The position numbers and the translations under genes were made by a program. DNA of 64,000 nucleotides from Oscillospiraceae bacterium Marseille-Q3528 (lineage in GTDB: Bacteria > Bacillota > Clostridia > Lachnospirales > Lachnospiraceae), in NCBI GenBank assembly GCA_018223385.1, contig JAGTTR010000011.1:1-64000 (forward strand), read 5' to 3'. The notes under the pieces were generated by a model. The model searched no databases. It saw nothing but the letters and a program-made list of their open reading frames with translations, and was not told the origin of the DNA. This document shows positions 1-64,000 of this stretch, piece after piece (position 1 is the first letter of the stretch; each line of letters begins with the position of its first letter).

Positions 1-776
1 CGCCCGGGCAAGGCGTAGACATCCCTCCCCTGCTCCAGAGCCAGGTCTGCCGTGATAAGAGAACCACTCTTTTCCCGGGCTTCCACGACAAGCACCGCGT
101 CGGACAGACCGCTGATGATCCGGTTCCGGGCAGGAAAATGCCAGGCTTCCGGCCGCACCCCCGGCGGATACTCTGACAGGACACAGCCATTTTCCCGCAG
201 CTGCCAGTAGGTCTCTGCCGAAGAAGCCGGATAACAGATGTCTGTCCCGCACCCCAGCACCGCCGTACTGGTGCCGCCCACACGCAGAGCCGCCAGCTGC
301 GCCGTGTTGTCAATGCCGCAGGCCATCCCGCTGATGATCTCCGCTCCGGCCAGGGCTGCTGCCTCCGCAAAAGAACCGGCCGCCGCCCGCCCATAAGAAG
401 TACAGCCTCTGGCGCCTACAATGGCCACCGCTTTTTTCTCCGGATCAGGGAGCTTTCCATAGTAAAACAGGGCAAAAGGTGCACCGGAGAGGGGCTGCAG
501 CTTCTGCGGATAATCCGCCGCGCCGATCCATGTGAAGCTTCCGCCCTGCCGAAAAAAATCCTCAAATTCCCGCTCCGGATCCACCTTTCCGCGCTGCAAA
601 AAGGCCTCTTTTTCCCGGTCTGTCAGAAATCCCGGCTCATTTAGCACCTGTTTCTTCATATTATATATATTCTCAGCTGTTCCATACATGTCCAGCAATT
701 TTTCTTTTGTTTTTCTGCGCACGGAAAAGCAACCGGCCAGCCAGTACATCCATGGCAGATCTCTTTCATTTCCCAT
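1..776 (-). CDS. dprA: DNA-processing protein DprA (Smf), 3' end outside window
   Basis: RecA-loading, single-strand-DNA-binding protein used in natural transformation. The reading frame is open to the window edge, so the C-terminal end is missing. Visible are the Rossmann-like DprA motifs AIVGARGCTSYGR, SGMACGIDNTAQLAAL, TAVLGCGTDICYP and a later segment with FPARNRIISGLSDAVLV and SGSLITADLALEQGRDVYA, all typical of the family. I chose the ATG at 776 because GGGAGG lies about 8 bases upstream and the N-terminal helical segment (MGNERDLPWMYWLAG) resembles other Firmicute DprA proteins; an internal ATG at about 660 is less likely. It follows comM by 35 bases on the same strand, so the two probably share a transcript. 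The identity is secure; only the missing end is unknown. Confidence 0.93.
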   Translation of the reverse strand, partial: MGNERDLPWMYWLAGCFSVRRKTKEKLLDMYGTAENIYNMKKQVLNEPGFLTDREKEAFLQRGKVDPEREFEDFFRQGGSFTWIGAADYPQKLQPLSGAPFALFYYGKLPDPEKKAVAIVGARGCTSYGRAAAGSFAEAAALAGAEIISGMACGIDNTAQLAALRVGGTSTAVLGCGTDICYPASSAETYWQLRENGCVLSEYPPGVRPEAWHFPARNRIISGLSDAVLVVEAREKSGSLITADLALEQGRDVYALPG

Positions 777-811
777 CAGATACGCCTCCCATATGTGTTG
801 TCCGTTTCTTT

Positions 812-2347
812 TTATCTGATCCAATATTTTTTGTCGATAGACCGGTAAAGGACAGACTCATCCAAATGCTTTTCCTGTATATCTGCGCAGCCCTCCAGAT
901 CGGCCAGTGTCCGGGCGACCTTCAGAATCTTGTGGTACGACCGGGCACTGAGATCCAGACGTCCGAACAGCTGCTCCATCCGCCGTTCCTGCTTTTTGCC
1001 GAGGGGGCAGAATTCCTCCATCCGCGCCGGCGGAATTCCCGCGTTGTATCGGATTCCGGTGCCCGCAAAACGTTCCCGTTGCCGCAGCACTGCACGGATC
1101 ACCCGATCACGGATACGCACAGAGCTCTCCTGCACGGTATGTGCGACTTTCACTTCTGCATAGCCGCCTCTGGGCATTTCCACACAGATATCCATACGAT
1201 CCAGCAAAGGCTGGCTGATGTGCTCCAGGTGCCGTCGGATCTCACCGGGACTGCAGGTGCATTTCCCCCTGTCCGGATAATAGCCACAGGGACATGGGTT
1301 CATGGCTGCCACCAGCATAAAATCTGCCGGGTAGACAAATGTGCCGCTGACCCGGGAAATCTGGATGCTGGCATCCTCCATGGGCTGCCGCAGGCATTCC
1401 AGCACCGGCCTGGGGTATTCTGTCAACTCATCCAGAAACAGCACCCCCAGATGAGCCAGGCTGATCTCTCCCGGCGTCGGAATACGCCCGCCACCGCACA
1501 TCCCGTTCTCTGTCAGCGTATGGTGCGGTACCCGGAAGGGTCTTCTGGTAACCATGGGCTCCTCCTGGCTCAGAAGGCCTGTGACACTGTAGATTTTTGA
1601 AATCTCCATACTTTCTTCCAGTGTCAGCGGGGGAAAAATTGTCGGGATCCTGCGGGAAAGCATGGTCTTGCCGGAGCCCTGGGGACCTAGGATCAGCAGA
1701 TTATGCATCCCTGCCACCGCCGCCTCTGCCGCCCGTCTCGCTGTTTTCTGTCCCTGCAGTTCTGCAAAATCCACCGGATAATCCGTAAGGGTTTTCAAAA
1801 ATCTCTCATAATCTCCTTTCACCGGTCGCATCTGTTCCGGGTGGTTCAACAGTTCCACTGCTTCCATCAGGCTCTTTGTCCCCACGCAGGCAATGCCCTC
1901 CACCAGTTCCCCCTCCCGCACGTTTTCCATCGGTACCAGACAGCGGCCAAATCCCTGCTCCCGGGCAAACAAAACAGCCGGCAGGACACCGCGCACCGGA
2001 TGTACACTGCCATCCAGCCCCAGTTCTCCCAGGATCAAAGTCTCCTTTAATGTCTGCTCCTTCACCAGTCCCAGGGCAGCCAGCACAGAGATCGCCAGCG
2101 GAAGGTCAAACCCGGCTCCCTGCTTTCGCAGGCCCGCAGGTGACAGATTTACCGTGATTTTTTTTGCCGGCATTTTTACCCCGCCGTTTCGGATAGCCGT
2201 ACACACGCGCTCCCTGGCCTCCCGCACCGAAGCTGACAGATACCCCACCATCTGAAACATGGGCAGACCGTCACTGATATCCGTCTCCACACAGATCTTC
2301 TGCGGATGCAATCCCATCATAAGCACAGAATATACCGTACTGTACAA
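812..2347 (-). CDS. comM: YifB/ComM family Mg chelatase-like AAA+ ATPase
   Basis: 511 residues, full length for the family. In Gram-negatives ComM is a hexameric helicase that promotes branch migration during transformation; in Firmicutes the role is less studied. The N-terminal Lon-protease-like fold domain (about 1-190) is followed by the AAA+ domain with Walker A GPQGSGKT at residues 221-228, a Walker B segment (GVLFLDELTE) and a cysteine cluster (NPCPCGYYPDRGKCTC) that probably binds zinc. The start is a TTG at 2347 with GGAGG 8 bases upstream. It lies directly upstream of dprA on the same strand, which supports a DNA-uptake/recombination role. Confidence 0.92.
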   Translation of the reverse strand: MYSTVYSVLMMGLHPQKICVETDISDGLPMFQMVGYLSASVREARERVCTAIRNGGVKMPAKKITVNLSPAGLRKQGAGFDLPLAISVLAALGLVKEQTLKETLILGELGLDGSVHPVRGVLPAVLFAREQGFGRCLVPMENVREGELVEGIACVGTKSLMEAVELLNHPEQMRPVKGDYERFLKTLTDYPVDFAELQGQKTARRAAEAAVAGMHNLLILGPQGSGKTMLSRRIPTIFPPLTLEESMEISKIYSVTGLLSQEEPMVTRRPFRVPHHTLTENGMCGGGRIPTPGEISLAHLGVLFLDELTEYPRPVLECLRQPMEDASIQISRVSGTFVYPADFMLVAAMNPCPCGYYPDRGKCTCSPGEIRRHLEHISQPLLDRMDICVEMPRGGYAEVKVAHTVQESSVRIRDRVIRAVLRQRERFAGTGIRYNAGIPPARMEEFCPLGKKQERRMEQLFGRLDLSARSYHKILKVARTLADLEGCADIQEKHLDESVLYRSIDKKYWIR

Positions 2348-2464
2348 GATCGTTTCCTCCTTTTCATTCTATAATGTTTTGTGAAATAACGGGCGAACTG
2401 CCCAAAAGAAATAAAGATAGTAATCAAGATATTTTCATTATAACAGACTTTCCCTGAAACACAA

Positions 2465-2517
2465 GACAGAAGTTGGACCACATCCGTTCAAAGCCCAGAT
2501 GTGGTTCAGCTTCTGTC
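2465..2517 (-). terminator. Hairpin terminator after sigK
   Basis: Long stem formed by GACAGAAG-(2 nt)-GGACCACATC and its near-perfect complement, with a loop of about 13 bases. It lies 18 bases beyond the sigK stop and is followed on the minus strand by a moderately T-rich stretch (CTTGTGTTTC). It separates sigK from comM-dprA. Confidence 0.65.
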
Positions 2518-2534
2518 ACTTAAGCAATTTCCTG

Positions 2535-3176
2535 CTATCTTTCGCTTCTTCCACTTTTTTCAAAGGCTTTCTGTAATTTCTGAACCGCTGTTTTTTCGAT
2601 CCGGGACACATAGGATCTGGAAATCCCCAATATAGCTGCCGTTTCCCGCTGTGTGACGCTCTGCCGGCCATACAGTCCGTATCGCATGGTCAACACCTGC
2701 CGTTCTCTGGCAGTGAGTATCTGATGCATAACTTCATACAGATAAACAATATTATCTTTCAGATCTATTTTCTCCGGAATCTCGGGATCTGCATACTCAA
2801 TGACATCCAGCAGGCTAATCTCGTTCCCCTCCCGATCCGTCCCTATAGGCTCATACAAAGACACATCCCGGGCTGATTTCTTCCGGGCACGGAACATCAT
2901 CAGCAGCTCATTATCAATGCACCTGGCTGCATAAGTGGCCAGTCGGCTGCCTTTGGCCGCGTCAAATGTCATAACGGCCTTGATGAGCCCGATGGTGCCG
3001 ACGGAGATCAGATCTTCTGTATCCTCCCCCGACGACTGATATTTTTTTACAATATGTGCCACCAGCCTTAAGTTCCGCTCGATCAGTACATTCCTGGCCG
3101 TTTGGTCGCCCTTACGATACCTCTTAAGATATTCCTTCTCCTCCTCTGTCGTCAGTGGCTTCGGAAATGTTTTCAA
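2535..3176 (-). CDS. sigK: RNA polymerase sporulation sigma factor SigK
   Basis: Late mother-cell sigma factor of endospore formation. At 213 residues it has sigma-70 region 2 (RNLRLVAHIVKKYQ, DLISVGTIGLIKAV, RLATYAARCIDNE) and the SigK-like segment with MMFRARKKSARDVSLYEPIG, then region 4 with a helix-turn-helix (TQRETAAILGISRSYVSRIEK). The gene is contiguous; there is no skin-type prophage interruption here. A short pro-sequence is possible, since the first residues MKTFPKPLTTEEEK match the usual start after the pro-region. SigE and SigG are close relatives, but the DVSLYEPIGTDREGNE segment favours SigK. It is followed by a hairpin terminator. Confidence 0.88.
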   Translation of the reverse strand: MKTFPKPLTTEEEKEYLKRYRKGDQTARNVLIERNLRLVAHIVKKYQSSGEDTEDLISVGTIGLIKAVMTFDAAKGSRLATYAARCIDNELLMMFRARKKSARDVSLYEPIGTDREGNEISLLDVIEYADPEIPEKIDLKDNIVYLYEVMHQILTARERQVLTMRYGLYGRQSVTQRETAAILGISRSYVSRIEKTAVQKLQKAFEKSGRSER

Positions 3177-3421
3177 GCAGATACCTCAAAACGTAGTTGC
3201 TATAACATATGAAACCAAGAGCAGTTTCGTGCCTTTCCCATCTGCAGATTTATGATGGATCCCCGGAATCTGTCATCCGGCGAATCCTGAAGATTAACCC
3301 AAAATCACACACCCTGCCTATGGATTTTTCTTCTAAAATGTACTATATTGATATCATACGAGAAAAAGCATGAAAAAGGCAGAAAACATGCAAAAATACA
3401 GTATATAAAGGAGGAAATTCT

Positions 3422-5038
3422 ATGAAACTGACCATGGACGGCATCCGGGACCGGGCTGCCTGGGAAAAAGCCGGCATCGCACTCCCCGGTTACGATGTGA
3501 AGGCGGTATCAGAAAAAGCAAGAAAGGAGCCCCTGTGGGTGCACTTTGGCATCGGCAATATTTTCCGTATTTTCATCGGCGGCATCGCTGACGGCCTGCT
3601 GGAAAGCGGCGCCCTGGACCGGGGCATCACCTGTGTGGAAACCTTTGACTATGATGTGGTGGACAAGATCTATGCCCCCTTTGACAATCTGGGCTTAAGC
3701 GTCATCCTCCACGGGGACGGCAGCCGGGAATATAAGGTGCTGGGTTCCCTGGCCGAAGCCATCAAGGCACAGTCTTCTGATCCATCCCAGTGGGCGCGTC
3801 TGAAAGAGATTTTTACAAGTCCGTCCCTCCAGCTGGTATCTTTTACCATCACGGAGAAGGGCTATGCCCTCCACCGGGCGGACGGCACTTATTTTCCCTT
3901 CGTGGAGGCAGACATCCAGAACGGCCCGGACAAGGCCGGCAGCGCCATGGCAGTGCTCACCGCCATGCTCTATGCCCGGTATCAGGCCGGGAAATACCCG
4001 CTGGCCCTGGTGTCCATGGACAACTGCTCCCAGAACGGCGCCATTCTCCGGCAGTCCGTACTGACCATGGCAGAGGAATGGCAGAAAGCCGGTTTCGTGG
4101 AGGAAGGCTTCCTTTCCTATGTGAGCGATGAGGATACGGTTGCCTTTCCCTGGACAATGATCGACAAGATCACGCCCCGGCCCAGCGAGGCCATCGCGGC
4201 AGATCTGGAAGCGCTGGGTGTGGAGCAGATGCAGCCGGTGATCACCTCGAAGAAAACCTACATTGCGCCCTTTGTCAACGCCGAAAAACCCCAGTATCTC
4301 GTCATCGAGGATCATTTTCCCAACGGCCGTCCCGCCCTGGAAAAGGGCTTCGGCGTCTATCTGGCTGACCGGAACACCGTCAACTTATCCGAGCGCATGA
4401 AGGTGACCGTCTGCCTGAACCCGGTGCATTCCGCCACCGGCCCTCTGGGGGTGGTGCTGGGCTACGACCTGTTCGCCCATATGCTGAACACCAACCCGGA
4501 TATGATGAAAATGGCCCGGATGGTGGCTTACAACGAGGGACTTCCCGTGGTGCCCGATCCCGGCATCCTCTCTCCCCAGGCATTTGTGGATGAGCTGTTC
4601 TGCGATCGCTTCCCCAACGAGTATCTGGGCGACACGAACCTGCGGCTGGCCGTGGATGTCTCCCAGATGGTGGGCATCCGCTTCGGCGAGACGGTGAAAT
4701 CCTATGTGGCAAAATACGGCGATGCGTCCCGGCTTACCGCCATTCCCCTGGGCATTGCCGGATGGCTTCGGTATCTGCTGGGTGTGGACGATGCGGGACA
4801 CCCTTACGAGCTGGCGCCTGATCCCATGAAGGAGGAACTGACGTGCCAGTTAAAAGACATCGTGGTGGGCGATCCGTCTACCTTCACCGACCAGCTGCGG
4901 CCCATCCTCTCCAATGAGCGGCTGTTCTTCATCGACCTTTACAAAGCTGGTATCGGAGAAAAGATCGAGGGCATGTTCCGGGAAATGCTCCAGGGCCCGG
5001 GCGCAGTGGCTGCGACGCTGCACAAATACGTCGCTTAA
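3422..5038 (+). CDS. Mannitol dehydrogenase family oxidoreductase, likely fructuronate reductase
   Basis: 538 residues. NAD(P)-dependent polyol/uronate dehydrogenase of the long-chain mannitol dehydrogenase family. Bacterial members of this size usually reduce D-fructuronate to D-mannonate in hexuronate breakdown (UxuB type), but substrate cannot be read from sequence. Seen: the N-terminal nucleotide-binding segment with VHFGIGNIFRIFIGG, and the catalytic signature KVTVCLNPVH beginning near Lys327, with the family's Lys, Asn and His. The start ATG has AAAGGAGG 7 bases upstream. It is a single-gene unit on the opposite strand to its neighbours, bounded by a strong terminator; no other uronate genes lie beside it. 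Confidence 0.8.
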   Translation: MKLTMDGIRDRAAWEKAGIALPGYDVKAVSEKARKEPLWVHFGIGNIFRIFIGGIADGLLESGALDRGITCVETFDYDVVDKIYAPFDNLGLSVILHGDGSREYKVLGSLAEAIKAQSSDPSQWARLKEIFTSPSLQLVSFTITEKGYALHRADGTYFPFVEADIQNGPDKAGSAMAVLTAMLYARYQAGKYPLALVSMDNCSQNGAILRQSVLTMAEEWQKAGFVEEGFLSYVSDEDTVAFPWTMIDKITPRPSEAIAADLEALGVEQMQPVITSKKTYIAPFVNAEKPQYLVIEDHFPNGRPALEKGFGVYLADRNTVNLSERMKVTVCLNPVHSATGPLGVVLGYDLFAHMLNTNPDMMKMARMVAYNEGLPVVPDPGILSPQAFVDELFCDRFPNEYLGDTNLRLAVDVSQMVGIRFGETVKSYVAKYGDASRLTAIPLGIAGWLRYLLGVDDAGHPYELAPDPMKEELTCQLKDIVVGDPSTFTDQLRPILSNERLFFIDLYKAGIGEKIEGMFREMLQGPGAVAATLHKYVA

Positions 5039-5060
5039 ATCAAAATCTTACCTGTACAGG

Positions 5061-5113
5061 AAAAGCAGATGTGGGATTCCCTGCGGGGCGTCCTCACACC
5101 TGCTTTTTGTTTT
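5061..5113 (+). terminator. Rho-independent terminator
   Basis: Stem AAAAGCAGATGTG(gg) against CACACCTGCTTTT with a GC-rich inner part, followed by TTTTTGTTTT. It starts 23 bases after the dehydrogenase stop codon. Confidence 0.85.
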
Positions 5114-5130
5114 ATCCATATCGTATTTCT

Positions 5131-9009
<3,879 letters not shown>

Positions 9010-9044
9010 ATTACTCCTTCCGCCTCACGGCCGCTTCACTACTG

Positions 9045-10523
9045 CTATGCTGCTTCCTGCAGTGCCTGTACAAAGGATGCATACCAGGCCTGGAAGGCCT
9101 CCTCCGTCACATAGGGTGCCACAGCCTCTTCTCGGGATGCGCCCGCTTCCATCTGCGCCACGACCTGCGCCCGGTCTTCCGCTGCCTTGTCAGAAAGGTT
9201 ATAATCCAGCACCTTGCGGGCGGCATAACCGTTTTCAAAACATTTGGTTGCATAGAAATCCTTCGTATCATACTGCTCCAGGACACGGACCAGGCAGTCA
9301 TAGGCTTTGTCACTGACCGTCAGATCATTTGCCTGAATGACTTCATCCAGTGCCTCTATGGAGTTGGCATCCTTGCGCACCGGCAGATAGGCGGATTCAC
9401 AGACGAACCGCAGGTTGTTCTCCTTGGCGGTAAACCATTTCAGGAACACGCTGGCTGCATACTCATGCTGCTCATCGGACTTCGTCACCGCCATGCCGGC
9501 GCCCTGCTGCACGTTCACCTGGTCGCCGCCCTCCATGACCGGCACCGGCAGGATCGCATAGTTGATAGGCCTTGTCTCGTCATCCAGCACCACCTGATCC
9601 GGGAAGTAGGTGGCGGAAGAGGAGGAACCTGTGTAGGCCAGCACATCCCCGGTCTTCACATCGTCCGAGCGGAACTTTCCGCTGCTGGCAAAATAGCCGT
9701 TGACAAAGGGTACATAATAATTGTCCCACAGTCTGCGGATGGCATCCTCGTCGGTCCGGATGGTCACCTTTCCGTCCTGCACATCAAAAATATCGATACC
9801 CATCTGCTTCATGCCGATGACAAAATAGTTGGACATGGAATCTCTGCCGTAAAACGCCTTGCCGTCATCGGGTACGTCCGGCGTCTGGGCGTCCGTCCAC
9901 GCATAGTAGCGTTCTGCCACTGCTGCCACGCCCTCTGCCGTCTCCAGTTCGTTGACCGTGGTGCCTGTCGCTTCCGCAAAAGGCTCCCAGTCAGTCATGT
10001 TCATCATCATGATCTCCGTGGACTTGGCCACCGGGAACAGATAAAGGGCGCCGTCATCGTTGAAATACCCTTCCTGCACGTAGGCATCCACGTATTCCGA
10101 CAGCTCCTCCTCGCTGAAATAGGCTGTCAGATCTGCCAGAAGGCCCTGCTTCTGGATCGAATAAGCGGTATCCGCATAGCTGGAAAAAATATCCGGCAGC
10201 TCCTGGGCTCCCACCTTTCCTGCTGCCGCGTCCGAAACCGCCTTCTCCAGATCGGCCACCGAGCCCTGGCTGTAGCCCTCCACATAAACGCCCTGTTCCT
10301 TGCCCTCTGTGGCGTTAAAATCCGACACCAGCGCATCAAAAGCCGCCTGCTGGGCCCCGTTATAATAATGCCATACCGTCAGCGACACCGGATTGTTGGG
10401 ATCCAGCCTGACACTGCTTGTGGTTTCCTTCGTGGACGCCTTTGTCTGCCCGCTCTGACATCCCGTCAGGCTGCCTGCTACCAGCGCACCCGCCAGCAGA
10501 AAAATCGCCATTCTTTTCTTCAT
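9045..10523 (-). CDS. Extracellular solute-binding lipoprotein, probably sugar-binding
   Basis: 492 residues from the chosen start. The signal peptide MKKRMAIFLLAGALVAGSL ends in a lipobox (SLTG-Cys), so the protein is predicted to be lipid-anchored outside the membrane. The following sequence (PVSLTVWHYYNGAQQAAFDALV) is typical of family 1 sugar-binding proteins of ABC importers. An upstream in-frame ATG at 10601 is rejected because it lies inside the sigma-A promoter; the ATG at 10523 has AGAGGGG upstream. No ABC permease genes are adjacent; instead the next gene is the hybrid kinase. The likely role is ligand capture for sensing, or for a transporter encoded elsewhere. Confidence 0.85.
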   Translation of the reverse strand: MKKRMAIFLLAGALVAGSLTGCQSGQTKASTKETTSSVRLDPNNPVSLTVWHYYNGAQQAAFDALVSDFNATEGKEQGVYVEGYSQGSVADLEKAVSDAAAGKVGAQELPDIFSSYADTAYSIQKQGLLADLTAYFSEEELSEYVDAYVQEGYFNDDGALYLFPVAKSTEIMMMNMTDWEPFAEATGTTVNELETAEGVAAVAERYYAWTDAQTPDVPDDGKAFYGRDSMSNYFVIGMKQMGIDIFDVQDGKVTIRTDEDAIRRLWDNYYVPFVNGYFASSGKFRSDDVKTGDVLAYTGSSSSATYFPDQVVLDDETRPINYAILPVPVMEGGDQVNVQQGAGMAVTKSDEQHEYAASVFLKWFTAKENNLRFVCESAYLPVRKDANSIEALDEVIQANDLTVSDKAYDCLVRVLEQYDTKDFYATKCFENGYAARKVLDYNLSDKAAEDRAQVVAQMEAGASREEAVAPYVTEEAFQAWYASFVQALQEAA

Positions 10524-10572
10524 GTTCTTTTTTGTCCCCTCTCGTATCACGCCAAAAAATCTATTAATTTTT

Positions 10573-10601
10573 ATTATAGACGCCTGAGGGCAAAATTTCA
10601 A
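10573..10601 (-). promoter_or_regulatory. Sigma-A type promoter for the binding protein/kinase operon
   Basis: On the minus strand TTGAAA (10601-10596), a 17-base spacer, then a perfect TATAAT (10578-10573). Transcription would start near 10566, about 43 bases before the chosen ATG. Confidence 0.75.
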
Positions 10602-10610
10602 CGATTCCCG

Positions 10611-10698
10611 ACACAGAATGCGCTTTTTGACATATGAGCTGCAAAGCAGCGGAAAGCATCAAAGATGCGGTTTTGCGAATGGCGCGGGTGAACTGTGT
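10611..10698. repeat. Intergenic structured repeat, copy A (short form)
   Basis: Outer ends ACACAG/CTGTGT can pair. Inside are GCTGC-aaa-GCAGC and GCAT-caaag-ATGC hairpins and the shared tail TTTTGCGAATGGCGCGG-TGAACT. It lacks the TTCATG-CTCG-CATGAA hairpin of the two longer copies (16289-16457 and 47007-47167). It lies between the trhP terminator and the promoter of the binding-protein gene. Confidence 0.7.
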
Positions 10699-10710
10699 AT
10701 TATTGGTATG

Positions 10711-10748
10711 AAAAAGAGAGTAGCCCGCTGTATGCGTATCTACTCTCT
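10711..10748 (-). terminator. Terminator of the ireB-trhP gene block
   Basis: On the minus strand GAGAGTAG and CTACTCTC pair around a 16-base loop, followed by TTTTTC; it lies just beyond the U32 gene stop. Confidence 0.8.
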
Positions 10749-10755
10749 CCAAAAC

Positions 10756-12000
10756 TCAGTCTTTTCTTCTCAGCACGTCCAGCGGTTCCGCTTCCACCGT
10801 CAGCTGCACATACAGCTTCTGCTGGGGATGGGGTGCACTTTCCATGGGATTACCTTCCTCATCGTAAATTGCCAGCACCTTTGCCGCAGGACTGCTGCCA
10901 TCCGGCTTCATCACCTCAATGGTCTCCCCCACAGAGAACTTGTTGCGCTGCTCCGTGCAGATACAGCCTGCCGGGCAATGTCCGTCTGTCGGTTCGATCT
11001 CTCCCACCAGTCCCAGGTAGGTGTAACCTTTGTGATACGTGTTGCTGTCGTAGATCTGGCCCTCCTCGTCCGGTCTTCCGAAATAGAAGCCGGTGGTGAA
11101 TTCCCGGTATGTACAGCTGCGGATCTGTTCCCGATACCAGGGAAGATTCTGTCTCCACAATTCTTCTGACTCCAGACAGTCATCTATGGCTTTCCGATAT
11201 GTTCTTGCCACAGTGGCCACATACAGCGCCGTCTTCATCCGCCCCTCGATCTTAAAGCTGTCAATGCCGGAGGCTAACAGCTCCGGGATATGCTCCAGCA
11301 TGCACAGATCTTTGGAATTGAACAAAAAGGTGCCCCGCTCATTTTCATACACCGGCAGATATTCCCCGGGCCTTGTCTCCTCCACCAGCGCGTATTTCCA
11401 CCGGCACGGATGGGTACAGGCGCCCTGATTGGCGTCTCTGCCGGTAAAATAGCTGCTCAAAAGACATCGGCCGGAATAGGAAATGCACATGGCGCCGTGG
11501 ATGAACGACTCGATCTCCATGTCTGCCGGAATGTTTTCCCGGATCTCCCGGATCTCCGCCAGGGAAAGTTCCCGGGCAGATACCACCCGCTTCGCCCCCT
11601 GGGCATGCCAGAACTGGTATGTCAGATAGTTGGTGTTGTTGGCCTGAGTGCTCACATGAATGTCAATCTCCGGGCAGATTTCCCGGGCCAGCATGAAAGC
11701 GCCGGGATCCGCAATGATGAGCGCATCCGGCTGCAGCTCTTTTAACTCCTGGAAATAAGCCCGCATACCGGGAAGATCCCGGTTGTGGGCCAGAATATTG
11801 GCCGTCACATGGACACGTACCCCATGGGCATGGGCGTAGCGGATGCCCTCCCGCATATCCTCCATGGAAAAATTTTTTGCCTTGGCGCGAAGCCCGAAAG
11901 CCTCACCCCCGATATATACCGCATCTGCGCCGTAGCGGACAGCCACCTTCAGCACTTCCAGGCTGCTGGCCGGAACAAGCAGTTCAGGTCGTCTGTTCAT
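10756..12000 (-). CDS. trhP: Peptidase U32 family protein, likely tRNA U34 hydroxylase TrhP
   Basis: 414 residues. U32 proteins of this type (TrhP, YrrN/YrrO in Bacillus) make 5-hydroxyuridine at wobble position 34 of tRNAs, despite the old protease name. Seen: N-terminal PELLVPASSLEVLKVAV and YGADAVYIGGEAFGLRA, and the cysteine-rich signature FIHGAMCISYSGRCLLSS with a later GACTHPCRWKY that fits the family's metal-cluster cysteines. A C-terminal domain follows. It overlaps the methyltransferase gene by 17 bases. Hydroxylation by this protein followed by methylation by TrmR gives 5-methoxyuridine, so the two adjacent genes form a pathway (known from B. subtilis; inferred here). Confidence 0.85.
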   Translation of the reverse strand: MNRRPELLVPASSLEVLKVAVRYGADAVYIGGEAFGLRAKAKNFSMEDMREGIRYAHAHGVRVHVTANILAHNRDLPGMRAYFQELKELQPDALIIADPGAFMLAREICPEIDIHVSTQANNTNYLTYQFWHAQGAKRVVSARELSLAEIREIRENIPADMEIESFIHGAMCISYSGRCLLSSYFTGRDANQGACTHPCRWKYALVEETRPGEYLPVYENERGTFLFNSKDLCMLEHIPELLASGIDSFKIEGRMKTALYVATVARTYRKAIDDCLESEELWRQNLPWYREQIRSCTYREFTTGFYFGRPDEEGQIYDSNTYHKGYTYLGLVGEIEPTDGHCPAGCICTEQRNKFSVGETIEVMKPDGSSPAAKVLAIYDEEGNPMESAPHPQQKLYVQLTVEAEPLDVLRRKD

Positions 12001-12679
12001 AATCTTCTCCTTTCACCGTCAGCGTCAGCCCGTCCCCCATGGGCAGCACCGAGGTGGTGATCCCCGGCGTGTGGGTCAGCGCATACAGATACTCCCGCAT
12101 CCGGCTGTGGATCGTCCGGTTCCGCCGCTCCACCGCAAACCGGGACTCGATGATGTCCCCGTCCTGGAGCACGTTGTCAGACAGCAGCACGCCGCCCGGA
12201 GCCAGAAGCCGCAGCACATCCGGCAGGAAATGGATATACTGCCCCTTGGCCGCATCCATGAAGATCAGATCATAACTGCCGGTCAGGCTATGCAGAATCT
12301 CCGTGGCATCCCCCTCCAGCAGGGTGATCACGTCCTCTTTTCCCGCCCGGCGGAAATTTTCCCGGGCAATGGGAATGCGCTTCTCATATTTTTCAATGGT
12401 CGTAATCCGGCAGTCCGCCGGCGCATATTCACTCATAAAAAGAGCCGAAAAACCGACGGCGGTTCCCACCTCCAGAATGTTTTTCGGCCGCTGCATGCGC
12501 AGAAGCACTTTCAGGAAGCTGGCAGTCTCCTGCCGGATGATCGGCACGAGATCTGCACGGGCTTCCCGCTCGATCTGCGTCAGCAGTTGTGTATTTCCCT
12601 GATCCAGCGAATGAATATACGATGTTATTCTTTCATCTACAATCACAGGTATTCTCCTAATCTTTCTAGCTCTCTTCAT
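11984..12679 (-). CDS. trmR: SAM-dependent O-methyltransferase, likely tRNA 5-hydroxyuridine methyltransferase TrmR
   Basis: 231 residues, class I methyltransferase of the catechol-O-methyltransferase-like family 3. The SAM-binding motif is seen in NILEVGTAVGFSALFM, the acidic motif II-like ITTIEKYEKR follows, and DLIFMDAAKG is the metal/substrate segment. In Bacillus the gene in this position (yrrM) methylates 5-hydroxyuridine at tRNA position 34. The 3' end overlaps the U32 gene by 17 bases and the 5' end overlaps the MltG-like gene by 14, so translation is probably coupled. Assignment to TrmR rests on gene order plus family; a generic small-molecule methyltransferase cannot be excluded from sequence alone. 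Confidence 0.82.
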   Translation of the reverse strand: MKRARKIRRIPVIVDERITSYIHSLDQGNTQLLTQIEREARADLVPIIRQETASFLKVLLRMQRPKNILEVGTAVGFSALFMSEYAPADCRITTIEKYEKRIPIARENFRRAGKEDVITLLEGDATEILHSLTGSYDLIFMDAAKGQYIHFLPDVLRLLAPGGVLLSDNVLQDGDIIESRFAVERRNRTIHSRMREYLYALTHTPGITTSVLPMGDGLTLTVKGEDYEQTT

Positions 12680-13049
12680 CCTCGTCAGTCTCTCCGGACA
12701 TGACCGCCATCATTTCCTCGGACTGCATGGATGTGTTCAGTGTATAAGTGCCCGGCTGGATCAGCTTCTTATAGTCTGTCAGCATCAGGCGCACATAGAA
12801 CGGATTGGCGTCACGGATGAGCCCTTTTTCCTCCAGCATCTTGCTGATCTGCCGGTTGGACTGTCCTTCCGTAATCGTCACCTGGATATCGGTGCCCGGC
12901 TCTTCCTCCACCGTTTTTTCCGCAAAAATGGCATAGCCAAAGCTGTAGGCCCATCTGCCGGCCCCCCAGATGACAAACACCAGTACAAGGATCAGCAGAA
13001 TTTCTATGAGAATGCTGATGAGTGTACCGAGTACGCTGTTCCTGTTCAT
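12666..13049 (-). CDS. Short MltG/YceG-like membrane protein lacking the catalytic domain
   Basis: 127 residues. One TM helix (about 10-32, ISILIEILLILVLVFVIW), then a LysM-like segment VTITEGQSNRQISKMLEEKGLI followed by FYVRLMLTDYKKLIQPGTYTL, as in the N-terminal part of the endolytic transglycosylase MltG. Full MltG is about 330-380 residues and carries a catalytic glutamate in a later domain that is absent here; the stop is followed immediately by the overlapping trmR. In Bacillus, mltG (yrrL) occupies the same place in the gene order, so this is either a shortened orthologue or a non-enzymatic derivative. Confidence 0.75.
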   Translation of the reverse strand: MNRNSVLGTLISILIEILLILVLVFVIWGAGRWAYSFGYAIFAEKTVEEEPGTDIQVTITEGQSNRQISKMLEEKGLIRDANPFYVRLMLTDYKKLIQPGTYTLNTSMQSEEMMAVMSGETDEDEES

Positions 13050-13067
13050 ATGCTTCCTCCTACGTAA

Positions 13068-14741
13068 CTATGCGTCTACCTCCATGATGATTGGCAGAAT
13101 CATAGGGCTTCTCTTCGTCTTCTTCCAAACGAAATCAGACAGTGCATCTTTGATCACCGTTTTGATCCGGTTCCAGTCCTGTCCGCGGCTGCTTCCCAGG
13201 CATCCCTCCAGTGCATCCTGCACCGTCAGTCTGGCTTCTTCCATCAGATCCTCGGACTCCCGCACATAAACAAAACCGCGGGATACGATATCAGGGCCTG
13301 CCAGCACCTGATTCGTATATTTGCCCAGCGTCAGCACGACGATGAGAATGCCGTCCTCCGCCAGATGCTGCCGGTCGCGCATGACAATGTTGCCCACATC
13401 GCCCACGCCCAGGCCGTCCACGAGAATGCCGCCGGTGTGTACATGGCCGACGATCTTCGCATCATTTTCACTCATCTCCAGCACGTCGCCGGAAGTCAGC
13501 ATGATGATATGCTCCTTGTCATATCCCAGGCTCTCCGCAATGGCAGCCTGTGCTTTCAGATGCCGGTACTCGCCGTGCACCGGAATGGAATATTTCGGAT
13601 GCACCAGAGAGTAGATGAGCTTAATATCCTCCTGGCAGGCATGACCGGATACGTGGGTATCCTGGAAAATCACGTCTGCGCCCTTCCGGGACAGCTCGTT
13701 GATGACGTTGGATACGGCTTTCTCATTGCCCGGGATGGGATGAGAACTGAAAATCACCGTATCGCCCGGCATGATGCTCACCTTTTTATGAATGTTTGCC
13801 GCCATCCGGGACAGCGCCGCCATGGACTCGCCCTGGCTGCCTGTGGTGATCAGCACCATCTGCTCCGGCGGGTAATTTTTCATATTTTCAATGTCGATCA
13901 GTGTGTTATCCGGGATCTTGATGTAGCCCAGCTCAATGGCAATGGAAATGATATTGACCATGCTGCGGCCTTCCACCACAACCTTCCGGCCATATTTGTA
14001 CGCGCAGTTGATGATCTGCTGCACGCGATCCACGTTGGATGCAAACGTTGCAATGATGATACGGGAATGCTTGTGGTTTTCAAAAATATTGTCAAACGCC
14101 TTGCCCACCGTCTTCTCCGACATGGTAAAGCCGGGGCGCTCCGCGTTGGTGCTGTCGCACATGAGGGCAAGCACGCCCTTCTTGCCGATCTCCGCAAACC
14201 GCTGCAGATCGATGGCATCTCCGAATACCGGAGTGTAGTCCACCTTGAAGTCACCGGTGTGGACAATGGTGCCCACCGGGGAGTAGATGGCCAGCGCCGA
14301 CGCATCGGAAATACTGTGGTTCGTCTTGATAAACTCGATGCGGAAGCTGCCCAGATTGATATGCTGGCCGAACTTTACCACCTTCCGCTTGGTGGTTTTC
14401 AGCAAATTATGCTCTTTTAACTTGTTTTCGATAATGGCAATGGTCAGCTTGGTCGCATAGATGGGCACGTTGACCTTTTTCAGCACATACGGCAGCGCGC
14501 CGATGTGATCCTCATGTCCGTGAGTGATGATAAAGCCCTTCACCTTCTGGATATTTTCCTCCAGATAAGACACATCCGGAATGACCAGGTCGATTCCGTA
14601 CATATCATCCTCCGGGAATGACAGACCGCAGTCCACAACAATAATACTGTCTTCAAACTCAAAGGCAGTAATATTCATTCCGATCTGCTCCAGTCCTCCC
14701 AGCGGAATGATTTTCAATTTTGAATTGTTTATATTTTTCAA
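13068..14741 (-). CDS. rnj: Ribonuclease J
   Basis: Zinc metallo-beta-lactamase/beta-CASP ribonuclease with 5'-3' exo- and endonuclease activity in mRNA decay and rRNA maturation. Seen: metal motif THGHEDHIGALPYV, VHTGDFKVD, the beta-CASP segment MVLITTGSQGE, SSHPIPGNE, DTHVSGHACQED and IPVHGEYRHL; the C-terminal domain is complete (about 557 residues). The start is probably a TTG at 14741 with AGGAGGTG about 10 bases upstream; a GTG at 14753 would overlap the ribosome site. A single RNase J is present in this window; whether a second exists elsewhere is unknown. Confidence 0.92.
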   Translation of the reverse strand: MKNINNSKLKIIPLGGLEQIGMNITAFEFEDSIIVVDCGLSFPEDDMYGIDLVIPDVSYLEENIQKVKGFIITHGHEDHIGALPYVLKKVNVPIYATKLTIAIIENKLKEHNLLKTTKRKVVKFGQHINLGSFRIEFIKTNHSISDASALAIYSPVGTIVHTGDFKVDYTPVFGDAIDLQRFAEIGKKGVLALMCDSTNAERPGFTMSEKTVGKAFDNIFENHKHSRIIIATFASNVDRVQQIINCAYKYGRKVVVEGRSMVNIISIAIELGYIKIPDNTLIDIENMKNYPPEQMVLITTGSQGESMAALSRMAANIHKKVSIMPGDTVIFSSHPIPGNEKAVSNVINELSRKGADVIFQDTHVSGHACQEDIKLIYSLVHPKYSIPVHGEYRHLKAQAAIAESLGYDKEHIIMLTSGDVLEMSENDAKIVGHVHTGGILVDGLGVGDVGNIVMRDRQHLAEDGILIVVLTLGKYTNQVLAGPDIVSRGFVYVRESEDLMEEARLTVQDALEGCLGSSRGQDWNRIKTVIKDALSDFVWKKTKRSPMILPIIMEVDA

Positions 14742-14769
14742 AAAAAATGACACCTCCTGAAACGATTTT

Positions 14770-15219
14770 CTATATATTCCGACATTCCTGACAGTAACCG
14801 AACAGTTTCACCTCGTGATTGATCACCTGAAAAGAGAGCTCCGTCATGAGACGGCTCTCCAGCTCTTCCAGCAGATCTCCCTCAAAAGCCCACACTCTGC
14901 CGCATTTCACACAGATCAGATGGTGATGGCGATGATGCCTTCTGTCGTCCCCGGCATCTGCGATCTCATAGCGTACCTGGCCGTCATTCAGATCAATGCG
15001 GTCAGCCAGCCCCATCTCCAGAAATAACTGGATCGTGCGATATACGGTTGCAAGGCCGATCTCCGGAAGATATGCGTTCACACGGGCATGAAGCTCCTCC
15101 ACCGTCAGGTGCTGTCCTTCATTCTCCTCCAACGTCTCCAGAATCCGAAGCCTCTGGTTCGTCATCTTCAGTCCCTTTGCTTTTAACAGTTCTCTAAGTC
15201 TTGCCCGATCAGCTGCCAT
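14770..15219 (-). CDS. Fur family metal-responsive repressor (Fur/Zur/PerR type)
   Basis: 149 residues. N-terminal winged helix (MTNQRLRILETLEENEGQHLTVEELHA is the start of helix 1-2, with GLATVYRTIQLFLEMGLA as recognition helix) and C-terminal dimerisation domain with the structural zinc pairs CVKC and CQEC and a histidine-rich stretch RRHHRHHHLI. Which metal or peroxide it senses cannot be decided from sequence. It is transcribed with DUF1292, ruvX and ireB upstream (4-base spacing to DUF1292) and RNase J downstream. Confidence 0.88.
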   Translation of the reverse strand: MAADRARLRELLKAKGLKMTNQRLRILETLEENEGQHLTVEELHARVNAYLPEIGLATVYRTIQLFLEMGLADRIDLNDGQVRYEIADAGDDRRHHRHHHLICVKCGRVWAFEGDLLEELESRLMTELSFQVINHEVKLFGYCQECRNI

Positions 15220-15222
15220 CGC

Positions 15223-15495
15223 TTACTCTCCGATTTCAAAATCCACGCCGTCCAGCAGCTTCTCGAACACATCCGAAACCGCTTCCAGCTCCTTGTCGTC
15301 CTCCACAAACTCGTAGACTGCTTCTGTATCTGTCTCTGCGGACAGATCCTTTAAAATATAGGCGTCCGCGTCCTCACTCTCATCTTCCGTCTCCGTGACC
15401 AGCAGATAGTTCACGCCGCGCAGTCTTGTCTGCTCAATGACAAAAAACTCCACTGCCTCTGCTTCTCCATCCGGGATAAATTTAATTTTCTCCAC
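15223..15495 (-). CDS. DUF1292 family protein (YrzB-like)
   Basis: 90 residues, strongly acidic, with the typical N-terminal pattern [20 protein letters not shown] and [21 protein letters not shown] of DUF1292. The function of the family is not known. It overlaps ruvX by 14 bases and is followed after 3 bases by the Fur-family gene, as in the Bacillus yrzL-yrrK-yrzB order. Confidence 0.85.
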
Positions 15496-15931
15496 GCAAA
15501 AATAACTCCTTTCCTTCTTTTGAGTCCAGGAATCCCTGTAATATAAATATCGCAGCCAGCTTGTCCACGTATTTCTCGCGATTCTCCCGGCGCACCCCGC
15601 CTTCTATCAGTGTGCGGTTTGCTTCCACCGTCGTCAGCCGCTCATCCCACATAAAAACATCCAGACCCGTTCTCCGCTCCAGCATTTCCTTAAATGCCAG
15701 TGACTTCTCGGCCCTGTCTCCGATTGTGTTATTCATATTCTTGGGAAATCCAAGTACAATCGCCGTTACTTCATACTCCTTTACCAGTGCCTCGATCCGT
15801 GCCAGCGTCTGCCGCAGCTTATTCTCCTGGGTGCGGCGGATGATCTCTATCCCCTGCGCCGTCAGTCCCAGAGCGTCGCTGATGGCCACGCCCACCGTCT
15901 TCGAGCCATAGTCCAGTCCCATAATCCTCAT
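15482..15931 (-). CDS. ruvX: Holliday junction resolvase-like protein RuvX (YqgF)
   Basis: 149 residues, RNase H-like fold. Seen: N-terminal [18 protein letters not shown] with the catalytic Asp, [18 protein letters not shown], and the C-terminal [12 protein letters not shown] and [17 protein letters not shown] motifs. Family members act in pre-16S rRNA 5' end maturation and have been proposed as resolvases. It lies 18 bases downstream of ireB and overlaps DUF1292. Confidence 0.92.
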
Positions 15932-15949
15932 ACGTTCGCCAAAGTTCCT

Positions 15950-16210
15950 TTACTCACAGTTGTGCCTGATATAGTTCTTCAGCAGTGCTTCCACGAGTTC
16001 GTCCCGCTCCACCTTCATGATCAGGCTTCTGGCGCCCTTATGGCTTGTGATATAGGTCGGATCTCCGGACATAATATATCCGACAATCTGATTCACAGGA
16101 TTGTATCCCTTCTCTGTCATTGCCTTGTATACAGTTTTGAGGATGTCCTCCACGCCCATCTGCGGTGCGCTGTCCACCTTGAAAAACTGTGTATTTGTAA
16201 TTTTATCCAA
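15950..16210 (-). CDS. ireB: IreB family regulatory phosphoprotein
   Basis: 86 residues, full length for the family (DUF965). Seen: TQFFKVDSAPQMGVEDIL, GYNPVNQIVGYIMSGDPTY and a C-terminal RDELVEALLKNYI. In Enterococcus, IreB is phosphorylated on N-terminal threonines by the Ser/Thr kinase IreK and controls cell-envelope stress responses and antibiotic tolerance. The start is a TTG with AAGGAAG about 9 bases upstream. It heads the ruvX-DUF1292-fur block; alaS, its usual Bacillus neighbour, is absent here. Confidence 0.92.
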   Translation of the reverse strand: MDKITNTQFFKVDSAPQMGVEDILKTVYKAMTEKGYNPVNQIVGYIMSGDPTYITSHKGARSLIMKVERDELVEALLKNYIRHNCE

Positions 16211-16288
16211 ATTCTCACTTCCTTAATCTTCTGGCGGGGTGCCCCGCCTTGTTCCGCTGATAAACTATTTCTATTCTATACTAATTTT

Positions 16289-16457
16289 CAGAAAAGTTCA
16301 ACCATGCTTTTTCCATGGACAGCTTTCATGCTCGCATGAAAAGATGGACATGGAAATAAGCATGAGGGGAGCGCCGTGTAATGAGCAGAAATTAGCTGCG
16401 CAGCAGCGGAAAGCCCTGTAAGGGCGATTCTGCGAATGGCGCGGTTGAACTTTTCTG
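16289..16457. repeat. Intergenic structured inverted-repeat element, copy B
   Basis: Bounded by a perfect 15-base inverted repeat (CAGAAAAGTTCAACC and its complement). Inside are TTCATG-CTCG-CATGAA, nested in TTTCCATG/CATGGAAA; an inner GCGCC/GGCGC stem; GCTGC-gca-GCAGC; and GCCC-tgtaa-GGGC. The order matches copy C at 47007-47167. A partial second motif (CTGCGAATGGCGCG, then CCATGCTTTTTCCA) follows at about 16467-16498, so the region may contain two insertions. There is no coding potential; it fills most of the 288-base gap between ireB and mtaB. Confidence 0.8.
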
Positions 16458-16499
16458 TTGCAATCTGGCTGCGAATGGCGCGCCCATGCTTTTTCCACT

Positions 16500-18014
16500 T
16501 TATTCCACCAAAAATACGTTTCTCCCCACAATTCCTTTTACAATATCCCCGCTTTTCACGCGTTCCAGCACCGCATCATCCATGGGAACCCCCACTTTCA
16601 GGTATTCCTTTGTGTGCCCGGTCATCATCCGCACGCCGCCGCACATGGCCTCTTCCTCGGCCAGCAGCTCTACCTCCCGGCCCAGGAACCGGTCTTCGTA
16701 TTCCTTTTTTTTCCGTTCCGACAGCTCCAGAAGCTTTCCGCTTCTTTTTGTCTTGATCTCCTCGGGCACCTGATTTTTCATGGTGGCTGCTCTTGTGCCC
16801 TGCCGCACGGAATATTTGAACACATGGGTCTCGTAGAAGCCCACTTTTTCCACAAAACCAAGCGTCTGGGCAAACTCTTCCTCCGTCTCTCCCGGGAATC
16901 CGGCAATGAGATCCGTGGTCAGGGCCGGATCGTGAAAATACCGCCGCAAAAGCGCACAGGCTGCCACATATTCCTCTGTGGTGTAATGCCGGTTCATCCG
17001 TTTCAGCGTCTCATCGCAGCCGCTCTGCAGGGACAGGTGAAAATGCGGACAGATCTCAGGGATCCGGGACAGCCGCTCCACAAAATCTTCCGTGATGATC
17101 CGGGGCTCCAGCGACCCTAAACGAATGCGGGCAATACCGGGGATCTCTCCCACAGCCTCCAGAAGCGCAAGAAGCCGTCCTACACCGCCGGTAAGATAAT
17201 CCTGTTCCCCACTGGTCTTTGCAAAATCAATGCCGTAAGAACTCAGATGGATACCGGTGAGCACCACCTCTTTATAACCGGCCGCTGCCAGTGTGCGCAC
17301 TTCCGCCAGAATATCCTCCAGGCCCCGGCTTCGCACCCGGCCTCTGGCATAGGGGATAATACAGTAGCTGCAGAACTGATTACAGCCGTCCTGAACCTTG
17401 ATATATGCCCGGGTATGCTCGGCCGTGCGGGTGAGTCCCAGATTTTCATAGCTGTGCTCCACGGAGATATCCTCGATAAAGATATCCGCATCAGCCATCT
17501 TTCCCGTCGTTTTCGCTGTTTCCGGTACTGCGGCTGCGCCATCGTCTGCGGACTTTTGTCCCGGCATGCCATCCTGCCCTGACACTGCTGTCTTCTCCGT
17601 TTTTTTATTCACTGTATCTGCCCGGTCAGCACTTTCAAAATCTGGCTGACATTTGATTCCTGCATCCGTTTTTTTGAAATACGCCGCCAGAATCTCCGGC
17701 AGCTCCTGTTTTTTATTGTTGCCGATCAGAATGTCCGCCGCCAGCGACTCCTTCAGACTCTCTGCCGCTGTCTGCACATAGCAGCCCGCCGCCACGATCA
17801 CCGCCTGGGGATTACGTTTTCTCGCCCGGTGCAGCATCTGCCGGGACTTTCTGTCAGCCATGTTCGTCACCGAACACGTATTGACGATATATACATCTGC
17901 TTTTTCCTCAAATGGCACGATCTCATAGCCGTTTTCTTCCAGAAGCTGCTGCATCGCCTCCGTCTCATATGCGTTGACCTTACAGCCCAGATTATGCAAT
18001 GCTGCTTTTCTCAT
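16500..18014 (-). CDS. mtaB: tRNA (t6A37) methylthiotransferase MtaB
   Basis: 504 residues. Radical-SAM enzyme that adds a methylthio group to t6A at tRNA position 37. Seen: N-terminal UPF0004 domain (LGCKVNAYETEAM, VNTCSVTNMADRKSR, VIVAAGCYVQ with the three cluster cysteines), radical SAM motif CNQFCSYCIIP followed by ARGRVRSR, LQSGCDETLKRMNR, and a C-terminal TRAM domain. A low-complexity segment of roughly 60 residues between the N-terminal and radical-SAM domains makes it longer than usual family members (about 430-450). It is transcribed alone, convergent with nothing nearby and divergent from the HPr-like gene. Confidence 0.92.
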   Translation of the reverse strand: MRKAALHNLGCKVNAYETEAMQQLLEENGYEIVPFEEKADVYIVNTCSVTNMADRKSRQMLHRARKRNPQAVIVAAGCYVQTAAESLKESLAADILIGNNKKQELPEILAAYFKKTDAGIKCQPDFESADRADTVNKKTEKTAVSGQDGMPGQKSADDGAAAVPETAKTTGKMADADIFIEDISVEHSYENLGLTRTAEHTRAYIKVQDGCNQFCSYCIIPYARGRVRSRGLEDILAEVRTLAAAGYKEVVLTGIHLSSYGIDFAKTSGEQDYLTGGVGRLLALLEAVGEIPGIARIRLGSLEPRIITEDFVERLSRIPEICPHFHLSLQSGCDETLKRMNRHYTTEEYVAACALLRRYFHDPALTTDLIAGFPGETEEEFAQTLGFVEKVGFYETHVFKYSVRQGTRAATMKNQVPEEIKTKRSGKLLELSERKKKEYEDRFLGREVELLAEEEAMCGGVRMMTGHTKEYLKVGVPMDDAVLERVKSGDIVKGIVGRNVFLVE

Positions 18015-18052
18015 CGGTTCTTTCCTTTCCGCGATTTTTACATGAATAGCTG

Positions 18053-18081
18053 TTGACTTTCGCAGTCAATAAAGTTAAGAT
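18053..18081 (+). promoter_or_regulatory. Sigma-A type promoter for the HPr-like gene
   Basis: TTGACT (18053-18058), a 17-base spacer and TAAGAT (18076-18081), with the start codon 30 bases on. AAGGAGG precedes the ATG. Confidence 0.6.
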
Positions 18082-18110
18082 AAAAGTATCAATGTAAGGA
18101 GGTTTTTCTT

Positions 18111-18344
18111 ATGAAAACTGTGCAGATTTCATTAAACTCTATCGATAAAGTGAAATCCTTCGTAAACGACATCACGAAGTTTGACAATGATTTTGACCTG
18201 GTATCCGGCCGTTACGTCATCGACGCAAAATCCATCATGGGTATCTTCAGCCTGGATCTGTCCAAACCGATCGATCTGAACGTTCACGCAGGAGATAACA
18301 TGGACGCAGTGATGGAAGCTCTGAAGCCTTATATTGTAGAATAA
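18111..18344 (+). CDS. HPr-like protein without the catalytic histidine
   Basis: 77 residues. HPr fold judged from SGRYVIDAKSIMGIFSLDL, which matches the regulatory-serine loop of HPr; Ser41 corresponds to Ser46. The active-site region, normally GLHARP with His15, reads NSIDKVKSF and has no histidine, so phosphotransfer from enzyme I is not possible by the usual route. This is the situation of Bacillus Crh, which acts only through HPr kinase and CcpA. Here the regulatory role is inference. The gene is monocistronic: promoter at 18053, AAGGAGG ribosome site, terminator at 18394. Confidence 0.75.
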   Translation: MKTVQISLNSIDKVKSFVNDITKFDNDFDLVSGRYVIDAKSIMGIFSLDLSKPIDLNVHAGDNMDAVMEALKPYIVE

Positions 18345-18393
18345 CCGTCCTGCTGGCTTACGTACATCGCAACACCCCATACAGAAGAGACTG

Positions 18394-18433
18394 ATGCCCC
18401 CGGAGAGAAATCTTCCGGGGGTGTTTTATTTCA
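18394..18433 (+). terminator. Rho-independent terminator of the HPr-like gene
   Basis: CCCCCGGA and TCCGGGGG pair around a short loop, followed by TGTTTTATTT. The minus strand has no T run, so the adjacent thiI unit does not use it. Confidence 0.8.
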
Positions 18434-18452
18434 TAAGAAATGGTTTCCTGTT

Positions 18453-19631
18453 TTATTCGCAAACGATGGTCTCTGCGGTGTCAATAGCCGTCTGCACCAG
18501 CTCGTCGATCTTCTCCATCAGCTTGGTCTCGGAGCGCAGAATGGACTTGAGGTTGGGCTTGGTCACCGGATGCTTGGCCACGAAGATCGTGCAGCAGTCC
18601 TCGTAGGGGAGAATGGACGTATCGTAGGTGTCGATGTTCTCCGCGATGGTGACGATCTCCTGCTTGTCGAAGCCGATGAGCGGCCGGAATACGGGCATGG
18701 TGCACACCTGGTTGGTCACCGCCAGGCTCTGGATGGTCTGGCTTGCCACCTGACCGATGCTCTCACCGGTGATGAGCCCCAGACAGCCTGCCTGTTCCGC
18801 CAGTTTTTCCGCAATGCGCATCATGTACCGGCGCATGATGATGGTCAGCTCATCGTGAGGGCACTGCTCATAAATGTACAGCTGAATATCAGTGAAGTTT
18901 ACCACTTTCAGCCGGATAGGGCCTGCATATTTGGACACCAGTTTTGCCAGGTCTACCACCTTCTGCTTGGCCCGCTCGCTGGTGTACGGCGGCGCATGGA
19001 AATATACCGCATCCACGAACACGCCGCGCTTGGCGATCATGTAACCAGCCACCGGACTGTCAATACCGCCGGATAAGAGCAGCATGGCCCGGCCATTGGT
19101 GCCCAGGGGCATACCTCCCGGGCCCGGGATGGTTTCGGAATAAATATAAATGGTTTTGCGGATCTCCACATGCAGTTCAATATCAGGATGATGCACGTCC
19201 ACAGAAAATCCGGGCAGTTCATCCAGAATCCGCTCGCCCAGCGCCGCGCTCACTTCCATGGATTCCATGGGATAGCGCTTGTTGACCCGGCGGGTAAATA
19301 CCTTGAAAGACTGGTTCTGCTCCGGGTACTGGGTTTTCATGTACTTCACAACCTGTTCTGCCAGATTGTCAAATCCCCTGTCCTCGATATGCACCACCGG
19401 ACAGATGCCGACGATGCCGAAAACGGTCTTTAATGCCGCCACCACTTCATCAAAATCAAAATCCGATTTACAGGACACATACACACGACCGGATTCTTTT
19501 GTCACCACAAAGTGACCTTCCACCCGCTCCAGGGTGTGGCGGATCTGTTCCACCAGGGCATCCTCAAACAGATACCGGTTTTTTCCCTTGATGGCAATCT
19601 CCGCATATTTGATCAAAAACATTTTAAACAT
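18453..19631 (-). CDS. thiI: tRNA 4-thiouridine sulfurtransferase ThiI
   Basis: 392 residues. Adenylates and thiolates U8 of tRNA, taking sulfur from a cysteine desulfurase. Seen: N-terminal ferredoxin-like and THUMP domains (IKYAEIAIKGKNR), PP-loop motif LLLSGGIDSPVAGY, SIGQVASQTIQSL and a C-terminal TSILPYEDCCTIF. There is no C-terminal rhodanese domain, as usual in Firmicutes. The start may be the ATG at 19631 (GAGGG upstream) or at 19622. It lies 47 bases downstream of the desulfurase gene, its likely sulfur donor. Confidence 0.93.
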   Translation of the reverse strand: MFKMFLIKYAEIAIKGKNRYLFEDALVEQIRHTLERVEGHFVVTKESGRVYVSCKSDFDFDEVVAALKTVFGIVGICPVVHIEDRGFDNLAEQVVKYMKTQYPEQNQSFKVFTRRVNKRYPMESMEVSAALGERILDELPGFSVDVHHPDIELHVEIRKTIYIYSETIPGPGGMPLGTNGRAMLLLSGGIDSPVAGYMIAKRGVFVDAVYFHAPPYTSERAKQKVVDLAKLVSKYAGPIRLKVVNFTDIQLYIYEQCPHDELTIIMRRYMMRIAEKLAEQAGCLGLITGESIGQVASQTIQSLAVTNQVCTMPVFRPLIGFDKQEIVTIAENIDTYDTSILPYEDCCTIFVAKHPVTKPNLKSILRSETKLMEKIDELVQTAIDTAETIVCE

Positions 19632-19678
19632 TCTTTTCCCTCTATATCTTTTTCATTCACTCGCATGCTGTTTTTTTA

Positions 19679-20833
19679 CTAGGAACGGCGATACCGTCGC
19701 AGCATGGGCACCAGCTCGTTCAAAGCTGACAGCGTTTCCCGGATTTCTTCCTCCGTGGTAAATACGGAAAAACTGAACCGCAGGGTGGAATCCAGCCCCT
19801 CCTTTGGCATGCCGATGGCTTTCAGCGTGGCGCTGACCGCCGGTTTGTTGGTGGCACAGGCAGAACCGGAGGACACATAAATGCCCTTATCCTCCAGGGC
19901 ATGGAGCAGCACCTCGCTGCGGATGCCCGGAAAGGTCACACTCACCACATGGGGCGCACTGTCCCGGCCGGTGCGGCCGTTGACCCACACCTCATCCAGC
20001 TTCTGTACCCCTTCCACAAACAGCTGCTTCAGCGCATACAGCTTGTCGATATGGCTGTCGAAATCTGTATAAATCTCTTTTACCGCTTCCCCGAGGCCTG
20101 CGATGCCCGGCACATTGTCCGTCCCGGAACGCATCCCCTTCTGCTGGCCACCACCGTAATTGATATTCCGCACCTTTGCCGCAGAAGAAATGTAAAGCAC
20201 GCCGATGCCCTTGGGGCCGTGGATCTTATGCCCGGAAAAAGCCAGCAGATCAATGCCCATCCGCTTGGGATAAATCCGGTATTTGCCGTAGGCCTGCACC
20301 GCATCCACATGGAGCAGCGCCTGGGGATTGACCGTTTTCACAATCCTGGAAATCTCCTCGATGGGCTGCACGGAACCGATCTCATTGTTCACAAACATCA
20401 CCGACACGAGAATGGTTTCCGGCGTCATGGCCGCCCGCAGGGCATCCAGCTCCACAATGCCGTCGTGATCCACCGGCAAGTAGGTCACAGAAAAGCCCTG
20501 GGTTTCCAGATATTTCATCGTCTCCAGCACCGCCGGATGCTCGATCTGTGTCGTGATCAGGTGCTTCCCGGCCCGCTGATTGGCCATGGCCACGCCGATG
20601 AGCGCCAGATTGTCTGATTCCGTGCCGCCGGAAGTGAAAAAGATTTCTTTCTCCTGCACTTTCAGGTTGGAAGCGATGACCGAACGGGTGTCCCGCATGT
20701 ATTTCTCCGCGTCCACGCCCTTCTGATGCATGGAGGACGGGTTGCCGTAATCCTCCAGCATGGTTTTCATCACCACCTGCGCCACCTCCGGAAAACATTT
20801 CGTGGTGGCGGAATTATCCAGATATATTTCCAT
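19679..20833 (-). CDS. Cysteine desulfurase (NifS/IscS family)
   Basis: 384 residues, PLP enzyme that moves sulfur from cysteine to an enzyme persulfide. Seen: MEIYLDNSATTKCFPEV, FTSGGTESDNLAL, the PLP-lysine segment FSGHKIHGPKGIG, and the catalytic loop VSSGSACATNKPAVS. The SSGSAC loop places it with NifS/IscS-type proteins. The neighbour thiI suggests the dedicated tRNA-thiolation desulfurase (NifZ role in Bacillus); this is inference from position. rsmE ends 6 bases upstream, so the two are almost certainly co-transcribed. Confidence 0.92.
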   Translation of the reverse strand: MEIYLDNSATTKCFPEVAQVVMKTMLEDYGNPSSMHQKGVDAEKYMRDTRSVIASNLKVQEKEIFFTSGGTESDNLALIGVAMANQRAGKHLITTQIEHPAVLETMKYLETQGFSVTYLPVDHDGIVELDALRAAMTPETILVSVMFVNNEIGSVQPIEEISRIVKTVNPQALLHVDAVQAYGKYRIYPKRMGIDLLAFSGHKIHGPKGIGVLYISSAAKVRNINYGGGQQKGMRSGTDNVPGIAGLGEAVKEIYTDFDSHIDKLYALKQLFVEGVQKLDEVWVNGRTGRDSAPHVVSVTFPGIRSEVLLHALEDKGIYVSSGSACATNKPAVSATLKAIGMPKEGLDSTLRFSFSVFTTEEEIRETLSALNELVPMLRRYRRS

Positions 20834-20839
20834 CTTCCG

Positions 20840-21577
20840 TTATTCCTCCAGTAAATATCCAAGCACGGACAACAGCATCATGCCCGCCGTCTCCGTCCGC
20901 AAAATCCTGCGGCCCAGCGTCAGCACCTGAAAGCCCGCATCCTTCGCCGCTTCTACTTCTTTTTCGTCAAAACCGCCCTCCGGGCCAATGAAAACCGCCA
21001 CCTTCTGTCCCGGCTGAATACCAGAAAGGATACGTCTCGTCCCTTCGATGCCCTCGGCACACTCGTAGGGCAGCAGCTTCTGTTCAAAATCCTTCGCATA
21101 GTCCAGCGCCTGGGCAAAGGACATCACCGGCAAAATTTCCGGCACGATGCCCCGTTTGGCCTGCTTCGCCGCGCTCTCGGAAATCTGCTGCCACCGTTTC
21201 TGTTTTGCCTGGGCCTTTTTTTCATCCAGCTTCACCACACAGCGCTTCATGGACACCGGCACAATGGCATGGACACCCAGCTCCACATTTTTCTGAATGA
21301 CCATTTCCATCTTATCGCCCTTGGGCAGCCCCTGAAACAGTACGATGGGACAGGAAAGCTCCCTGCCCAGCGCTTCCTTCCACATAATGGATGTGCGCAC
21401 CTCATCCTGGCCGATCTCCTCCACCGCGCAGTGGTAATCCCCGCCCGCGCGGCTGCTGATAAGGATCTCTTCCCCGGGCTTCATGCGCAGCACACTGCGG
21501 ATATGGTTCACATCATTTCCGGTGATCCGGATCTCTTTTTCCGAAATCTGTTCCGGTTCCACAAAAAAATGATACAT
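20840..21577 (-). CDS. rsmE: 16S rRNA (m3U1498) methyltransferase RsmE
   Basis: 245 residues, SPOUT-class methyltransferase. Seen: an N-terminal PUA-like domain, then VIQKNVELGVHAIVPVSM, the SAM-knot segment VAVFIGPEGGFDEKEVE and the C-terminal TLGRRILRTETAG signature. It methylates uridine 1498 in the decoding region of 16S rRNA. It lies 10 bases after prmA and 6 bases before the desulfurase gene, so the four genes prmA-rsmE-nifS-thiI look like one operon. Confidence 0.94.
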   Translation of the reverse strand: MYHFFVEPEQISEKEIRITGNDVNHIRSVLRMKPGEEILISSRAGGDYHCAVEEIGQDEVRTSIMWKEALGRELSCPIVLFQGLPKGDKMEMVIQKNVELGVHAIVPVSMKRCVVKLDEKKAQAKQKRWQQISESAAKQAKRGIVPEILPVMSFAQALDYAKDFEQKLLPYECAEGIEGTRRILSGIQPGQKVAVFIGPEGGFDEKEVEAAKDAGFQVLTLGRRILRTETAGMMLLSVLGYLLEE

Positions 21578-21587
21578 ACACTGCCTC

Positions 21588-22541
21588 TTAATTCTTTCTG
21601 GCTGTCACAGACACCCACTCGCCCTGGTGGTTCACTTCCACCACTTCCAGGCCGGCAGCTTTCACGGCCTCCACCACAACGGTTTCCTTCTCATCAATAA
21701 TACCGGAAGTGATATAAATACCGCCCTTCTTCATCTGGTGCACGATCACCGGTGTCAGTGGTACCAGCACGTCCGCCAGAATATTGGCCGCCACAATGTC
21801 ATATTTCTCATAGCCCACCTGATCCTGCACGGCCTTGTCATCGATCAGGTTGCCGATCATCACGTCATACTGGGCTTCTCCAATGCCGTTGACCTCCATA
21901 TTTTCCTTCGTGGCTGTGATGGCACAGGGATCCAGATCCGTCATCACCGCATGACCGACGCCGAATTTTACCGCCGCAATAGACAGAATCCCACTGCCAC
22001 AGCCCACATCCAGAATCTCATCCCCGGGCCTGACATATTTTTTCAGCTGACGGATACACAGCTGGGTCGTCTCATGCATGCCCGTGCCAAAAGCGGTACC
22101 CGGATCAATGTGGATCACCGGGCGGCCCTGATCCTCCGGCTTAATCTCCTCCCAGGACGGAATGATCAGCAGATCGTCCACGTAAAACTGCTTGAAATAC
22201 TGCTTCCAGTTGTTGATCCAGTCCTTATCCTCTGTCTCAGACGCCGCAATACTGGCCTCTCCGATATCCATGAACTGGCGCAGCTCCTCCAGCGCCTCCT
22301 GCACCCCGGGAAGGATCGCATCCACGTCCGCATCCTCCTCCAGATAAAAGTTCAGGTAAGCAATGCCGTCATTGTCCGGCGCATCCGGCAGAATGTCCAC
22401 AAACATCTGCTCCTTGTCCTTCTCCGTCAGCGGTACTTTATCCTCGATCTCCACACCCTCGATGCCGGCCTCCGCCAGTGTGGCAATGACGATATCCTCC
22501 GCTTCCGCCAGTGTCTTCAGCGTAAATTTCTTCCACTTCAT
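21588..22541 (-). CDS. prmA: Ribosomal protein L11 methyltransferase PrmA
   Basis: 317 residues, class I methyltransferase that trimethylates L11. Seen: DPGTAFGTGMHETTQLC, the SAM motif ILDVGCGSGILSIAA, and YDIVAANILADVL, all diagnostic of PrmA. First gene of the prmA-rsmE-desulfurase-thiI block. A GC-rich hairpin (22581-22607) lies upstream, with only a short T run on the minus strand; it may be an attenuator or the terminator of earlier transcription, and I am not sure which. The accessory island begins about 220 bases upstream of this gene. Confidence 0.94.
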   Translation of the reverse strand: MKWKKFTLKTLAEAEDIVIATLAEAGIEGVEIEDKVPLTEKDKEQMFVDILPDAPDNDGIAYLNFYLEEDADVDAILPGVQEALEELRQFMDIGEASIAASETEDKDWINNWKQYFKQFYVDDLLIIPSWEEIKPEDQGRPVIHIDPGTAFGTGMHETTQLCIRQLKKYVRPGDEILDVGCGSGILSIAAVKFGVGHAVMTDLDPCAITATKENMEVNGIGEAQYDVMIGNLIDDKAVQDQVGYEKYDIVAANILADVLVPLTPVIVHQMKKGGIYITSGIIDEKETVVVEAVKAAGLEVVEVNHQGEWVSVTARKN

Positions 22542-22681
22542 TTATAAAAACCTCCTGTATGTTTACAGCCTCATGAAAACGCCGCATGCCACCTGCAGGC
22601 ATACGGCCGCTTCTCTCATAGTAACACAATCTTGGGGAGGGGACAAGACCCTAAGCCACAACCAATGGCCGTACCCCCTGT

Positions 22682-22709
22682 TTGATTTGCCGCAAATCCC
22701 CTCTATACT
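22682..22709 (+). promoter_or_regulatory. Candidate promoter of the truncated integrase
   Basis: TTGATT, a 16-base spacer and TATACT. The integrase ATG is 58 bases downstream with AAAGGAG before it. Confidence 0.4.
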
Positions 22710-22767
22710 GAATACACAATAAAACTTCATCGGCGCAAACACCACTGAAACAAAGGAGAACTGAACT

Positions 22768-23534
22768 ATGGATGTAACCTCAACCAACACCTCTACCCTT
22801 TTATTCTGCGATTATTACAAACAATGGATCACCATCTATAAAGAAGGAGCTATCCGTCCCATAACCATGCAAAAATATCACATGGCACATCACTGGCTTG
22901 AAAAACTCATTCCTGAGCTTCCTTTATGCGGCCTGGATCGCTTTGCATATCAAAAACTTCTCAATGACTATGCCCTTTCACATGAGCGCCAGACGACCAT
23001 GGATTTTCACCATCATCTCAAATGTGCCATCCTCGATGCCGTAGATGAAGGCCTACTTCCAAAAGACCCCACCCGAAAAGCAATCATCAAAGGGAAAACG
23101 CCTGGAGAAAAGAAACCCAAGTATCTGAACCAGTATGAACTCCACAAATTACTTGACGATCTGGATTTACATACAGAAATCAATTTAGACTGGCTTCTTC
23201 TCCTGATCGCCAAAACCGGCATGCGTTTTTCAGAAGCACTGGCTCTTACTCCAAAAGATTTCGACTTTTCCCGTCAAATGCTTTCCGTTTCCAAAACATG
23301 GGACTATAAAGGAGACGGGGGATTTCTTCCCACCAAAAATCAATCTTCCATCCGAAAAATCCCGTTAGACTGGCAAACCGTCATCCAATTCGCAGAACTC
23401 ATCAAGCCGTTGCCCGAAGAAAAACCCATTTTTGTGAAAAATAAAGTTTATAATTCTACTGTAAATGCGCTTCTCGCCAGACATTGCCGCAAGGCCAACA
23501 TCCCTTTGATCACCGTGCACGGGTTGCGGCACCC
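22768..23534 (+). pseudogene. Tyrosine recombinase, cut off after the HGLRH box
   Basis: The first about 256 residues are a normal phage-integrase-family protein: an N-terminal SAM-like DNA-binding domain and a catalytic domain with the first arginine in KTGMRFSEALAL and the box VHGLRH. Immediately after HGLRHPY the sequence changes to unrelated residues. The C-terminal box with the second His and the catalytic Tyr is missing; the open frame that runs on to 23907 is read through foreign DNA antisense to a serine recombinase. From memory, the N-terminal half resembles the small integrases that sit beside hsdS genes and invert them in phase-variable type I restriction loci; the hsdS/hsdM genes at the other end of the island fit that. 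It cannot be catalytically active. Confidence 0.85.
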
Positions 23535-23560
23535 GTATGTCAAGCACACGACAAAAATTT

Positions 23561-23698
23561 TTAGCTTGCGCTTGATGGATTTTCAAGCGCAGGCTTATCC
23601 TGATGCTCGGCGAAAAACTCGCGAAGCTTGTCAGCTTCTTCGGGGAGGACAAAGCCGAAGCCCTGTCCGTCCACTTTGTAATAGAAAGCGATTTTCAT
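23561..23698 (-). CDS. Small protein next to the serine recombinase
   Basis: 45 residues starting MKIAFYYKVDGQGFGFVLPEE, with an acidic middle (LREFFAEHQDK). Small genes of this kind are common just after the large serine recombinase at the end of clostridial mobile elements; the function is unknown. The longer open frame to 23779 starts inside the recombinase end and is less likely. It lies 10 bases after the recombinase stop and close to the element edge. Confidence 0.5.
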   Translation of the reverse strand: MKIAFYYKVDGQGFGFVLPEEADKLREFFAEHQDKPALENPSSAS

Positions 23699-23708
23699 AT
23701 CTGCCACC

Positions 23709-25279
23709 TCAATCGAAAATATCTTGGATTTTGTATGCAACCTCAATACGCTTGTCGGGGTACACCAGCACCCGGTCAATCAGCAGCTCGGCCAGCTCGG
23801 TGGTCAGCGTGTCCGCATCGAAAATCGCCTTGGACGCTTCCTTGCGGCTGTCCTGTCGCGTCTGTTCGTCCTGCTTCTGTTTCGCCTGTGCCAATACTGC
23901 GGCATAGGCGTTTTTCGTTTTCAGCAGCAGCTCGTCACACGCAGCCTTTTCCGCCTTGTAGGTGTTCAGGTCGATCTCGCCCATGAGATAGCGTTCGTAA
24001 AGTGTGCGCTTGCCGTCTTGCAGCGTCTCGATCTGCTGCTCATATTCGGCGCCTTCCGGCACGGAAGCATCTACCCGGAGCGTACCGTCAGGGGCAAGCG
24101 GTGCGGCGGCTTCCATCTGCTTTTTCAGCGTAGGAATACCGTCTGTTCCAGCTCTGCGGCGTTCAGGCGCATCTTGTGGCAGCGGCTTTCTACGTCCGCC
24201 TCGGAATGGCGGCAGTGATAGTATGAGGTTTTCTGCATGGTGCGGGACAGCGCATGACCGCAGCAGCCACAGAAGGCTTTGCCTTTCAGCGGGTAGTCCC
24301 GCTTTCTCTTGTTTGGCTGGGAAAATCGGAGCTGGCTGGCCTGCACGGTATCAAACACGGCTTTCTCAACGATGGCCGGGTGATGGTCGGGGATGATATA
24401 CCACGATTCTCTGTCCTTCAGGCGGCTTCTGGTGCCGCCTACTTCGAGAACCGCCCGCTTGCCGATCACATACACGCCGGTGTAGCGTTCGTCCTCCAAA
24501 ATGCGGAGAATGGTGGACGCACTCCAGATGCCATGACAGCGGGAAATATCGTGGGTGTGATTGCCGTGCGCCGCTTTGTACTGGCCGGGCGTGGGGATGT
24601 TCCTGCGGAACAGCTCCCGTGTGATGGCGGTGGCGTTGATGCCCTCGGCGGCAAGCTGGAAGATAAGCTGCACGATGGCAGCGGCCTCCGGGTCAGGCTC
24701 CATTCTGCCATCGGCGCTTTTGCGGTAGCCGTAGGGACAAATCTTGCTCTGATACTCGCCGCGCTGCATCTTGGCGTACTTGGCGCTCTTGGTTTTAATG
24801 GACATATCGCGGCTGTAATACTCGCTGATGAGGTACTTGAACGCCACGTCCATGCCGCCGGTGTCGCCCTTGAATTTGCTGCTGTCAAAATCGTCGCTGA
24901 TGGAAATGAAGCGGGTGTGGAACAGCGGAAACACACGCTCGATGAAATAGCCGGTTTCAATGCTGTTGCGCCCGAAGCGGGAAAAGTCCTTGACGATGAT
25001 GCAGTCGATCTGATTGGCCCGCACCAGTTCAATGAGCTTCTGTACCTGCGGGCGCTCAAAGTTTGTCCCGGTCGCGCCGTTGTCGATATAGGTATCGTAT
25101 ACGCTGATCTCCGGATACTGCTCCAGATAGCGGGCAATAATCATCTGCTGGGTTTCAATGGATACGCTGTGCGTGTGGGTATCCTCCACCGAAAGGCGGA
25201 CGTAGATCGCGGCGCGGCAAGGGGAGTCGGCCTCCTGCACGGCTACCGCAGCCGTTTCTTTCCTGCTTTTTCTCGCCAT
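23709..25279 (-). pseudogene. Large serine recombinase with a single frameshift
   Basis: Residues 1-380 give a complete resolvase domain (YVRLSVEDTHTHSVSIETQQ with the catalytic serine, KDFSRFGRNSIETGYF), a recombinase domain and a zinc ribbon (FCGCCGHALS, YHCRH). At about 24125-24130 the frame shifts: the expected FLTLKKQMEAAAP is read as FLR-stop, and the rest (coiled coil and C-terminal domain ending IEVAYKIQDIFD) continues in another frame at 23709-24116. Loss of one base explains it. The protein would lack the C-terminal coiled-coil region needed for directional control, so it is probably inactive unless the frameshift is a sequencing error. Confidence 0.85.
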
Positions 25280-25281
25280 GC

Positions 25282-25611
25282 TCAGCCCACCTTTCTCTGT
25301 TCGTAATCTTTCTGCTGCGCAGCCAGCGCCAGAAGCTGCAACGCCTTTTTATATTCGTCCTCATGGGTAAAGGTAATATCCAGCTCCTTTTTCCCACGGG
25401 CGCGGACGCTCTGTACCATGTGAATGAGCGCCCTGCGGTCTAAGGTTTCCAGCGTGGAGAACTGCGTAAACTGCGAAATCCAACGGTTGCGCTCACACCG
25501 GTTTTCCAAAACCTCTGTGAGCTTTTCCTTGAGAACGCGGACGCTCTCGCGGATGTCCTCGGCCTGCTTGGTGTACTTTGCCTTATAGGAAGCGTATGGG
25601 CTCCTTTCCAA
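25282..25611 (-). pseudogene. C-terminal remnant of a second serine recombinase
   Basis: 109 residues matching only the end of a large recombinase: a basic coiled-coil region (YKAKYTKQAEDIRESVRVL) then ETLDRRALIHMVQSVRARGK and LDITFTHEDEYKKAL. The resolvase and recombinase domains are absent. The next recombinase begins 2 bases after this stop, the usual tandem layout of such element ends, so the 5' part was lost by deletion next to the sortase terminator. Confidence 0.75.
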
Positions 25612-25629
25612 TCAAATTGGGGAATGGCG

Positions 25630-25666
25630 AAAACGGCGGTTGCCTCTAACAGAGCAGCCGCCGTTT
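25630..25666 (-). terminator. Hairpin terminator after the sortase
   Basis: AAACGGCGG and CCGCCGTTT pair, with an additional TGC/GCA step inside the loop. On the minus strand the stem ends in GTTTTC. It lies 54 bases beyond the sortase stop. Confidence 0.6.
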
Positions 25667-25719
25667 CCTCTATGCCATACGCTGCATTTCAGTATTGCAA
25701 GGTCATTTGGTTTTATAAA

Positions 25720-26559
25720 TCAGAGCATTTCAGGATCATCCACAAGGGATACGCTGAACTCCTGTGCGGTTGCGCCCTCCGGCAGCAGCTTCGCCATGAC
25801 CACGAGCCGTTGGTTGCCGGTATTGGCCTTGTCATACTTCCGGCAGCAGGTGGAAAGGGTCAGGACGGTATCTTCCTCGGAGAAGGTCACACCGTCAAAA
25901 TCCAGCCAGTTTTTCCGCGCAACCGTCTCAAAGAAGCTGACCAGATCATCTCCCGTGGGATCAGGCGCAATATAGTCAAAGCCAATATCCGTGATGAAAC
26001 AGGCCGTGATCTGGAAGACCATGTCCTCTCCCTTCACCGAGAGGTAGACATACGGGTTCTCCTTCACATAGTCCGCATCCATATACCGATGGAGCTTCGT
26101 GAGCTTGGGCCCGTCCGGGTCACAGTTGCTGGCAGAGTGACCGAAGATGACGGTATTCCTGTCCAGCTTGCTCCGGCTGCTCAAACGGTTGTCACAGTGG
26201 GCGTAGTAGCAGCCCCATTCGCTGTAGTTCCCGTTCTCGTCCTTTTGCAGGTAGTAAGCGTTGTCCTTCGCCTGCACCACGGGGTCGTCCACCTCGGTAC
26301 CGGGAATATACAGTCATGCCACGGTGTCGGGATTCTTCGCTCTGGCTTCCGCCAACTCTGCTTGCCTGTCCACCGAGAGGATAACTTCGCCCGCGGGAGT
26401 CGCTGATGGCTGAGGCGCAGATGTGCCGGAAGGCGTTCTGCCGGGAATGTCGATAGGCTCCGTCTCTTTCTGATAGCAGCCCATAACTGCCGTGGTCATG
26501 GCGAAGAGAAGGACGGCCATGCAGATGATCGGACGAATGATTCTTGTGATTCTTTTCAT
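25720..26559 (-). pseudogene. srtB: Class B sortase interrupted by one in-frame TGA
   Basis: The ATG at 26559 has AAGGAG 8 bases upstream and begins a signal-anchor (RIIRPIICMAVLLFAMTTAVMG). The frame reads through a proline-rich linker to NPDTVA, meets TGA at 26314-26316, and continues in the same frame as LYIPGTEVDDPVVQAKDN. Class B sortases have Trp at this point (VAWLYIPGT), so TGG became TGA. The rest is intact: catalytic His in FGHSAS, Cys in TLSTC and Arg in NTGNQRLVV. An internal GTG at 26292 could give a 190-residue catalytic domain, but without membrane anchor. It lies directly downstream of the giant surface protein, its likely substrate. Confidence 0.85.
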
Positions 26560-26638
26560 AATGCTGTCTCCTTGCCGCGCTGGGATAGCGGCGCAGCTCA
26601 AAATGTCATTGATTAGCTTCTTGTAGTGATGAAAAAGG

Positions 26639-26678
26639 AACAGCTCAGCTTCCGGGCAATACCGGAAGCTGAGCTGTT
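26639..26678 (-). terminator. Terminator after the giant surface protein
   Basis: A perfect 17-base stem (AACAGCTCAGCTTCCGG and complement, loop of 6), followed on the minus strand by CCTTTTTC. Confidence 0.85.
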
Positions 26679-26706
26679 TGTTGGCCTTAAAGGTGTGATA
26701 AAACGA

Positions 26707-29700
26707 TTACCGTGCACGTTTTCTCTTAAGGTGGACGGCGCCGGCCAGAGCAAGAGTACTTGCCAGCAGGAGGGCGCTCCACAGCGGAAGATTGCTGCTG
26801 TCTCCGGTGCTGGCGCTGGCAGTGCCCTTGACGAAGATGGCCTCGATGGTATGGGGGCTGCTGACATTCTCAAAGGTGTAGGACTTCACCGCGCCAATGC
26901 TCTTGCCGTCAATCTTGACATTGGCAACAGCATAGCCCTTATCCGGGGTGATGGTGAAGGTCTGATCACCACCCTCACGAACGCTGACATTGCCGGAGGG
27001 AGAAATGGAGCCGCCAGCCCCGGCAGTTGCCTTGATGGTGTACTTGGGCTCACCGGTGGGAGTGGCCGGTTTGATCATGAGCACGAAGGGGGCGCTGGTG
27101 ACGTCGTTATAGTTGTTGTCGCCTGCCTTGGTCGCGATGACACTCACAGAGCCGACCTTGACCGGAGTCAGAACGCCGGTGTTGGGATCGATGGTCGCCT
27201 CGCCGGTGCTGATAGCATTGTCGATGCGGTAGGTTACAGCACCCATGCCGGAGCCGCCGGTAGTGGTCAGCGTCAGCTTTTCACCATAGATTACGGAAGT
27301 GTTGCCGGTGATGGTCAACGGCTTCTGATCGTCCTTTTCTGTCAGAGTGACGTTCAGCGTGATGGTGAAATCCTCGTAATTGTCACAGGACGCCTTGAGG
27401 ATGAGGGTGATCTTGTCACCCGCCTTGCCGCCGGAGATGGCATAGGTCAGCAAGTTGCCGTCCGCTGCGAAGTCCTGCTTGGGCAGGACAATGCTCGCCT
27501 CGCTGCTGAACGTCCAGTCCTGCCCGGCGGGCAGTCCGGCCCAGTCCGGCGTGTAGGTGTGATCCGAGGCGTCCGTGTACTTCTGCTCCAGCTCGACCGT
27601 TTTGAGGTTGCCGCCATCTGCCTTGTTCACCGTGACTTCAAGTTCAATGTTCTCCACTGTGTTGTAGTTTTCGGTGTCCTTCGGAGTGAACTTTGCCTGG
27701 AAGGTCTTGGCGGCAGTCGAAGCGCCGCCCACAGATTCGCTGCTATCCATCCAACTCCAGCCGTCCGGCAGCGTCACATCCGCCAGCGTCTGACCGTATT
27801 TTGCCGTCAGCCCGGTGGGAACGGTGTAGGTCGGCGTTGCCTTTGCTACCACAAATTCGCAATACACAGCTTCAAATCCGTAGTAGTTATCCGTATCACC
27901 AATGCTGGCGTACATACGGTAGGTACCGGCGTTCAGCGCGGGCGGATTGCTGATATCCCACGTCTGAACAGAGCCGCTGTCCGCAGCGGCATAACTGTAG
28001 GTCACTTGAGCATTCAAATCGCCCGTCTGGTCTGTCAAGGTCGGTGTGCTGGGCGTTTTACCGTAAGTATAGCCCGCCATGCTGAGCTTGCCGTACTGCC
28101 GAGCCTTTTCGACAGTGATATTCGATCTTCCCGAAACCGTTAAATACTTCTCGGTGTCAGTCGGTTCGAAAATCCACTCGGCTGCATAGGTACCGTTCCC
28201 AACCACGGGTATATGCGTGCCGTCCACCCATTCAAAGGTTCCATCGACATCCACGTTGTTGACATTATCATGGAGCTTGCCGGAGAGAGCGATGGTATTC
28301 AGGGCGTCGCCGTAGATGATGGCGTTCTTGCTCAGCGTCGGTGTGCCGGTGGGAGTGATCCTGTTCTTCGCGCTGACGTTGACGGTCAGCGTGATGTCCT
28401 CATAGTTTGCGCTCTTGATCACTACGGTCACTGTACCCACAGAACCAGTGGTTTCCACGTCATTTTTCTGAATGGGCAGGGTCAGCTCGCCGTTTTCCAC
28501 CTTCGCGCCGCCGGTGTAGTAGCCAGCATTGAGTTTGATGTCGCCCAGCTCATAGGTGGGTGCACCGTACTCTTTGGGCGTTTCCAGCGTGGGCAGGGTG
28601 GGGAGCGTCACAGTGTAGGTCTTTTCGTAGCCGTTTACAATGGTCAGCGCGGTTTCCTTGGTGAAGTCAGGCGCAGTGGCCTTGATGATGCTGCCAGTGG
28701 TAGGGAAGCTGCTCTGCTCCAGGGCGTAATTCTTCGCGGCCTGCTCCATCAAGGTCACTGTGGCAGTGATGTGCTTGTCGTTGCCCACACCGGCATCGTC
28801 AAAGCTGGCGGTCACGGTGTAGTCTGTGCCTCGGTTCAAGGTCACGTTGTCGAAGGTCACGCTGGAGATGTTCGCGTTTGTCGTGCCATCATAAGGCTTG
28901 GACGCAGCCGTTACCCCGGTGATCGTCAGCGGCTTCTTCCCAATGCGGACCTCCACGCTGGCGGGTGTGGTATCGTTGTGGTTATCATCGCCAATCACCC
29001 GATACCACACGGTATATGTTCCGGCATCGGTGCCGGTAGGGATGTTCTGGCTGTATGTGCCGTTCTCGGTCAGGCTGTACTGCATGGTGGGGCCATAGTC
29101 CGTCACGCTGCCCGCAGTAATCAGCGCCTGCTCCTGTCCGGTATAGGTCAGATTTTCCTGCGCCGTGGGAGCGTTGAAGGTGGGGTCAGCCTTGTTCACC
29201 TTGACGGTCACAGTTCCGGTCGCAGTCGCATATTTCTCGTAGCCCGCAGCCGGAGTAAACGTCCAATCGGCTTCATAGTCGCCCGCGTTAGGAGTGATTG
29301 TGCCATCTGTCCATGCGAATGTACCGTTGACTGCATCACCCGTGTTGGGGTCTTTCATCTTGCCCGAAATTTCGCTCTTGCTCAGTGTGTCACCGTAGGT
29401 AATCAGCGTTGCGGTGATTGTGCCGTCCGGCTCAGGTTTGATTTGGTCCACCGCGTTGAGGACGAGCTTCAGCTGAAAGTCTGCGTAGTTGGTGGTGGTG
29501 ACATTCACCTTGACGGTACCGATTTTGCCGGTCATTTTTCCATCTTTCGCATAGAACTGTGCCAAAATCAGCTTGCCTTTTTTAAACTCTACGATCGTCT
29601 CGTCGTAATAATACCCACTTTGAGAAACAAGGGAAATATCAGCCTGACCATAGCTTATCGTGCCATATTTGCCCCCGGGCAGTCCGGGCAGTATATTATT

Positions 29701-32700
29701 GAAGTCATAGGTGTACGTCTGCTGTGTGCCGTTGATTATGTTCAGTGTGCCAATCGGGTTATTCATGGGCACGGTGGCCTTATTGATCTGGAAGGTCTTA
29801 TCATCAAAATCCGCGCCGTTCAGCGTAAAGTCCTTTTGGGTCGTGCCGTCGTCAAAGACATAGCCCGCATTCTTTAACTTGATGGTGAAGGAGACAGTCT
29901 TTTCGGTTTCGCCGGCATCGGCGGAATCATAGCGGGCGTTGAGCACCTCATAATCTGTACCCTTAGCCAGCCGAAGCGTAGTACCAGTATAATAGCTGTC
30001 CACGCTCTTAAATGTGATTTTCGTGTTTTCAGGCAGATCTGTCGTTCCGTCGTATGTCTTAATGATGTCGCCGACCGAAGCCGCTACTTTGAGCGGTCGG
30101 ACCGTCCATTGGGCAGACTTGCTTCCGGTATAATCGCCGTTGTCTGTTGCCTTGATGGTCAGCGTACAGGGGCCTACATCGTAGGTGCTATCGCCGCCGG
30201 TAATGGTGAAATCCACATCTTTTTCCAGCGTTTGGCCTTTGTATGTCACGACAAACGTCGGCACACCGGTCGCAGACACAGAATTAAAGGCCGCTTCATT
30301 GCCATAGGGGAATGTGATCTCGGCATTGCTGAGATTCGGCTTGGTGACGGTCAGCTTCTTTTCGGCGCTCTGCACCGTGTAGCCGTCCTTGGTGGCGGTG
30401 AAATAAACGCTGTATTTTCCAATCGTGTTACAAGGCAAGTCTACGACATAGTACCAGCTGGTGCCAATCTTTTGATATTCAGCTTTCCTCTGTCTGTATG
30501 TGGGCATGTTGTTTCCAACGATCTCCCCGGTGTAGATGTATACATCCGCACCACTTGTATTGCAGCCGGCGCAGAGCTGGACGGTCGTGCCGCGCTCCAC
30601 CTTCGGCGGGTTGCCGGTCAGGTTCTTGCCATCGACCTTCAGATTCAGGGTCTTGGAGGTGATGGGCAGGCTATTGATGATAACGTTGTTCAACTGCGAG
30701 TCTTTGACATCATTCGGGGCGTACCACTTGTAAGTGCCATCCGCGCTCGTGACCTTGAAGCCAAGGCGGGTGGGCTGCTGCAAGATGTCCTTCCACTTTG
30801 TGGTATCGGCCAATGTCAATTCACCGATCACAGCGGGATATCCCGACCCGGCAAGGTTCGCTCCCCTGTGGGCAACGACCGCATCAATGCTGACCGTGGT
30901 CGTGTTTTTCGTATTGCTCAAGGTGGTGGTGTTGCTGCCCGCAGCCGCCTTGACCGTCACCGTGCCCTTGATGGAATGGCCGTTCAGGTCAAGTCCCGTG
31001 TCCTGCGTGCCGTCGATGGTATAATCGCCGGTCACGTCGGCCAGCAGCTTAAGGGTCGCGCCGCCGTCTCTGTCTGCGTCAAGGGCCGTCTGCAAATCAG
31101 CAAATCTCCGCTGTAGGCGGTTGTTCAAGGTTGTTTCAGCCACCGCGGGCGCGTTGCAGTAGGGGCAGGCAGTAGCGCTTTTGTCAAAGCCGTTCTTGCC
31201 GCCGTGGCTGCACGACTTTACCACCAGGTCGCAGGTCTGGGAAGCGGCTTCCTCCGGCGTGAGCTGCGTGTCGTCACGGTAGTACGCAAGCCCCGCTTGT
31301 CCGGGAAGCAGATCACCCAATGTGATGCCGTTATTCAGCTGCAGACCGCTTCTCGAAATCTTTCCGCCGTACAGCTCGACTGTGCCGCCCCAAACCTCCA
31401 GTTGGAGCAAAGTGGTATGGTCATTCTCCGGATCAAATACCAGCGTACCGCCGTCCCGCACGGTCACGCCCACCGCGCCGTTGCCGCCGCTGCTGTCAAT
31501 GACCGTCAGTTTACCGGTGCGAACCTGGCTCGTGGGCGTAAGACCGCCGACATTCAAGCTGTACCCGCTCAGACTGTGTCCGTCCAAATCCAGCGTGAGG
31601 GTTTTGCTGACATATGTATCGCTGGGCAGCATCTCGTTTGCCAGCAGTGTAATGGTCGTGCCGTTGGCGGCCTTGTTCAACGCATCGGCGAGGTCGGCCG
31701 TGTAGGTGGTCGTTTCGCCGACCGTTACCTTGGCAACCATTTTTGCTTTGCAGTCCGTGCAAACGCCGTCATCGCCTATATTTTTGTGCGGGCAATGGTA
31801 GCCGCAGATGGGGCAGACGCCGTTTACCAGCACCGACTTTTCTTCGCTCAAGTCTCTGTGTGCGTGGCTTCTGCCGCATTTGCAGTAGGCCATGCCATGC
31901 GCTTCGTCCTGGGTGTAGTTGCATGTATGCGACTTGATCGTGTATGTTCCAGTTCTGAGTTTAAAACCACCGGCGTCCGCAAGACTGCCATCCGCCCTAT
32001 AGAAGGCATGATCCTTGGCTAGCAGATCAAGTGCCTTTTTGTAGACTTCAGCGCCGGGGACTTCGCTGTCCGTGATGGCAATGGCATTACCGGTTTCAGA
32101 AGCGTCAACGTAGAACGTGCCTTTTGTCAGAAGATTGGTCAGCCTCGCTTTGTCGAGTATCGTCAGACCACCGTTCAAGGATACGTTGCCCTGCAAATCC
32201 AGCTCGCCGCCCGTGGCATAGATCGCGGGCTTGCGGCTGTTGCTGCTGTCATAGCCGCCCTGCGCGGAGAGGTCGCCCGTAATCACCAGCTTACCGCCGG
32301 TGAGCGAGATGGCAGGGAAGGCGGTCGCGTTGGAAGCGGTGTTCTGGTTGATCTCGCCCGCGCCCTCGATGCGCAGTGTGCCGCCGGTGACGGTCAGGGG
32401 AACGCCTGCTTCTGCTTCCAGCTTGTGACCGTTCATGTTCAGCGTGAGCGACCCAGCCGCCGACCCGCTGAATGTGATATCCTCGGTCCAATCCTGTCCC
32501 AGCGTTACCGACGTGATAGAAGCGTTATCCGCCGCTGCATCCAGAGCGGCCTGTAACGTGTTGTAGCAACTGTTGTTATTGTCAACGACGATTGCTGCCA
32601 CGCCGCAGTCGCACTTGCCGTTTTCAAAGCTGTGGGTGTGGGGCCTGACCGTTACATTGGTCAGCGTTTTTTCAGTGCTGTTCTGCGCGTTGTCACCTTG

Positions 32701-34176
32701 GTAGAAGGCATAGTTATCTGCCAGCAGGGGCATGAGTGGGCTTGAACTGCTTCCGTTGATGTTCGTAATTGTACCAAACGTGCCGCCGCTGATGGCGATG
32801 GTTCCACCGTTATTACGGAATTTTACATTACCGAACGTACCGCCTGTGATGTTCAGCGTCCCATCGTTGTACCATGTGCCCGCGTGCCCTGTGCCGCCGG
32901 AAACGTTGACGGCTGCGCCATCGCCTACTGTGACGTTACATACCGTGCCGCCGCTGATGGTCACAGTGCCGCTGTTCCCGTTGCAGGTAAGGTTGCCTCC
33001 GTTGTAATCTCCAATCCGGCCGCCCTGAATCGCCAGTGAACCTTTTACAAATTCGAGGTTTTTGATTTTGCCGCAGCTGCCCCCTTGAATGTTATCTACG
33101 ACGGTCAGATTGCCGTTGTAGGAATCAAGGATTCCGCCCTCCTCGTCAGGAACCACATCGCCCACAGTGAGATAATCCACCGTCATGCCGTTCAGGTCGA
33201 GCGTCAAGGTTTTCCTGACGACAGCCATCTGCTCGTCGCCCGCATCGACGTCGCTCCAATTTGTCGTATGGTTTGCCAGCAGCTTGACGGTGTCGCCGTC
33301 CTGCGCCGCGTCCAGCGCCGCAGGGAGGGTTGTGTATGTACCGCCATCCGTGCCATCGGCTCTCGTCACCGAAGCAGCCGCAGGTTCGGTGACCGTGAGT
33401 GCCACGGTTGCTGACCGATCCTCTTCGTAGTTCGTGGTCTCGGCGGTCTTGGCGTAGACATAATATGTGCCGGGGTCGCTGATTGCGGTGTTTTCGTCAA
33501 TCTTGGGCATGGCTTCGCTACCCTCTACGTCAGAAGAGCCCGCCCAGCTTTTTAACGCGGAAGCCAGATAATAATATGTCACCTCGGCGTCTTCCGGAGC
33601 ACCCTCGACAGACAGAAGCGGAAGAAGCTTTTCGCCCGCCGTGCAAGCCGTCTTGGAAAGAGTTACGGTCAGATCGGGATAGGCCTTGTTGATGTTGCCG
33701 CCGATCGTAAACGTTTCTTCGCCCGCCTTGAGCTTGTACTTTACCGCGGCTTCGCCGATTAGCGCGATTTCCACAGTGACGGTATGCCATCCCGCGTCCG
33801 CGGAATCGAACGTCTTCTTGGCGGTAAAGCCCGTTCCTTCTTTGAGTTTGATTTCATTTGTGCCGTCTGTAAATGTCAAGTCGATTGGAATCGTGCCGCC
33901 GTCCGTTGTGCCGTCATAGCCGCGGCCAATGGAATCGGGCTTGCTTACGCACCAGATCTCCGTCTGCGTGTCCTCTCCGGGGATATATGTGCCGCCGCCC
34001 CCTTCTGTCGGGCTTCCGGGGTCTACATAGATCCCACCGCCCTCGCCACCGGTCTCACCGCCGCCGATGACACCGCCCGATATGCTCACGTCCTCTCCCT
34101 CGGCGAAAGCCGTTGTGGGCAGAAGCGTCAGGCAAAGCACGAGCACCATAAATAAGCTCAATACTCGTTTTTTCAT
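26707..34176 (-). CDS. Giant cell-wall surface protein with beta-helix, YDG/MBG-type repeats and sorting signal
   Basis: 2489 residues from the ATG at 34176 (AAAGGAGG 6 bases upstream; the in-frame ATG at 34236 has no such site and would spoil the signal peptide MKKRVLSLFMVLVLCL). After a Gly-rich segment and one YDG-like unit, the first half has repeated units beginning LQAALDAA/LADALNKAA followed by TLLA and many short Gly/Asn-rich strands (SGGTF, NGGTI), a beta-helix-like pattern. A Cys/His cluster (CPICGYHCPHK, CTDCK, CNYTQ, CKCGRSHAH) lies within it. The second half has repeated YDGTT units (TYDGTTDLP, PYDGTTNAN) and beta-sandwich repeats. A bacterial repeat near the end precedes STGDSSNLPLW, a hydrophobic helix and KRKRAR, a cell-wall sorting signal. 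No ligand can be named. Confidence 0.88.
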   Translation of the reverse strand: MKKRVLSLFMVLVLCLTLLPTTAFAEGEDVSISGGVIGGGETGGEGGGIYVDPGSPTEGGGGTYIPGEDTQTEIWCVSKPDSIGRGYDGTTDGGTIPIDLTFTDGTNEIKLKEGTGFTAKKTFDSADAGWHTVTVEIALIGEAAVKYKLKAGEETFTIGGNINKAYPDLTVTLSKTACTAGEKLLPLLSVEGAPEDAEVTYYYLASALKSWAGSSDVEGSEAMPKIDENTAISDPGTYYVYAKTAETTNYEEDRSATVALTVTEPAAASVTRADGTDGGTYTTLPAALDAAQDGDTVKLLANHTTNWSDVDAGDEQMAVVRKTLTLDLNGMTVDYLTVGDVVPDEEGGILDSYNGNLTVVDNIQGGSCGKIKNLEFVKGSLAIQGGRIGDYNGGNLTCNGNSGTVTISGGTVCNVTVGDGAAVNVSGGTGHAGTWYNDGTLNITGGTFGNVKFRNNGGTIAISGGTFGTITNINGSSSSPLMPLLADNYAFYQGDNAQNSTEKTLTNVTVRPHTHSFENGKCDCGVAAIVVDNNNSCYNTLQAALDAAADNASITSVTLGQDWTEDITFSGSAAGSLTLNMNGHKLEAEAGVPLTVTGGTLRIEGAGEINQNTASNATAFPAISLTGGKLVITGDLSAQGGYDSSNSRKPAIYATGGELDLQGNVSLNGGLTILDKARLTNLLTKGTFYVDASETGNAIAITDSEVPGAEVYKKALDLLAKDHAFYRADGSLADAGGFKLRTGTYTIKSHTCNYTQDEAHGMAYCKCGRSHAHRDLSEEKSVLVNGVCPICGYHCPHKNIGDDGVCTDCKAKMVAKVTVGETTTYTADLADALNKAANGTTITLLANEMLPSDTYVSKTLTLDLDGHSLSGYSLNVGGLTPTSQVRTGKLTVIDSSGGNGAVGVTVRDGGTLVFDPENDHTTLLQLEVWGGTVELYGGKISRSGLQLNNGITLGDLLPGQAGLAYYRDDTQLTPEEAASQTCDLVVKSCSHGGKNGFDKSATACPYCNAPAVAETTLNNRLQRRFADLQTALDADRDGGATLKLLADVTGDYTIDGTQDTGLDLNGHSIKGTVTVKAAAGSNTTTLSNTKNTTTVSIDAVVAHRGANLAGSGYPAVIGELTLADTTKWKDILQQPTRLGFKVTSADGTYKWYAPNDVKDSQLNNVIINSLPITSKTLNLKVDGKNLTGNPPKVERGTTVQLCAGCNTSGADVYIYTGEIVGNNMPTYRQRKAEYQKIGTSWYYVVDLPCNTIGKYSVYFTATKDGYTVQSAEKKLTVTKPNLSNAEITFPYGNEAAFNSVSATGVPTFVVTYKGQTLEKDVDFTITGGDSTYDVGPCTLTIKATDNGDYTGSKSAQWTVRPLKVAASVGDIIKTYDGTTDLPENTKITFKSVDSYYTGTTLRLAKGTDYEVLNARYDSADAGETEKTVSFTIKLKNAGYVFDDGTTQKDFTLNGADFDDKTFQINKATVPMNNPIGTLNIINGTQQTYTYDFNNILPGLPGGKYGTISYGQADISLVSQSGYYYDETIVEFKKGKLILAQFYAKDGKMTGKIGTVKVNVTTTNYADFQLKLVLNAVDQIKPEPDGTITATLITYGDTLSKSEISGKMKDPNTGDAVNGTFAWTDGTITPNAGDYEADWTFTPAAGYEKYATATGTVTVKVNKADPTFNAPTAQENLTYTGQEQALITAGSVTDYGPTMQYSLTENGTYSQNIPTGTDAGTYTVWYRVIGDDNHNDTTPASVEVRIGKKPLTITGVTAASKPYDGTTNANISSVTFDNVTLNRGTDYTVTASFDDAGVGNDKHITATVTLMEQAAKNYALEQSSFPTTGSIIKATAPDFTKETALTIVNGYEKTYTVTLPTLPTLETPKEYGAPTYELGDIKLNAGYYTGGAKVENGELTLPIQKNDVETTGSVGTVTVVIKSANYEDITLTVNVSAKNRITPTGTPTLSKNAIIYGDALNTIALSGKLHDNVNNVDVDGTFEWVDGTHIPVVGNGTYAAEWIFEPTDTEKYLTVSGRSNITVEKARQYGKLSMAGYTYGKTPSTPTLTDQTGDLNAQVTYSYAAADSGSVQTWDISNPPALNAGTYRMYASIGDTDNYYGFEAVYCEFVVAKATPTYTVPTGLTAKYGQTLADVTLPDGWSWMDSSESVGGASTAAKTFQAKFTPKDTENYNTVENIELEVTVNKADGGNLKTVELEQKYTDASDHTYTPDWAGLPAGQDWTFSSEASIVLPKQDFAADGNLLTYAISGGKAGDKITLILKASCDNYEDFTITLNVTLTEKDDQKPLTITGNTSVIYGEKLTLTTTGGSGMGAVTYRIDNAISTGEATIDPNTGVLTPVKVGSVSVIATKAGDNNYNDVTSAPFVLMIKPATPTGEPKYTIKATAGAGGSISPSGNVSVREGGDQTFTITPDKGYAVANVKIDGKSIGAVKSYTFENVSSPHTIEAIFVKGTASASTGDSSNLPLWSALLLASTLALAGAVHLKRKRAR

Positions 34177-34241
34177 AAGATCCTCCTTTAGAATATACAT
34201 ATAGGGTTTATATCCAGCCCGTTCAAGCACAGGCACAGCTT

Positions 34242-36605
34242 TTATAGGTCATCCGGAATGAGCCGCAGCTTTTTCGCGGCGGTCTTGGCCTCCGCCCGGC
34301 GCTTCACGTTCAGCTTGTCGAGGATGTGGCTGACGTGGGTCTTCACGGTCGGCAGCTTCACATCCATGATCTGCGCGATCTCGGCGTTGGACTTGTCCGC
34401 GCAGAGCAGATGCAGAATTTGCAGCTCCGTGGGCGTCAACTCCTCACCGGGGGCAAGGCGGGGTTCGAGGAAATGCGGGTAGAATGCCGCCTGCTTCCGT
34501 ACCGCCGCCATTATCTGCTTATACCACTTTTTGTCGCCATCCCAGTCCAGTGCCTCCAGCAGCGGCAACACTGCCGTGCCGTATACGCTGACGGTGCGGA
34601 TGAAGCGGTACTCCGCCGCCGCATCCAGCGCCGCCGTCAATCGCTCGCGCCACCGCTCGTCCTTCTTGCGGTACAGGGCAATGGCAGTCAGGACATTCAA
34701 GTGAATGCCGTCGATGATGCGGGCGCAGTTTTGGACATACGGCTCCAGCGGGGCAAGCGTCAGCTGCACCGTGTCCGGCCTGCCGTCCTCCAGCTCCACC
34801 ATGGCCTGGGTGAGATACTGGTAGCGCCGCATGACGTTCAGGTGCGTCAGCTCCCGCGGGGCTTTTTCCCGATACCACGCGTCCGCCGCGTCAAGGTTGC
34901 CGGTGTGCATGTCAATACGGCAGAGCATGGCGTCCATATTGGGCAGAAAGCGTGTCAAACCGCGCTCGGCAAAGCATTCACGGAGCACCTCGATGGTGCG
35001 CCGCGCGTCGGCGGGCTGTCCGCTTGCCAGCTGGCTGCGGGCCAGCAGTCCACTGACGGCGAACTCCATGTCCGGCGTGCCGCGGTTGCGGACCTCGTTC
35101 AACTGTGGGAGAAGGGACAGCATTCGACCGGCCACGTCCTCCCCCTTTTCAAACTTGCTCTCGGCGATGGCGCAGTCCGCAAGACCCACGCCGTCCCGCC
35201 CCAGCACCGCCTCCACGGGGAGACGGAGGGTTTTGTAGAGCAGGTCGTCCTTTTTGCTCCACGGGGAAAAGTCCTTGCCGCCGTTCATGATGCTGGGCAG
35301 CGCGCTTGTGACGGAGAAGGACGGCAGCGTCACTTCCTTGTTCATCAGCAGCCGGAACACGGCGGGAATGGTTTCCGTCAGACCGTTCACGCCCCGCTGG
35401 GGGAGAGAAATGTCCAGCCATGCAAGGCGGCTGCGGGCCTGCTTTCCGGCGGCGTCCTGCCTGCCGCAGCGCTCGGCAAATGCTTGCAGCTCGCCGTACC
35501 AGCGCTCCGAGCCTGCGTAGTCCATCGCCAGCGCGCAGAGCATGCTCATGCCCTGCATCAGCGAGGGAGAGGCGAGAATTTCCGCCTCCGGCAGGCTGCG
35601 GTAGTATTTTTCCATCTCGGCATAGTGACCCATGCCGGGGTGGAGTTCTGCATTGCGCACCAGCAGCTCGGAGACCTTGGCATGGTCGCCGCCCCTGGTA
35701 TAGCAGTCCAGCGCGCTGGAGAAGTCCTCCTTTAACTCATAGTAAAGCCCGCCGCGGCTGAGTAGCGCGCGGCGCTTTTCCTCGGTATACTCCCGTTCCA
35801 TCTCCCAGCGGAGAAAAGCTCGGAAACCCGACCAGAAGTGGAAGCGCTGGCAGTCGTCGTAGCGCAGCATAGTGGTGTATCGAAGAAGCCAGTCCAGCCG
35901 TTCGCCGGCATGGGGATCGCCGCTGACCATCCGCGCCATTTCCAGGTCAAAGCTTTCAAAGGGAGCCAGCTCCAACAGGAAGCGCCGCACCGGCAGGTCA
36001 AAGCGCCGGTAGATGGCGGTCTCAAAGTAGAGGAACACCTCGTGGAACACCCGCGCCACCAGCTCCGGTGTCCACGGCTTGTCTGGGGACATGCACCGCG
36101 CCGTGATGGCCACACCCAGCGGATAGCCCACGGATTCTTTCAAAATTCCGTCGATCTCGCTATCTGTTACATTTGCTCCCGAAAGCTGAAACAGTCGCCG
36201 CACATCGTCCGCGTCAAAAAGCAGGTCGTCGGCCTCCAGCACCGTCATCAGCCCCGTATACTGAAACGCCGTCAGGCAGCCGGGTGGCACACCGCGCGAG
36301 AGCAGCACGAAATGGCGCTCCGGACTTGAGCGAATCAATTCGCAAAGAGCCTGCTGCCCGGCTTCCTCCTGCATGAGCTGAAGATCGTCAATCAGCAGAA
36401 TGTCCCAATCCTGCGCTGACGGTGGGATCGCGCAGTCTGGGTCTGCCGCGCTTTGCCGCAGCACATTCCGCCCGCGCAGCAGCGCGTCCGCCAGCACAGT
36501 CTTTCCAAAGCCGCAGGGCGCGCTGAAAAAAAAGACTCTGCCATGCGCCATGAAGCTGTCAAACCGTTTCTGAACGGAGGGCTTTATGATGATATTTTCG
36601 GTCAT
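34242..36605 (-). CDS. MalT/LAL-type LuxR transcriptional regulator
   Basis: 787 residues from the ATG at 36605 (GGGAGG 6 bases upstream). Walker A APCGFGKT at 29-36, Walker B-like ILLIDDLQLM, a winged-helix region, a long helical repeat region (TPR-like) in the middle, and a C-terminal LuxR helix-turn-helix (LTPTELQILHLLC, SNAEIAQIMDVKLPTVKTH). Such signal-sensing ATPases (STAND class) activate transcription on ligand binding. The gene ends 65 bases before the giant surface protein on the same strand, so it is likely its dedicated activator or is co-transcribed with it (inference). Confidence 0.85.
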   Translation of the reverse strand: MTENIIIKPSVQKRFDSFMAHGRVFFFSAPCGFGKTVLADALLRGRNVLRQSAADPDCAIPPSAQDWDILLIDDLQLMQEEAGQQALCELIRSSPERHFVLLSRGVPPGCLTAFQYTGLMTVLEADDLLFDADDVRRLFQLSGANVTDSEIDGILKESVGYPLGVAITARCMSPDKPWTPELVARVFHEVFLYFETAIYRRFDLPVRRFLLELAPFESFDLEMARMVSGDPHAGERLDWLLRYTTMLRYDDCQRFHFWSGFRAFLRWEMEREYTEEKRRALLSRGGLYYELKEDFSSALDCYTRGGDHAKVSELLVRNAELHPGMGHYAEMEKYYRSLPEAEILASPSLMQGMSMLCALAMDYAGSERWYGELQAFAERCGRQDAAGKQARSRLAWLDISLPQRGVNGLTETIPAVFRLLMNKEVTLPSFSVTSALPSIMNGGKDFSPWSKKDDLLYKTLRLPVEAVLGRDGVGLADCAIAESKFEKGEDVAGRMLSLLPQLNEVRNRGTPDMEFAVSGLLARSQLASGQPADARRTIEVLRECFAERGLTRFLPNMDAMLCRIDMHTGNLDAADAWYREKAPRELTHLNVMRRYQYLTQAMVELEDGRPDTVQLTLAPLEPYVQNCARIIDGIHLNVLTAIALYRKKDERWRERLTAALDAAAEYRFIRTVSVYGTAVLPLLEALDWDGDKKWYKQIMAAVRKQAAFYPHFLEPRLAPGEELTPTELQILHLLCADKSNAEIAQIMDVKLPTVKTHVSHILDKLNVKRRAEAKTAAKKLRLIPDDL

Positions 36606-36768
36606 GTCTTCCCTCCCTTTGATACAGTGCGAGATTGTCATAAGCCTTTTGCCACCTATCTCAAATTATATTATACGCGGCTGTTCTGAAATGTAAATCA
36701 TCCCAAAGGATGAGACGCGCTGCATAGCAAACGGCTGTGCAGGCCAGCATTTCGTGAGGTGAAAAAGA

Positions 36769-36809
36769 AATCGCACAGCATCAGGCCAAAATGCCTGCGC
36801 TGTGCGATT
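36769..36809 (-). terminator. Strong hairpin terminator in the island edge region
   Basis: Stem AATCGCACAGC with CAGGC inner step, paired with its complement. The minus strand continues TTTCTTTTTC. It follows the tail of an unidentified gene (frame ending SPVTQ at about 36840). The remainder of the gap 36606-36848 shows an AT-rich stretch that may hold the regulator promoter, and nothing else recognisable. Confidence 0.75.
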
Positions 36810-36847
36810 CGGTGTTTACTTATAAAGTCTTGTCACTTCTTACTGTG

Positions 36848-36964
36848 TCACAGGAGAATCAAAATTAAAGTCGCGGCGCAATGCGGCCTGCCCATGTTCT
36901 GTGTGATATTCGTCTTCAAAAATCCGTATTCTTCTTCCGGGTTATGAAAGCCAATCACATGCAT
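36848..36964 (-). pseudogene. N-terminal fragment of a NADAR-like protein
   Basis: Open frame of 38 codons whose ATG overlaps the previous stop (TGATG), a sign of translational coupling. The first 16 residues MHVIGFHNPEEEYGFL match the start of NADAR/YbiA-type proteins (normally followed by SNWY). The sequence then changes to unrelated residues at about 36915, where another frame gives the tail of an unidentified gene ending DSPVTQ. NADAR proteins remove ADP-ribose from nucleic acid, so this fragment next to a DUF3990 fragment is suggestive. The identification rests on a short match. Confidence 0.5.
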
Positions 36965-37386
36965 CACACCATGCCTACTTTCTGCACTGCCAGATCCAAT
37001 TCCATATCATGAAGCCCATAATATGCTTTTTTCAGAAAATTTAATGGAATCTTTTTTATAATTTCCGCACTTGGCATATTATAATACCACTGATAGTATG
37101 CATAGAACTCTCCGATCCAATCCGGCATAAACCCTTCCAGTGCTTTCCCCGGTTTTAATACATACTTTTCTGTTTCAACGAAATAATTCCAAAGCTCTTT
37201 TGCATCCATCGTATTCACATACGCCTTCGCTTCATCAATGCTTAACCTGGTTTTACTTGTCATGTAAGCATTGATGAAATCCTCTGTATCTTTATCCGGG
37301 AATTCCTGTGACACCAAATCAAACAATTTCCCTTGATTTTCTACCACATCCTCCAAATAGACATCTGCATAAGCCCGCATCACCAT
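36964..37386 (-). CDS. Small acidic protein of unknown function in a DUF3990 cassette
   Basis: 140 residues from the second ATG (AAAGG 6 bases upstream). No family recognised with confidence. It contains KLFDLVSQEFPDKDTEDFI, SKTRLSIDEAKAYVNTMDA, and aromatic clusters FYAYYQWYYNMPSAE and KKAYYGLHDMELDLAV. There is no signal peptide or TM segment. It lies between a DUF3990-type fragment and a NADAR-like fragment with 9-base and overlapping junctions, so I expect it belongs to the same operon, perhaps as partner or antidote of the DUF3990 protein (inference). Confidence 0.65.
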   Translation of the reverse strand: MVMRAYADVYLEDVVENQGKLFDLVSQEFPDKDTEDFINAYMTSKTRLSIDEAKAYVNTMDAKELWNYFVETEKYVLKPGKALEGFMPDWIGEFYAYYQWYYNMPSAEIIKKIPLNFLKKAYYGLHDMELDLAVQKVGMV

Positions 37387-37395
37387 CACCATCCT

Positions 37396-37701
37396 TTAAA
37401 GCAAGGTACTGAACACTTTTGTTACTTTATTTGCATCTGAATCAACCAGTGCTCGCATATTTCTTCTTGCTACAATATCACGCTGATTATACCTGTCGTT
37501 AAATTCTGCATAATCAACAGCAGTCAGTCCATTCTCTATTTCCTTTAGCTGTGCATATGCCCACTCTGATTTCACACAATACTGAATGCCCAATCCACCA
37601 AGAGAAAGCAATTCCTCCAAAATATCCACATCAATATTATCTCTCACAAATTCTTTTGCGATGTAAAAATACGAGGCATCTGCACGCCAGCCTTTGATCA
37701 C
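37396..37701 (-). pseudogene. C-terminal fragment of a DUF3990 protein
   Basis: 101 residues from a GTG; the frame is open a little further upstream (DIDTSGYDVIKGWRADASYF) and overlaps the hsdM stop. The pattern GYDVIKGWRADASYFYIA, LLSLGGLGIQYCVKSEWAY is the C-terminal half of DUF3990, a family related to ADP-ribosyltransferase-fold toxins. The N-terminal half that would carry the substrate site is missing, so it is probably non-functional. It lies immediately after the hsdM stop codon. Confidence 0.6.
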
Positions 37702-37724
37702 ATCATATCCACTGGTATCAATGT

Positions 37725-39062
37725 CTACACCTCCTCAAATATCTTGATGAAATCCTCAACAGCCTCTTTGGTTTCTTCGGAACGGAAAGTAAGTTCCCGA
37801 AGCATGGACAATAAGGTATGATTCTCTTCTTTGATCGCCTTATTTGTCTCTCTGATATCCTGCGTCAGCTGCTTTAAGTCAATCTCTTCTTCTTCCTCGC
37901 TGGTATCCACATATCTGGGAATATTGAGGTTATAGTCATTGGCCCGGATGTCATCAAAGGATGCCACATACGCCAGTTTATCTACAGTTTTTCTGTCTCG
38001 ATACAGCTCCAATACTTTATCAATATGCTCTTCATGCATCACATTCTGTTTCTTTTCTTTTGTATAAAGGCTGGATGCATCGATAAATAACACATCCCTG
38101 CCTTCTCTGTGTTTTTTGAGAACAATAATACATGTGGGAATGGACGTATTATAAAACATATTGGACGGTAATCCAATAACCGCATAAATGGAACCGTTTT
38201 TCAGCAGGGTTTCCCTGATTGCCCCTTCTGCTGCACCTCTGAAAAGAACGCCATGCGGCAATACGATTGCCATGGTTCCTGTTTGTTTCAAATGATAAAA
38301 TCCGTGCAACAGGAATGCATAATCCGCTTTTGATTTCGGTGCAAGCTTTCCTCCATAATCCATAAATCTTTCGTCCTGTTTAAAACCCTCGGCCGCAGAC
38401 CAGTGAGCTGAATAGGGCGGATTCATGGTAACTACATCAAATTCTGTATCTTCGTCTGTCGGCCAGTCTGCATCCAGCGTATCTCCATTTCGAAGATGCT
38501 GATTTTCCGGAAGTACCCCGTGAAGGAACATATTCATTCTCGCCAGATTGTAGGTCGATGGCATCAGTTCCTGTCCATAATACTTGATATAATCCGGTTC
38601 GCTCGAATAATTTTTGCAGCTGAGCATCAGAGAACCAGAACCCATACACGGGTCATATACCTGCAAGCCTTTTTTGTTCTCCTGCCCGGTCATTGCAATT
38701 CTGCAAAGAATCTGTGCCGGGCCATGCGGTGTATAGAACTCCCCTGCTTTTTTCCCAGTCTCAGATGCAAACTGGCCGATCAGATACTCATATGCATTTC
38801 CCAGGACATCGCCTTTGGCATGGATTAAATCGGCACCATCCAGCACTTTGATGACTTCTGCCACGGTTGCGCTCTGCTTCTGGTCTCCCGTTCCCAATCT
38901 GTTGGAATATAAATCTACGTCAGCAAATAGCCCATTGAATAATGCCTCAGATTCCTGAATCCGGTTAAATGCAGCCTGCAATTTTTCTCTGTTAAATGCA
39001 TTGTCCTTTGCCGCATTCAGCATGCTGACATATGTCATATCCGGGTCAAGGGTATAATGCAA
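37725..39062 (-). pseudogene. hsdM: Type I restriction-modification methyltransferase HsdM, 5' truncated
   Basis: 445 residues. N6-adenine methyltransferase subunit with intact motif I (DPCMGSGSLML) and motif IV (NPPYSAHW), and the family segments GNAYEYLIGQFASETGKKAGEFYTP and PHGVLFRGAAEG. About 80 residues of the N-terminal helical domain, which contacts HsdS and DNA, are missing: the only possible start is a TTG at 39062 and the frame is closed by TGA just upstream. The 5' end is fused to the end of hsdS. Activity is doubtful, but a leaderless or coupled product retaining the catalytic domain cannot be excluded. Confidence 0.85.
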
Positions 39063-39558
39063 GCGTCAGATGGTTCATATCTTCCGCCTGTTTGATTCTC
39101 AGCCGATTTTCTATCAATGATCGCCGATAAAGCTCGCCGATTACCCGCTGCTTTTCGATCTCTGGCAGTCTTATTTTTAACTCACCGATGGTTTTCACAT
39201 TCAATTTTTTCACACTCAAGGTTGTCCCCTGATGAAACATCGCTATCTGCTGCTCAAAATCCTTCCCCTCGTTAAATTGAAAACAGAAATACCATTTATC
39301 CAGTATTTTCGAATCAAATTCGCACCTCAGGAAATTAGATGTGAGACATTTGTCTGCATTCGCTGTCGAAACAGGTGCCGCTTTCGTCTTCATCAGATTG
39401 ATAATGCATTCCGATCTTTTGTCATGTACATTCACACACGATAAATCATTTTCAAAATTCTCAGGGGAATATAAGCGCAATTCCTGTGCATGAATTCTCG
39501 TAGGATTTTTGCCCAGGGAAAAACTCATAATTTCGTTTAGTTGTCTCATTTCGGCCAT
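39046..39558 (-). CDS. hsdS: Half-size HsdS-like specificity subunit
   Basis: 170 residues, one target-recognition domain and one conserved helix (typical type I specificity subunits have two of each, about 400 residues). Seen: NFLRCEFDSKILDKWYFCFQFNEG, MFHQGTTLSVKKLNVKTIGELKIRLPEIEKQRVIGELYR, which is the conserved end-of-TRD plus helix. Its last residues (LTLALYP) differ from the usual family end because the frame runs into the truncated hsdM by 17 bases. Half-size S proteins can act as homodimers. Position upstream of hsdM is the reverse of the usual M-S order, indicating rearrangement. Confidence 0.75.
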   Translation of the reverse strand: MAEMRQLNEIMSFSLGKNPTRIHAQELRLYSPENFENDLSCVNVHDKRSECIINLMKTKAAPVSTANADKCLTSNFLRCEFDSKILDKWYFCFQFNEGKDFEQQIAMFHQGTTLSVKKLNVKTIGELKIRLPEIEKQRVIGELYRRSLIENRLRIKQAEDMNHLTLALYP

Positions 39559-39607
39559 TACATCACCGCTTTCTACACTATACTACACTGTACTTTAATT
39601 AAATTAC

Positions 39608-39659
39608 AAAAAAAGAACCGACACACCATGTGTTCATCCTTCACAGGCGTTGTCGATTC
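39608..39659 (-). terminator. Terminator of the CobW gene pair
   Basis: GAATCGACA and TGTCGGTTC pair with an inner TGTG/CACA step, followed on the minus strand by TTTTTTTGTAATTT. It marks the core-genome edge of the island. Confidence 0.8.
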
Positions 39660-39695
39660 TCTTGTTTCTTTTATTCAATATCTTTCTCTGTTTTT

Positions 39696-40637
39696 TTACG
39701 TAAAGTATACCAGCTCTTCTTCCGGCTTCTCGGCCTTCTCGATCTTCACCGCTGTGAGCACCGGGCCGGGGCCCTGGTATTCTTTTCGCATCTCGGTTTT
39801 CACCGTGGCGGTGAGCTTGATGAATTCCTTCTGCCGCAGTTTGTCCGCGAACTGGGATTTGCACAGGAAGCCCACGAAGGTGACATCTTCCGCGCAACAG
39901 GTCATGGCAAAGCGGCCCGGCACGAAGTAACCCTTTGGCAGCTTGTCGCCCCGGTATACCATGGCCGTGAAATGTACGGTCTTGCCGTCATATTTTTCCG
40001 GATGGTCCATGGCATCCAGATACCACAGGCCGTAGTCGTCGTCCTCGATCTCGATGGTGTCCGCCGTCAGGTCAAAGGGCAGATCGTCGTCATCGTCATC
40101 CTCATCGCTGCCGTCAATGGACTCGTAAATGATCTGCACCTGGCGGTTGGCAGCCTTCACGGAACGGCGCAGACTGCCTTTCTTCGTATCCTTAGTGCAA
40201 CGGTTGAAGATCACCACATCGGACAACTTTACCAGCTCCATCATGATGGAACGCATATTACTTAAGTACATTTCAAAGGTACTGGCATCGATCATGGTGA
40301 AGGTCTGTACCACCGGCCAGTTTTTCGGCAGTACTTCCAGCAGCTTCTCGATTTTCCACATGCCGTTGTACTCGAAGATGGTCAGCTTCTGGCGGTGCTG
40401 GCGCTGCAGCTGTTTAAGGAAATCGGTGGTGAGTTCTTCCGGGCTTTCCACGGTGACAAGTACGGCGTTGCCGTCGGCCAGCACTTCTTCCTCGTATTCC
40501 TCTACGCCTTCCTCACAGCAGATGACAAGCACTTTCTTGCCCTCTGTGAATTCATGGTCTTCCAGGATTTCTTTGATAAAAGAGGTCTTTCCGCTTTCCA
40601 GAAAGCCTGTCGCAATATATACCGGTATCTCCAGCAT
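39696..40637 (-). CDS. CobW/G3E-type GTPase with a C-terminal TIGR03943-like domain
   Basis: 313 residues. N-terminal P-loop ATGFLESGKTSFI and further GTPase segments (TMIDASTF, VVIFNRCTKDTKKGSLR) of the G3E metal-chaperone family. The zinc-binding CxCC motif is missing (a CCEEGVEEYEEE segment is found nearby). The C-terminal 100 residues (DHPEKYDGKTVHFTAMVYR, PGRFAMTCCAEDVTFVGF) resemble the C-terminal OB-like domain of YcgQ/TIGR03943 proteins, instead of the usual CobW C-terminal domain. It is encoded 12 bases after another CobW-type gene. The role is likely metal, perhaps zinc, handling (inference). Confidence 0.7.
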   Translation of the reverse strand: MLEIPVYIATGFLESGKTSFIKEILEDHEFTEGKKVLVICCEEGVEEYEEEVLADGNAVLVTVESPEELTTDFLKQLQRQHRQKLTIFEYNGMWKIEKLLEVLPKNWPVVQTFTMIDASTFEMYLSNMRSIMMELVKLSDVVIFNRCTKDTKKGSLRRSVKAANRQVQIIYESIDGSDEDDDDDDLPFDLTADTIEIEDDDYGLWYLDAMDHPEKYDGKTVHFTAMVYRGDKLPKGYFVPGRFAMTCCAEDVTFVGFLCKSQFADKLRQKEFIKLTATVKTEMRKEYQGPGPVLTAVKIEKAEKPEEELVYFT

Positions 40638-40649
40638 TTCTTCACATCC

Positions 40650-41813
40650 TTACTTCAAACGGAATGCCCGCTCGATCTCTTCTGTTTTCAGTTCTGTACC
40701 GATCACGCACAGGCGGCCGGTCACTTCCGGCTCTCCCTTACGGATCTCGTATTCGCCGGGCACAAGGTCAAAGTAGATCCATGTGCCGTCTGTTGCCTGG
40801 ATCATGCCCTTTGCACGCAGTACCATACCGAATTCCTGACTGTTGGCCATGCGCTCCAGCACTTCCTGTACCTCGTCGTCGGTGTATTTATGATGGGTCT
40901 CGGTGCCCCAGCTGGTAAATACATCATCTGCGTGATGATGGCCCTCATGGTCATGATGATGGTGGCCGCAGCTGCAGTTGCCGTGCTCATCGTAGTGATG
41001 CTCATGATGTTCGTGATCATGGTGATCATGCTCCTCGTGGTCATGGTCATGATCGTGGTGATCATGCCCCTCATGGTCATGGTCGTGATCGTGGTGGTCA
41101 TGCTCTTCATGGTCATGGTCATGATCGTGATGATGATGCTCGTGATCATGGTCATGATCGCAGCCGCAGTGATCGTGGTCATGCTCTTCCTCTTCCATCA
41201 GCTGCATAACGAAATCGTTCTTTTTCTCCATGGCGTCCATGATCTGTGCGCCGGAAATGTCATCCCACGGGGTGGTAACGATGGTTGCCTCAGGGTTCTT
41301 CTCCCGGATCATGGCAACAACCTCATCCAGCTTCTTCTCGGAGAGCTTCTGGGTTCTGCTCAGCACGATACACTTGGCGCTCTCGATCTGATTGTTGTAG
41401 AACTCGCCGAAGTTCTTCATAAACATCTTGCACTTCATAGCGTCTGCCACTGCGGTGTAGGTAGAAAGCTCGATGTCTGCCTCGTCAGCCACTTTTAATA
41501 CGGCCTTCATCACGTCGGACAGCTTGCCCACGCCGGAGGGCTCGATGATGATCCGGTCAGGGGCGAACTGCTTCAATACGTCCTGCAGAGCGGTGCCGAA
41601 ATCGCCCACCAGAGAGCAGCAGATGCAACCAGAGTTCATCTCTGTGATCTGCACACCGGCATCTTTTAAGAAGCCGCCGTCGATACCGATCTCACCGAAC
41701 TCATTCTCGATGAGGACGATCTTCTGGCCTTTCAGCGCCTCGTCCAGCAATTTTCTGATCAATGTGGTCTTTCCGGCTCCGAGGAACCCTGAAATAATGT
41801 CTATCTTTGTCAT
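40650..41813 (-). CDS. CobW-type metal chaperone GTPase with long histidine-rich linker
   Basis: 387 residues, G3E GTPase. P-loop SGFLGAGKTTLIRKLL, GEIGIDGGFL, the metal-binding motif GCICCSL, IIEPSGVGKLSDV, and a C-terminal CobW domain (WIYFDLVPGEYEIR). Between them, about residues 210-300, lies an extreme His/Asp/Glu run (units such as HDHDHDHEEHDHH) with an embedded GNCSCGHHHH. Family members carry Zn, Co or Ni to target enzymes; the His-rich linker suggests high-capacity metal storage or delivery. It sits 54 bases beyond dnaJ and upstream of a second, divergent CobW-type gene. Confidence 0.88.
   Translation of the reverse strand: MTKIDIISGFLGAGKTTLIRKLLDEALKGQKIVLIENEFGEIGIDGGFLKDAGVQITEMNSGCICCSLVGDFGTALQDVLKQFAPDRIIIEPSGVGKLSDVMKAVLKVADEADIELSTYTAVADAMKCKMFMKNFGEFYNNQIESAKCIVLSRTQKLSEKKLDEVVAMIREKNPEATIVTTPWDDISGAQIMDAMEKKNDFVMQLMEEEEHDHDHCGCDHDHDHEHHHHDHDHDHEEHDHHDHDHDHEGHDHHDHDHDHEEHDHHDHEHHEHHYDEHGNCSCGHHHHDHEGHHHADDVFTSWGTETHHKYTDDEVQEVLERMANSQEFGMVLRAKGMIQATDGTWIYFDLVPGEYEIRKGEPEVTGRLCVIGTELKTEEIERAFRLK
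40925..41195. repeat. Imperfect tandem repeats coding for the histidine-rich linker
   Basis: Short degenerate units of type CATGGTCATGATCGTGGTGAT (minus-strand codons for His, Asp and Glu). They are part of the CobW gene and prone to length change; not a CRISPR array. Confidence 0.85.
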
Positions 41814-41867
41814 GTTAATCCCTTCCTGTTCTTCAAAACTGATTGTCTGGTTGCAACTGCCGCACTG

Positions 41868-43055
41868 CTATTCCTCGAAGGTCTCCTTTAGCTTATCCAT
41901 GAAACCCTTCTTCTTCGGCTTATCCTTGCCTTTCTCCTTGTCCTTGCCTGCCGCCTCTTCCGACTGGTTCAGGCTGTTGCCGCTGGCCATGTCAAACTGC
42001 TTTAACAGCTCCTTGGCCTCATTGCTCAGCCGCTCCGGTGTCTTCACCACCAGAGTGACATAGTGGTCGCCGCGGACAGATTTGTTCCGCAGGGAAGGCA
42101 CCCCCTTGCCTTTCAGACGCACTTTGGTGTCGGTCTGGGTGCCGGGCTTCACATCATAAATGACGGGGCCGTCCACGGTATTGATCCGCAGCTCGCCGCC
42201 CAGTGCTGCCTGTGCAAAGCTGATGGGCACGGTGGAGAAAATGTTCATATCCTGCCGCTGGAATACCGGATGTCTGGAAACCACAACCTCCACCAGCAGA
42301 TCGCCTCTGGGGCCGCCGTTGACGCCGGGTTCTCCTTTGTCCCGGATACGGATGCTCTGGCCGTTGTCGATACCGGCCGGAATGGACACCTGGATCTTCT
42401 TCTTGCTGGCAATATAGCCGGTTCCGTAGCAGTCCGGACATTTGTCCTTGATGACCTTACCGGTGCCGTGGCAGTCCGGACAGGTCTGTACATTTCTTAC
42501 CATACCAAACAATGACTGCTGTGTAAATACCACCTGGCCTTTTCCGCCGCACTTGGAGCAGGTAACCGGGGAGGTTCCCGCCTTGGCGCCGGATCCGTGG
42601 CAGGTCGGGCACTCATCTTTCAGCGTCAGCTCCAGCTCCTTCTCGCAGCCGGAAATGGCTTCATCAAAGGTAATGCGAACACTGGCGCGCACGTTGGCAC
42701 CCTTCATCGGGCCACTGTTCGCACTGCGGCTTCTGCCGCCGCCGAAGAAATCTCCGAAAATATCTCCGAAAATGTCTCCCATATCCATATTGTTGAAATC
42801 AAAGCCGCCTGCCCCCGCACTTCCGTCAAAAGCAGCATGGCCGAACTGATCGTACTGTTTTCTCTTCTCCGGATCACTCAGCACCGCGTAAGCCTCGGAA
42901 GCCTCCTTGAACTTCTTCTCCGCTTCCTTGTCTCCCGGATTAGCATCGGGATGGTATTTTTTTGCCAGTACACGATATGCTTTTTTAATGGCTGCCTCGT
43001 CCGCACTCCGGTCTACGCCAAGCACCTCATAGTAATCTCTCTTGCTCTCCGCCAT
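41868..43055 (-). CDS. dnaJ: Chaperone protein DnaJ
   Basis: 395 residues from the ATG at 43055 (AAAGGTG about 7 bases upstream; an in-frame GTG at 43064 lies inside that site). J domain ([22 protein letters not shown] in KYHPDANPG), a Gly/Phe-rich region, the zinc domain with four CxxCxGxG motifs ([32 protein letters not shown]), and C-terminal substrate-binding domains. It stimulates DnaK ATPase. It ends the hrcA-grpE-dnaK-dnaJ heat-shock operon. The last 50 residues are unusually charged ([18 protein letters not shown]). Confidence 0.97.
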
Positions 43056-43100
43056 TTTATTCACCTTTCATCTTGTTTCTCATGATATACCGTATGCAAC

Positions 43101-43151
43101 GCACCAAAGTCCGGCTGCAGGAGATGTCCTCCGCAGCCGGACTTCCGGTGC
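43101..43151 (-). promoter_or_regulatory. Large hairpin in the dnaK-dnaJ gap
   Basis: GCACC-AGTCCGGCTGC and its complement form a stem of about 16 pairs, with no T run on either strand, so it is not a simple terminator. It may be an mRNA processing or stabilising structure. It lies 38 bases beyond the dnaK stop. Confidence 0.5.
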
Positions 43152-43188
43152 TTAAGCGACCCTGTCCGTGCAGGCCGCCCCTTGCGTT

Positions 43189-45081
<1,893 letters not shown>

Positions 45082-45152
45082 CTATCAAATCTATCTCTCT
45101 GTTGCTGATTACCTGTCTTTATATCAAAACGCTGACGCGTTCTGAAAACTTT

Positions 45153-45824
45153 TTAGTTGGCTACCTTTACCATGCTGTGACGGATCACGGAATCACGGTA
45201 GGTGTAACCTTTCTGGAATTCCTCTGCGACGACATTCTCGCCCAGGTTCTCATCTTCCACATGCATCACGGCATTGTGGAGGTTCGGATCGAATTCCTTT
45301 CCAACCGCCTCAATGGGCTTCACTTCGATGCTCTCCAGCGTCGTCATCAGCTGCTTGTAGGTCATCTCTACGCCTTGGGCAAAAGGCTCTGCCTTCTGCT
45401 CCTCGGTCAGACCTGCCAGACCTCGCTCGAAGTTATCAATGACCGGAAGGATCTTCTCCACCACGCTCTTGGCTCCCACCTCAAACATGGCTGCTTTCTC
45501 TTTCTCGGTTCTCTTGCGGAAGTTATCAAACTCCGCCATCTGGCGCTTCACCCGGTCGGTGAGCTCCTCTATCTGGATATCTTTCTTGTCTTTTTTGTCC
45601 TTCTTTTTCTTACCGAACAGCCCCTTCTTCTCCTGGCCGTCCTCTGCGGCAGCTTCCGCATCCTCTTCGGGCTCTTCCGCATCCTGTGCGTCTGCCTCTT
45701 CCGCCTCTGCAGCTTCTGCTGTCTCTTCTTCTGCGGCTTCCTCCGCAGCTGCTTCCGCCTGGCGTTTCGCCTCTTCCACTGCCTGTTTTACCGCATCTTC
45801 ATTCTTGAATTCTTCGTTTTCCAT
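45153..45824 (-). CDS. grpE: Nucleotide-exchange factor GrpE
   Basis: 223 residues. A long, very acidic and alanine-rich N-terminal coiled-coil region (about 1-80, repeated EAAEEEA), a lysine-rich stretch (FGKKKKDKKDKKD), then the core helices and beta-wing domain (AEFDNFRKRTEKEKAAM, VVEKILPVIDNFERGL, GEEFDPNLHNAVMHVED-like end). The start ATG overlaps the hrcA stop codon by one base (TAATG), so translation is coupled. It acts on DnaK to release ADP. The acidic tail is longer than in Bacillus GrpE (about 187 residues). Confidence 0.96.
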   Translation of the reverse strand: MENEEFKNEDAVKQAVEEAKRQAEAAAEEAAEEETAEAAEAEEADAQDAEEPEEDAEAAAEDGQEKKGLFGKKKKDKKDKKDIQIEELTDRVKRQMAEFDNFRKRTEKEKAAMFEVGAKSVVEKILPVIDNFERGLAGLTEEQKAEPFAQGVEMTYKQLMTTLESIEVKPIEAVGKEFDPNLHNAVMHVEDENLGENVVAEEFQKGYTYRDSVIRHSMVKVAN

Positions 45825-46882
45825 TACTGATCACCACTTTCCTCTGGTGTCCCAGATCGTTTATAAATTCCATCCAGCTGTACCATCAGTGTCCGCATCG
45901 TCTGGATCACCTTGTCGTAATCCATTCGCTTCGGCCCGATGATGCCAACCGTTCCCTGCATGCCGTCTCCCAGATCGTAGGTGGCAGTCACCACACTGCA
46001 ATCCTTCATCGCCTTTACCGGCGTCTCCTGACCGATATACACCTGAATGCCGGTGTTGCTGTTGTTTTCCATCGTATCGTCGATGAGGTTCGCCAGCTCC
46101 TGCTTCTCCTCCAGGGTGCCGATCAGCTCCGTTGCCCGGTCATTATCACTGAGCTCCGGATATTTCAAAATGTTCGTCGCACCGCTGGTGTAAATCTCCA
46201 TGTCCTCGGTGCTGACCTGTATGGCCTCCGCCACAGCATCAATGACGCTGCTCACCACGTTCGTGTGGATCCCGGCCTGTTTCTTCAACCGGGAAATCAT
46301 ATCCAGGTTGATCTCCTCCAGCGTCAGCCCGTTCAGGCTTGTGTTCAGGAGGATGTTTAATTTCAGAAGCATCTCATTGTCCATGGCCTCGTCCAGGTCA
46401 ATGATCTTGTTCTTGACAATGTTTCCCTCCACGACAATAACCGCCAGAAGCTGGCGTTCGTCCACAAGAGACAGCTGGATGAACTTCAGCTTGCTCCTGT
46501 GATATCTCGGGGAAGAAATAATGGAGGTATAATGGGTATTGTCCGCAAGCACCTTGGCTACCTGCTGCAGCACCTGCTCCATCTTGTCAGCCTTCTCGAT
46601 CATCAGCTCTTTCATCTCTGTGATCTCCCGCTGCTTCTCCTCCATCATCGTGTCCACATACAGGCGATATCCTTTATCCGAAGGAATCCGGCCCGCCGAC
46701 GTATGGGGCTGGAGAATCAGACCCATCTCTTCCAAGTCCGACATCTCATTGCGGATGGTCGCAGAACTTAAATTCAGATCGGAATATTTGGAAATCGTTC
46801 TCGATCCCACCGGCTCACCTGTCTCCAGATAATTGCGGATGATCGCTGTCAGGATTTTCTTCTTCCTGTCATCCAGTTCCAT
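45824..46882 (-). CDS. hrcA: Heat-inducible transcriptional repressor HrcA
   Basis: 352 residues from the ATG at 46882 (GGAGGG just upstream); an earlier in-frame ATG at 46915 overlaps the CIRCE operator and is rejected. Winged-helix N-terminal domain (VGSRTISKYSDLNLSSATIRNEMSDLE) with the family signature, and GAF-like domains. HrcA binds CIRCE and represses this operon at normal temperature; GroE assists its activity. It is the first gene of hrcA-grpE-dnaK-dnaJ, so the repressor controls its own synthesis. Confidence 0.96.
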   Translation of the reverse strand: MELDDRKKKILTAIIRNYLETGEPVGSRTISKYSDLNLSSATIRNEMSDLEEMGLILQPHTSAGRIPSDKGYRLYVDTMMEEKQREITEMKELMIEKADKMEQVLQQVAKVLADNTHYTSIISSPRYHRSKLKFIQLSLVDERQLLAVIVVEGNIVKNKIIDLDEAMDNEMLLKLNILLNTSLNGLTLEEINLDMISRLKKQAGIHTNVVSSVIDAVAEAIQVSTEDMEIYTSGATNILKYPELSDNDRATELIGTLEEKQELANLIDDTMENNSNTGIQVYIGQETPVKAMKDCSVVTATYDLGDGMQGTVGIIGPKRMDYDKVIQTMRTLMVQLDGIYKRSGTPEESGDQ

Positions 46883-46904
46883 TCTGCTCCCTCCTTTTGA
46901 TTTG

Positions 46905-46931
46905 TTAGCACTCATTACTTAGGAGTGCTAA
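46905..46931 (-). promoter_or_regulatory. CIRCE operator
   Basis: Perfect TTAGCACTC-N9-GAGTGCTAA inverted repeat, placed between the promoter -10 and the hrcA ribosome site, as expected for HrcA control. Confidence 0.97.
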
Positions 46932-46945
46932 TATCTTATGTAGAT

Positions 46946-46974
46946 AAACTATCACTTCCCCTATTCTTTGTCAA
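46946..46974 (-). promoter_or_regulatory. Sigma-A promoter of the hrcA operon
   Basis: TTGACA (46974-46969), a 17-base spacer, then TAGTTT (46951-46946). Transcription would start about 7 bases before the CIRCE element. Confidence 0.75.
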
Positions 46975-47006
46975 TAGGTTTATAAATATTTTATAATTTT
47001 ATAATT

Positions 47007-47167
47007 TCAGTTCAGCCAAGGCTTCCTGGAGGCAGACTTCATGCTCGCATGAAAGGCTGACTTCGGGAAGTCTTGAGATGAGCGCCCGTTAATGAGCAAA
47101 AACCAGCTGCGTTAGCAGCGAAAAGCGCTGACAGGCGCGATTTTGCGAATGGGCGCGGCTGAACTGA
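47007..47167. repeat. Intergenic structured inverted-repeat element, copy C
   Basis: Bounded by TCAGTTCAGCC and its complement. Inside are TTCATG-CTCG-CATGAA, a GACTTC/GAAGTC hairpin, an inner GCGCCC/GGGCGC stem, GCTGC-gtta-GCAGC, and GCGC-tgacag-GCGC. Same order as copy B (16289-16457). A further GGCTGAACTGG motif follows at about 47182-47192. It lies between the hrcA promoter and the lipoprotein gene; no coding potential. Confidence 0.8.
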
Positions 47168-47285
47168 CCCCAAAACTGATGCGTGGCTGAACTGGACACC
47201 CCCACAATATTCTATTATAATATACCTTAACAGAAAGAAAGCGTTCGTTCCTAAAATACACTTTTTCTCAAGGAGGTGTGTCCCG

Positions 47286-47783
47286 ATGAAAAAACATATA
47301 TCCCTTATTTCCCTTCTTCTGCTCTGTGCTACCCTGACCGGCTGTACCAAAACCTATTCCGGCATCGACGCCCTGACAGAAAAAGCAAGGGAAGAGCTTC
47401 CCGTCGCCGACGCGGATACGACCGCCCTGCAATACGCCGGGATGAACGTGGCGGGCAACGAGGCGCTGGTCTGGTTTATCTCCGGGGACGAGTTTCAGGC
47501 GCATACGTACCTTCCCATGGAGGTGACCCTGAAAGGAGCAGATCGCTATACCTTCGTCCAGACCTACAAACCGTTGGACGGGCCGAAGGATATCGCCGTA
47601 CTCTCCTGGAAAAGAGGGCTTTCCTTTGTCATCAACAACACTGCCTGCACATCCGTAAAACTCACCACGGCCAATGGGACACAGGAAGAAAACATAGAAG
47701 ACAATGCCTATCCGTACGTGTTCTATTGCCCGGAGATCCCGTCAGAATATGTTTTTCTGGATGCTGATAGGAATGAATTATGA
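47286..47783 (+). CDS. Small lipoprotein of unknown function
   Basis: 165 residues. The signal peptide KKHISLISLLLLCATLTGC has a lipobox (LTG-Cys20), so it should be lipid-anchored outside the cell. The mature part (ALVWFISGDEFQAHTYLPMEV, YTFVQTYKPLDGPKDIAVLSW) looks beta-rich, and I recognise no family. The start ATG has AAGGAGG about 9 bases upstream. Monocistronic: intergenic repeat before it, terminator after it. Confidence 0.75.
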   Translation: MKKHISLISLLLLCATLTGCTKTYSGIDALTEKAREELPVADADTTALQYAGMNVAGNEALVWFISGDEFQAHTYLPMEVTLKGADRYTFVQTYKPLDGPKDIAVLSWKRGLSFVINNTACTSVKLTTANGTQEENIEDNAYPYVFYCPEIPSEYVFLDADRNEL

Positions 47784-47793
47784 GCATCCCTGC

Positions 47794-47827
47794 AAAAACG
47801 GCTTCGGGTACCCCCGAAGCCGTTTTC
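47794..47827. terminator. Bidirectional terminator
   Basis: AAAACGGCTTCGGG paired with CCCGAAGCCGTTTT, four-base loop. It serves the lipoprotein gene on the plus strand (TTTTCTTATATT) and probably the HAD gene on the minus strand (GTTTTTGC). Confidence 0.8.
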
Positions 47828-47908
47828 TTATATTACATATCAACATTGAATTCAGCGAATCAATTTCAATTTTCCCTGCATATCATTCATCAAATGATCC
47901 CGATCAGA

Positions 47909-48613
47909 TCAGCCAATCGCAAGGATTGTTTTCAGTTCTCCCAACGTCTCGATAATCTTATCCGGTATCGCTGCCATCTGTTCCTGTGCGGGTCTGCGCT
48001 GTCCTTTCGGGCAATACCACACGGTCCGCATCCCGGCCGCTTTTCCTCCTTTGATATCAGAAGTGAGGCTGTCGCCCACCATGACGGTCTCTTCTCTTTT
48101 GATGCCCGGCAATGCCGCAAAGCAGACATCGTAAAAGGCCGCCGCTGGCTTGTCCGCACCCAGCTCCTCGGATATAAAGATGTGGGCGAAATCTTTGTCC
48201 AGACCGCTGTTGTGCAGCCGCAGTCGCTGGACATGGGCAGCGCCGTTGGTTGCCAGGCAGAGCATATACTTTTCTTTCAGGTCGTCCAGCAGTTCTCTTG
48301 CCCCTTCTATATAGAAGTTTTCCCCTGCGGCCAGCTGATTTTCATACGCATCCGAGAGCCGGGCGCCGTCGCCGGATACCCCCAGTTCTTCCAGCAGCCG
48401 GTCAAACCGGTACTGCATGACCTGTTCTCTCGTAAGATTTCCCAGCTCCAGCTGTTTCCAGTGGTAGTCATTGAGCTCATGATACCGGGCCAGCACCTCC
48501 GGTGTGGGGGTAATGCCGTAGCCGGGCAGCACCTTTTGCAGTGCCGCCCGCTCTGCCCGGTTAAAATCCAGCAACGTATTATCTAAATCAAAGAAGATTG
48601 CTTCTATAGCCAT
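47909..48613 (-). CDS. HAD-family hydrolase, YjjG-type nucleotidase
   Basis: 234 residues from the ATG at 48613 (AGAAAGGA upstream). HAD motifs: I, FFDLDNTLLDFNRAE with both catalytic aspartates; II, LATNGAAHVQ; III, Lys in ADKPAAAFY; and IV, MVGDSLTSDIKGGKAAGM. The alpha-helical cap and the TNG form of motif II fit YjjG-like enzymes that dephosphorylate pyrimidine nucleotides and help remove damaged bases. Substrate is uncertain. It is separated from polC by 205 bases that show no clear terminator or feature. Confidence 0.85.
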   Translation of the reverse strand: MAIEAIFFDLDNTLLDFNRAERAALQKVLPGYGITPTPEVLARYHELNDYHWKQLELGNLTREQVMQYRFDRLLEELGVSGDGARLSDAYENQLAAGENFYIEGARELLDDLKEKYMLCLATNGAAHVQRLRLHNSGLDKDFAHIFISEELGADKPAAAFYDVCFAALPGIKREETVMVGDSLTSDIKGGKAAGMRTVWYCPKGQRRPAQEQMAAIPDKIIETLGELKTILAIG

Positions 48614-48818
48614 GTGAATCCTTTCTATATCTTCCATTTATTTTTCAAAACCGATTTTACAATTATGCATCCAAAACGCCTGCCTTCACAACACATCTAT
48701 CCGTCAATACAAGCTAACACCACAGACTCTCGGAAACCATCCACACAACAATACCATCTGTTGCCGCAAGCCGGCGCGAACCAGGCACACACCGATACAA
48801 TCTGATGCTGCAAACTGT

Positions 48819-51800
48819 CTACGTAAAATCAAACAGTGACAGCTGGTTGGACTCGGGCAGGTCGCCCAGCAGGTTCAGATCGTCCATGAGATCCACCACG
48901 GTCTTGGGCACCTTGGTGCGCTGCCGGAAGTCGTCCTTGGACAGGAACGGGCCGTCCTTGGCCGCATCCACAATGGCCTCCGCCGCCTTGTCTCCCATGC
49001 CGTCGATGGTTGCCAGGGCAGGCATCAGCTTTCCGTCGATGATCTGGAACCGGGACGCTTCCGCCCGGAAAATATCAATGGGCACAAAATCAAAGCCTCT
49101 GGCGTACATTTCCTGTACCAGCTTCATGTCCTTTAACGTATCTTCCTCTTTGTTACTGAGCTGTTTGGCTTTTCGTCTGGCCTCGTAATCCTTCATATGA
49201 TATTCCAGCCGCTCCTTGCCCAGACACATGAGCTCATAGTTGAAGCTGGTGGCACGGATGCTGAAATAGGCCGCATAGTAGGCCAGCGGATGATACACCT
49301 TACAGTAAGCGATCCGCCATGCCATCATGACATAAGCCGCCGCATGGGCCTTGGGGAACATGTACTTGATCTTTTCACAGGACCAGATATACCAGTCCGG
49401 CACATCGTGGGCGATCATGTCTGCCTTCCACTCCGGCCAGTTGTCACATTTGCCCTTGGCCACGGTACCCTTTCGGACAGCCTCCATGATCTTGAAGGAT
49501 TCCTCGGAATCCAGCCCCTTGCTGATCAGGTAGATCATGATATCGTCACGGGTACAGATGGCCGTGGAAATGGTGGCTTTTCCTTCCAGGATCAGCGTCT
49601 GGGCATTGCCCAGCCATACGTCCGTTCCGTGGGCTAGTCCGGCGATTCGCACCAGATCAGAAAAGGACGTGGGTTTGGTATCAATCAGCATCTGCATAGC
49701 AAATTCCGTACCAAACTCCGGGATGCCAAGGGAACCCAGCCGGGTGCCGCCGATGTCCTCCGGCGTGATGCCCAGGGCGCTGGTGTTCTGGAACAGCGTC
49801 ATCACCTTCCGGTCGTCCAGCGGGATTTTTTTCGCATCAAATCCAATGAGGTCTTCCAGCATACGGATCATGGTGGGATCATCGTGCCCCAGAATGTCCA
49901 GCTTCAGCAGGTTGTGGTCAATGGAGTGATAGTCAAAATGGGTGGTGATGATGTCCGTGGTCATATCGTTGGCCGGATGCTGTACCGGCGTAAAGCTGTT
50001 GATCTCCTCGCCCAGAGGCAGAACGATGATGCCGCCGGGGTGCTGGCCCGTCGTCCGGTGGATGCCCACACAGCCCGACGCGATCCGCTCGATCTCACAG
50101 CTTCGTTTTCGGATGCCTTTATCCTCAAAATACCCCCGGACATAGCCAAAGGCTGTCTTCTCCGCCACGGTACCGATGGTGCCCGCCCGGAACGTCTGCC
50201 CGGCACCGAAAATGACCTCCGTGTATTTGTGGGCATTACTCTGGTATTCTCCGGAGAAGTTCAGGTCGATATCCGGCTCCTTGTTTCCCTTGAATCCCAG
50301 GAACGTTTCAAAGGGGATGTCGAACCCGTCCTTTTTCAGCGGTGCGCCGCACACCGGACACGTTTTATCCGGCATATCACAGCCGGAACGGCCGCCAAAG
50401 GCTTTGACCTCCTCGGAATCAAAATCGCTGTAGTGGCAGGAGGCGCAGTAATAATGAGGGCTTAACGGATTGACCTCCGTGATACCGGCCATGGTTGCTA
50501 CGAAGGAGGAACCGACGGAACCACGGGAGCCCACCAGATAGCCGTCCTCGTTGGATTTCCACACCAGCTTCTGGGCGATGATGTACATTACGGCGAACCC
50601 GTTGGAAATGATGGAGTTCAGTTCCCGCTCCAGCCGCTCGGTAACGATGTCCGGCAGATTTTCTCCGTAAATCTCATGGGCCTTGGTGTAGCAGATTTCC
50701 CGGAGCATTTTGTCCGAATCCGGGATGACCGGCGGGCATTTGTCGGGCCGCACCGGGGACAGGGGCTCGATGGCGTCCGCGATCCGGTTGGTGTTGGTGA
50801 TGACCACCTCTTCCGCTTTCCGGCTGCCCAGATACTCGAATTCCTTCAACATTTCCTCGGTGGTGCGCAAAAACAGGGGTGCCTGATCGTCCGCGTCCTT
50901 GAAGCCCTTGCTGGCCATGATGATCCGGCGGTAAATCTCGTCCTCCGGGTTCAGGAAATGCACATCGCAGGTGGCAACCACCGGCTTGTTGAACTGCTCG
51001 CCCAGCGCCACGATCCGCCGGTTGTAGTCCCGCAGATCCTCCTCGGTCTGGGCCGCCGACTCGTTGTCCCGCAGCATGAACATGTTGTTGCCGATGGGCT
51101 GGATTTCCAGATAATCATAAAAATTCACGATCCGGGCAATGTCTTCCTCGGTGCTGTCCCGCACCAGCGCCCGGAACAGCTCTCCGGCCTCGCAGGCAGA
51201 CCCCAGGATCAGTCCCTCCCGGTACTGCATAAGCAGGGATTTGGGGATCTTGGGCTGCCGCTGGAAATATTTCAGATGAGAGGCGGAGATCAGCCGGTAC
51301 AGATTCAGCCGCCCCGTCTCGTTTTTCGCCAGAATGATGGCATGGTAGGAATGCAGCTTGCGGATGGCATCGTCGGAAAGTTTGCCGATCCGGTTCAGAT
51401 CGTCCAGCGTGTAGACGTCCATCTTCTTTAACATTTCCACAAATTTTACAAAAATCTCCGCCGTACAGCCCGCATCGTCCACGGCCCGGTGATGATTTTC
51501 CAGCGAAATATTCAGTGCCTTCGCCACCGTGTCCAGCTTGAACCGGTTCAGGTTGGGCAGCAGGATCCGGGCAATGGCCACCGTGTCCACGATGGTAAAA
51601 TCCCGCTCCATGCCAAGAAGGATCAGATTTCGCTTGATAAATCCCATATCGAAATCCGCGTTGTGGGCCACCATGACGGCGTCCTGGCAGAATGCCATAA
51701 ATTCCGGCAGCACCCTGTCAATGGTGGGCGCATCCAGCACCATGTTGTCGTTGATGCCGGTCAGATGCTCGATCTCAAAGGGAATGGGCACTTGGGGGTT

Positions 51801-53393
51801 GACGAAGGTGCTGAACTTCTCCGTGATGACGCCGCCCACCACCTTCACGGCGCCGATCTCGATGATCTTGTTTTTCAGATTGGAAAAACCGGTCGTCTCG
51901 ATATCGAACACCACATAGGTGTCGTCCAGCTTCTGGCCTCTGGCGTGCTGCACGATCTGTTTCAGATCGTCCACCAGGTACGCCTCCACGCCGTAGATCA
52001 CCTTGAAATCACTGCCCTTTGGCACCGCATGGTTGGCATCTGGAAACGCCTGGACAATGCCATGATCAGTAACCGCCAGCGCCTTGTGTCCCCAGGAAAT
52101 GGCCGTTCCGATGAGGTCCTTCACATCGGACACACCATCCATATCACTCATTTTCGTGTGGCAGTGCAGTTCCACCCGTTTTTGGGCACTGGTATCCATC
52201 CGCCGCACCCGGAAATCCGGAATCTTCTTAATGCCCACCACGGAACCGATGGTCAGCTCACTGTCAAATTTATCAATGGTGGTGACACCCTTCAGCTTAA
52301 TGAAGCCACCCTGCTTCAGTCCACCCAGAATGTCACTCAAAAACTCGTTTTTTGTAAAAATCTTAATGCTCATGGTGTCAGTGAAATCCGTCACGTTCAT
52401 GATGATGATCGTTTTCTCCCCCCGGATCTCCCGGGTCTCCAGACTGCTGATCTGGCCCCGGACCGTCACCTCGCCCATCTCACCCAGAATCTGATCCATG
52501 GGGATGGCGTTGTCTTCAAAATCTCTTCCATATAAAACATCGGGATTATCGGAGCGCTTGTAGCCACCGGCAAAGCCGCCGCCGTTTTTCTGGAAGCCGC
52601 CTTTGCGGAACTCCTTCTTCTGGAACGTTCTGCCGCCTGCTGCCTGTCCGTTCTGGCCGCCCTTGTCCCTGGACGCGCCGGTCTGCCCGGCAGCTTTTTC
52701 TTTTGTTTCTTTGTCCCTGTTCTCCGCTTTTTCCGCCGGCTTCTCCGCCTTTGGCGCATCGTCCCAGGGCAGGTCTGCCCCCTTGGCTTCCAGCAGCGGC
52801 CCTTCCCCGGCTCCCTTCGTGTGGCGCACGATCTCCTGGATCTCCCTTGCGATCTGCTCCTCACTGTTTTTCCGGTATTTGCTCTCCTTGGGCGCCTCAT
52901 ACTCCACGGCGGTGATCAGATCCATGCCGCAGCGCTCGCAGAAAATCTTTTCCAGCACCCGGACGATCTCGTCACTTTTTTCCCGGGCAATGACACTGTC
53001 CGGGATGTGTAATGTCAGCTTCCGATCCTCGGTAAACTCCCATTTGGCCTGGGCAAACAGATTATACTCCACCCGGCTGTAATTTTTGAACTCCGTCAGG
53101 ATACTGTCATAATACACATCCATCAGCGTCCGGGGGGAATACTGCTCCGACAGCCGGAATTTTTCAATGATCTTGATGGACATGCGCATCCGCGGAAACA
53201 GCTGCTGCCGGATGGTCTGCTCTGCCTTGTAGATCTGGGGCTTCTGGATGAGCCGCTCACTGTTCATATAAATGCGCAGAATGTCCCGGTTGCGGGTGGT
53301 CGCCACCCGCTCCACCTCTGTCTGTGCAAACAGATCCTGGATATCTTCACTTAATTTCAGTCCCGGAAATACTTCCATGAACGCTTTTGCCAT
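48819..53393 (-). CDS. polC: DNA polymerase III alpha subunit, PolC type
   Basis: 1524 residues, the Gram-positive replicative polymerase. N-terminal domains (1-200), a low-complexity Lys/Gly/Gln-rich linker at about 200-290, an OB-fold domain (about 300-390), a PHP domain split around the exonuclease (HCHTKMSDMDG near 411), a DEDDh 3'-5' exonuclease from about 490 (VVFDIETTGFSNL, with VAHNADFDMGF), then palm with PDIDLNFSGEYQ, a zinc motif (CASCHY and CPVCGAPL), fingers and a helix-hairpin-helix (TIDGMGDKAAEAIVDAA). It starts 7 bases before ispG ends, with ispG upstream on the same strand. Confidence 0.97.
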   Translation of the reverse strand: MAKAFMEVFPGLKLSEDIQDLFAQTEVERVATTRNRDILRIYMNSERLIQKPQIYKAEQTIRQQLFPRMRMSIKIIEKFRLSEQYSPRTLMDVYYDSILTEFKNYSRVEYNLFAQAKWEFTEDRKLTLHIPDSVIAREKSDEIVRVLEKIFCERCGMDLITAVEYEAPKESKYRKNSEEQIAREIQEIVRHTKGAGEGPLLEAKGADLPWDDAPKAEKPAEKAENRDKETKEKAAGQTGASRDKGGQNGQAAGGRTFQKKEFRKGGFQKNGGGFAGGYKRSDNPDVLYGRDFEDNAIPMDQILGEMGEVTVRGQISSLETREIRGEKTIIIMNVTDFTDTMSIKIFTKNEFLSDILGGLKQGGFIKLKGVTTIDKFDSELTIGSVVGIKKIPDFRVRRMDTSAQKRVELHCHTKMSDMDGVSDVKDLIGTAISWGHKALAVTDHGIVQAFPDANHAVPKGSDFKVIYGVEAYLVDDLKQIVQHARGQKLDDTYVVFDIETTGFSNLKNKIIEIGAVKVVGGVITEKFSTFVNPQVPIPFEIEHLTGINDNMVLDAPTIDRVLPEFMAFCQDAVMVAHNADFDMGFIKRNLILLGMERDFTIVDTVAIARILLPNLNRFKLDTVAKALNISLENHHRAVDDAGCTAEIFVKFVEMLKKMDVYTLDDLNRIGKLSDDAIRKLHSYHAIILAKNETGRLNLYRLISASHLKYFQRQPKIPKSLLMQYREGLILGSACEAGELFRALVRDSTEEDIARIVNFYDYLEIQPIGNNMFMLRDNESAAQTEEDLRDYNRRIVALGEQFNKPVVATCDVHFLNPEDEIYRRIIMASKGFKDADDQAPLFLRTTEEMLKEFEYLGSRKAEEVVITNTNRIADAIEPLSPVRPDKCPPVIPDSDKMLREICYTKAHEIYGENLPDIVTERLERELNSIISNGFAVMYIIAQKLVWKSNEDGYLVGSRGSVGSSFVATMAGITEVNPLSPHYYCASCHYSDFDSEEVKAFGGRSGCDMPDKTCPVCGAPLKKDGFDIPFETFLGFKGNKEPDIDLNFSGEYQSNAHKYTEVIFGAGQTFRAGTIGTVAEKTAFGYVRGYFEDKGIRKRSCEIERIASGCVGIHRTTGQHPGGIIVLPLGEEINSFTPVQHPANDMTTDIITTHFDYHSIDHNLLKLDILGHDDPTMIRMLEDLIGFDAKKIPLDDRKVMTLFQNTSALGITPEDIGGTRLGSLGIPEFGTEFAMQMLIDTKPTSFSDLVRIAGLAHGTDVWLGNAQTLILEGKATISTAICTRDDIMIYLISKGLDSEESFKIMEAVRKGTVAKGKCDNWPEWKADMIAHDVPDWYIWSCEKIKYMFPKAHAAAYVMMAWRIAYCKVYHPLAYYAAYFSIRATSFNYELMCLGKERLEYHMKDYEARRKAKQLSNKEEDTLKDMKLVQEMYARGFDFVPIDIFRAEASRFQIIDGKLMPALATIDGMGDKAAEAIVDAAKDGPFLSKDDFRQRTKVPKTVVDLMDDLNLLGDLPESNQLSLFDFT

Positions 53394-53399
53394 GTATTT

Positions 53400-54455
53400 T
53401 TACGCCTCCCAGTGATCCAGCTCGTCCTTTAATGTGGACAGCAGCTGATCCTCCGGCACCTTGCGGATGACTTCCCCCTTACGGATGAGCAGTCCCTCCC
53501 CGATGCCGCCTGCAATACCGATGTCTGCCTCTTTTGCCTCGCCCGGGCCGTTGACCACGCAGCCCATGACTGCCACCTTGATGTCCAGCGGATAGCGCTG
53601 CACCAGATTCTCCACCTGGTTTGCCAGGCCAATAAGGTCAATGCTGGTGCGCCCGCAGGTGGGACATGATACCACCTCGATGCCGCCCTTTCGAAGGCCC
53701 AGCGTCCGCAGGATCAGCTTGGCCGACTTGATCTCCTCCACCGGATTGCCCGTCAGGGATACCCGGATGGTGTCGCCGATGCCCTGATACAAAATGATGC
53801 CCAGCCCCACCGACGACTTGATGTTGCCGGAAAGCACCGTGCCCGCCTCGGTGATGCCCACATGGAGCGGATAGGGTGTCTTTCCCGCCAGCAACTCATG
53901 GGCCCGGACACACATGAGCACGTCAGAGGACTTGATGCTGATGACCAGATTGTCATAACCCATATCCTCAATGAGGTGCACCTTGTCCAGGGCACTCTCC
54001 ACGATGCCCTCCGCCGTCACGCCGTGATATTTCGCCACCAGCTCCTTTTCCAGAGAACCACTGTTGACACCCACACGGATGGGCACCTGCCGTTCCTTTG
54101 CTGCGTCCACCACGGCCTGCACCCGCTCCCGGCTTCCGATGTTGCCCGGGTTGATGCGGATCTTATCCGCGCCGTTTTCCATGGCGGCAATGGCCAGCCG
54201 GTAGTCAAAATGAATGTCCGCCACCAGCGGGATATGGATCTGTTTTTTGATCTCGGGCAGTGCTTTCGCCGCCTCCATGGTAGGCACGGTGCAGCGGATG
54301 ATCTCGCAGCCCGCCGCCTCCAGCTCCTGAATCTGGGCCACCGTGGCGGCCACATCCTCGGTTCTTGTATTGGTCATGGACTGGATCAGGATGGGATTGC
54401 CCCCGCCAATGACCCGGTCTCCGATTTTGATCACTTTGGTATTGGAACGAAACAT
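53400..54455 (-). CDS. ispG: 4-hydroxy-3-methylbut-2-en-1-yl diphosphate synthase IspG
   Basis: 351 residues, complete. Iron-sulfur enzyme of the non-mevalonate isoprenoid pathway that converts ME-cPP to HMBPP. Seen: NPILIQSMTNTRTEDVAAT, HIPLVADIHFDYRLA, IRINPGNIGSRERV, and the cluster cysteines in VVSCPTCGRT and MGCVVNGPGEAKEADIGIAG. I prefer the ATG at 54455, with GAGGGGG 8 bases upstream, over 54461. It is adjacent to polC (7 bases), an arrangement often seen in Clostridia where dxr, rseP and ispG precede polC; dxr and rseP are not here. Confidence 0.97.
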   Translation of the reverse strand: MFRSNTKVIKIGDRVIGGGNPILIQSMTNTRTEDVAATVAQIQELEAAGCEIIRCTVPTMEAAKALPEIKKQIHIPLVADIHFDYRLAIAAMENGADKIRINPGNIGSRERVQAVVDAAKERQVPIRVGVNSGSLEKELVAKYHGVTAEGIVESALDKVHLIEDMGYDNLVISIKSSDVLMCVRAHELLAGKTPYPLHVGITEAGTVLSGNIKSSVGLGIILYQGIGDTIRVSLTGNPVEEIKSAKLILRTLGLRKGGIEVVSCPTCGRTSIDLIGLANQVENLVQRYPLDIKVAVMGCVVNGPGEAKEADIGIAGGIGEGLLIRKGEVIRKVPEDQLLSTLKDELDHWEA

Positions 54456-54540
54456 TATCATTTCCCCCTCATTTTTTACTTTCTTTCTTATTCTAACACG
54501 GGTATACTAAATGTACAACAAATGACAGATGAGGTTTTTT

Positions 54541-55515
54541 ATGAAAGAAATTCTTCCCCATATCTATATGGGTACGATCCCGGCGGAGAAATCCACCCAG
54601 AATGACGTGAATATTTATATGATCCGGCAGGGCGAACAGGCGCTGTTCATTGATTGCGGCTACGATACCTCCTCTTCACTGACTTTTTTTGAGCATGTAT
54701 TTGACACCTTCGGTCTGCGGCCTGAGAAAACTGCGCTTCTGCTCACCCATTACCACATCGACCATGTAGGCATGGTGTGGTGGTTCCGGCAAAAAGGTGC
54801 TGCCATCTACATGAGTGCACCGGAATACGAGGATGCCCGCACCGGCCTGACCCGCATCCGCACAGATGTGGGCTACACCTGTGGCTTTCACGATGCAGAA
54901 ATTTCCATTATCGGCCAGCGGATATTTGACCCGAGGGATTACCGGCCATTCTTCCATGATGTGAATCTCCTCTCTCCCGGGGATGTGCTGACCATCGGAT
55001 CCTGTCAGCTTCAGGCACTGTCCCTTCCCGGGCATACCCCGGGACAGCTGGGGCTGTATGAGGCCGCCCGCGGCATTCTGTTTTGCGGTGACCATATCAT
55101 CTGCCATCTGGCTCCGGTTATCCTCACAGAGACCCGGGATCAGCATTTTCTGCATATTTATGAGGAGGCATTGCAGCATGTGGCCGACCTGCACCTGCGC
55201 TGGCTCTTCCCGGCCCACAATGACACGATTTGCGGAGAAGCGGACATTTTAAAGGCCATTGATGACATCCGCATCTCCTACCGGCATCTGTGCGGCACCG
55301 TCCGGCTGGTACTGAAAGCTTCCCGGCATCCCCTTACCGCCTATGAGATCACCTGCAAGATCTACCACCGCACCCGGACAGAGCTACGCCCGGTGCTGGG
55401 TCTGCGGCAATATCTCATGGCCCAAAAGGTACTCACCTGCCTGGAAGCGCTGTACGATGAAGGAAAACTGCATAGAGACACAGACCGGCACGGGGCACTG
55501 ATCTACTGGCAGTAA
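54541..55515 (+). CDS. MBL-fold metallo-hydrolase
   Basis: 324 residues from the ATG at 54541 (GATGAGG 7 bases upstream; the earlier ATG at 54529 overlaps that site). Metallo-beta-lactamase fold with the metal motif LLLTHYHIDHVGMVWW, LSLPGHTPGQLGLY, and ILFCGDHIICHLAPV and FPAHND. The last about 100 residues form a helical C-terminal domain with a winged-helix-like segment (ITCKIYHRTRTELRPVLG). The group includes hydrolases of many substrates, so the reaction cannot be stated. Transcribed away from ispG. Confidence 0.85.
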   Translation: MKEILPHIYMGTIPAEKSTQNDVNIYMIRQGEQALFIDCGYDTSSSLTFFEHVFDTFGLRPEKTALLLTHYHIDHVGMVWWFRQKGAAIYMSAPEYEDARTGLTRIRTDVGYTCGFHDAEISIIGQRIFDPRDYRPFFHDVNLLSPGDVLTIGSCQLQALSLPGHTPGQLGLYEAARGILFCGDHIICHLAPVILTETRDQHFLHIYEEALQHVADLHLRWLFPAHNDTICGEADILKAIDDIRISYRHLCGTVRLVLKASRHPLTAYEITCKIYHRTRTELRPVLGLRQYLMAQKVLTCLEALYDEGKLHRDTDRHGALIYWQ

Positions 55516-55621
55516 TTATCCAAAAAACAAAAAAGTCCCGAAAGGGTAGTTTCCAATAAGACAGTATGAGGACATTACTGACACAGGGTAGCTGCCGTAC
55601 AGGAGTGCGACAAGAAAAATT

Positions 55622-55661
55622 GGCGATACTTGGTTTTCACAACCAGGTATCGCCTTTTTCT
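55622..55661 (+). terminator. Terminator before the tnpV remnant
   Basis: GGCGATAC-GGTT paired with AACC-GGTATCGCC, then TTTTTCTATC. Such leader hairpins are common upstream of tnpV. Confidence 0.75.
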
Positions 55662-55699
55662 ATCTTTAACAGAATGTTTGAATCTTATTGGAGGTACAT

Positions 55700-55813
55700 A
55701 TGATGCAGGAACTGAACTATATTCGTTGTGGTGATTACTATATTCCCGACATTCGCTTACCGGAGGAATCCAGACCTATTGGTCGGTGGGGACGTATGCA
55801 CAGAGATTCCTGA
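55700..55813 (+). pseudogene. tnpV: Truncated TnpV (transposon-encoded protein)
   Basis: 37 codons, with TTGGAGG 7 bases before the ATG. The sequence IRCGDYYIPDIRLPEESRPIGRWGRMHRDS matches the start of TnpV proteins, which normally run about 110-130 residues and continue HRDYLKEH. Here it stops two codons later; a one-base deletion (or the junction with the next segment) ends the frame. TnpV function in Tn4451-like elements is unknown. Its break marks the left edge of the second accessory segment. Confidence 0.65.
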
Positions 55814-55828
55814 CGAATGAAGCCGAAA

Positions 55829-55858
55829 AGGGGCGCGGGGCTATTTGCCCGCGCCCCT
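55829..55858 (-). terminator. Terminator after the second giant surface protein
   Basis: GGGGCGCGGG paired with CCCGCGCCCC (seven-base loop). The minus strand continues TTTTCGG. Confidence 0.8.
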
Positions 55859-55872
55859 AAAGGTGAGCCTGT

Positions 55873-58800
55873 TTACTTTTCGATGCTTTGCAGCGATTTT
55901 TCCTCACGCCGCCGCCTGATCTGCCATCTGGTCAGCGCAAGGCATCCGGCAAGAGATGTGCAGAGGGAGATCCCCCACAAGCCTAACACGCTGCTGTCGT
56001 CGGTCTGCGGGACTATGGTCACGCGCCAGCCTGCATACACGGTCATATCCTTCGTCAGATAAACGCCGGAAACCTTGTTTGTCAGGCTGCGTTCGCTGTA
56101 CCAGCCCGTAAAGGCATAGCCGCTTCTTTTCGGCACATACTTCGACAGGTCAATGAGGGCGTTGTAGCTGCCGCTGACGGGAGAAAGCTTATCCCCGCTG
56201 TTCGTTTCAAAGGTCAGCGTGTAATAGACGGGCGGATTGTAGCCGCCGCCGATGTACGTCCAGTGGGCGTAGACGGTGGTATTTGCAGAGAATACGGTAT
56301 CCGTCGTAACCTTCGTACCGCCGCTCTTTTCGGTGTACCAGCCGTCGAAGTTGTGCTTGCTCCGGGAGGCACTGGGCAGCGAACTTAGCTTCTGATTGGT
56401 GGTGGTCATGCTGCCGACAGAGGGCGTACCATCGCCCGCGTCAAAGGTGACCATGAACTCGGTGGGTGCAGGCACGTCCTCCTCGAAGATTGCCTTGACC
56501 TCCACGTTGGCGTTCGGCATGGTGAACTTATTGTCCTTGATGGTCACGCCGCCGCTCATGACCTGCCACTCCTTGAAGTGGTAGCCGGTGTTTGGCTTGG
56601 CGGTCAGGGTGATCTCCGTACCGACCACGGCTTTTGCATGAGAGGCGGAAGCCGTTCCGTTTCCGTCCGTTTTCACGGTGATGGTAAACTCGGTAGGTGC
56701 AGGCACGTCCTCCTCGAAGACAGCCTTGACCTCCACGTTGGCATTCGGCATGGTGAACTTATTGTCCTTGATGGTCACGCCGCCGCTCATGACCTGCCAC
56801 TCCTTGAAGTGGTAGCCCTTGTTGGGCATTGCGGTCAGGGTGATCTCTGTGCCGGCCACGGCCTTTGCAAGAGAGGCGGAAGCCGTTCCGTTTCCGCCGC
56901 TGGTCACAGTGACGGTGAACAGCTCCTCGACCTTATCCTCCACCGTCAGCGTGCCGTTGACCCTGTTGAGCGAATACCGCTCGTCCCAGCCGGATTTGAG
57001 GGCGGCAGCGGGGACAACGGTGTAGGTTCCGGGGGTATTGCGTGCCGTGTCCGCTGCAACCTCCTCGTTGTTCGCGTTAAGCAGCCGATAGGAAAGGGCG
57101 TTGTCCAGCACCGTATCCCGGTCATCCGTGCGTCCCTCGCTGTCCAGCAGGCCGGTACAGCGCACAAGGTCTGTTGGCAGCGCATCGCCCTTGGTGATGG
57201 TTGCGCTGCCTGCCGTCACGGTGAGACCTCGCACAAAGACCTTGCCACCGGCGACAACAGTACTACTGCACCATGGCGACCACGCCGCCGTGGTATCGGA
57301 CACATAGAGAATATCGATATAGGTATTGCCCGCCTTGATCGCCCTGACCTTCGTCGTATAGTGGGACACTCCCGGCTCGCTGGTCGTATCGACGGTTTCC
57401 TCGTAAATTTCAAAGATCCCCTGCTCCTGCATGATCGCCGACCAGGTGCCGTTTTCGCCGGGATTTATCGCCTTCCACTTGTAAGTGCGGGTATCTCCGT
57501 AGACCCAGGGGCTTAGATCCCATCCTGCTCTGAAGCCTGCAAAGAGATACTGGCGCACGGTCAGCGGGGCGGTAATGGGCGCGTGGTCATCGCTGGTGAT
57601 GGTGACGGTGTAGACCTCTGTTTTCAGCTGCTCGCCTTTTGTTTCCGCTTTATCGTAGCGCAGGATACCGTCGTTGTCCACACGGATGCTGTCCAGAATG
57701 GAGGGAGACGCGGGCGGTGTGATGGCCGTGATCTTTGCACCCTTGGGCGCCTCCCCCGGCTTAAAGAAATCCGCCGCCGTCCGTGTGCCGCCCTGCGCAG
57801 GATAGCCGCCGTGCCTGCTCGGAATGATCCGGATCACAGGGTCTACCAGATCCTCTGCGGAAGGCGCGTCTTTCTCGAAGATGGCCTCAATCGTCACATT
57901 GCCCTCGGGCATGAGGAACTTATCGTTGGTGATGGTCACGTCGCCGCTGATGACCTGCCACTCCTTGAAGTGGTATCCCTCGTCGGGCGTTGCGGTCAGG
58001 GTGATCGTCGTACCGGCGGTAGCGGTGGAAGGAGTTGCGGCACCGGTGCCGTTGCCGTCATTGGTGACGGTTACGGTGTGCTCGGCTGCGGGGGCGTTGG
58101 TTATCGTAATAGACAGCTCCTTTGTGTCCTCGCCCAAAGCGTTGACCGCCTTGACGGTAAAGACCGCAGTCTCCTCCCCGGCGGGTGTGCCGCTTATCTC
58201 TCCGGTGGTCTCGTTCAGGCTGAGTCCCTTGGGAAGCGTGCCGCTCGCAATGCCCCATGTGATGGGCGCAGTACCCTTTGCGGTCAGGGTCTGGCTGTAT
58301 GCCTCGCCTTCCGTGCCGCCGGGCAGGGTCTCGGTGGTGACGGTCGGCGGGCTGTCGGGAACGGTGAGCTTTACCCTGATCGCGGCTGTTACCGCAGGCT
58401 CCGGCTGCTGGAAGATGCGTCCGTCGTCTTCGCCAAGCACCAGCGTGCCGGTGATGGTCTGCCAAGCCGTGGACTGCGCGTCATAGGACGATTCATTCCA
58501 TGCTACTTCGATCCAGCGCCAAGCGCCGTCAACGCCGTTGATGCACACATTTTCCGGCAAGCCAAGCTCTGCAAAGGGGGTGCCGATCGACTTATCGGTA
58601 ATGGGATCCGATTCGTCGATGTCCTTGATGGTGTTTTTGATGGCGCTTATCTTAATGGTGGTCTCCGTCGGCTTGTGGAGGCGTGTGTCGTCCGGCTTGA
58701 ATACCACCGTCACCTCGTGTTCTTCCGCAGACCGGAGGTAGAACGGCGGGGCCTCCTTGAAGGAGAACGTGCCGGGGGCGACGGTATCCGTACCCTTGAC

Positions 58801-61035
58801 CTTTACCACGCCGCCGACGAGCGTGCCGACTTCCGCGTTGTAGGTTCCTACCTGGAGCTTTCGCCAGGTGAATATGGTGTTGTCGGGCAGCGTATAATTG
58901 CCGTTCCTCCAATGGAATACAGGCACCTGCGTGATCTCCGTCTCGGCCGGGTCGGGCTGCAGCTGAACCTTGGTCACGGCTCTGAGGTCGGCGTCCTCGG
59001 GTATGGTGAAATACTTCTCCAACTCGGCGCGGTCGACCTCGCCGTAGATGGTCTGCTCCTCAAACGAATTGGGGTCGTAGGTCGAGCTGTCCCACGAGGT
59101 GACAACGGGCATATCATAGCCTGACCCGGTCCCATCGGGGTCGTTTTCATCGCCGACGGCGTAAAAGCTGAACGAATCCGACAGGTTCAGCTCTTCAAAG
59201 GTCGTTCCGATCTTTTTATCGAGAATGTACCCGATACTGGAACTGATGAATTTGCGGGGGATGACGTTCACGTCGACGGTACATTCCGCCTTGGTGTACC
59301 GCTTTGGGTTGTCGGGCGTGAAGATGACCTTCAGCTGCAGCGGACCCGCCTGCAAAAGCGTACTCGCCGTCAATGAGTGGCCGTATATTTTCTGATCTTC
59401 GTCCAGCGTGAATTTGCCGGAAACCGTTTCGCCGTTCGCCGTGGCCTTTCCACCGGAGAGATACTTGTTGGAAAATACAAGGAAGCACAGATCGCCGCCG
59501 TAGAGCTGCTTGGAATAGGTGGGAGGCTCCAGCGTGGGCGTAAAGACGCGGTCGTCAATGAGCGTTATCCTTGCGGTGGCCCTGACCGTGCTTGTCGGCT
59601 CCAGATAATCCGTGTAGCTGCTCTTTTCAACATGCAGCTCGCCGGTAATGATCTGCTCGCCATATTTGTTCGGGTCATAGGCGGAGCCGTCCCATGTCAC
59701 GGGGACGGGACTAAAGTTCGCGCCGGTGTTGGTCTCTACGTTGACGCCGGAGGGAAGCCCCAGGTCCTCAAACGCCGTACCCAGCGGCTTGTTGTTGATG
59801 TATACGTCGTATGGAACACTTGTGATCGTGCGCTTTGTCCCCATCACGGTAATGATACATTCCGCCGTGGTGTATGCCTCGGTATCTTTGGGGGTAAAGA
59901 GGATCACCATGCGGTTTTCACCCGGGTACACTTTGCCGCCCCGATCGTTTTTGAAGCGGAACGAACCGGGGACGACGACGCCCGTATTCTCGGCCTTCGC
60001 TTCGCCGCCCATGAGGGCGGCGTCGGTGTACTCATTGCCGACATAGGCCGGAAGACGCAGCGTGGGCGGGGTCGTGATCACCGTTTTGGCAGGCTGCAAA
60101 AGCTCTCCGTAGGCCGTATGACAGGTTTCGCAAATGGCCTTCTCCGTGCCGGTGGCCTTGCCGCCGGAGCAGCTGCCTGTTTCGGTATGGCTGCTGTCCG
60201 TGGTGCAGGTGCGTGTGTGCGTTCCGTTGCCGTTGGAGATCCATTCGCCCCAGCTATGATTGTGCACCTCCCATATGGCGTAGATGGTTTCGTTCAAAGA
60301 CGGATGTACCATCAGGTAATTCCAATAATATCCCTCTTCGCGAAGATACCTTGGTTTCCCATTCGGACTATCTGCCCAACCCTTGAAGGTATGTCCGTCA
60401 CGGGTTGGAATTTTTTCTGATATGGGGATCCATACAGATAATTCCGAGCTGGTCTCGCTCTGACTTGGCGGCGCGCCGCTTCCGCCGTTGGCATCGTAAT
60501 GCAGCGTATAGGTGTATTGGGTGGCAGCGGGACGGACTGCCCCGAGCAGAGGCATTGGCGTTTTGCCGTCCTTGGAATCGCAAATCTCACATACATAGGT
60601 GCAGGGTTTTCCCATGGCAGCCGGTGCGTAGCCGCAATCCTTGCCATGCGCGTGCTTGCAGTCTGATGCTTGAAGGATGCAGCCGCTTTTCTCGGTGCAC
60701 TCATGGACGCATTCCGTCGGTGCTGCGTTTTCGGCCTCCGATAAGCCGTCGGCATTCTCCGACACGCTTTCCGCCGGGTAGCATTCCGCCGTATGCGCAT
60801 GGACGCACCGGGTTATGAGACTATGACATTCCTCCGTGTGCTCATGAGAACAGGGAATTTCCGCTGTCCCTTCGGTATAGCCGCAGGCCTCGTCATGCTC
60901 CGGGTGGTGTTCGCACAGACCGCCCGGGTTCGATGCGCGTGCGCCGGTCTCTCCCTCCGCCGCGAAGGCAGGCACAGGCTGCATGGTCAGCACCATGCAG
61001 CATAGGAGCAGGATGCTGAGTATTCGTTTCTTCAT
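55873..61035 (-). CDS. Second giant cell-wall surface protein with InlB-type repeats and sorting signal
   Basis: 1720 residues from the ATG at 61035 (GGAGGAG 8 bases upstream). Signal peptide MKKRILSILLLCCMVLTMQ. The next about 150 residues are Cys/His rich (CSHEHTEECH, CVHAHTAECYP, CVHECTEKSGC, CTYVCEICD), a pattern seen at the start of many clostridial surface proteins. Then come an InlB-like repeat (LHYDANGGSGAPP ... KGWADSPNG), beta-sandwich repeats with a conserved Thr/Pro-rich cadence, an Ig-like segment (TLPGGTEGEAYSQTL, GLSLNETTGEISGTP), three repeats of type TLTATPDEGYHFKEWQV, and two more InlB B-repeats (FDGWYTEKSGG, FTGWYSERSL). The end VPQTDDSS, hydrophobic helix and RRRREE is a sorting signal. 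The start overlaps the previous stop by ATGA. Confidence 0.88.
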   Translation of the reverse strand: MKKRILSILLLCCMVLTMQPVPAFAAEGETGARASNPGGLCEHHPEHDEACGYTEGTAEIPCSHEHTEECHSLITRCVHAHTAECYPAESVSENADGLSEAENAAPTECVHECTEKSGCILQASDCKHAHGKDCGYAPAAMGKPCTYVCEICDSKDGKTPMPLLGAVRPAATQYTYTLHYDANGGSGAPPSQSETSSELSVWIPISEKIPTRDGHTFKGWADSPNGKPRYLREEGYYWNYLMVHPSLNETIYAIWEVHNHSWGEWISNGNGTHTRTCTTDSSHTETGSCSGGKATGTEKAICETCHTAYGELLQPAKTVITTPPTLRLPAYVGNEYTDAALMGGEAKAENTGVVVPGSFRFKNDRGGKVYPGENRMVILFTPKDTEAYTTAECIITVMGTKRTITSVPYDVYINNKPLGTAFEDLGLPSGVNVETNTGANFSPVPVTWDGSAYDPNKYGEQIITGELHVEKSSYTDYLEPTSTVRATARITLIDDRVFTPTLEPPTYSKQLYGGDLCFLVFSNKYLSGGKATANGETVSGKFTLDEDQKIYGHSLTASTLLQAGPLQLKVIFTPDNPKRYTKAECTVDVNVIPRKFISSSIGYILDKKIGTTFEELNLSDSFSFYAVGDENDPDGTGSGYDMPVVTSWDSSTYDPNSFEEQTIYGEVDRAELEKYFTIPEDADLRAVTKVQLQPDPAETEITQVPVFHWRNGNYTLPDNTIFTWRKLQVGTYNAEVGTLVGGVVKVKGTDTVAPGTFSFKEAPPFYLRSAEEHEVTVVFKPDDTRLHKPTETTIKISAIKNTIKDIDESDPITDKSIGTPFAELGLPENVCINGVDGAWRWIEVAWNESSYDAQSTAWQTITGTLVLGEDDGRIFQQPEPAVTAAIRVKLTVPDSPPTVTTETLPGGTEGEAYSQTLTAKGTAPITWGIASGTLPKGLSLNETTGEISGTPAGEETAVFTVKAVNALGEDTKELSITITNAPAAEHTVTVTNDGNGTGAATPSTATAGTTITLTATPDEGYHFKEWQVISGDVTITNDKFLMPEGNVTIEAIFEKDAPSAEDLVDPVIRIIPSRHGGYPAQGGTRTAADFFKPGEAPKGAKITAITPPASPSILDSIRVDNDGILRYDKAETKGEQLKTEVYTVTITSDDHAPITAPLTVRQYLFAGFRAGWDLSPWVYGDTRTYKWKAINPGENGTWSAIMQEQGIFEIYEETVDTTSEPGVSHYTTKVRAIKAGNTYIDILYVSDTTAAWSPWCSSTVVAGGKVFVRGLTVTAGSATITKGDALPTDLVRCTGLLDSEGRTDDRDTVLDNALSYRLLNANNEEVAADTARNTPGTYTVVPAAALKSGWDERYSLNRVNGTLTVEDKVEELFTVTVTSGGNGTASASLAKAVAGTEITLTAMPNKGYHFKEWQVMSGGVTIKDNKFTMPNANVEVKAVFEEDVPAPTEFTITVKTDGNGTASASHAKAVVGTEITLTAKPNTGYHFKEWQVMSGGVTIKDNKFTMPNANVEVKAIFEEDVPAPTEFMVTFDAGDGTPSVGSMTTTNQKLSSLPSASRSKHNFDGWYTEKSGGTKVTTDTVFSANTTVYAHWTYIGGGYNPPVYYTLTFETNSGDKLSPVSGSYNALIDLSKYVPKRSGYAFTGWYSERSLTNKVSGVYLTKDMTVYAGWRVTIVPQTDDSSVLGLWGISLCTSLAGCLALTRWQIRRRREEKSLQSIEK
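56450..56890. repeat. Near-identical tandem coding repeats in the surface-protein gene
   Basis: Two units of about 240 bases, encoding TLTA-(K/M)PN-GYHFKEWQVMSGGVTI and flanks, are almost identical at DNA level (56450-56685 and 56690-56890). A more diverged third unit lies at about 57850-58070. Confidence 0.8.
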
Positions 61036-61385
61036 TGGCTTTTCTCCTCCTGTTCGTGTCGGTTCGGTTTGTCCGCCCCGTCTTTTTTCTGGTTTTCTCT
61101 GTTTCTGAGCCGGAAGCACAGCGCGGTGATCGCCGCTGCCGCGGCAAAGGAGACGACGGCCACCAGCACATAGCCGCCCGCGTCCTCCCGCAGCAGCATC
61201 GCGCCGAAGCTGCCCCATGCGGCGGTCTGTCCCCGCCCGGCGACCGTGCCCGCCGCCTGCATCAGTGCCGCGAACAGCAGCATACACATAGCGCTCAGTC
61301 CATAGATGCCGCGCCGCTGCCTCCGGCGGGTGTTTTCCCGCATCCGCTGCTTGACGAGTGCGACCCGTCTTGCGGTATCGTACAT
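61032..61385 (-). CDS. Small two-TM protein B of the sigma/PrsW module
   Basis: 117 residues from the ATG at 61385 (GGGGG about 9 bases upstream). A basic N-terminal segment (VKQRMRENTRRRQRR), TM at about 31-52, an outside loop with FGAMLLREDAGGY, and a second TM (VLVAVVSFAAAAAITALCF) followed by a charged tail (RLRNRENQKK). The end of TM2 (ALCFRLRNRE) resembles the same place in protein A of this module (ILCFRIRQMNRE), so the two are probably paralogues. Its stop overlaps the start of the giant surface protein (ATGA), which implies coupled translation. Function unknown. Confidence 0.7.
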   Translation of the reverse strand: MYDTARRVALVKQRMRENTRRRQRRGIYGLSAMCMLLFAALMQAAGTVAGRGQTAAWGSFGAMLLREDAGGYVLVAVVSFAAAAAITALCFRLRNRENQKKDGADKPNRHEQEEKSQ

Positions 61386-61439
61386 ATTGTTTGAACCCCC
61401 TTTCCGGTTTGTCTGGAACTGTGATAAAAACCCTTTCAC

Positions 61440-61475
61440 TTATATAGGTACAAAAAATCGAAAAAACTCTCACCC
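61440..61475 (-). promoter_or_regulatory. Candidate promoter for the two-TM/surface-protein unit
   Basis: Read on the minus strand: GGGTGAGAG, then a T-rich stretch, GTACC, TATATAAG, GTGAAAGGG, between the upstream terminator and the start of the two-TM gene. There is no good sigma-A consensus, so it may be the target of the local ECF sigma factor. This is only a guess. Confidence 0.35.
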
Positions 61476-61492
61476 AAAACGAAAAATTTTTC

Positions 61493-61528
61493 AAAAAAAA
61501 TTTGAGAGCTGCCAAAAAGCAGCTCTCA
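61493..61528 (-). terminator. Terminator after the PrsW-type gene
   Basis: GAGAGCTGC-(6)-GCAGCTCTC, followed on the minus strand by eight Ts. It splits the module into two transcription units. Confidence 0.88.
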
Positions 61529-61544
61529 ATGGGTGAATGTTCGG

Positions 61545-62174
61545 TTATTCCCTCTGCGACAAGCGGAAAGCGGACAGCTTTCCCGCCGCCACCAGTAGCA
61601 CCGGCAGGGCGTAGGCCACATACTGCGCCGCGCCGCCGTAGGCGATGAGCAGATTGTAGATGGCGTGGAGGGTGATGGCAGCGCCCAGCAGGCCGCAGGT
61701 GCCCGCGATCTTCAGCCACGTCCGCCGCCATGTGTATGCAAGCCCGCCGCCGACGATCAGACCGCAGAGGACGTGCATCGCTCCCGTGCCGAAGCCCCGG
61801 AAGAAGATGAAGGAAAAGCGATCCGCACCGTTCTGGATCAGATAGCACACATTTTCGAAGGTGGCGAAGGCGAGGGTGACTGTTATTGCCGCAGCCTTGA
61901 TTTTATCTCCCTCCGGCTCAAATACCAGAAGATAGAACACCAGCGGCAGCAGCTTCATCATTTCCTCCACCACCGGCGCGATCTCCGCCGTGGCGGCAAG
62001 GGCGTCCGCCTGACATACCGCCGCGAAGAAGGTGTTGATATAGGCCGAAAGCAGGCACACCCCCATCCCGGCAATGCAGAACAGGAAAAAGCGGAGCTGC
62101 CGCCTGCCCATGCACAGGGCGGCCACTAGCAGGGGAGATACCATGCAGAGGAAGATGTTTTCGATGTAGGTCAT
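61545..62174 (-). CDS. PrsW-type intramembrane metalloprotease
   Basis: 209 residues from the ATG at 62174, which overlaps the previous stop (ATGA). Multi-TM with the PrsW signatures: the EE pair in EIAPVVEEMMKLLP, ATFENVCYLIQN, RGFGTGAMHVLCGL with a conserved His, and ITLHAIYNLL. In Bacillus PrsW cleaves the anti-sigma factor RsiW to release an ECF sigma factor. Here it is encoded two genes after an ECF sigma factor, so it may act on one of the two-TM proteins (inference). The open frame extends far upstream, but that part is antisense/out-of-frame to the preceding gene. Confidence 0.78.
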   Translation of the reverse strand: MTYIENIFLCMVSPLLVAALCMGRRQLRFFLFCIAGMGVCLLSAYINTFFAAVCQADALAATAEIAPVVEEMMKLLPLVFYLLVFEPEGDKIKAAAITVTLAFATFENVCYLIQNGADRFSFIFFRGFGTGAMHVLCGLIVGGGLAYTWRRTWLKIAGTCGLLGAAITLHAIYNLLIAYGGAAQYVAYALPVLLVAAGKLSAFRLSQRE

Positions 62175-62797
62175 GCGTCCACCGCCTTTCTCGTGGCGGG
62201 CAGCAGCCCCAGAATGGCAAACGTCAGCAGCAGATCGCACCAGAAGGTGGGGCTTGCGGGAGAAGTATCCGGCCAGAAGCAGCCCGCCGTCCAGAGCAGA
62301 TATTCCGCAAACGCAAAGCACAGCACGCCGATATGGAAGTACCGCATATTCCGCGCCGTATCCGTCTGCGTTTTCGCATAGGCAAGAGCGCGAATGGCGC
62401 AGAAGGAGAGCCATATCATCATGCCGCACCAGATCAGGTTGGAGAGAATGTCCCCGAAGGTGCAGTAGAACGCCAGCAGCGGAAGGCCGAATGCAGGCGC
62501 AAGCCATGCCCTGCAGCAGTGGAAGGTGCGCTCATCTGCTCCGGCCAGCGTGGCCTGCAAAATGCGCAGGAAAATTACGCTGGCCACCCAGCCGAACTCC
62601 GATACATAAAAGACCCGCGGTGTGGTATCGAATAGCAGCAGATACAGCGTCCAGTAAAGCGCGCCGAGGGCAAAGCAGCCATAGAAGCACAGCAGCAAAA
62701 AATACGCCTGCCTGCAACTTTTGCGGTAGGCGATACCCGAAAGCACCGCGCCGACGAACGTGACCAGCAGTTGCAGCAAGTTCTCAATCAGCTCCAT
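62171..62797 (-). CDS. Multi-TM membrane protein of unknown function
   Basis: 208 residues, about six TM helices (for example AYFLLLCFYGCFALGALYW and LCFAFAEYLLWTAGC), basic and aromatic loops, no recognisable domain. It overlaps the gene before it by 14 bases and the PrsW gene by 4, so it belongs to the same operon. It might be a partner of the protease or a sensor. No function is assigned. Confidence 0.7.
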   Translation of the reverse strand: MELIENLLQLLVTFVGAVLSGIAYRKSCRQAYFLLLCFYGCFALGALYWTLYLLLFDTTPRVFYVSEFGWVASVIFLRILQATLAGADERTFHCCRAWLAPAFGLPLLAFYCTFGDILSNLIWCGMMIWLSFCAIRALAYAKTQTDTARNMRYFHIGVLCFAFAEYLLWTAGCFWPDTSPASPTFWCDLLLTFAILGLLPATRKAVDA

Positions 62798-63146
62798 GAA
62801 TCCCCTCGCTTTCCTCGTTCTGATCGTCCTCCCGGTTCATCTGCCGGATGCGAAAGCACAGGATGGTCACGCACACGCCAAGCAAAAACGCCAGCAGCCC
62901 GATGACGATGTATCCCAAGGCAGCGCCGCCGTGAAAGATGCTGGCCGCCGTTTCAAAGCCGGAATAATCGCCGGTCTGTATCCGCGTGGCAATGCCGGGC
63001 ATGGCGAGGGACGCGCCTACAAGCAGCGCAAGGCACGCCGCAGCAGCGGAGATCATCGTGATCTTATCGCGCCGCAGCCGTTTCTCCCGCTCAATTTTGG
63101 CGATGCGCCGCTTGGTCTCCACGACCCGTTCCTCATGACTGCGCAT
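62784..63146 (-). CDS. Small two-TM protein A, next to the ECF sigma factor
   Basis: 120 residues. Basic N-terminal cytoplasmic segment of about 28 residues (VVETKRRIAKIEREKRLRR), TM at about 30-50, outside loop with GYSG/FETAASIFHGG, TM at about 78-98 ending ILCFRIRQMNRE, then an acidic tail. It overlaps the sigma-factor stop by 14 bases. Position and topology would fit an anti-sigma or a sigma-binding partner, but no known anti-sigma domain is recognised. Related to protein B at 61032-61385. Confidence 0.7.
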   Translation of the reverse strand: MRSHEERVVETKRRIAKIEREKRLRRDKITMISAAAACLALLVGASLAMPGIATRIQTGDYSGFETAASIFHGGAALGYIVIGLLAFLLGVCVTILCFRIRQMNREDDQNEESEGIHGAD

Positions 63147-63681
63147 TTGTGATTCCCTCCCGTTCCAGCAGCCGTCGCAGGCTCTCTTTTCCGCGATACA
63201 CCATGTTGGTGATCTGTTTTACCGTTTTTCCCGTGACCTCCGCCGCCTGCGCGTAGCTCATGCCTTCAAAATAGGTGAGATATAAAACCTCCCGATAGTC
63301 CGGGTTCATTTCGCTCATGCAGAAATGCAGAATGCGGTTTCGCTCCTCCGTCCGGATAATCTCCTCCGCCAGCAGCCGCCCGTCCGGCTCGCCGGTCAGC
63401 TCGTCGAGGCTGAACAGGGGCTTCCGCTTGCTCTTATGGCGCAGCGCCATGTGCCGTGCCGCCTTATAGAGATACGCCTTGAAGCCGCCGTCCCGGATCT
63501 TCGGCTTTTTCGTGAACAGATAGGCGAAAACGTCCAGCATCAGCTCCTCAGACTCGTGAACGTCGTGCAGATAGCCGTCAATATACAGGGTTAGCGGGTC
63601 GCCGTATTTCTTCATCAGGGCCTCCAGCCCCGCGTCGTCGCCGTTCAGATATTGCCGGTAGAAAGTCTCGTCGCAGACCAT
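63133..63681 (-). CDS. ECF-type RNA polymerase sigma factor
   Basis: 182 residues from the ATG at 63681 (AAAGGAAG about 9 bases upstream; a GTG at 63690 overlaps that site). Region 2 (EALMKKYGDPLTLYIDGYL, EELMLDVFAYLFTKKPK, AYLYKAARHMALRHKS) and region 4 (NPDYREVLYLTYFEGMSYAQAAEVTGKTVKQITNMVYRGKESL, key helix within it) are clear. It heads an operon with two-TM protein A, a multi-TM protein and a PrsW-type protease. No anti-sigma domain is fused. Targets are not known; the giant surface-protein unit is the obvious candidate. Confidence 0.88.
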   Translation of the reverse strand: MVCDETFYRQYLNGDDAGLEALMKKYGDPLTLYIDGYLHDVHESEELMLDVFAYLFTKKPKIRDGGFKAYLYKAARHMALRHKSKRKPLFSLDELTGEPDGRLLAEEIIRTEERNRILHFCMSEMNPDYREVLYLTYFEGMSYAQAAEVTGKTVKQITNMVYRGKESLRRLLEREGITNAQS

Positions 63682-63729
63682 ATCGTTCACTTCCTTTTTG
63701 CGGATGCTTCAAATGCAGAGGGGTATCCG

Positions 63730-63939
63730 TCAGGTGCTTGTCCTGCCGGGATCGCGGCGCTTTTCCTGAAAGCGCGGGTCGGACGGCTTTCCCGCGTTTC
63801 CCGGGATCGCCCATGATCGCCCGAACCGGGACGCACGGGGGCTCCGCCCCTCGGCGCAATATGGGTGGACCCGCCGCTCTGACACGCCCCAACGGTAGGA
63901 CGCCTCCCGAATGGAGATATAGCCCTTGATCCCGTTCAT
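63730..63939 (-). CDS. Small excisionase-like helix-turn-helix protein
   Basis: 69 residues from the ATG at 63939 (GGAGG 6 bases upstream). HTH of MerR/excisionase type: YISIREASYRWGVSERRVH, then CAEGR and FGRSWAIPGNA. Similar small proteins accompany clostridial mobile elements and regulate or assist excision. It ends 49 bases before the sigma-factor gene, and read-through is possible. The last 15 residues look unusual (EKRRDPGRTST), so the 3' end may have drifted. Confidence 0.6.
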   Translation of the reverse strand: MNGIKGYISIREASYRWGVSERRVHPYCAEGRSPRASRFGRSWAIPGNAGKPSDPRFQEKRRDPGRTST

Positions 63940-64000
63940 ACCGCACCTCCGCATGGATAATACTCAACACGATACATTATATACGAATATCCGAAGAAAC

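Follow-up and report, generated by a model that had tools for sequence, protein, structure and literature searches.

An ECF sigma factor, a PrsW-family protease and a stand-alone seven-TM protein in a conserved gene set that looks like an undescribed switch in gut bacteria

PrsW is described as the protease that carries out site-1 cleavage of the membrane anti-sigma factor RsiW (excerpt of PMC3482391). Anti-sigma domains of under 50 residues may belong to class II (excerpt of PMC7406223), the members of which embrace the outside of the sigma factor (excerpt of PMC8103513), and in the sigma-M system of Bacillus subtilis the membrane proteins YhdL and YhdK jointly hold an ECF sigma factor (excerpt of PMC6827917). 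Here we describe a locus of Oscillospiraceae bacterium Marseille-Q3528 in which an ECF sigma factor and a PrsW-type protease are encoded together with two small two-TM proteins (A and B), a multi-TM protein and a giant surface protein, and for which an earlier note on the same DNA had proposed a circuit, with PrsW cleaving a small TM protein and the sigma factor driving the surface-protein unit. The gene set looks like an undescribed switch in gut bacteria; no description of it appeared among the matches listed from open-licence PMC full text. The reading that we consider somewhat probable is a one-output envelope module, in which the multi-TM protein would sense a signal, PrsW would cut a two-TM anti-sigma factor, the sigma factor would drive the B/surface unit and B would feed back.

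Gene order and protein families of the locus

The features lie in the following order on the minus strand of positions 55873-63939 of the window (the whole 64,000-nucleotide stretch that was analyzed).

63730-63939, minus strand: weak HTH_59-like frame (HTH_59 score 19.8, cut-off 27)
63133-63690, minus strand: ECF sigma factor, 185 aa (TIGR02937, Sigma70_r4_2)
62784-63146, minus strand: two-TM protein A, 120 aa, homologous to B, with no Pfam or NCBIfam cut-off reached; short basic cytoplasmic helix, TM1, outside loop, TM2 (N-in/C-in by charge)
62171-62797, minus strand: stand-alone seven-TM sensor-like protein (the multi-TM protein), 208 aa (AF2 model, charge, profile homology)
61545-62174, minus strand: PrsW-family intramembrane protease, 209 aa (PF13367, 3e-17)
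61502-61529, minus strand: intrinsic terminator between PrsW and the B/surface unit (12-pair stem and T run)
61432-61473, minus strand: conserved element of 42 nt ahead of the B/surface unit, for which it is a putative ECF-type promoter (conservation in close units)
61032-61385, minus strand: two-TM protein B, 117 aa, a homologue of A whose gene opens the target unit
55873-61035, minus strand: surface protein, 1720 aa (Pfam Flg_new_2, Flg_new and He_PIG)

Every named frame is open on the minus strand, within the stretch and in the order that the earlier note had given, and the overlaps of 4–14 bases that it named within units are found as 14 bases for sigma/A, 14 for A/multi-TM, 4 for multi-TM/PrsW and 4 for B/surface. 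The terminator is, by eye, present also in the other eight aligned close intervals. The label of an excisionase-like HTH was not supported, the HTH_59 score falling below the cut-off; as the HTH is absent from five and a fragment in one of the 13 closest loci besides the window (L001 and L018–L029), we place it outside the module.

The sigma factor matches TIGR02937 over residues 22–174 (67.8 bits, cut-off 42.9) and Sigma70_r4_2 above its cut-off (6.7e-14), with Sigma70_r2 just below (21.5 against 24). At ~185 aa, it has no regions besides sigma-2 and sigma-4, as in the ECF family; an ECF group covering it may exist in the large ECF reclassification, and its nearest solved chain by sequence is SigW of B. 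subtilis (E 2e-8). The PrsW-type protease claimed for the locus is likewise confirmed, by its Pfam domain (PF13367, 63.3 bits against a cut-off of 23.5) and its intact motifs. PrsW proteins carry the conserved motifs EExxK, FxxxE, H and HxxxN, and none of the residues E70, E71, K74, F103, E107, H134, H170 and N174 varies among 20 sequences, which we take to be the pattern of an active PrsW. Since it scores 34.7 bits against the 225 required by the NF033739 test for PrsW orthologues, the protein is best classed as a family member, and is not called an orthologue of B. subtilis PrsW; a sequence search of solved chains with the PrsW profile returned nothing useful.

The relatedness of A and B stated in the earlier note is confirmed (phmmer 1.6e-10; hhalign 99.7% with E 1e-25 across 109 columns). 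Judged from hydropathy and charge, each protein forms a hairpin whose loop lies outside and whose two basic termini lie inside, with a segment of about 25–34 residues ahead of TM1; Met1, Arg14 and Phe87 are unchanged in 22 sequences. The structure model of A, with long helices, is of low confidence (65.9) and was used for the helix count only. None of A, B and the multi-TM protein has a Pfam or NCBIfam match above cut-off, and no known anti-sigma domain was found among them in these libraries, in agreement with the view that no classical anti-sigma is present; A gives a sub-threshold match to DUF4179 (E 0.063), aside from which no anti-sigma family was named for A/B at E up to 1. DUF4179 is a family that occurs beside sigma factors. 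The ~25–34 residues before TM1 fall short of the class I (RsiW/ZAS-type) domain of above about 50 residues, which often binds zinc; their length fits class II. A search of solved chains with the A/B profile gave nothing below E 0.86. In public metagenomes, all 8000 scored candidates pass E 0.001 with the A/B profile; no source name stands among the best 120 listed, seven of which bear a Pfam label, that of the malarial ETRAMP family, taken here as spurious.

Conservation of the module and the seven-TM domain

When A was scanned against a genome collection of 84,980 species, 12 loci were obtained; among 145 relatives, six genomes had matches. With the A/B profile, for which at most the best 11 candidates were scored per genome, 18 of 392 genomes match; the ten strong matches (E 3e-17 or better) all come from genomes that hold the module, and the eight weak ones have E values of 2e-5 to 8e-4. 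The order sigma-(A)-7TM-PrsW is kept in all 34 modules, the window included and G411 left out as a duplicate of L026. This co-conservation of sigma factor, two-TM family and PrsW answers the neighborhood check that had been proposed for the locus, and leads us to reject, as far as co-conservation goes, the notion of a chance neighborhood. As 32 of the 34 modules were located through A/B (the window being the starting point, and G472b coming from the element described below), the presence of A/B in modules is largely ascertained, and the 7TM profile was therefore searched independently in the same 392 genomes.

That search, with at most the best seven candidates scored per genome, found 22 proteins, 14 of them stand-alone and eight within longer frames; all 14 stand-alone matches sit in a module. 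Seven of the longer frames were read whole, and are 7TM-dCache-HisKA-HATPase-REC-Hpt hybrid histidine kinases in three cases (Hpt just under cut-off in one) and 7TM-dCache-HD_5 (HD-GYP-type) proteins in four; loci L135–L142, all from the same bacterial order, carry such kinases or HD_5 proteins. The module protein is homologous to their N-terminal domain (hhalign 99.8%, E 5e-28). A direct link to the kinases is seen for 18 of 26 module proteins (for one only at 0.003), the eight without it including the seven long forms, and in divergent modules 7TM identity to the window falls to 13%. In metagenomes 833 of 7998 candidates pass E 0.001 with the 7TM profile; no source name stands among the best 120 listed, and one cluster has 11,413 members.

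The AF2 model of the window's 7TM protein (pLDDT 93.4, pTM 0.89) comprises seven long helices, with an N-out/C-in topology by charge. Seven TM helices with the N-terminus outside are also the layout of microbial rhodopsins, which bind retinal through a mid-TM7 lysine. In the window protein the only lysine of TM7 (183–207) is at 204, near the end, which argues against light sensing; fold matches to rhodopsins and GPCRs are within the range that helical bundles reach by arrangement alone.

Protein A is present in 26 of the 34 modules and absent in eight, and B lies downstream of PrsW in 32, the misses being L029, where there is none, and G077, where the contig ends; at least one A/B gene occurs in every module. 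G077 has a form of A with 62 aa and a single TM, and its B is on a second contig (L043), read as the continuation because the end of PrsW is repeated there. Separately, the B frame of the nearest genome seems shifted near profile position 82 (G001 C1:1239068-1239386, at the start of L031), L082:4948-11436 holds two modules in tandem, of which the first lacks both A and its own surface gene, and a joined A-7TM protein (P0209), a single sequence that looks like a deletion, was set aside.

The earlier proposal of A as the anti-sigma is thus upheld in part: A is a homologue of B and occurs in most modules, but its absence from eight of them, and that of B from one, make the A/B family as a whole, at best, the candidate anti-sigma and PrsW substrate, rather than A alone. 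A different assignment would make the 7TM protein the tether of the sigma factor, released directly or with the help of PrsW, and A and B accessories of export or anchoring; it would suit the eight modules without A, where the 7TM gene directly follows the sigma gene in the usual anti-sigma position, and the 4-base coupling of B to the surface gene. We regard it as unlikely, as the same 7TM domain is fused to the N-terminus of kinases and HD_5 proteins that contain no sigma factor, in 26 of 34 modules A is located between the sigma and 7TM genes and away from the surface gene, and L029 has A and a secreted-looking protein without B.

The 42-nt element and the exchanged cargo

The element, GTGAGAGTTTTTTCGATTTTTTGTACCTATATAAGTGAAAGG (61473-61432), follows the terminator and precedes B. 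An alignment of nine close units shows no variation in 39 of its 42 columns; the corresponding figures are 54 of 72 for the upstream flank and 24 of 48 for the downstream flank. Its first part agrees at seven of nine specified positions with the SigW −35 consensus, TGAAACxTTT, given in an excerpt of PMC6713349. The class-1 pattern built on the element occurs once in the window and in none of 100 shuffles. We know of no −10 consensus that resembles the element. With up to three mismatches, the pattern was found in two of 392 genomes, both of them module carriers, and in all 12 of the genomes known to carry the module, with 16 sites (reversed control 0), 12 of which are source module sites, the window and these 12 modules having served as the source of the pattern. 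Of the four other sites, all outside known modules, three lie ahead of B-surface genes (L110, a full second module; L107, an orphan; and L109, where the contig starts 142 bases before the element, so that a sigma gene may lie beyond) and one, in L108, lies ahead of the gene for a 473-aa secreted-looking protein with a sub-threshold LRR_5 match, ~200 bases downstream. A variant element in G083 has exactly three sites, all before B-surface genes: one beside the module, one (L038) with no sigma gene in the 20 kb read, and one (L037) near a contig end ~340 bases upstream of its B, beyond which a sigma gene is possible.

A matrix trained on 39 target units places 30 of these same units above the best non-target site (17.5) in the 30 loci scanned, the element being weak or absent by score in the other nine; six of the 39 target coordinates were off the start codon, which shifts only the 180-nt upstream window, and the element of G321a, beyond that window, was found in a later scan. 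The B/surface unit, with an ECF-like element to itself, shows no surplus of sigma-A-like promoters: such sites occur before two of the 39 units, against 1.0 expected. On this count we reject a sigma-A promoter for the unit, named by the earlier note as an outcome that would speak against its circuit. Upstream of the sigma gene itself, the class-1 pattern is absent from all 34 regions and the best matrix score is 6.9 (G225, followed by G321d at 4.9); no autoregulation through the element was seen there, these two highest scores leaving room for some. Sigma-A-like sites (at least 10/12) are present in 11 of the 34 regions, against 1.6 expected, and 23 lack one, including that of the window, where the region is clipped by the window end and the best site is 8/12. 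The sigma operon itself thus appears to be read from a sigma-A-like promoter, at least in part of the modules.

Three classes of element, set by eye, require two changes on a tree of 33 sigma factors (G077 left out), the minimum possible, compared with a mean of 14.4 after shuffling; the fit could also arise from joint inheritance, helped by near-copies. Together, the conservation and placement of the element suggest a putative ECF-type promoter that the module's sigma factor may recognize.

The distribution of the element also bears on whether PrsW instead acts on the surface protein, or on B, during export, the sigma factor having no control other than that of its own synthesis. A proposal for PrsW-dependent processing of exported proteins exists, for PrsW-type toxin export, and the PrsW gene adjoins the B/surface unit; in that proposal, however, the exported protein carries PrsW as an N-terminal fusion (excerpt of PMC3482391), whereas here it is a separate gene of the sigma operon, before the terminator, and element-bearing B-surface genes occur with no adjacent PrsW in L038, in L107 and, as far as the contig goes, in L037. 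We judge such a role to be quite improbable, and retain the candidate two-TM anti-sigma as the more likely substrate.

The surface protein of the window contains Ig-like, InlB-type and Listeria-Bacteroides repeats and a C-terminal TM, and by eye a leader-like N-terminus and a VPQTD sorting-like motif; a stretch at 60526-60921 (residues 39–170) with 14 Cys and 11 His in 132 residues is possibly metal-binding. Loci L018–L024, from Oscillospiraceae, Butyricicoccaceae, Acutalibacteraceae, a Christensenellaceae MAG and Lachnospiraceae, share 87–91% identical DNA with the window over 2.8–3.0 kb, running from the HTH or sigma gene (and reaching the window's edge in five of the seven loci) to 10–120 bases inside the surface gene. 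Past this point L018, L019 and L024 show no match to the surface gene, L020 shows one of 274 bases, L021 one that begins at the middle of the gene, and L022 and L023 have a related gene (76–85%), so the cassette is kept and its cargo is often different. G001, the nearest genome compared, belongs to one family with G411, taken to be Blautia wexlerae, which makes Lachnospiraceae the probable source of the window. Among 13 other cargo proteins scanned, three have SLH, three LysM and two no Pfam hit, the remaining domains being Fn3/collagen, FctA, Big_2, DUF6273 and InlB-type repeats. By these comparisons of sequence, the regulatory genes are passed as a cassette from family to family, and the surface protein that accompanies them is often another one.

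Such mobility would also suit a reading in which the genes are chance neighbors carried by mobile DNA, with no joint function: the cassette is found at high identity in different families, and in G001 a gene upstream of it presumably encodes a relaxase. That explanation is very improbable, given that the order is kept in 34 of 34 modules, including those whose 7TM proteins are down to 13% identical, and that the element is tied to the target units. Searches of mobile DNA gave 72 stretches in IMG/VR viral contigs that fit the A peptide pattern, none confirmed as a relative, and three distant plasmid records for the sigma factor, all below 25% identity. Two fecal records labeled as phage, MT835688.1 and MT838012.1, encode A at 83–85% identity; they may be bacterial DNA, and the part of MT835688.1 examined holds no annotated feature.

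In the window, a TnpV fragment (PF14198, 1.1e-8) at 55703-55810, between the surface gene and its chromosomal neighbors, is a remnant of mobile DNA. The stretch 26707-36641 encodes a 799-aa MalT/LuxR-type regulator and, after it, another giant surface protein, with a YDG domain in a 2509-aa frame and, by eye, a C-terminal TM; the regulator ends ~65 bases before the likely ATG of the surface protein, so that the same kind of cargo here has a different dedicated regulator. The orphan unit L107:1104-2412 aligns with window 25627-27042, at 94% over 209 bases (the end of the second surface gene) and at 82% over 1041 bases from the last bases of that gene onward, suggesting that surface genes pass between units with a sigma-type and units with a LuxR-type regulator.

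The proposed switch and its relation to known systems

We infer the following course for the switch. The stand-alone 7TM domain would receive a signal at or in the membrane and control PrsW, which would cut a small two-TM protein, namely A or, in modules that lack it, B; this protein is predicted to hold the ECF sigma factor at the membrane through its short N-terminal helix. The freed sigma factor would then read the 42-nt element and transcribe B together with one giant surface protein, and B, being homologous to A and the first product of the unit, may restore inhibition and shut the system off. The weakest links in this chain are the binding of the sigma factor by A/B and the control of PrsW by the 7TM protein; the gene order, the A-B homology, the 7TM model and its sharing with kinases and HD_5 proteins, the PrsW motifs, the element with its tie to the target units and the change of cargo behind the cassette are all computed. 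The outline of the earlier circuit is therefore right, with the anti-sigma role moved from A to the A/B family; the identity of the 7TM protein and the exchange of surface proteins behind the cassette had no part in it. We also entertain, tentatively and with somewhat less confidence than would make it probable, that the 7TM domain is a plug-in sensor with three outputs (histidine kinase, HD_5/HD-GYP-type phosphodiesterase and, as a separate subunit, PrsW-sigma), combined here with exchanged cargo, a constant promoter, a new two-TM feedback anti-sigma and a transferable cassette.

A/B and 7TM are unnamed protein families that are abundant in public metagenomes. If true, the proposed switch would explain how single giant surface proteins are turned on and off in many gut Firmicutes, provide a signal-receiving partner for PrsW, add a class of small two-TM anti-sigma factors and offer a narrow sigma-promoter pair for use as a tool.

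The closest known counterpart is SigW-RsiW-PrsW of B. subtilis, with which the module shares an ECF sigma factor, whose nearest solved relative is SigW, and PrsW. It differs in having the two-TM family where no RsiW-type anti-sigma was found, a 7TM protein, no clear sign of autoregulation and a single giant surface protein as output; moreover, PrsW is encoded within the sigma operon, unlike in B. subtilis, where its gene is located elsewhere. The ~25–34 residues before TM1 liken A and B to the class II anti-sigmas CnrY and NepR by length alone, A and B having two TM helices. Membrane proteins that hold an ECF sigma factor are the likeness to sigma-M/YhdL/YhdK, a set in which, to our knowledge, there is no PrsW or 7TM protein. 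In PrsW-dependent polymorphic toxins PrsW is fused to the exported protein, whereas the two are separate genes in the window and in the modules read. Finally, the hybrid kinases and HD_5 proteins possess the same 7TM domain fused to dCache and output domains; in the module, unlike in those proteins, it is a separate protein whose gene neighbors those of an ECF sigma factor and PrsW.
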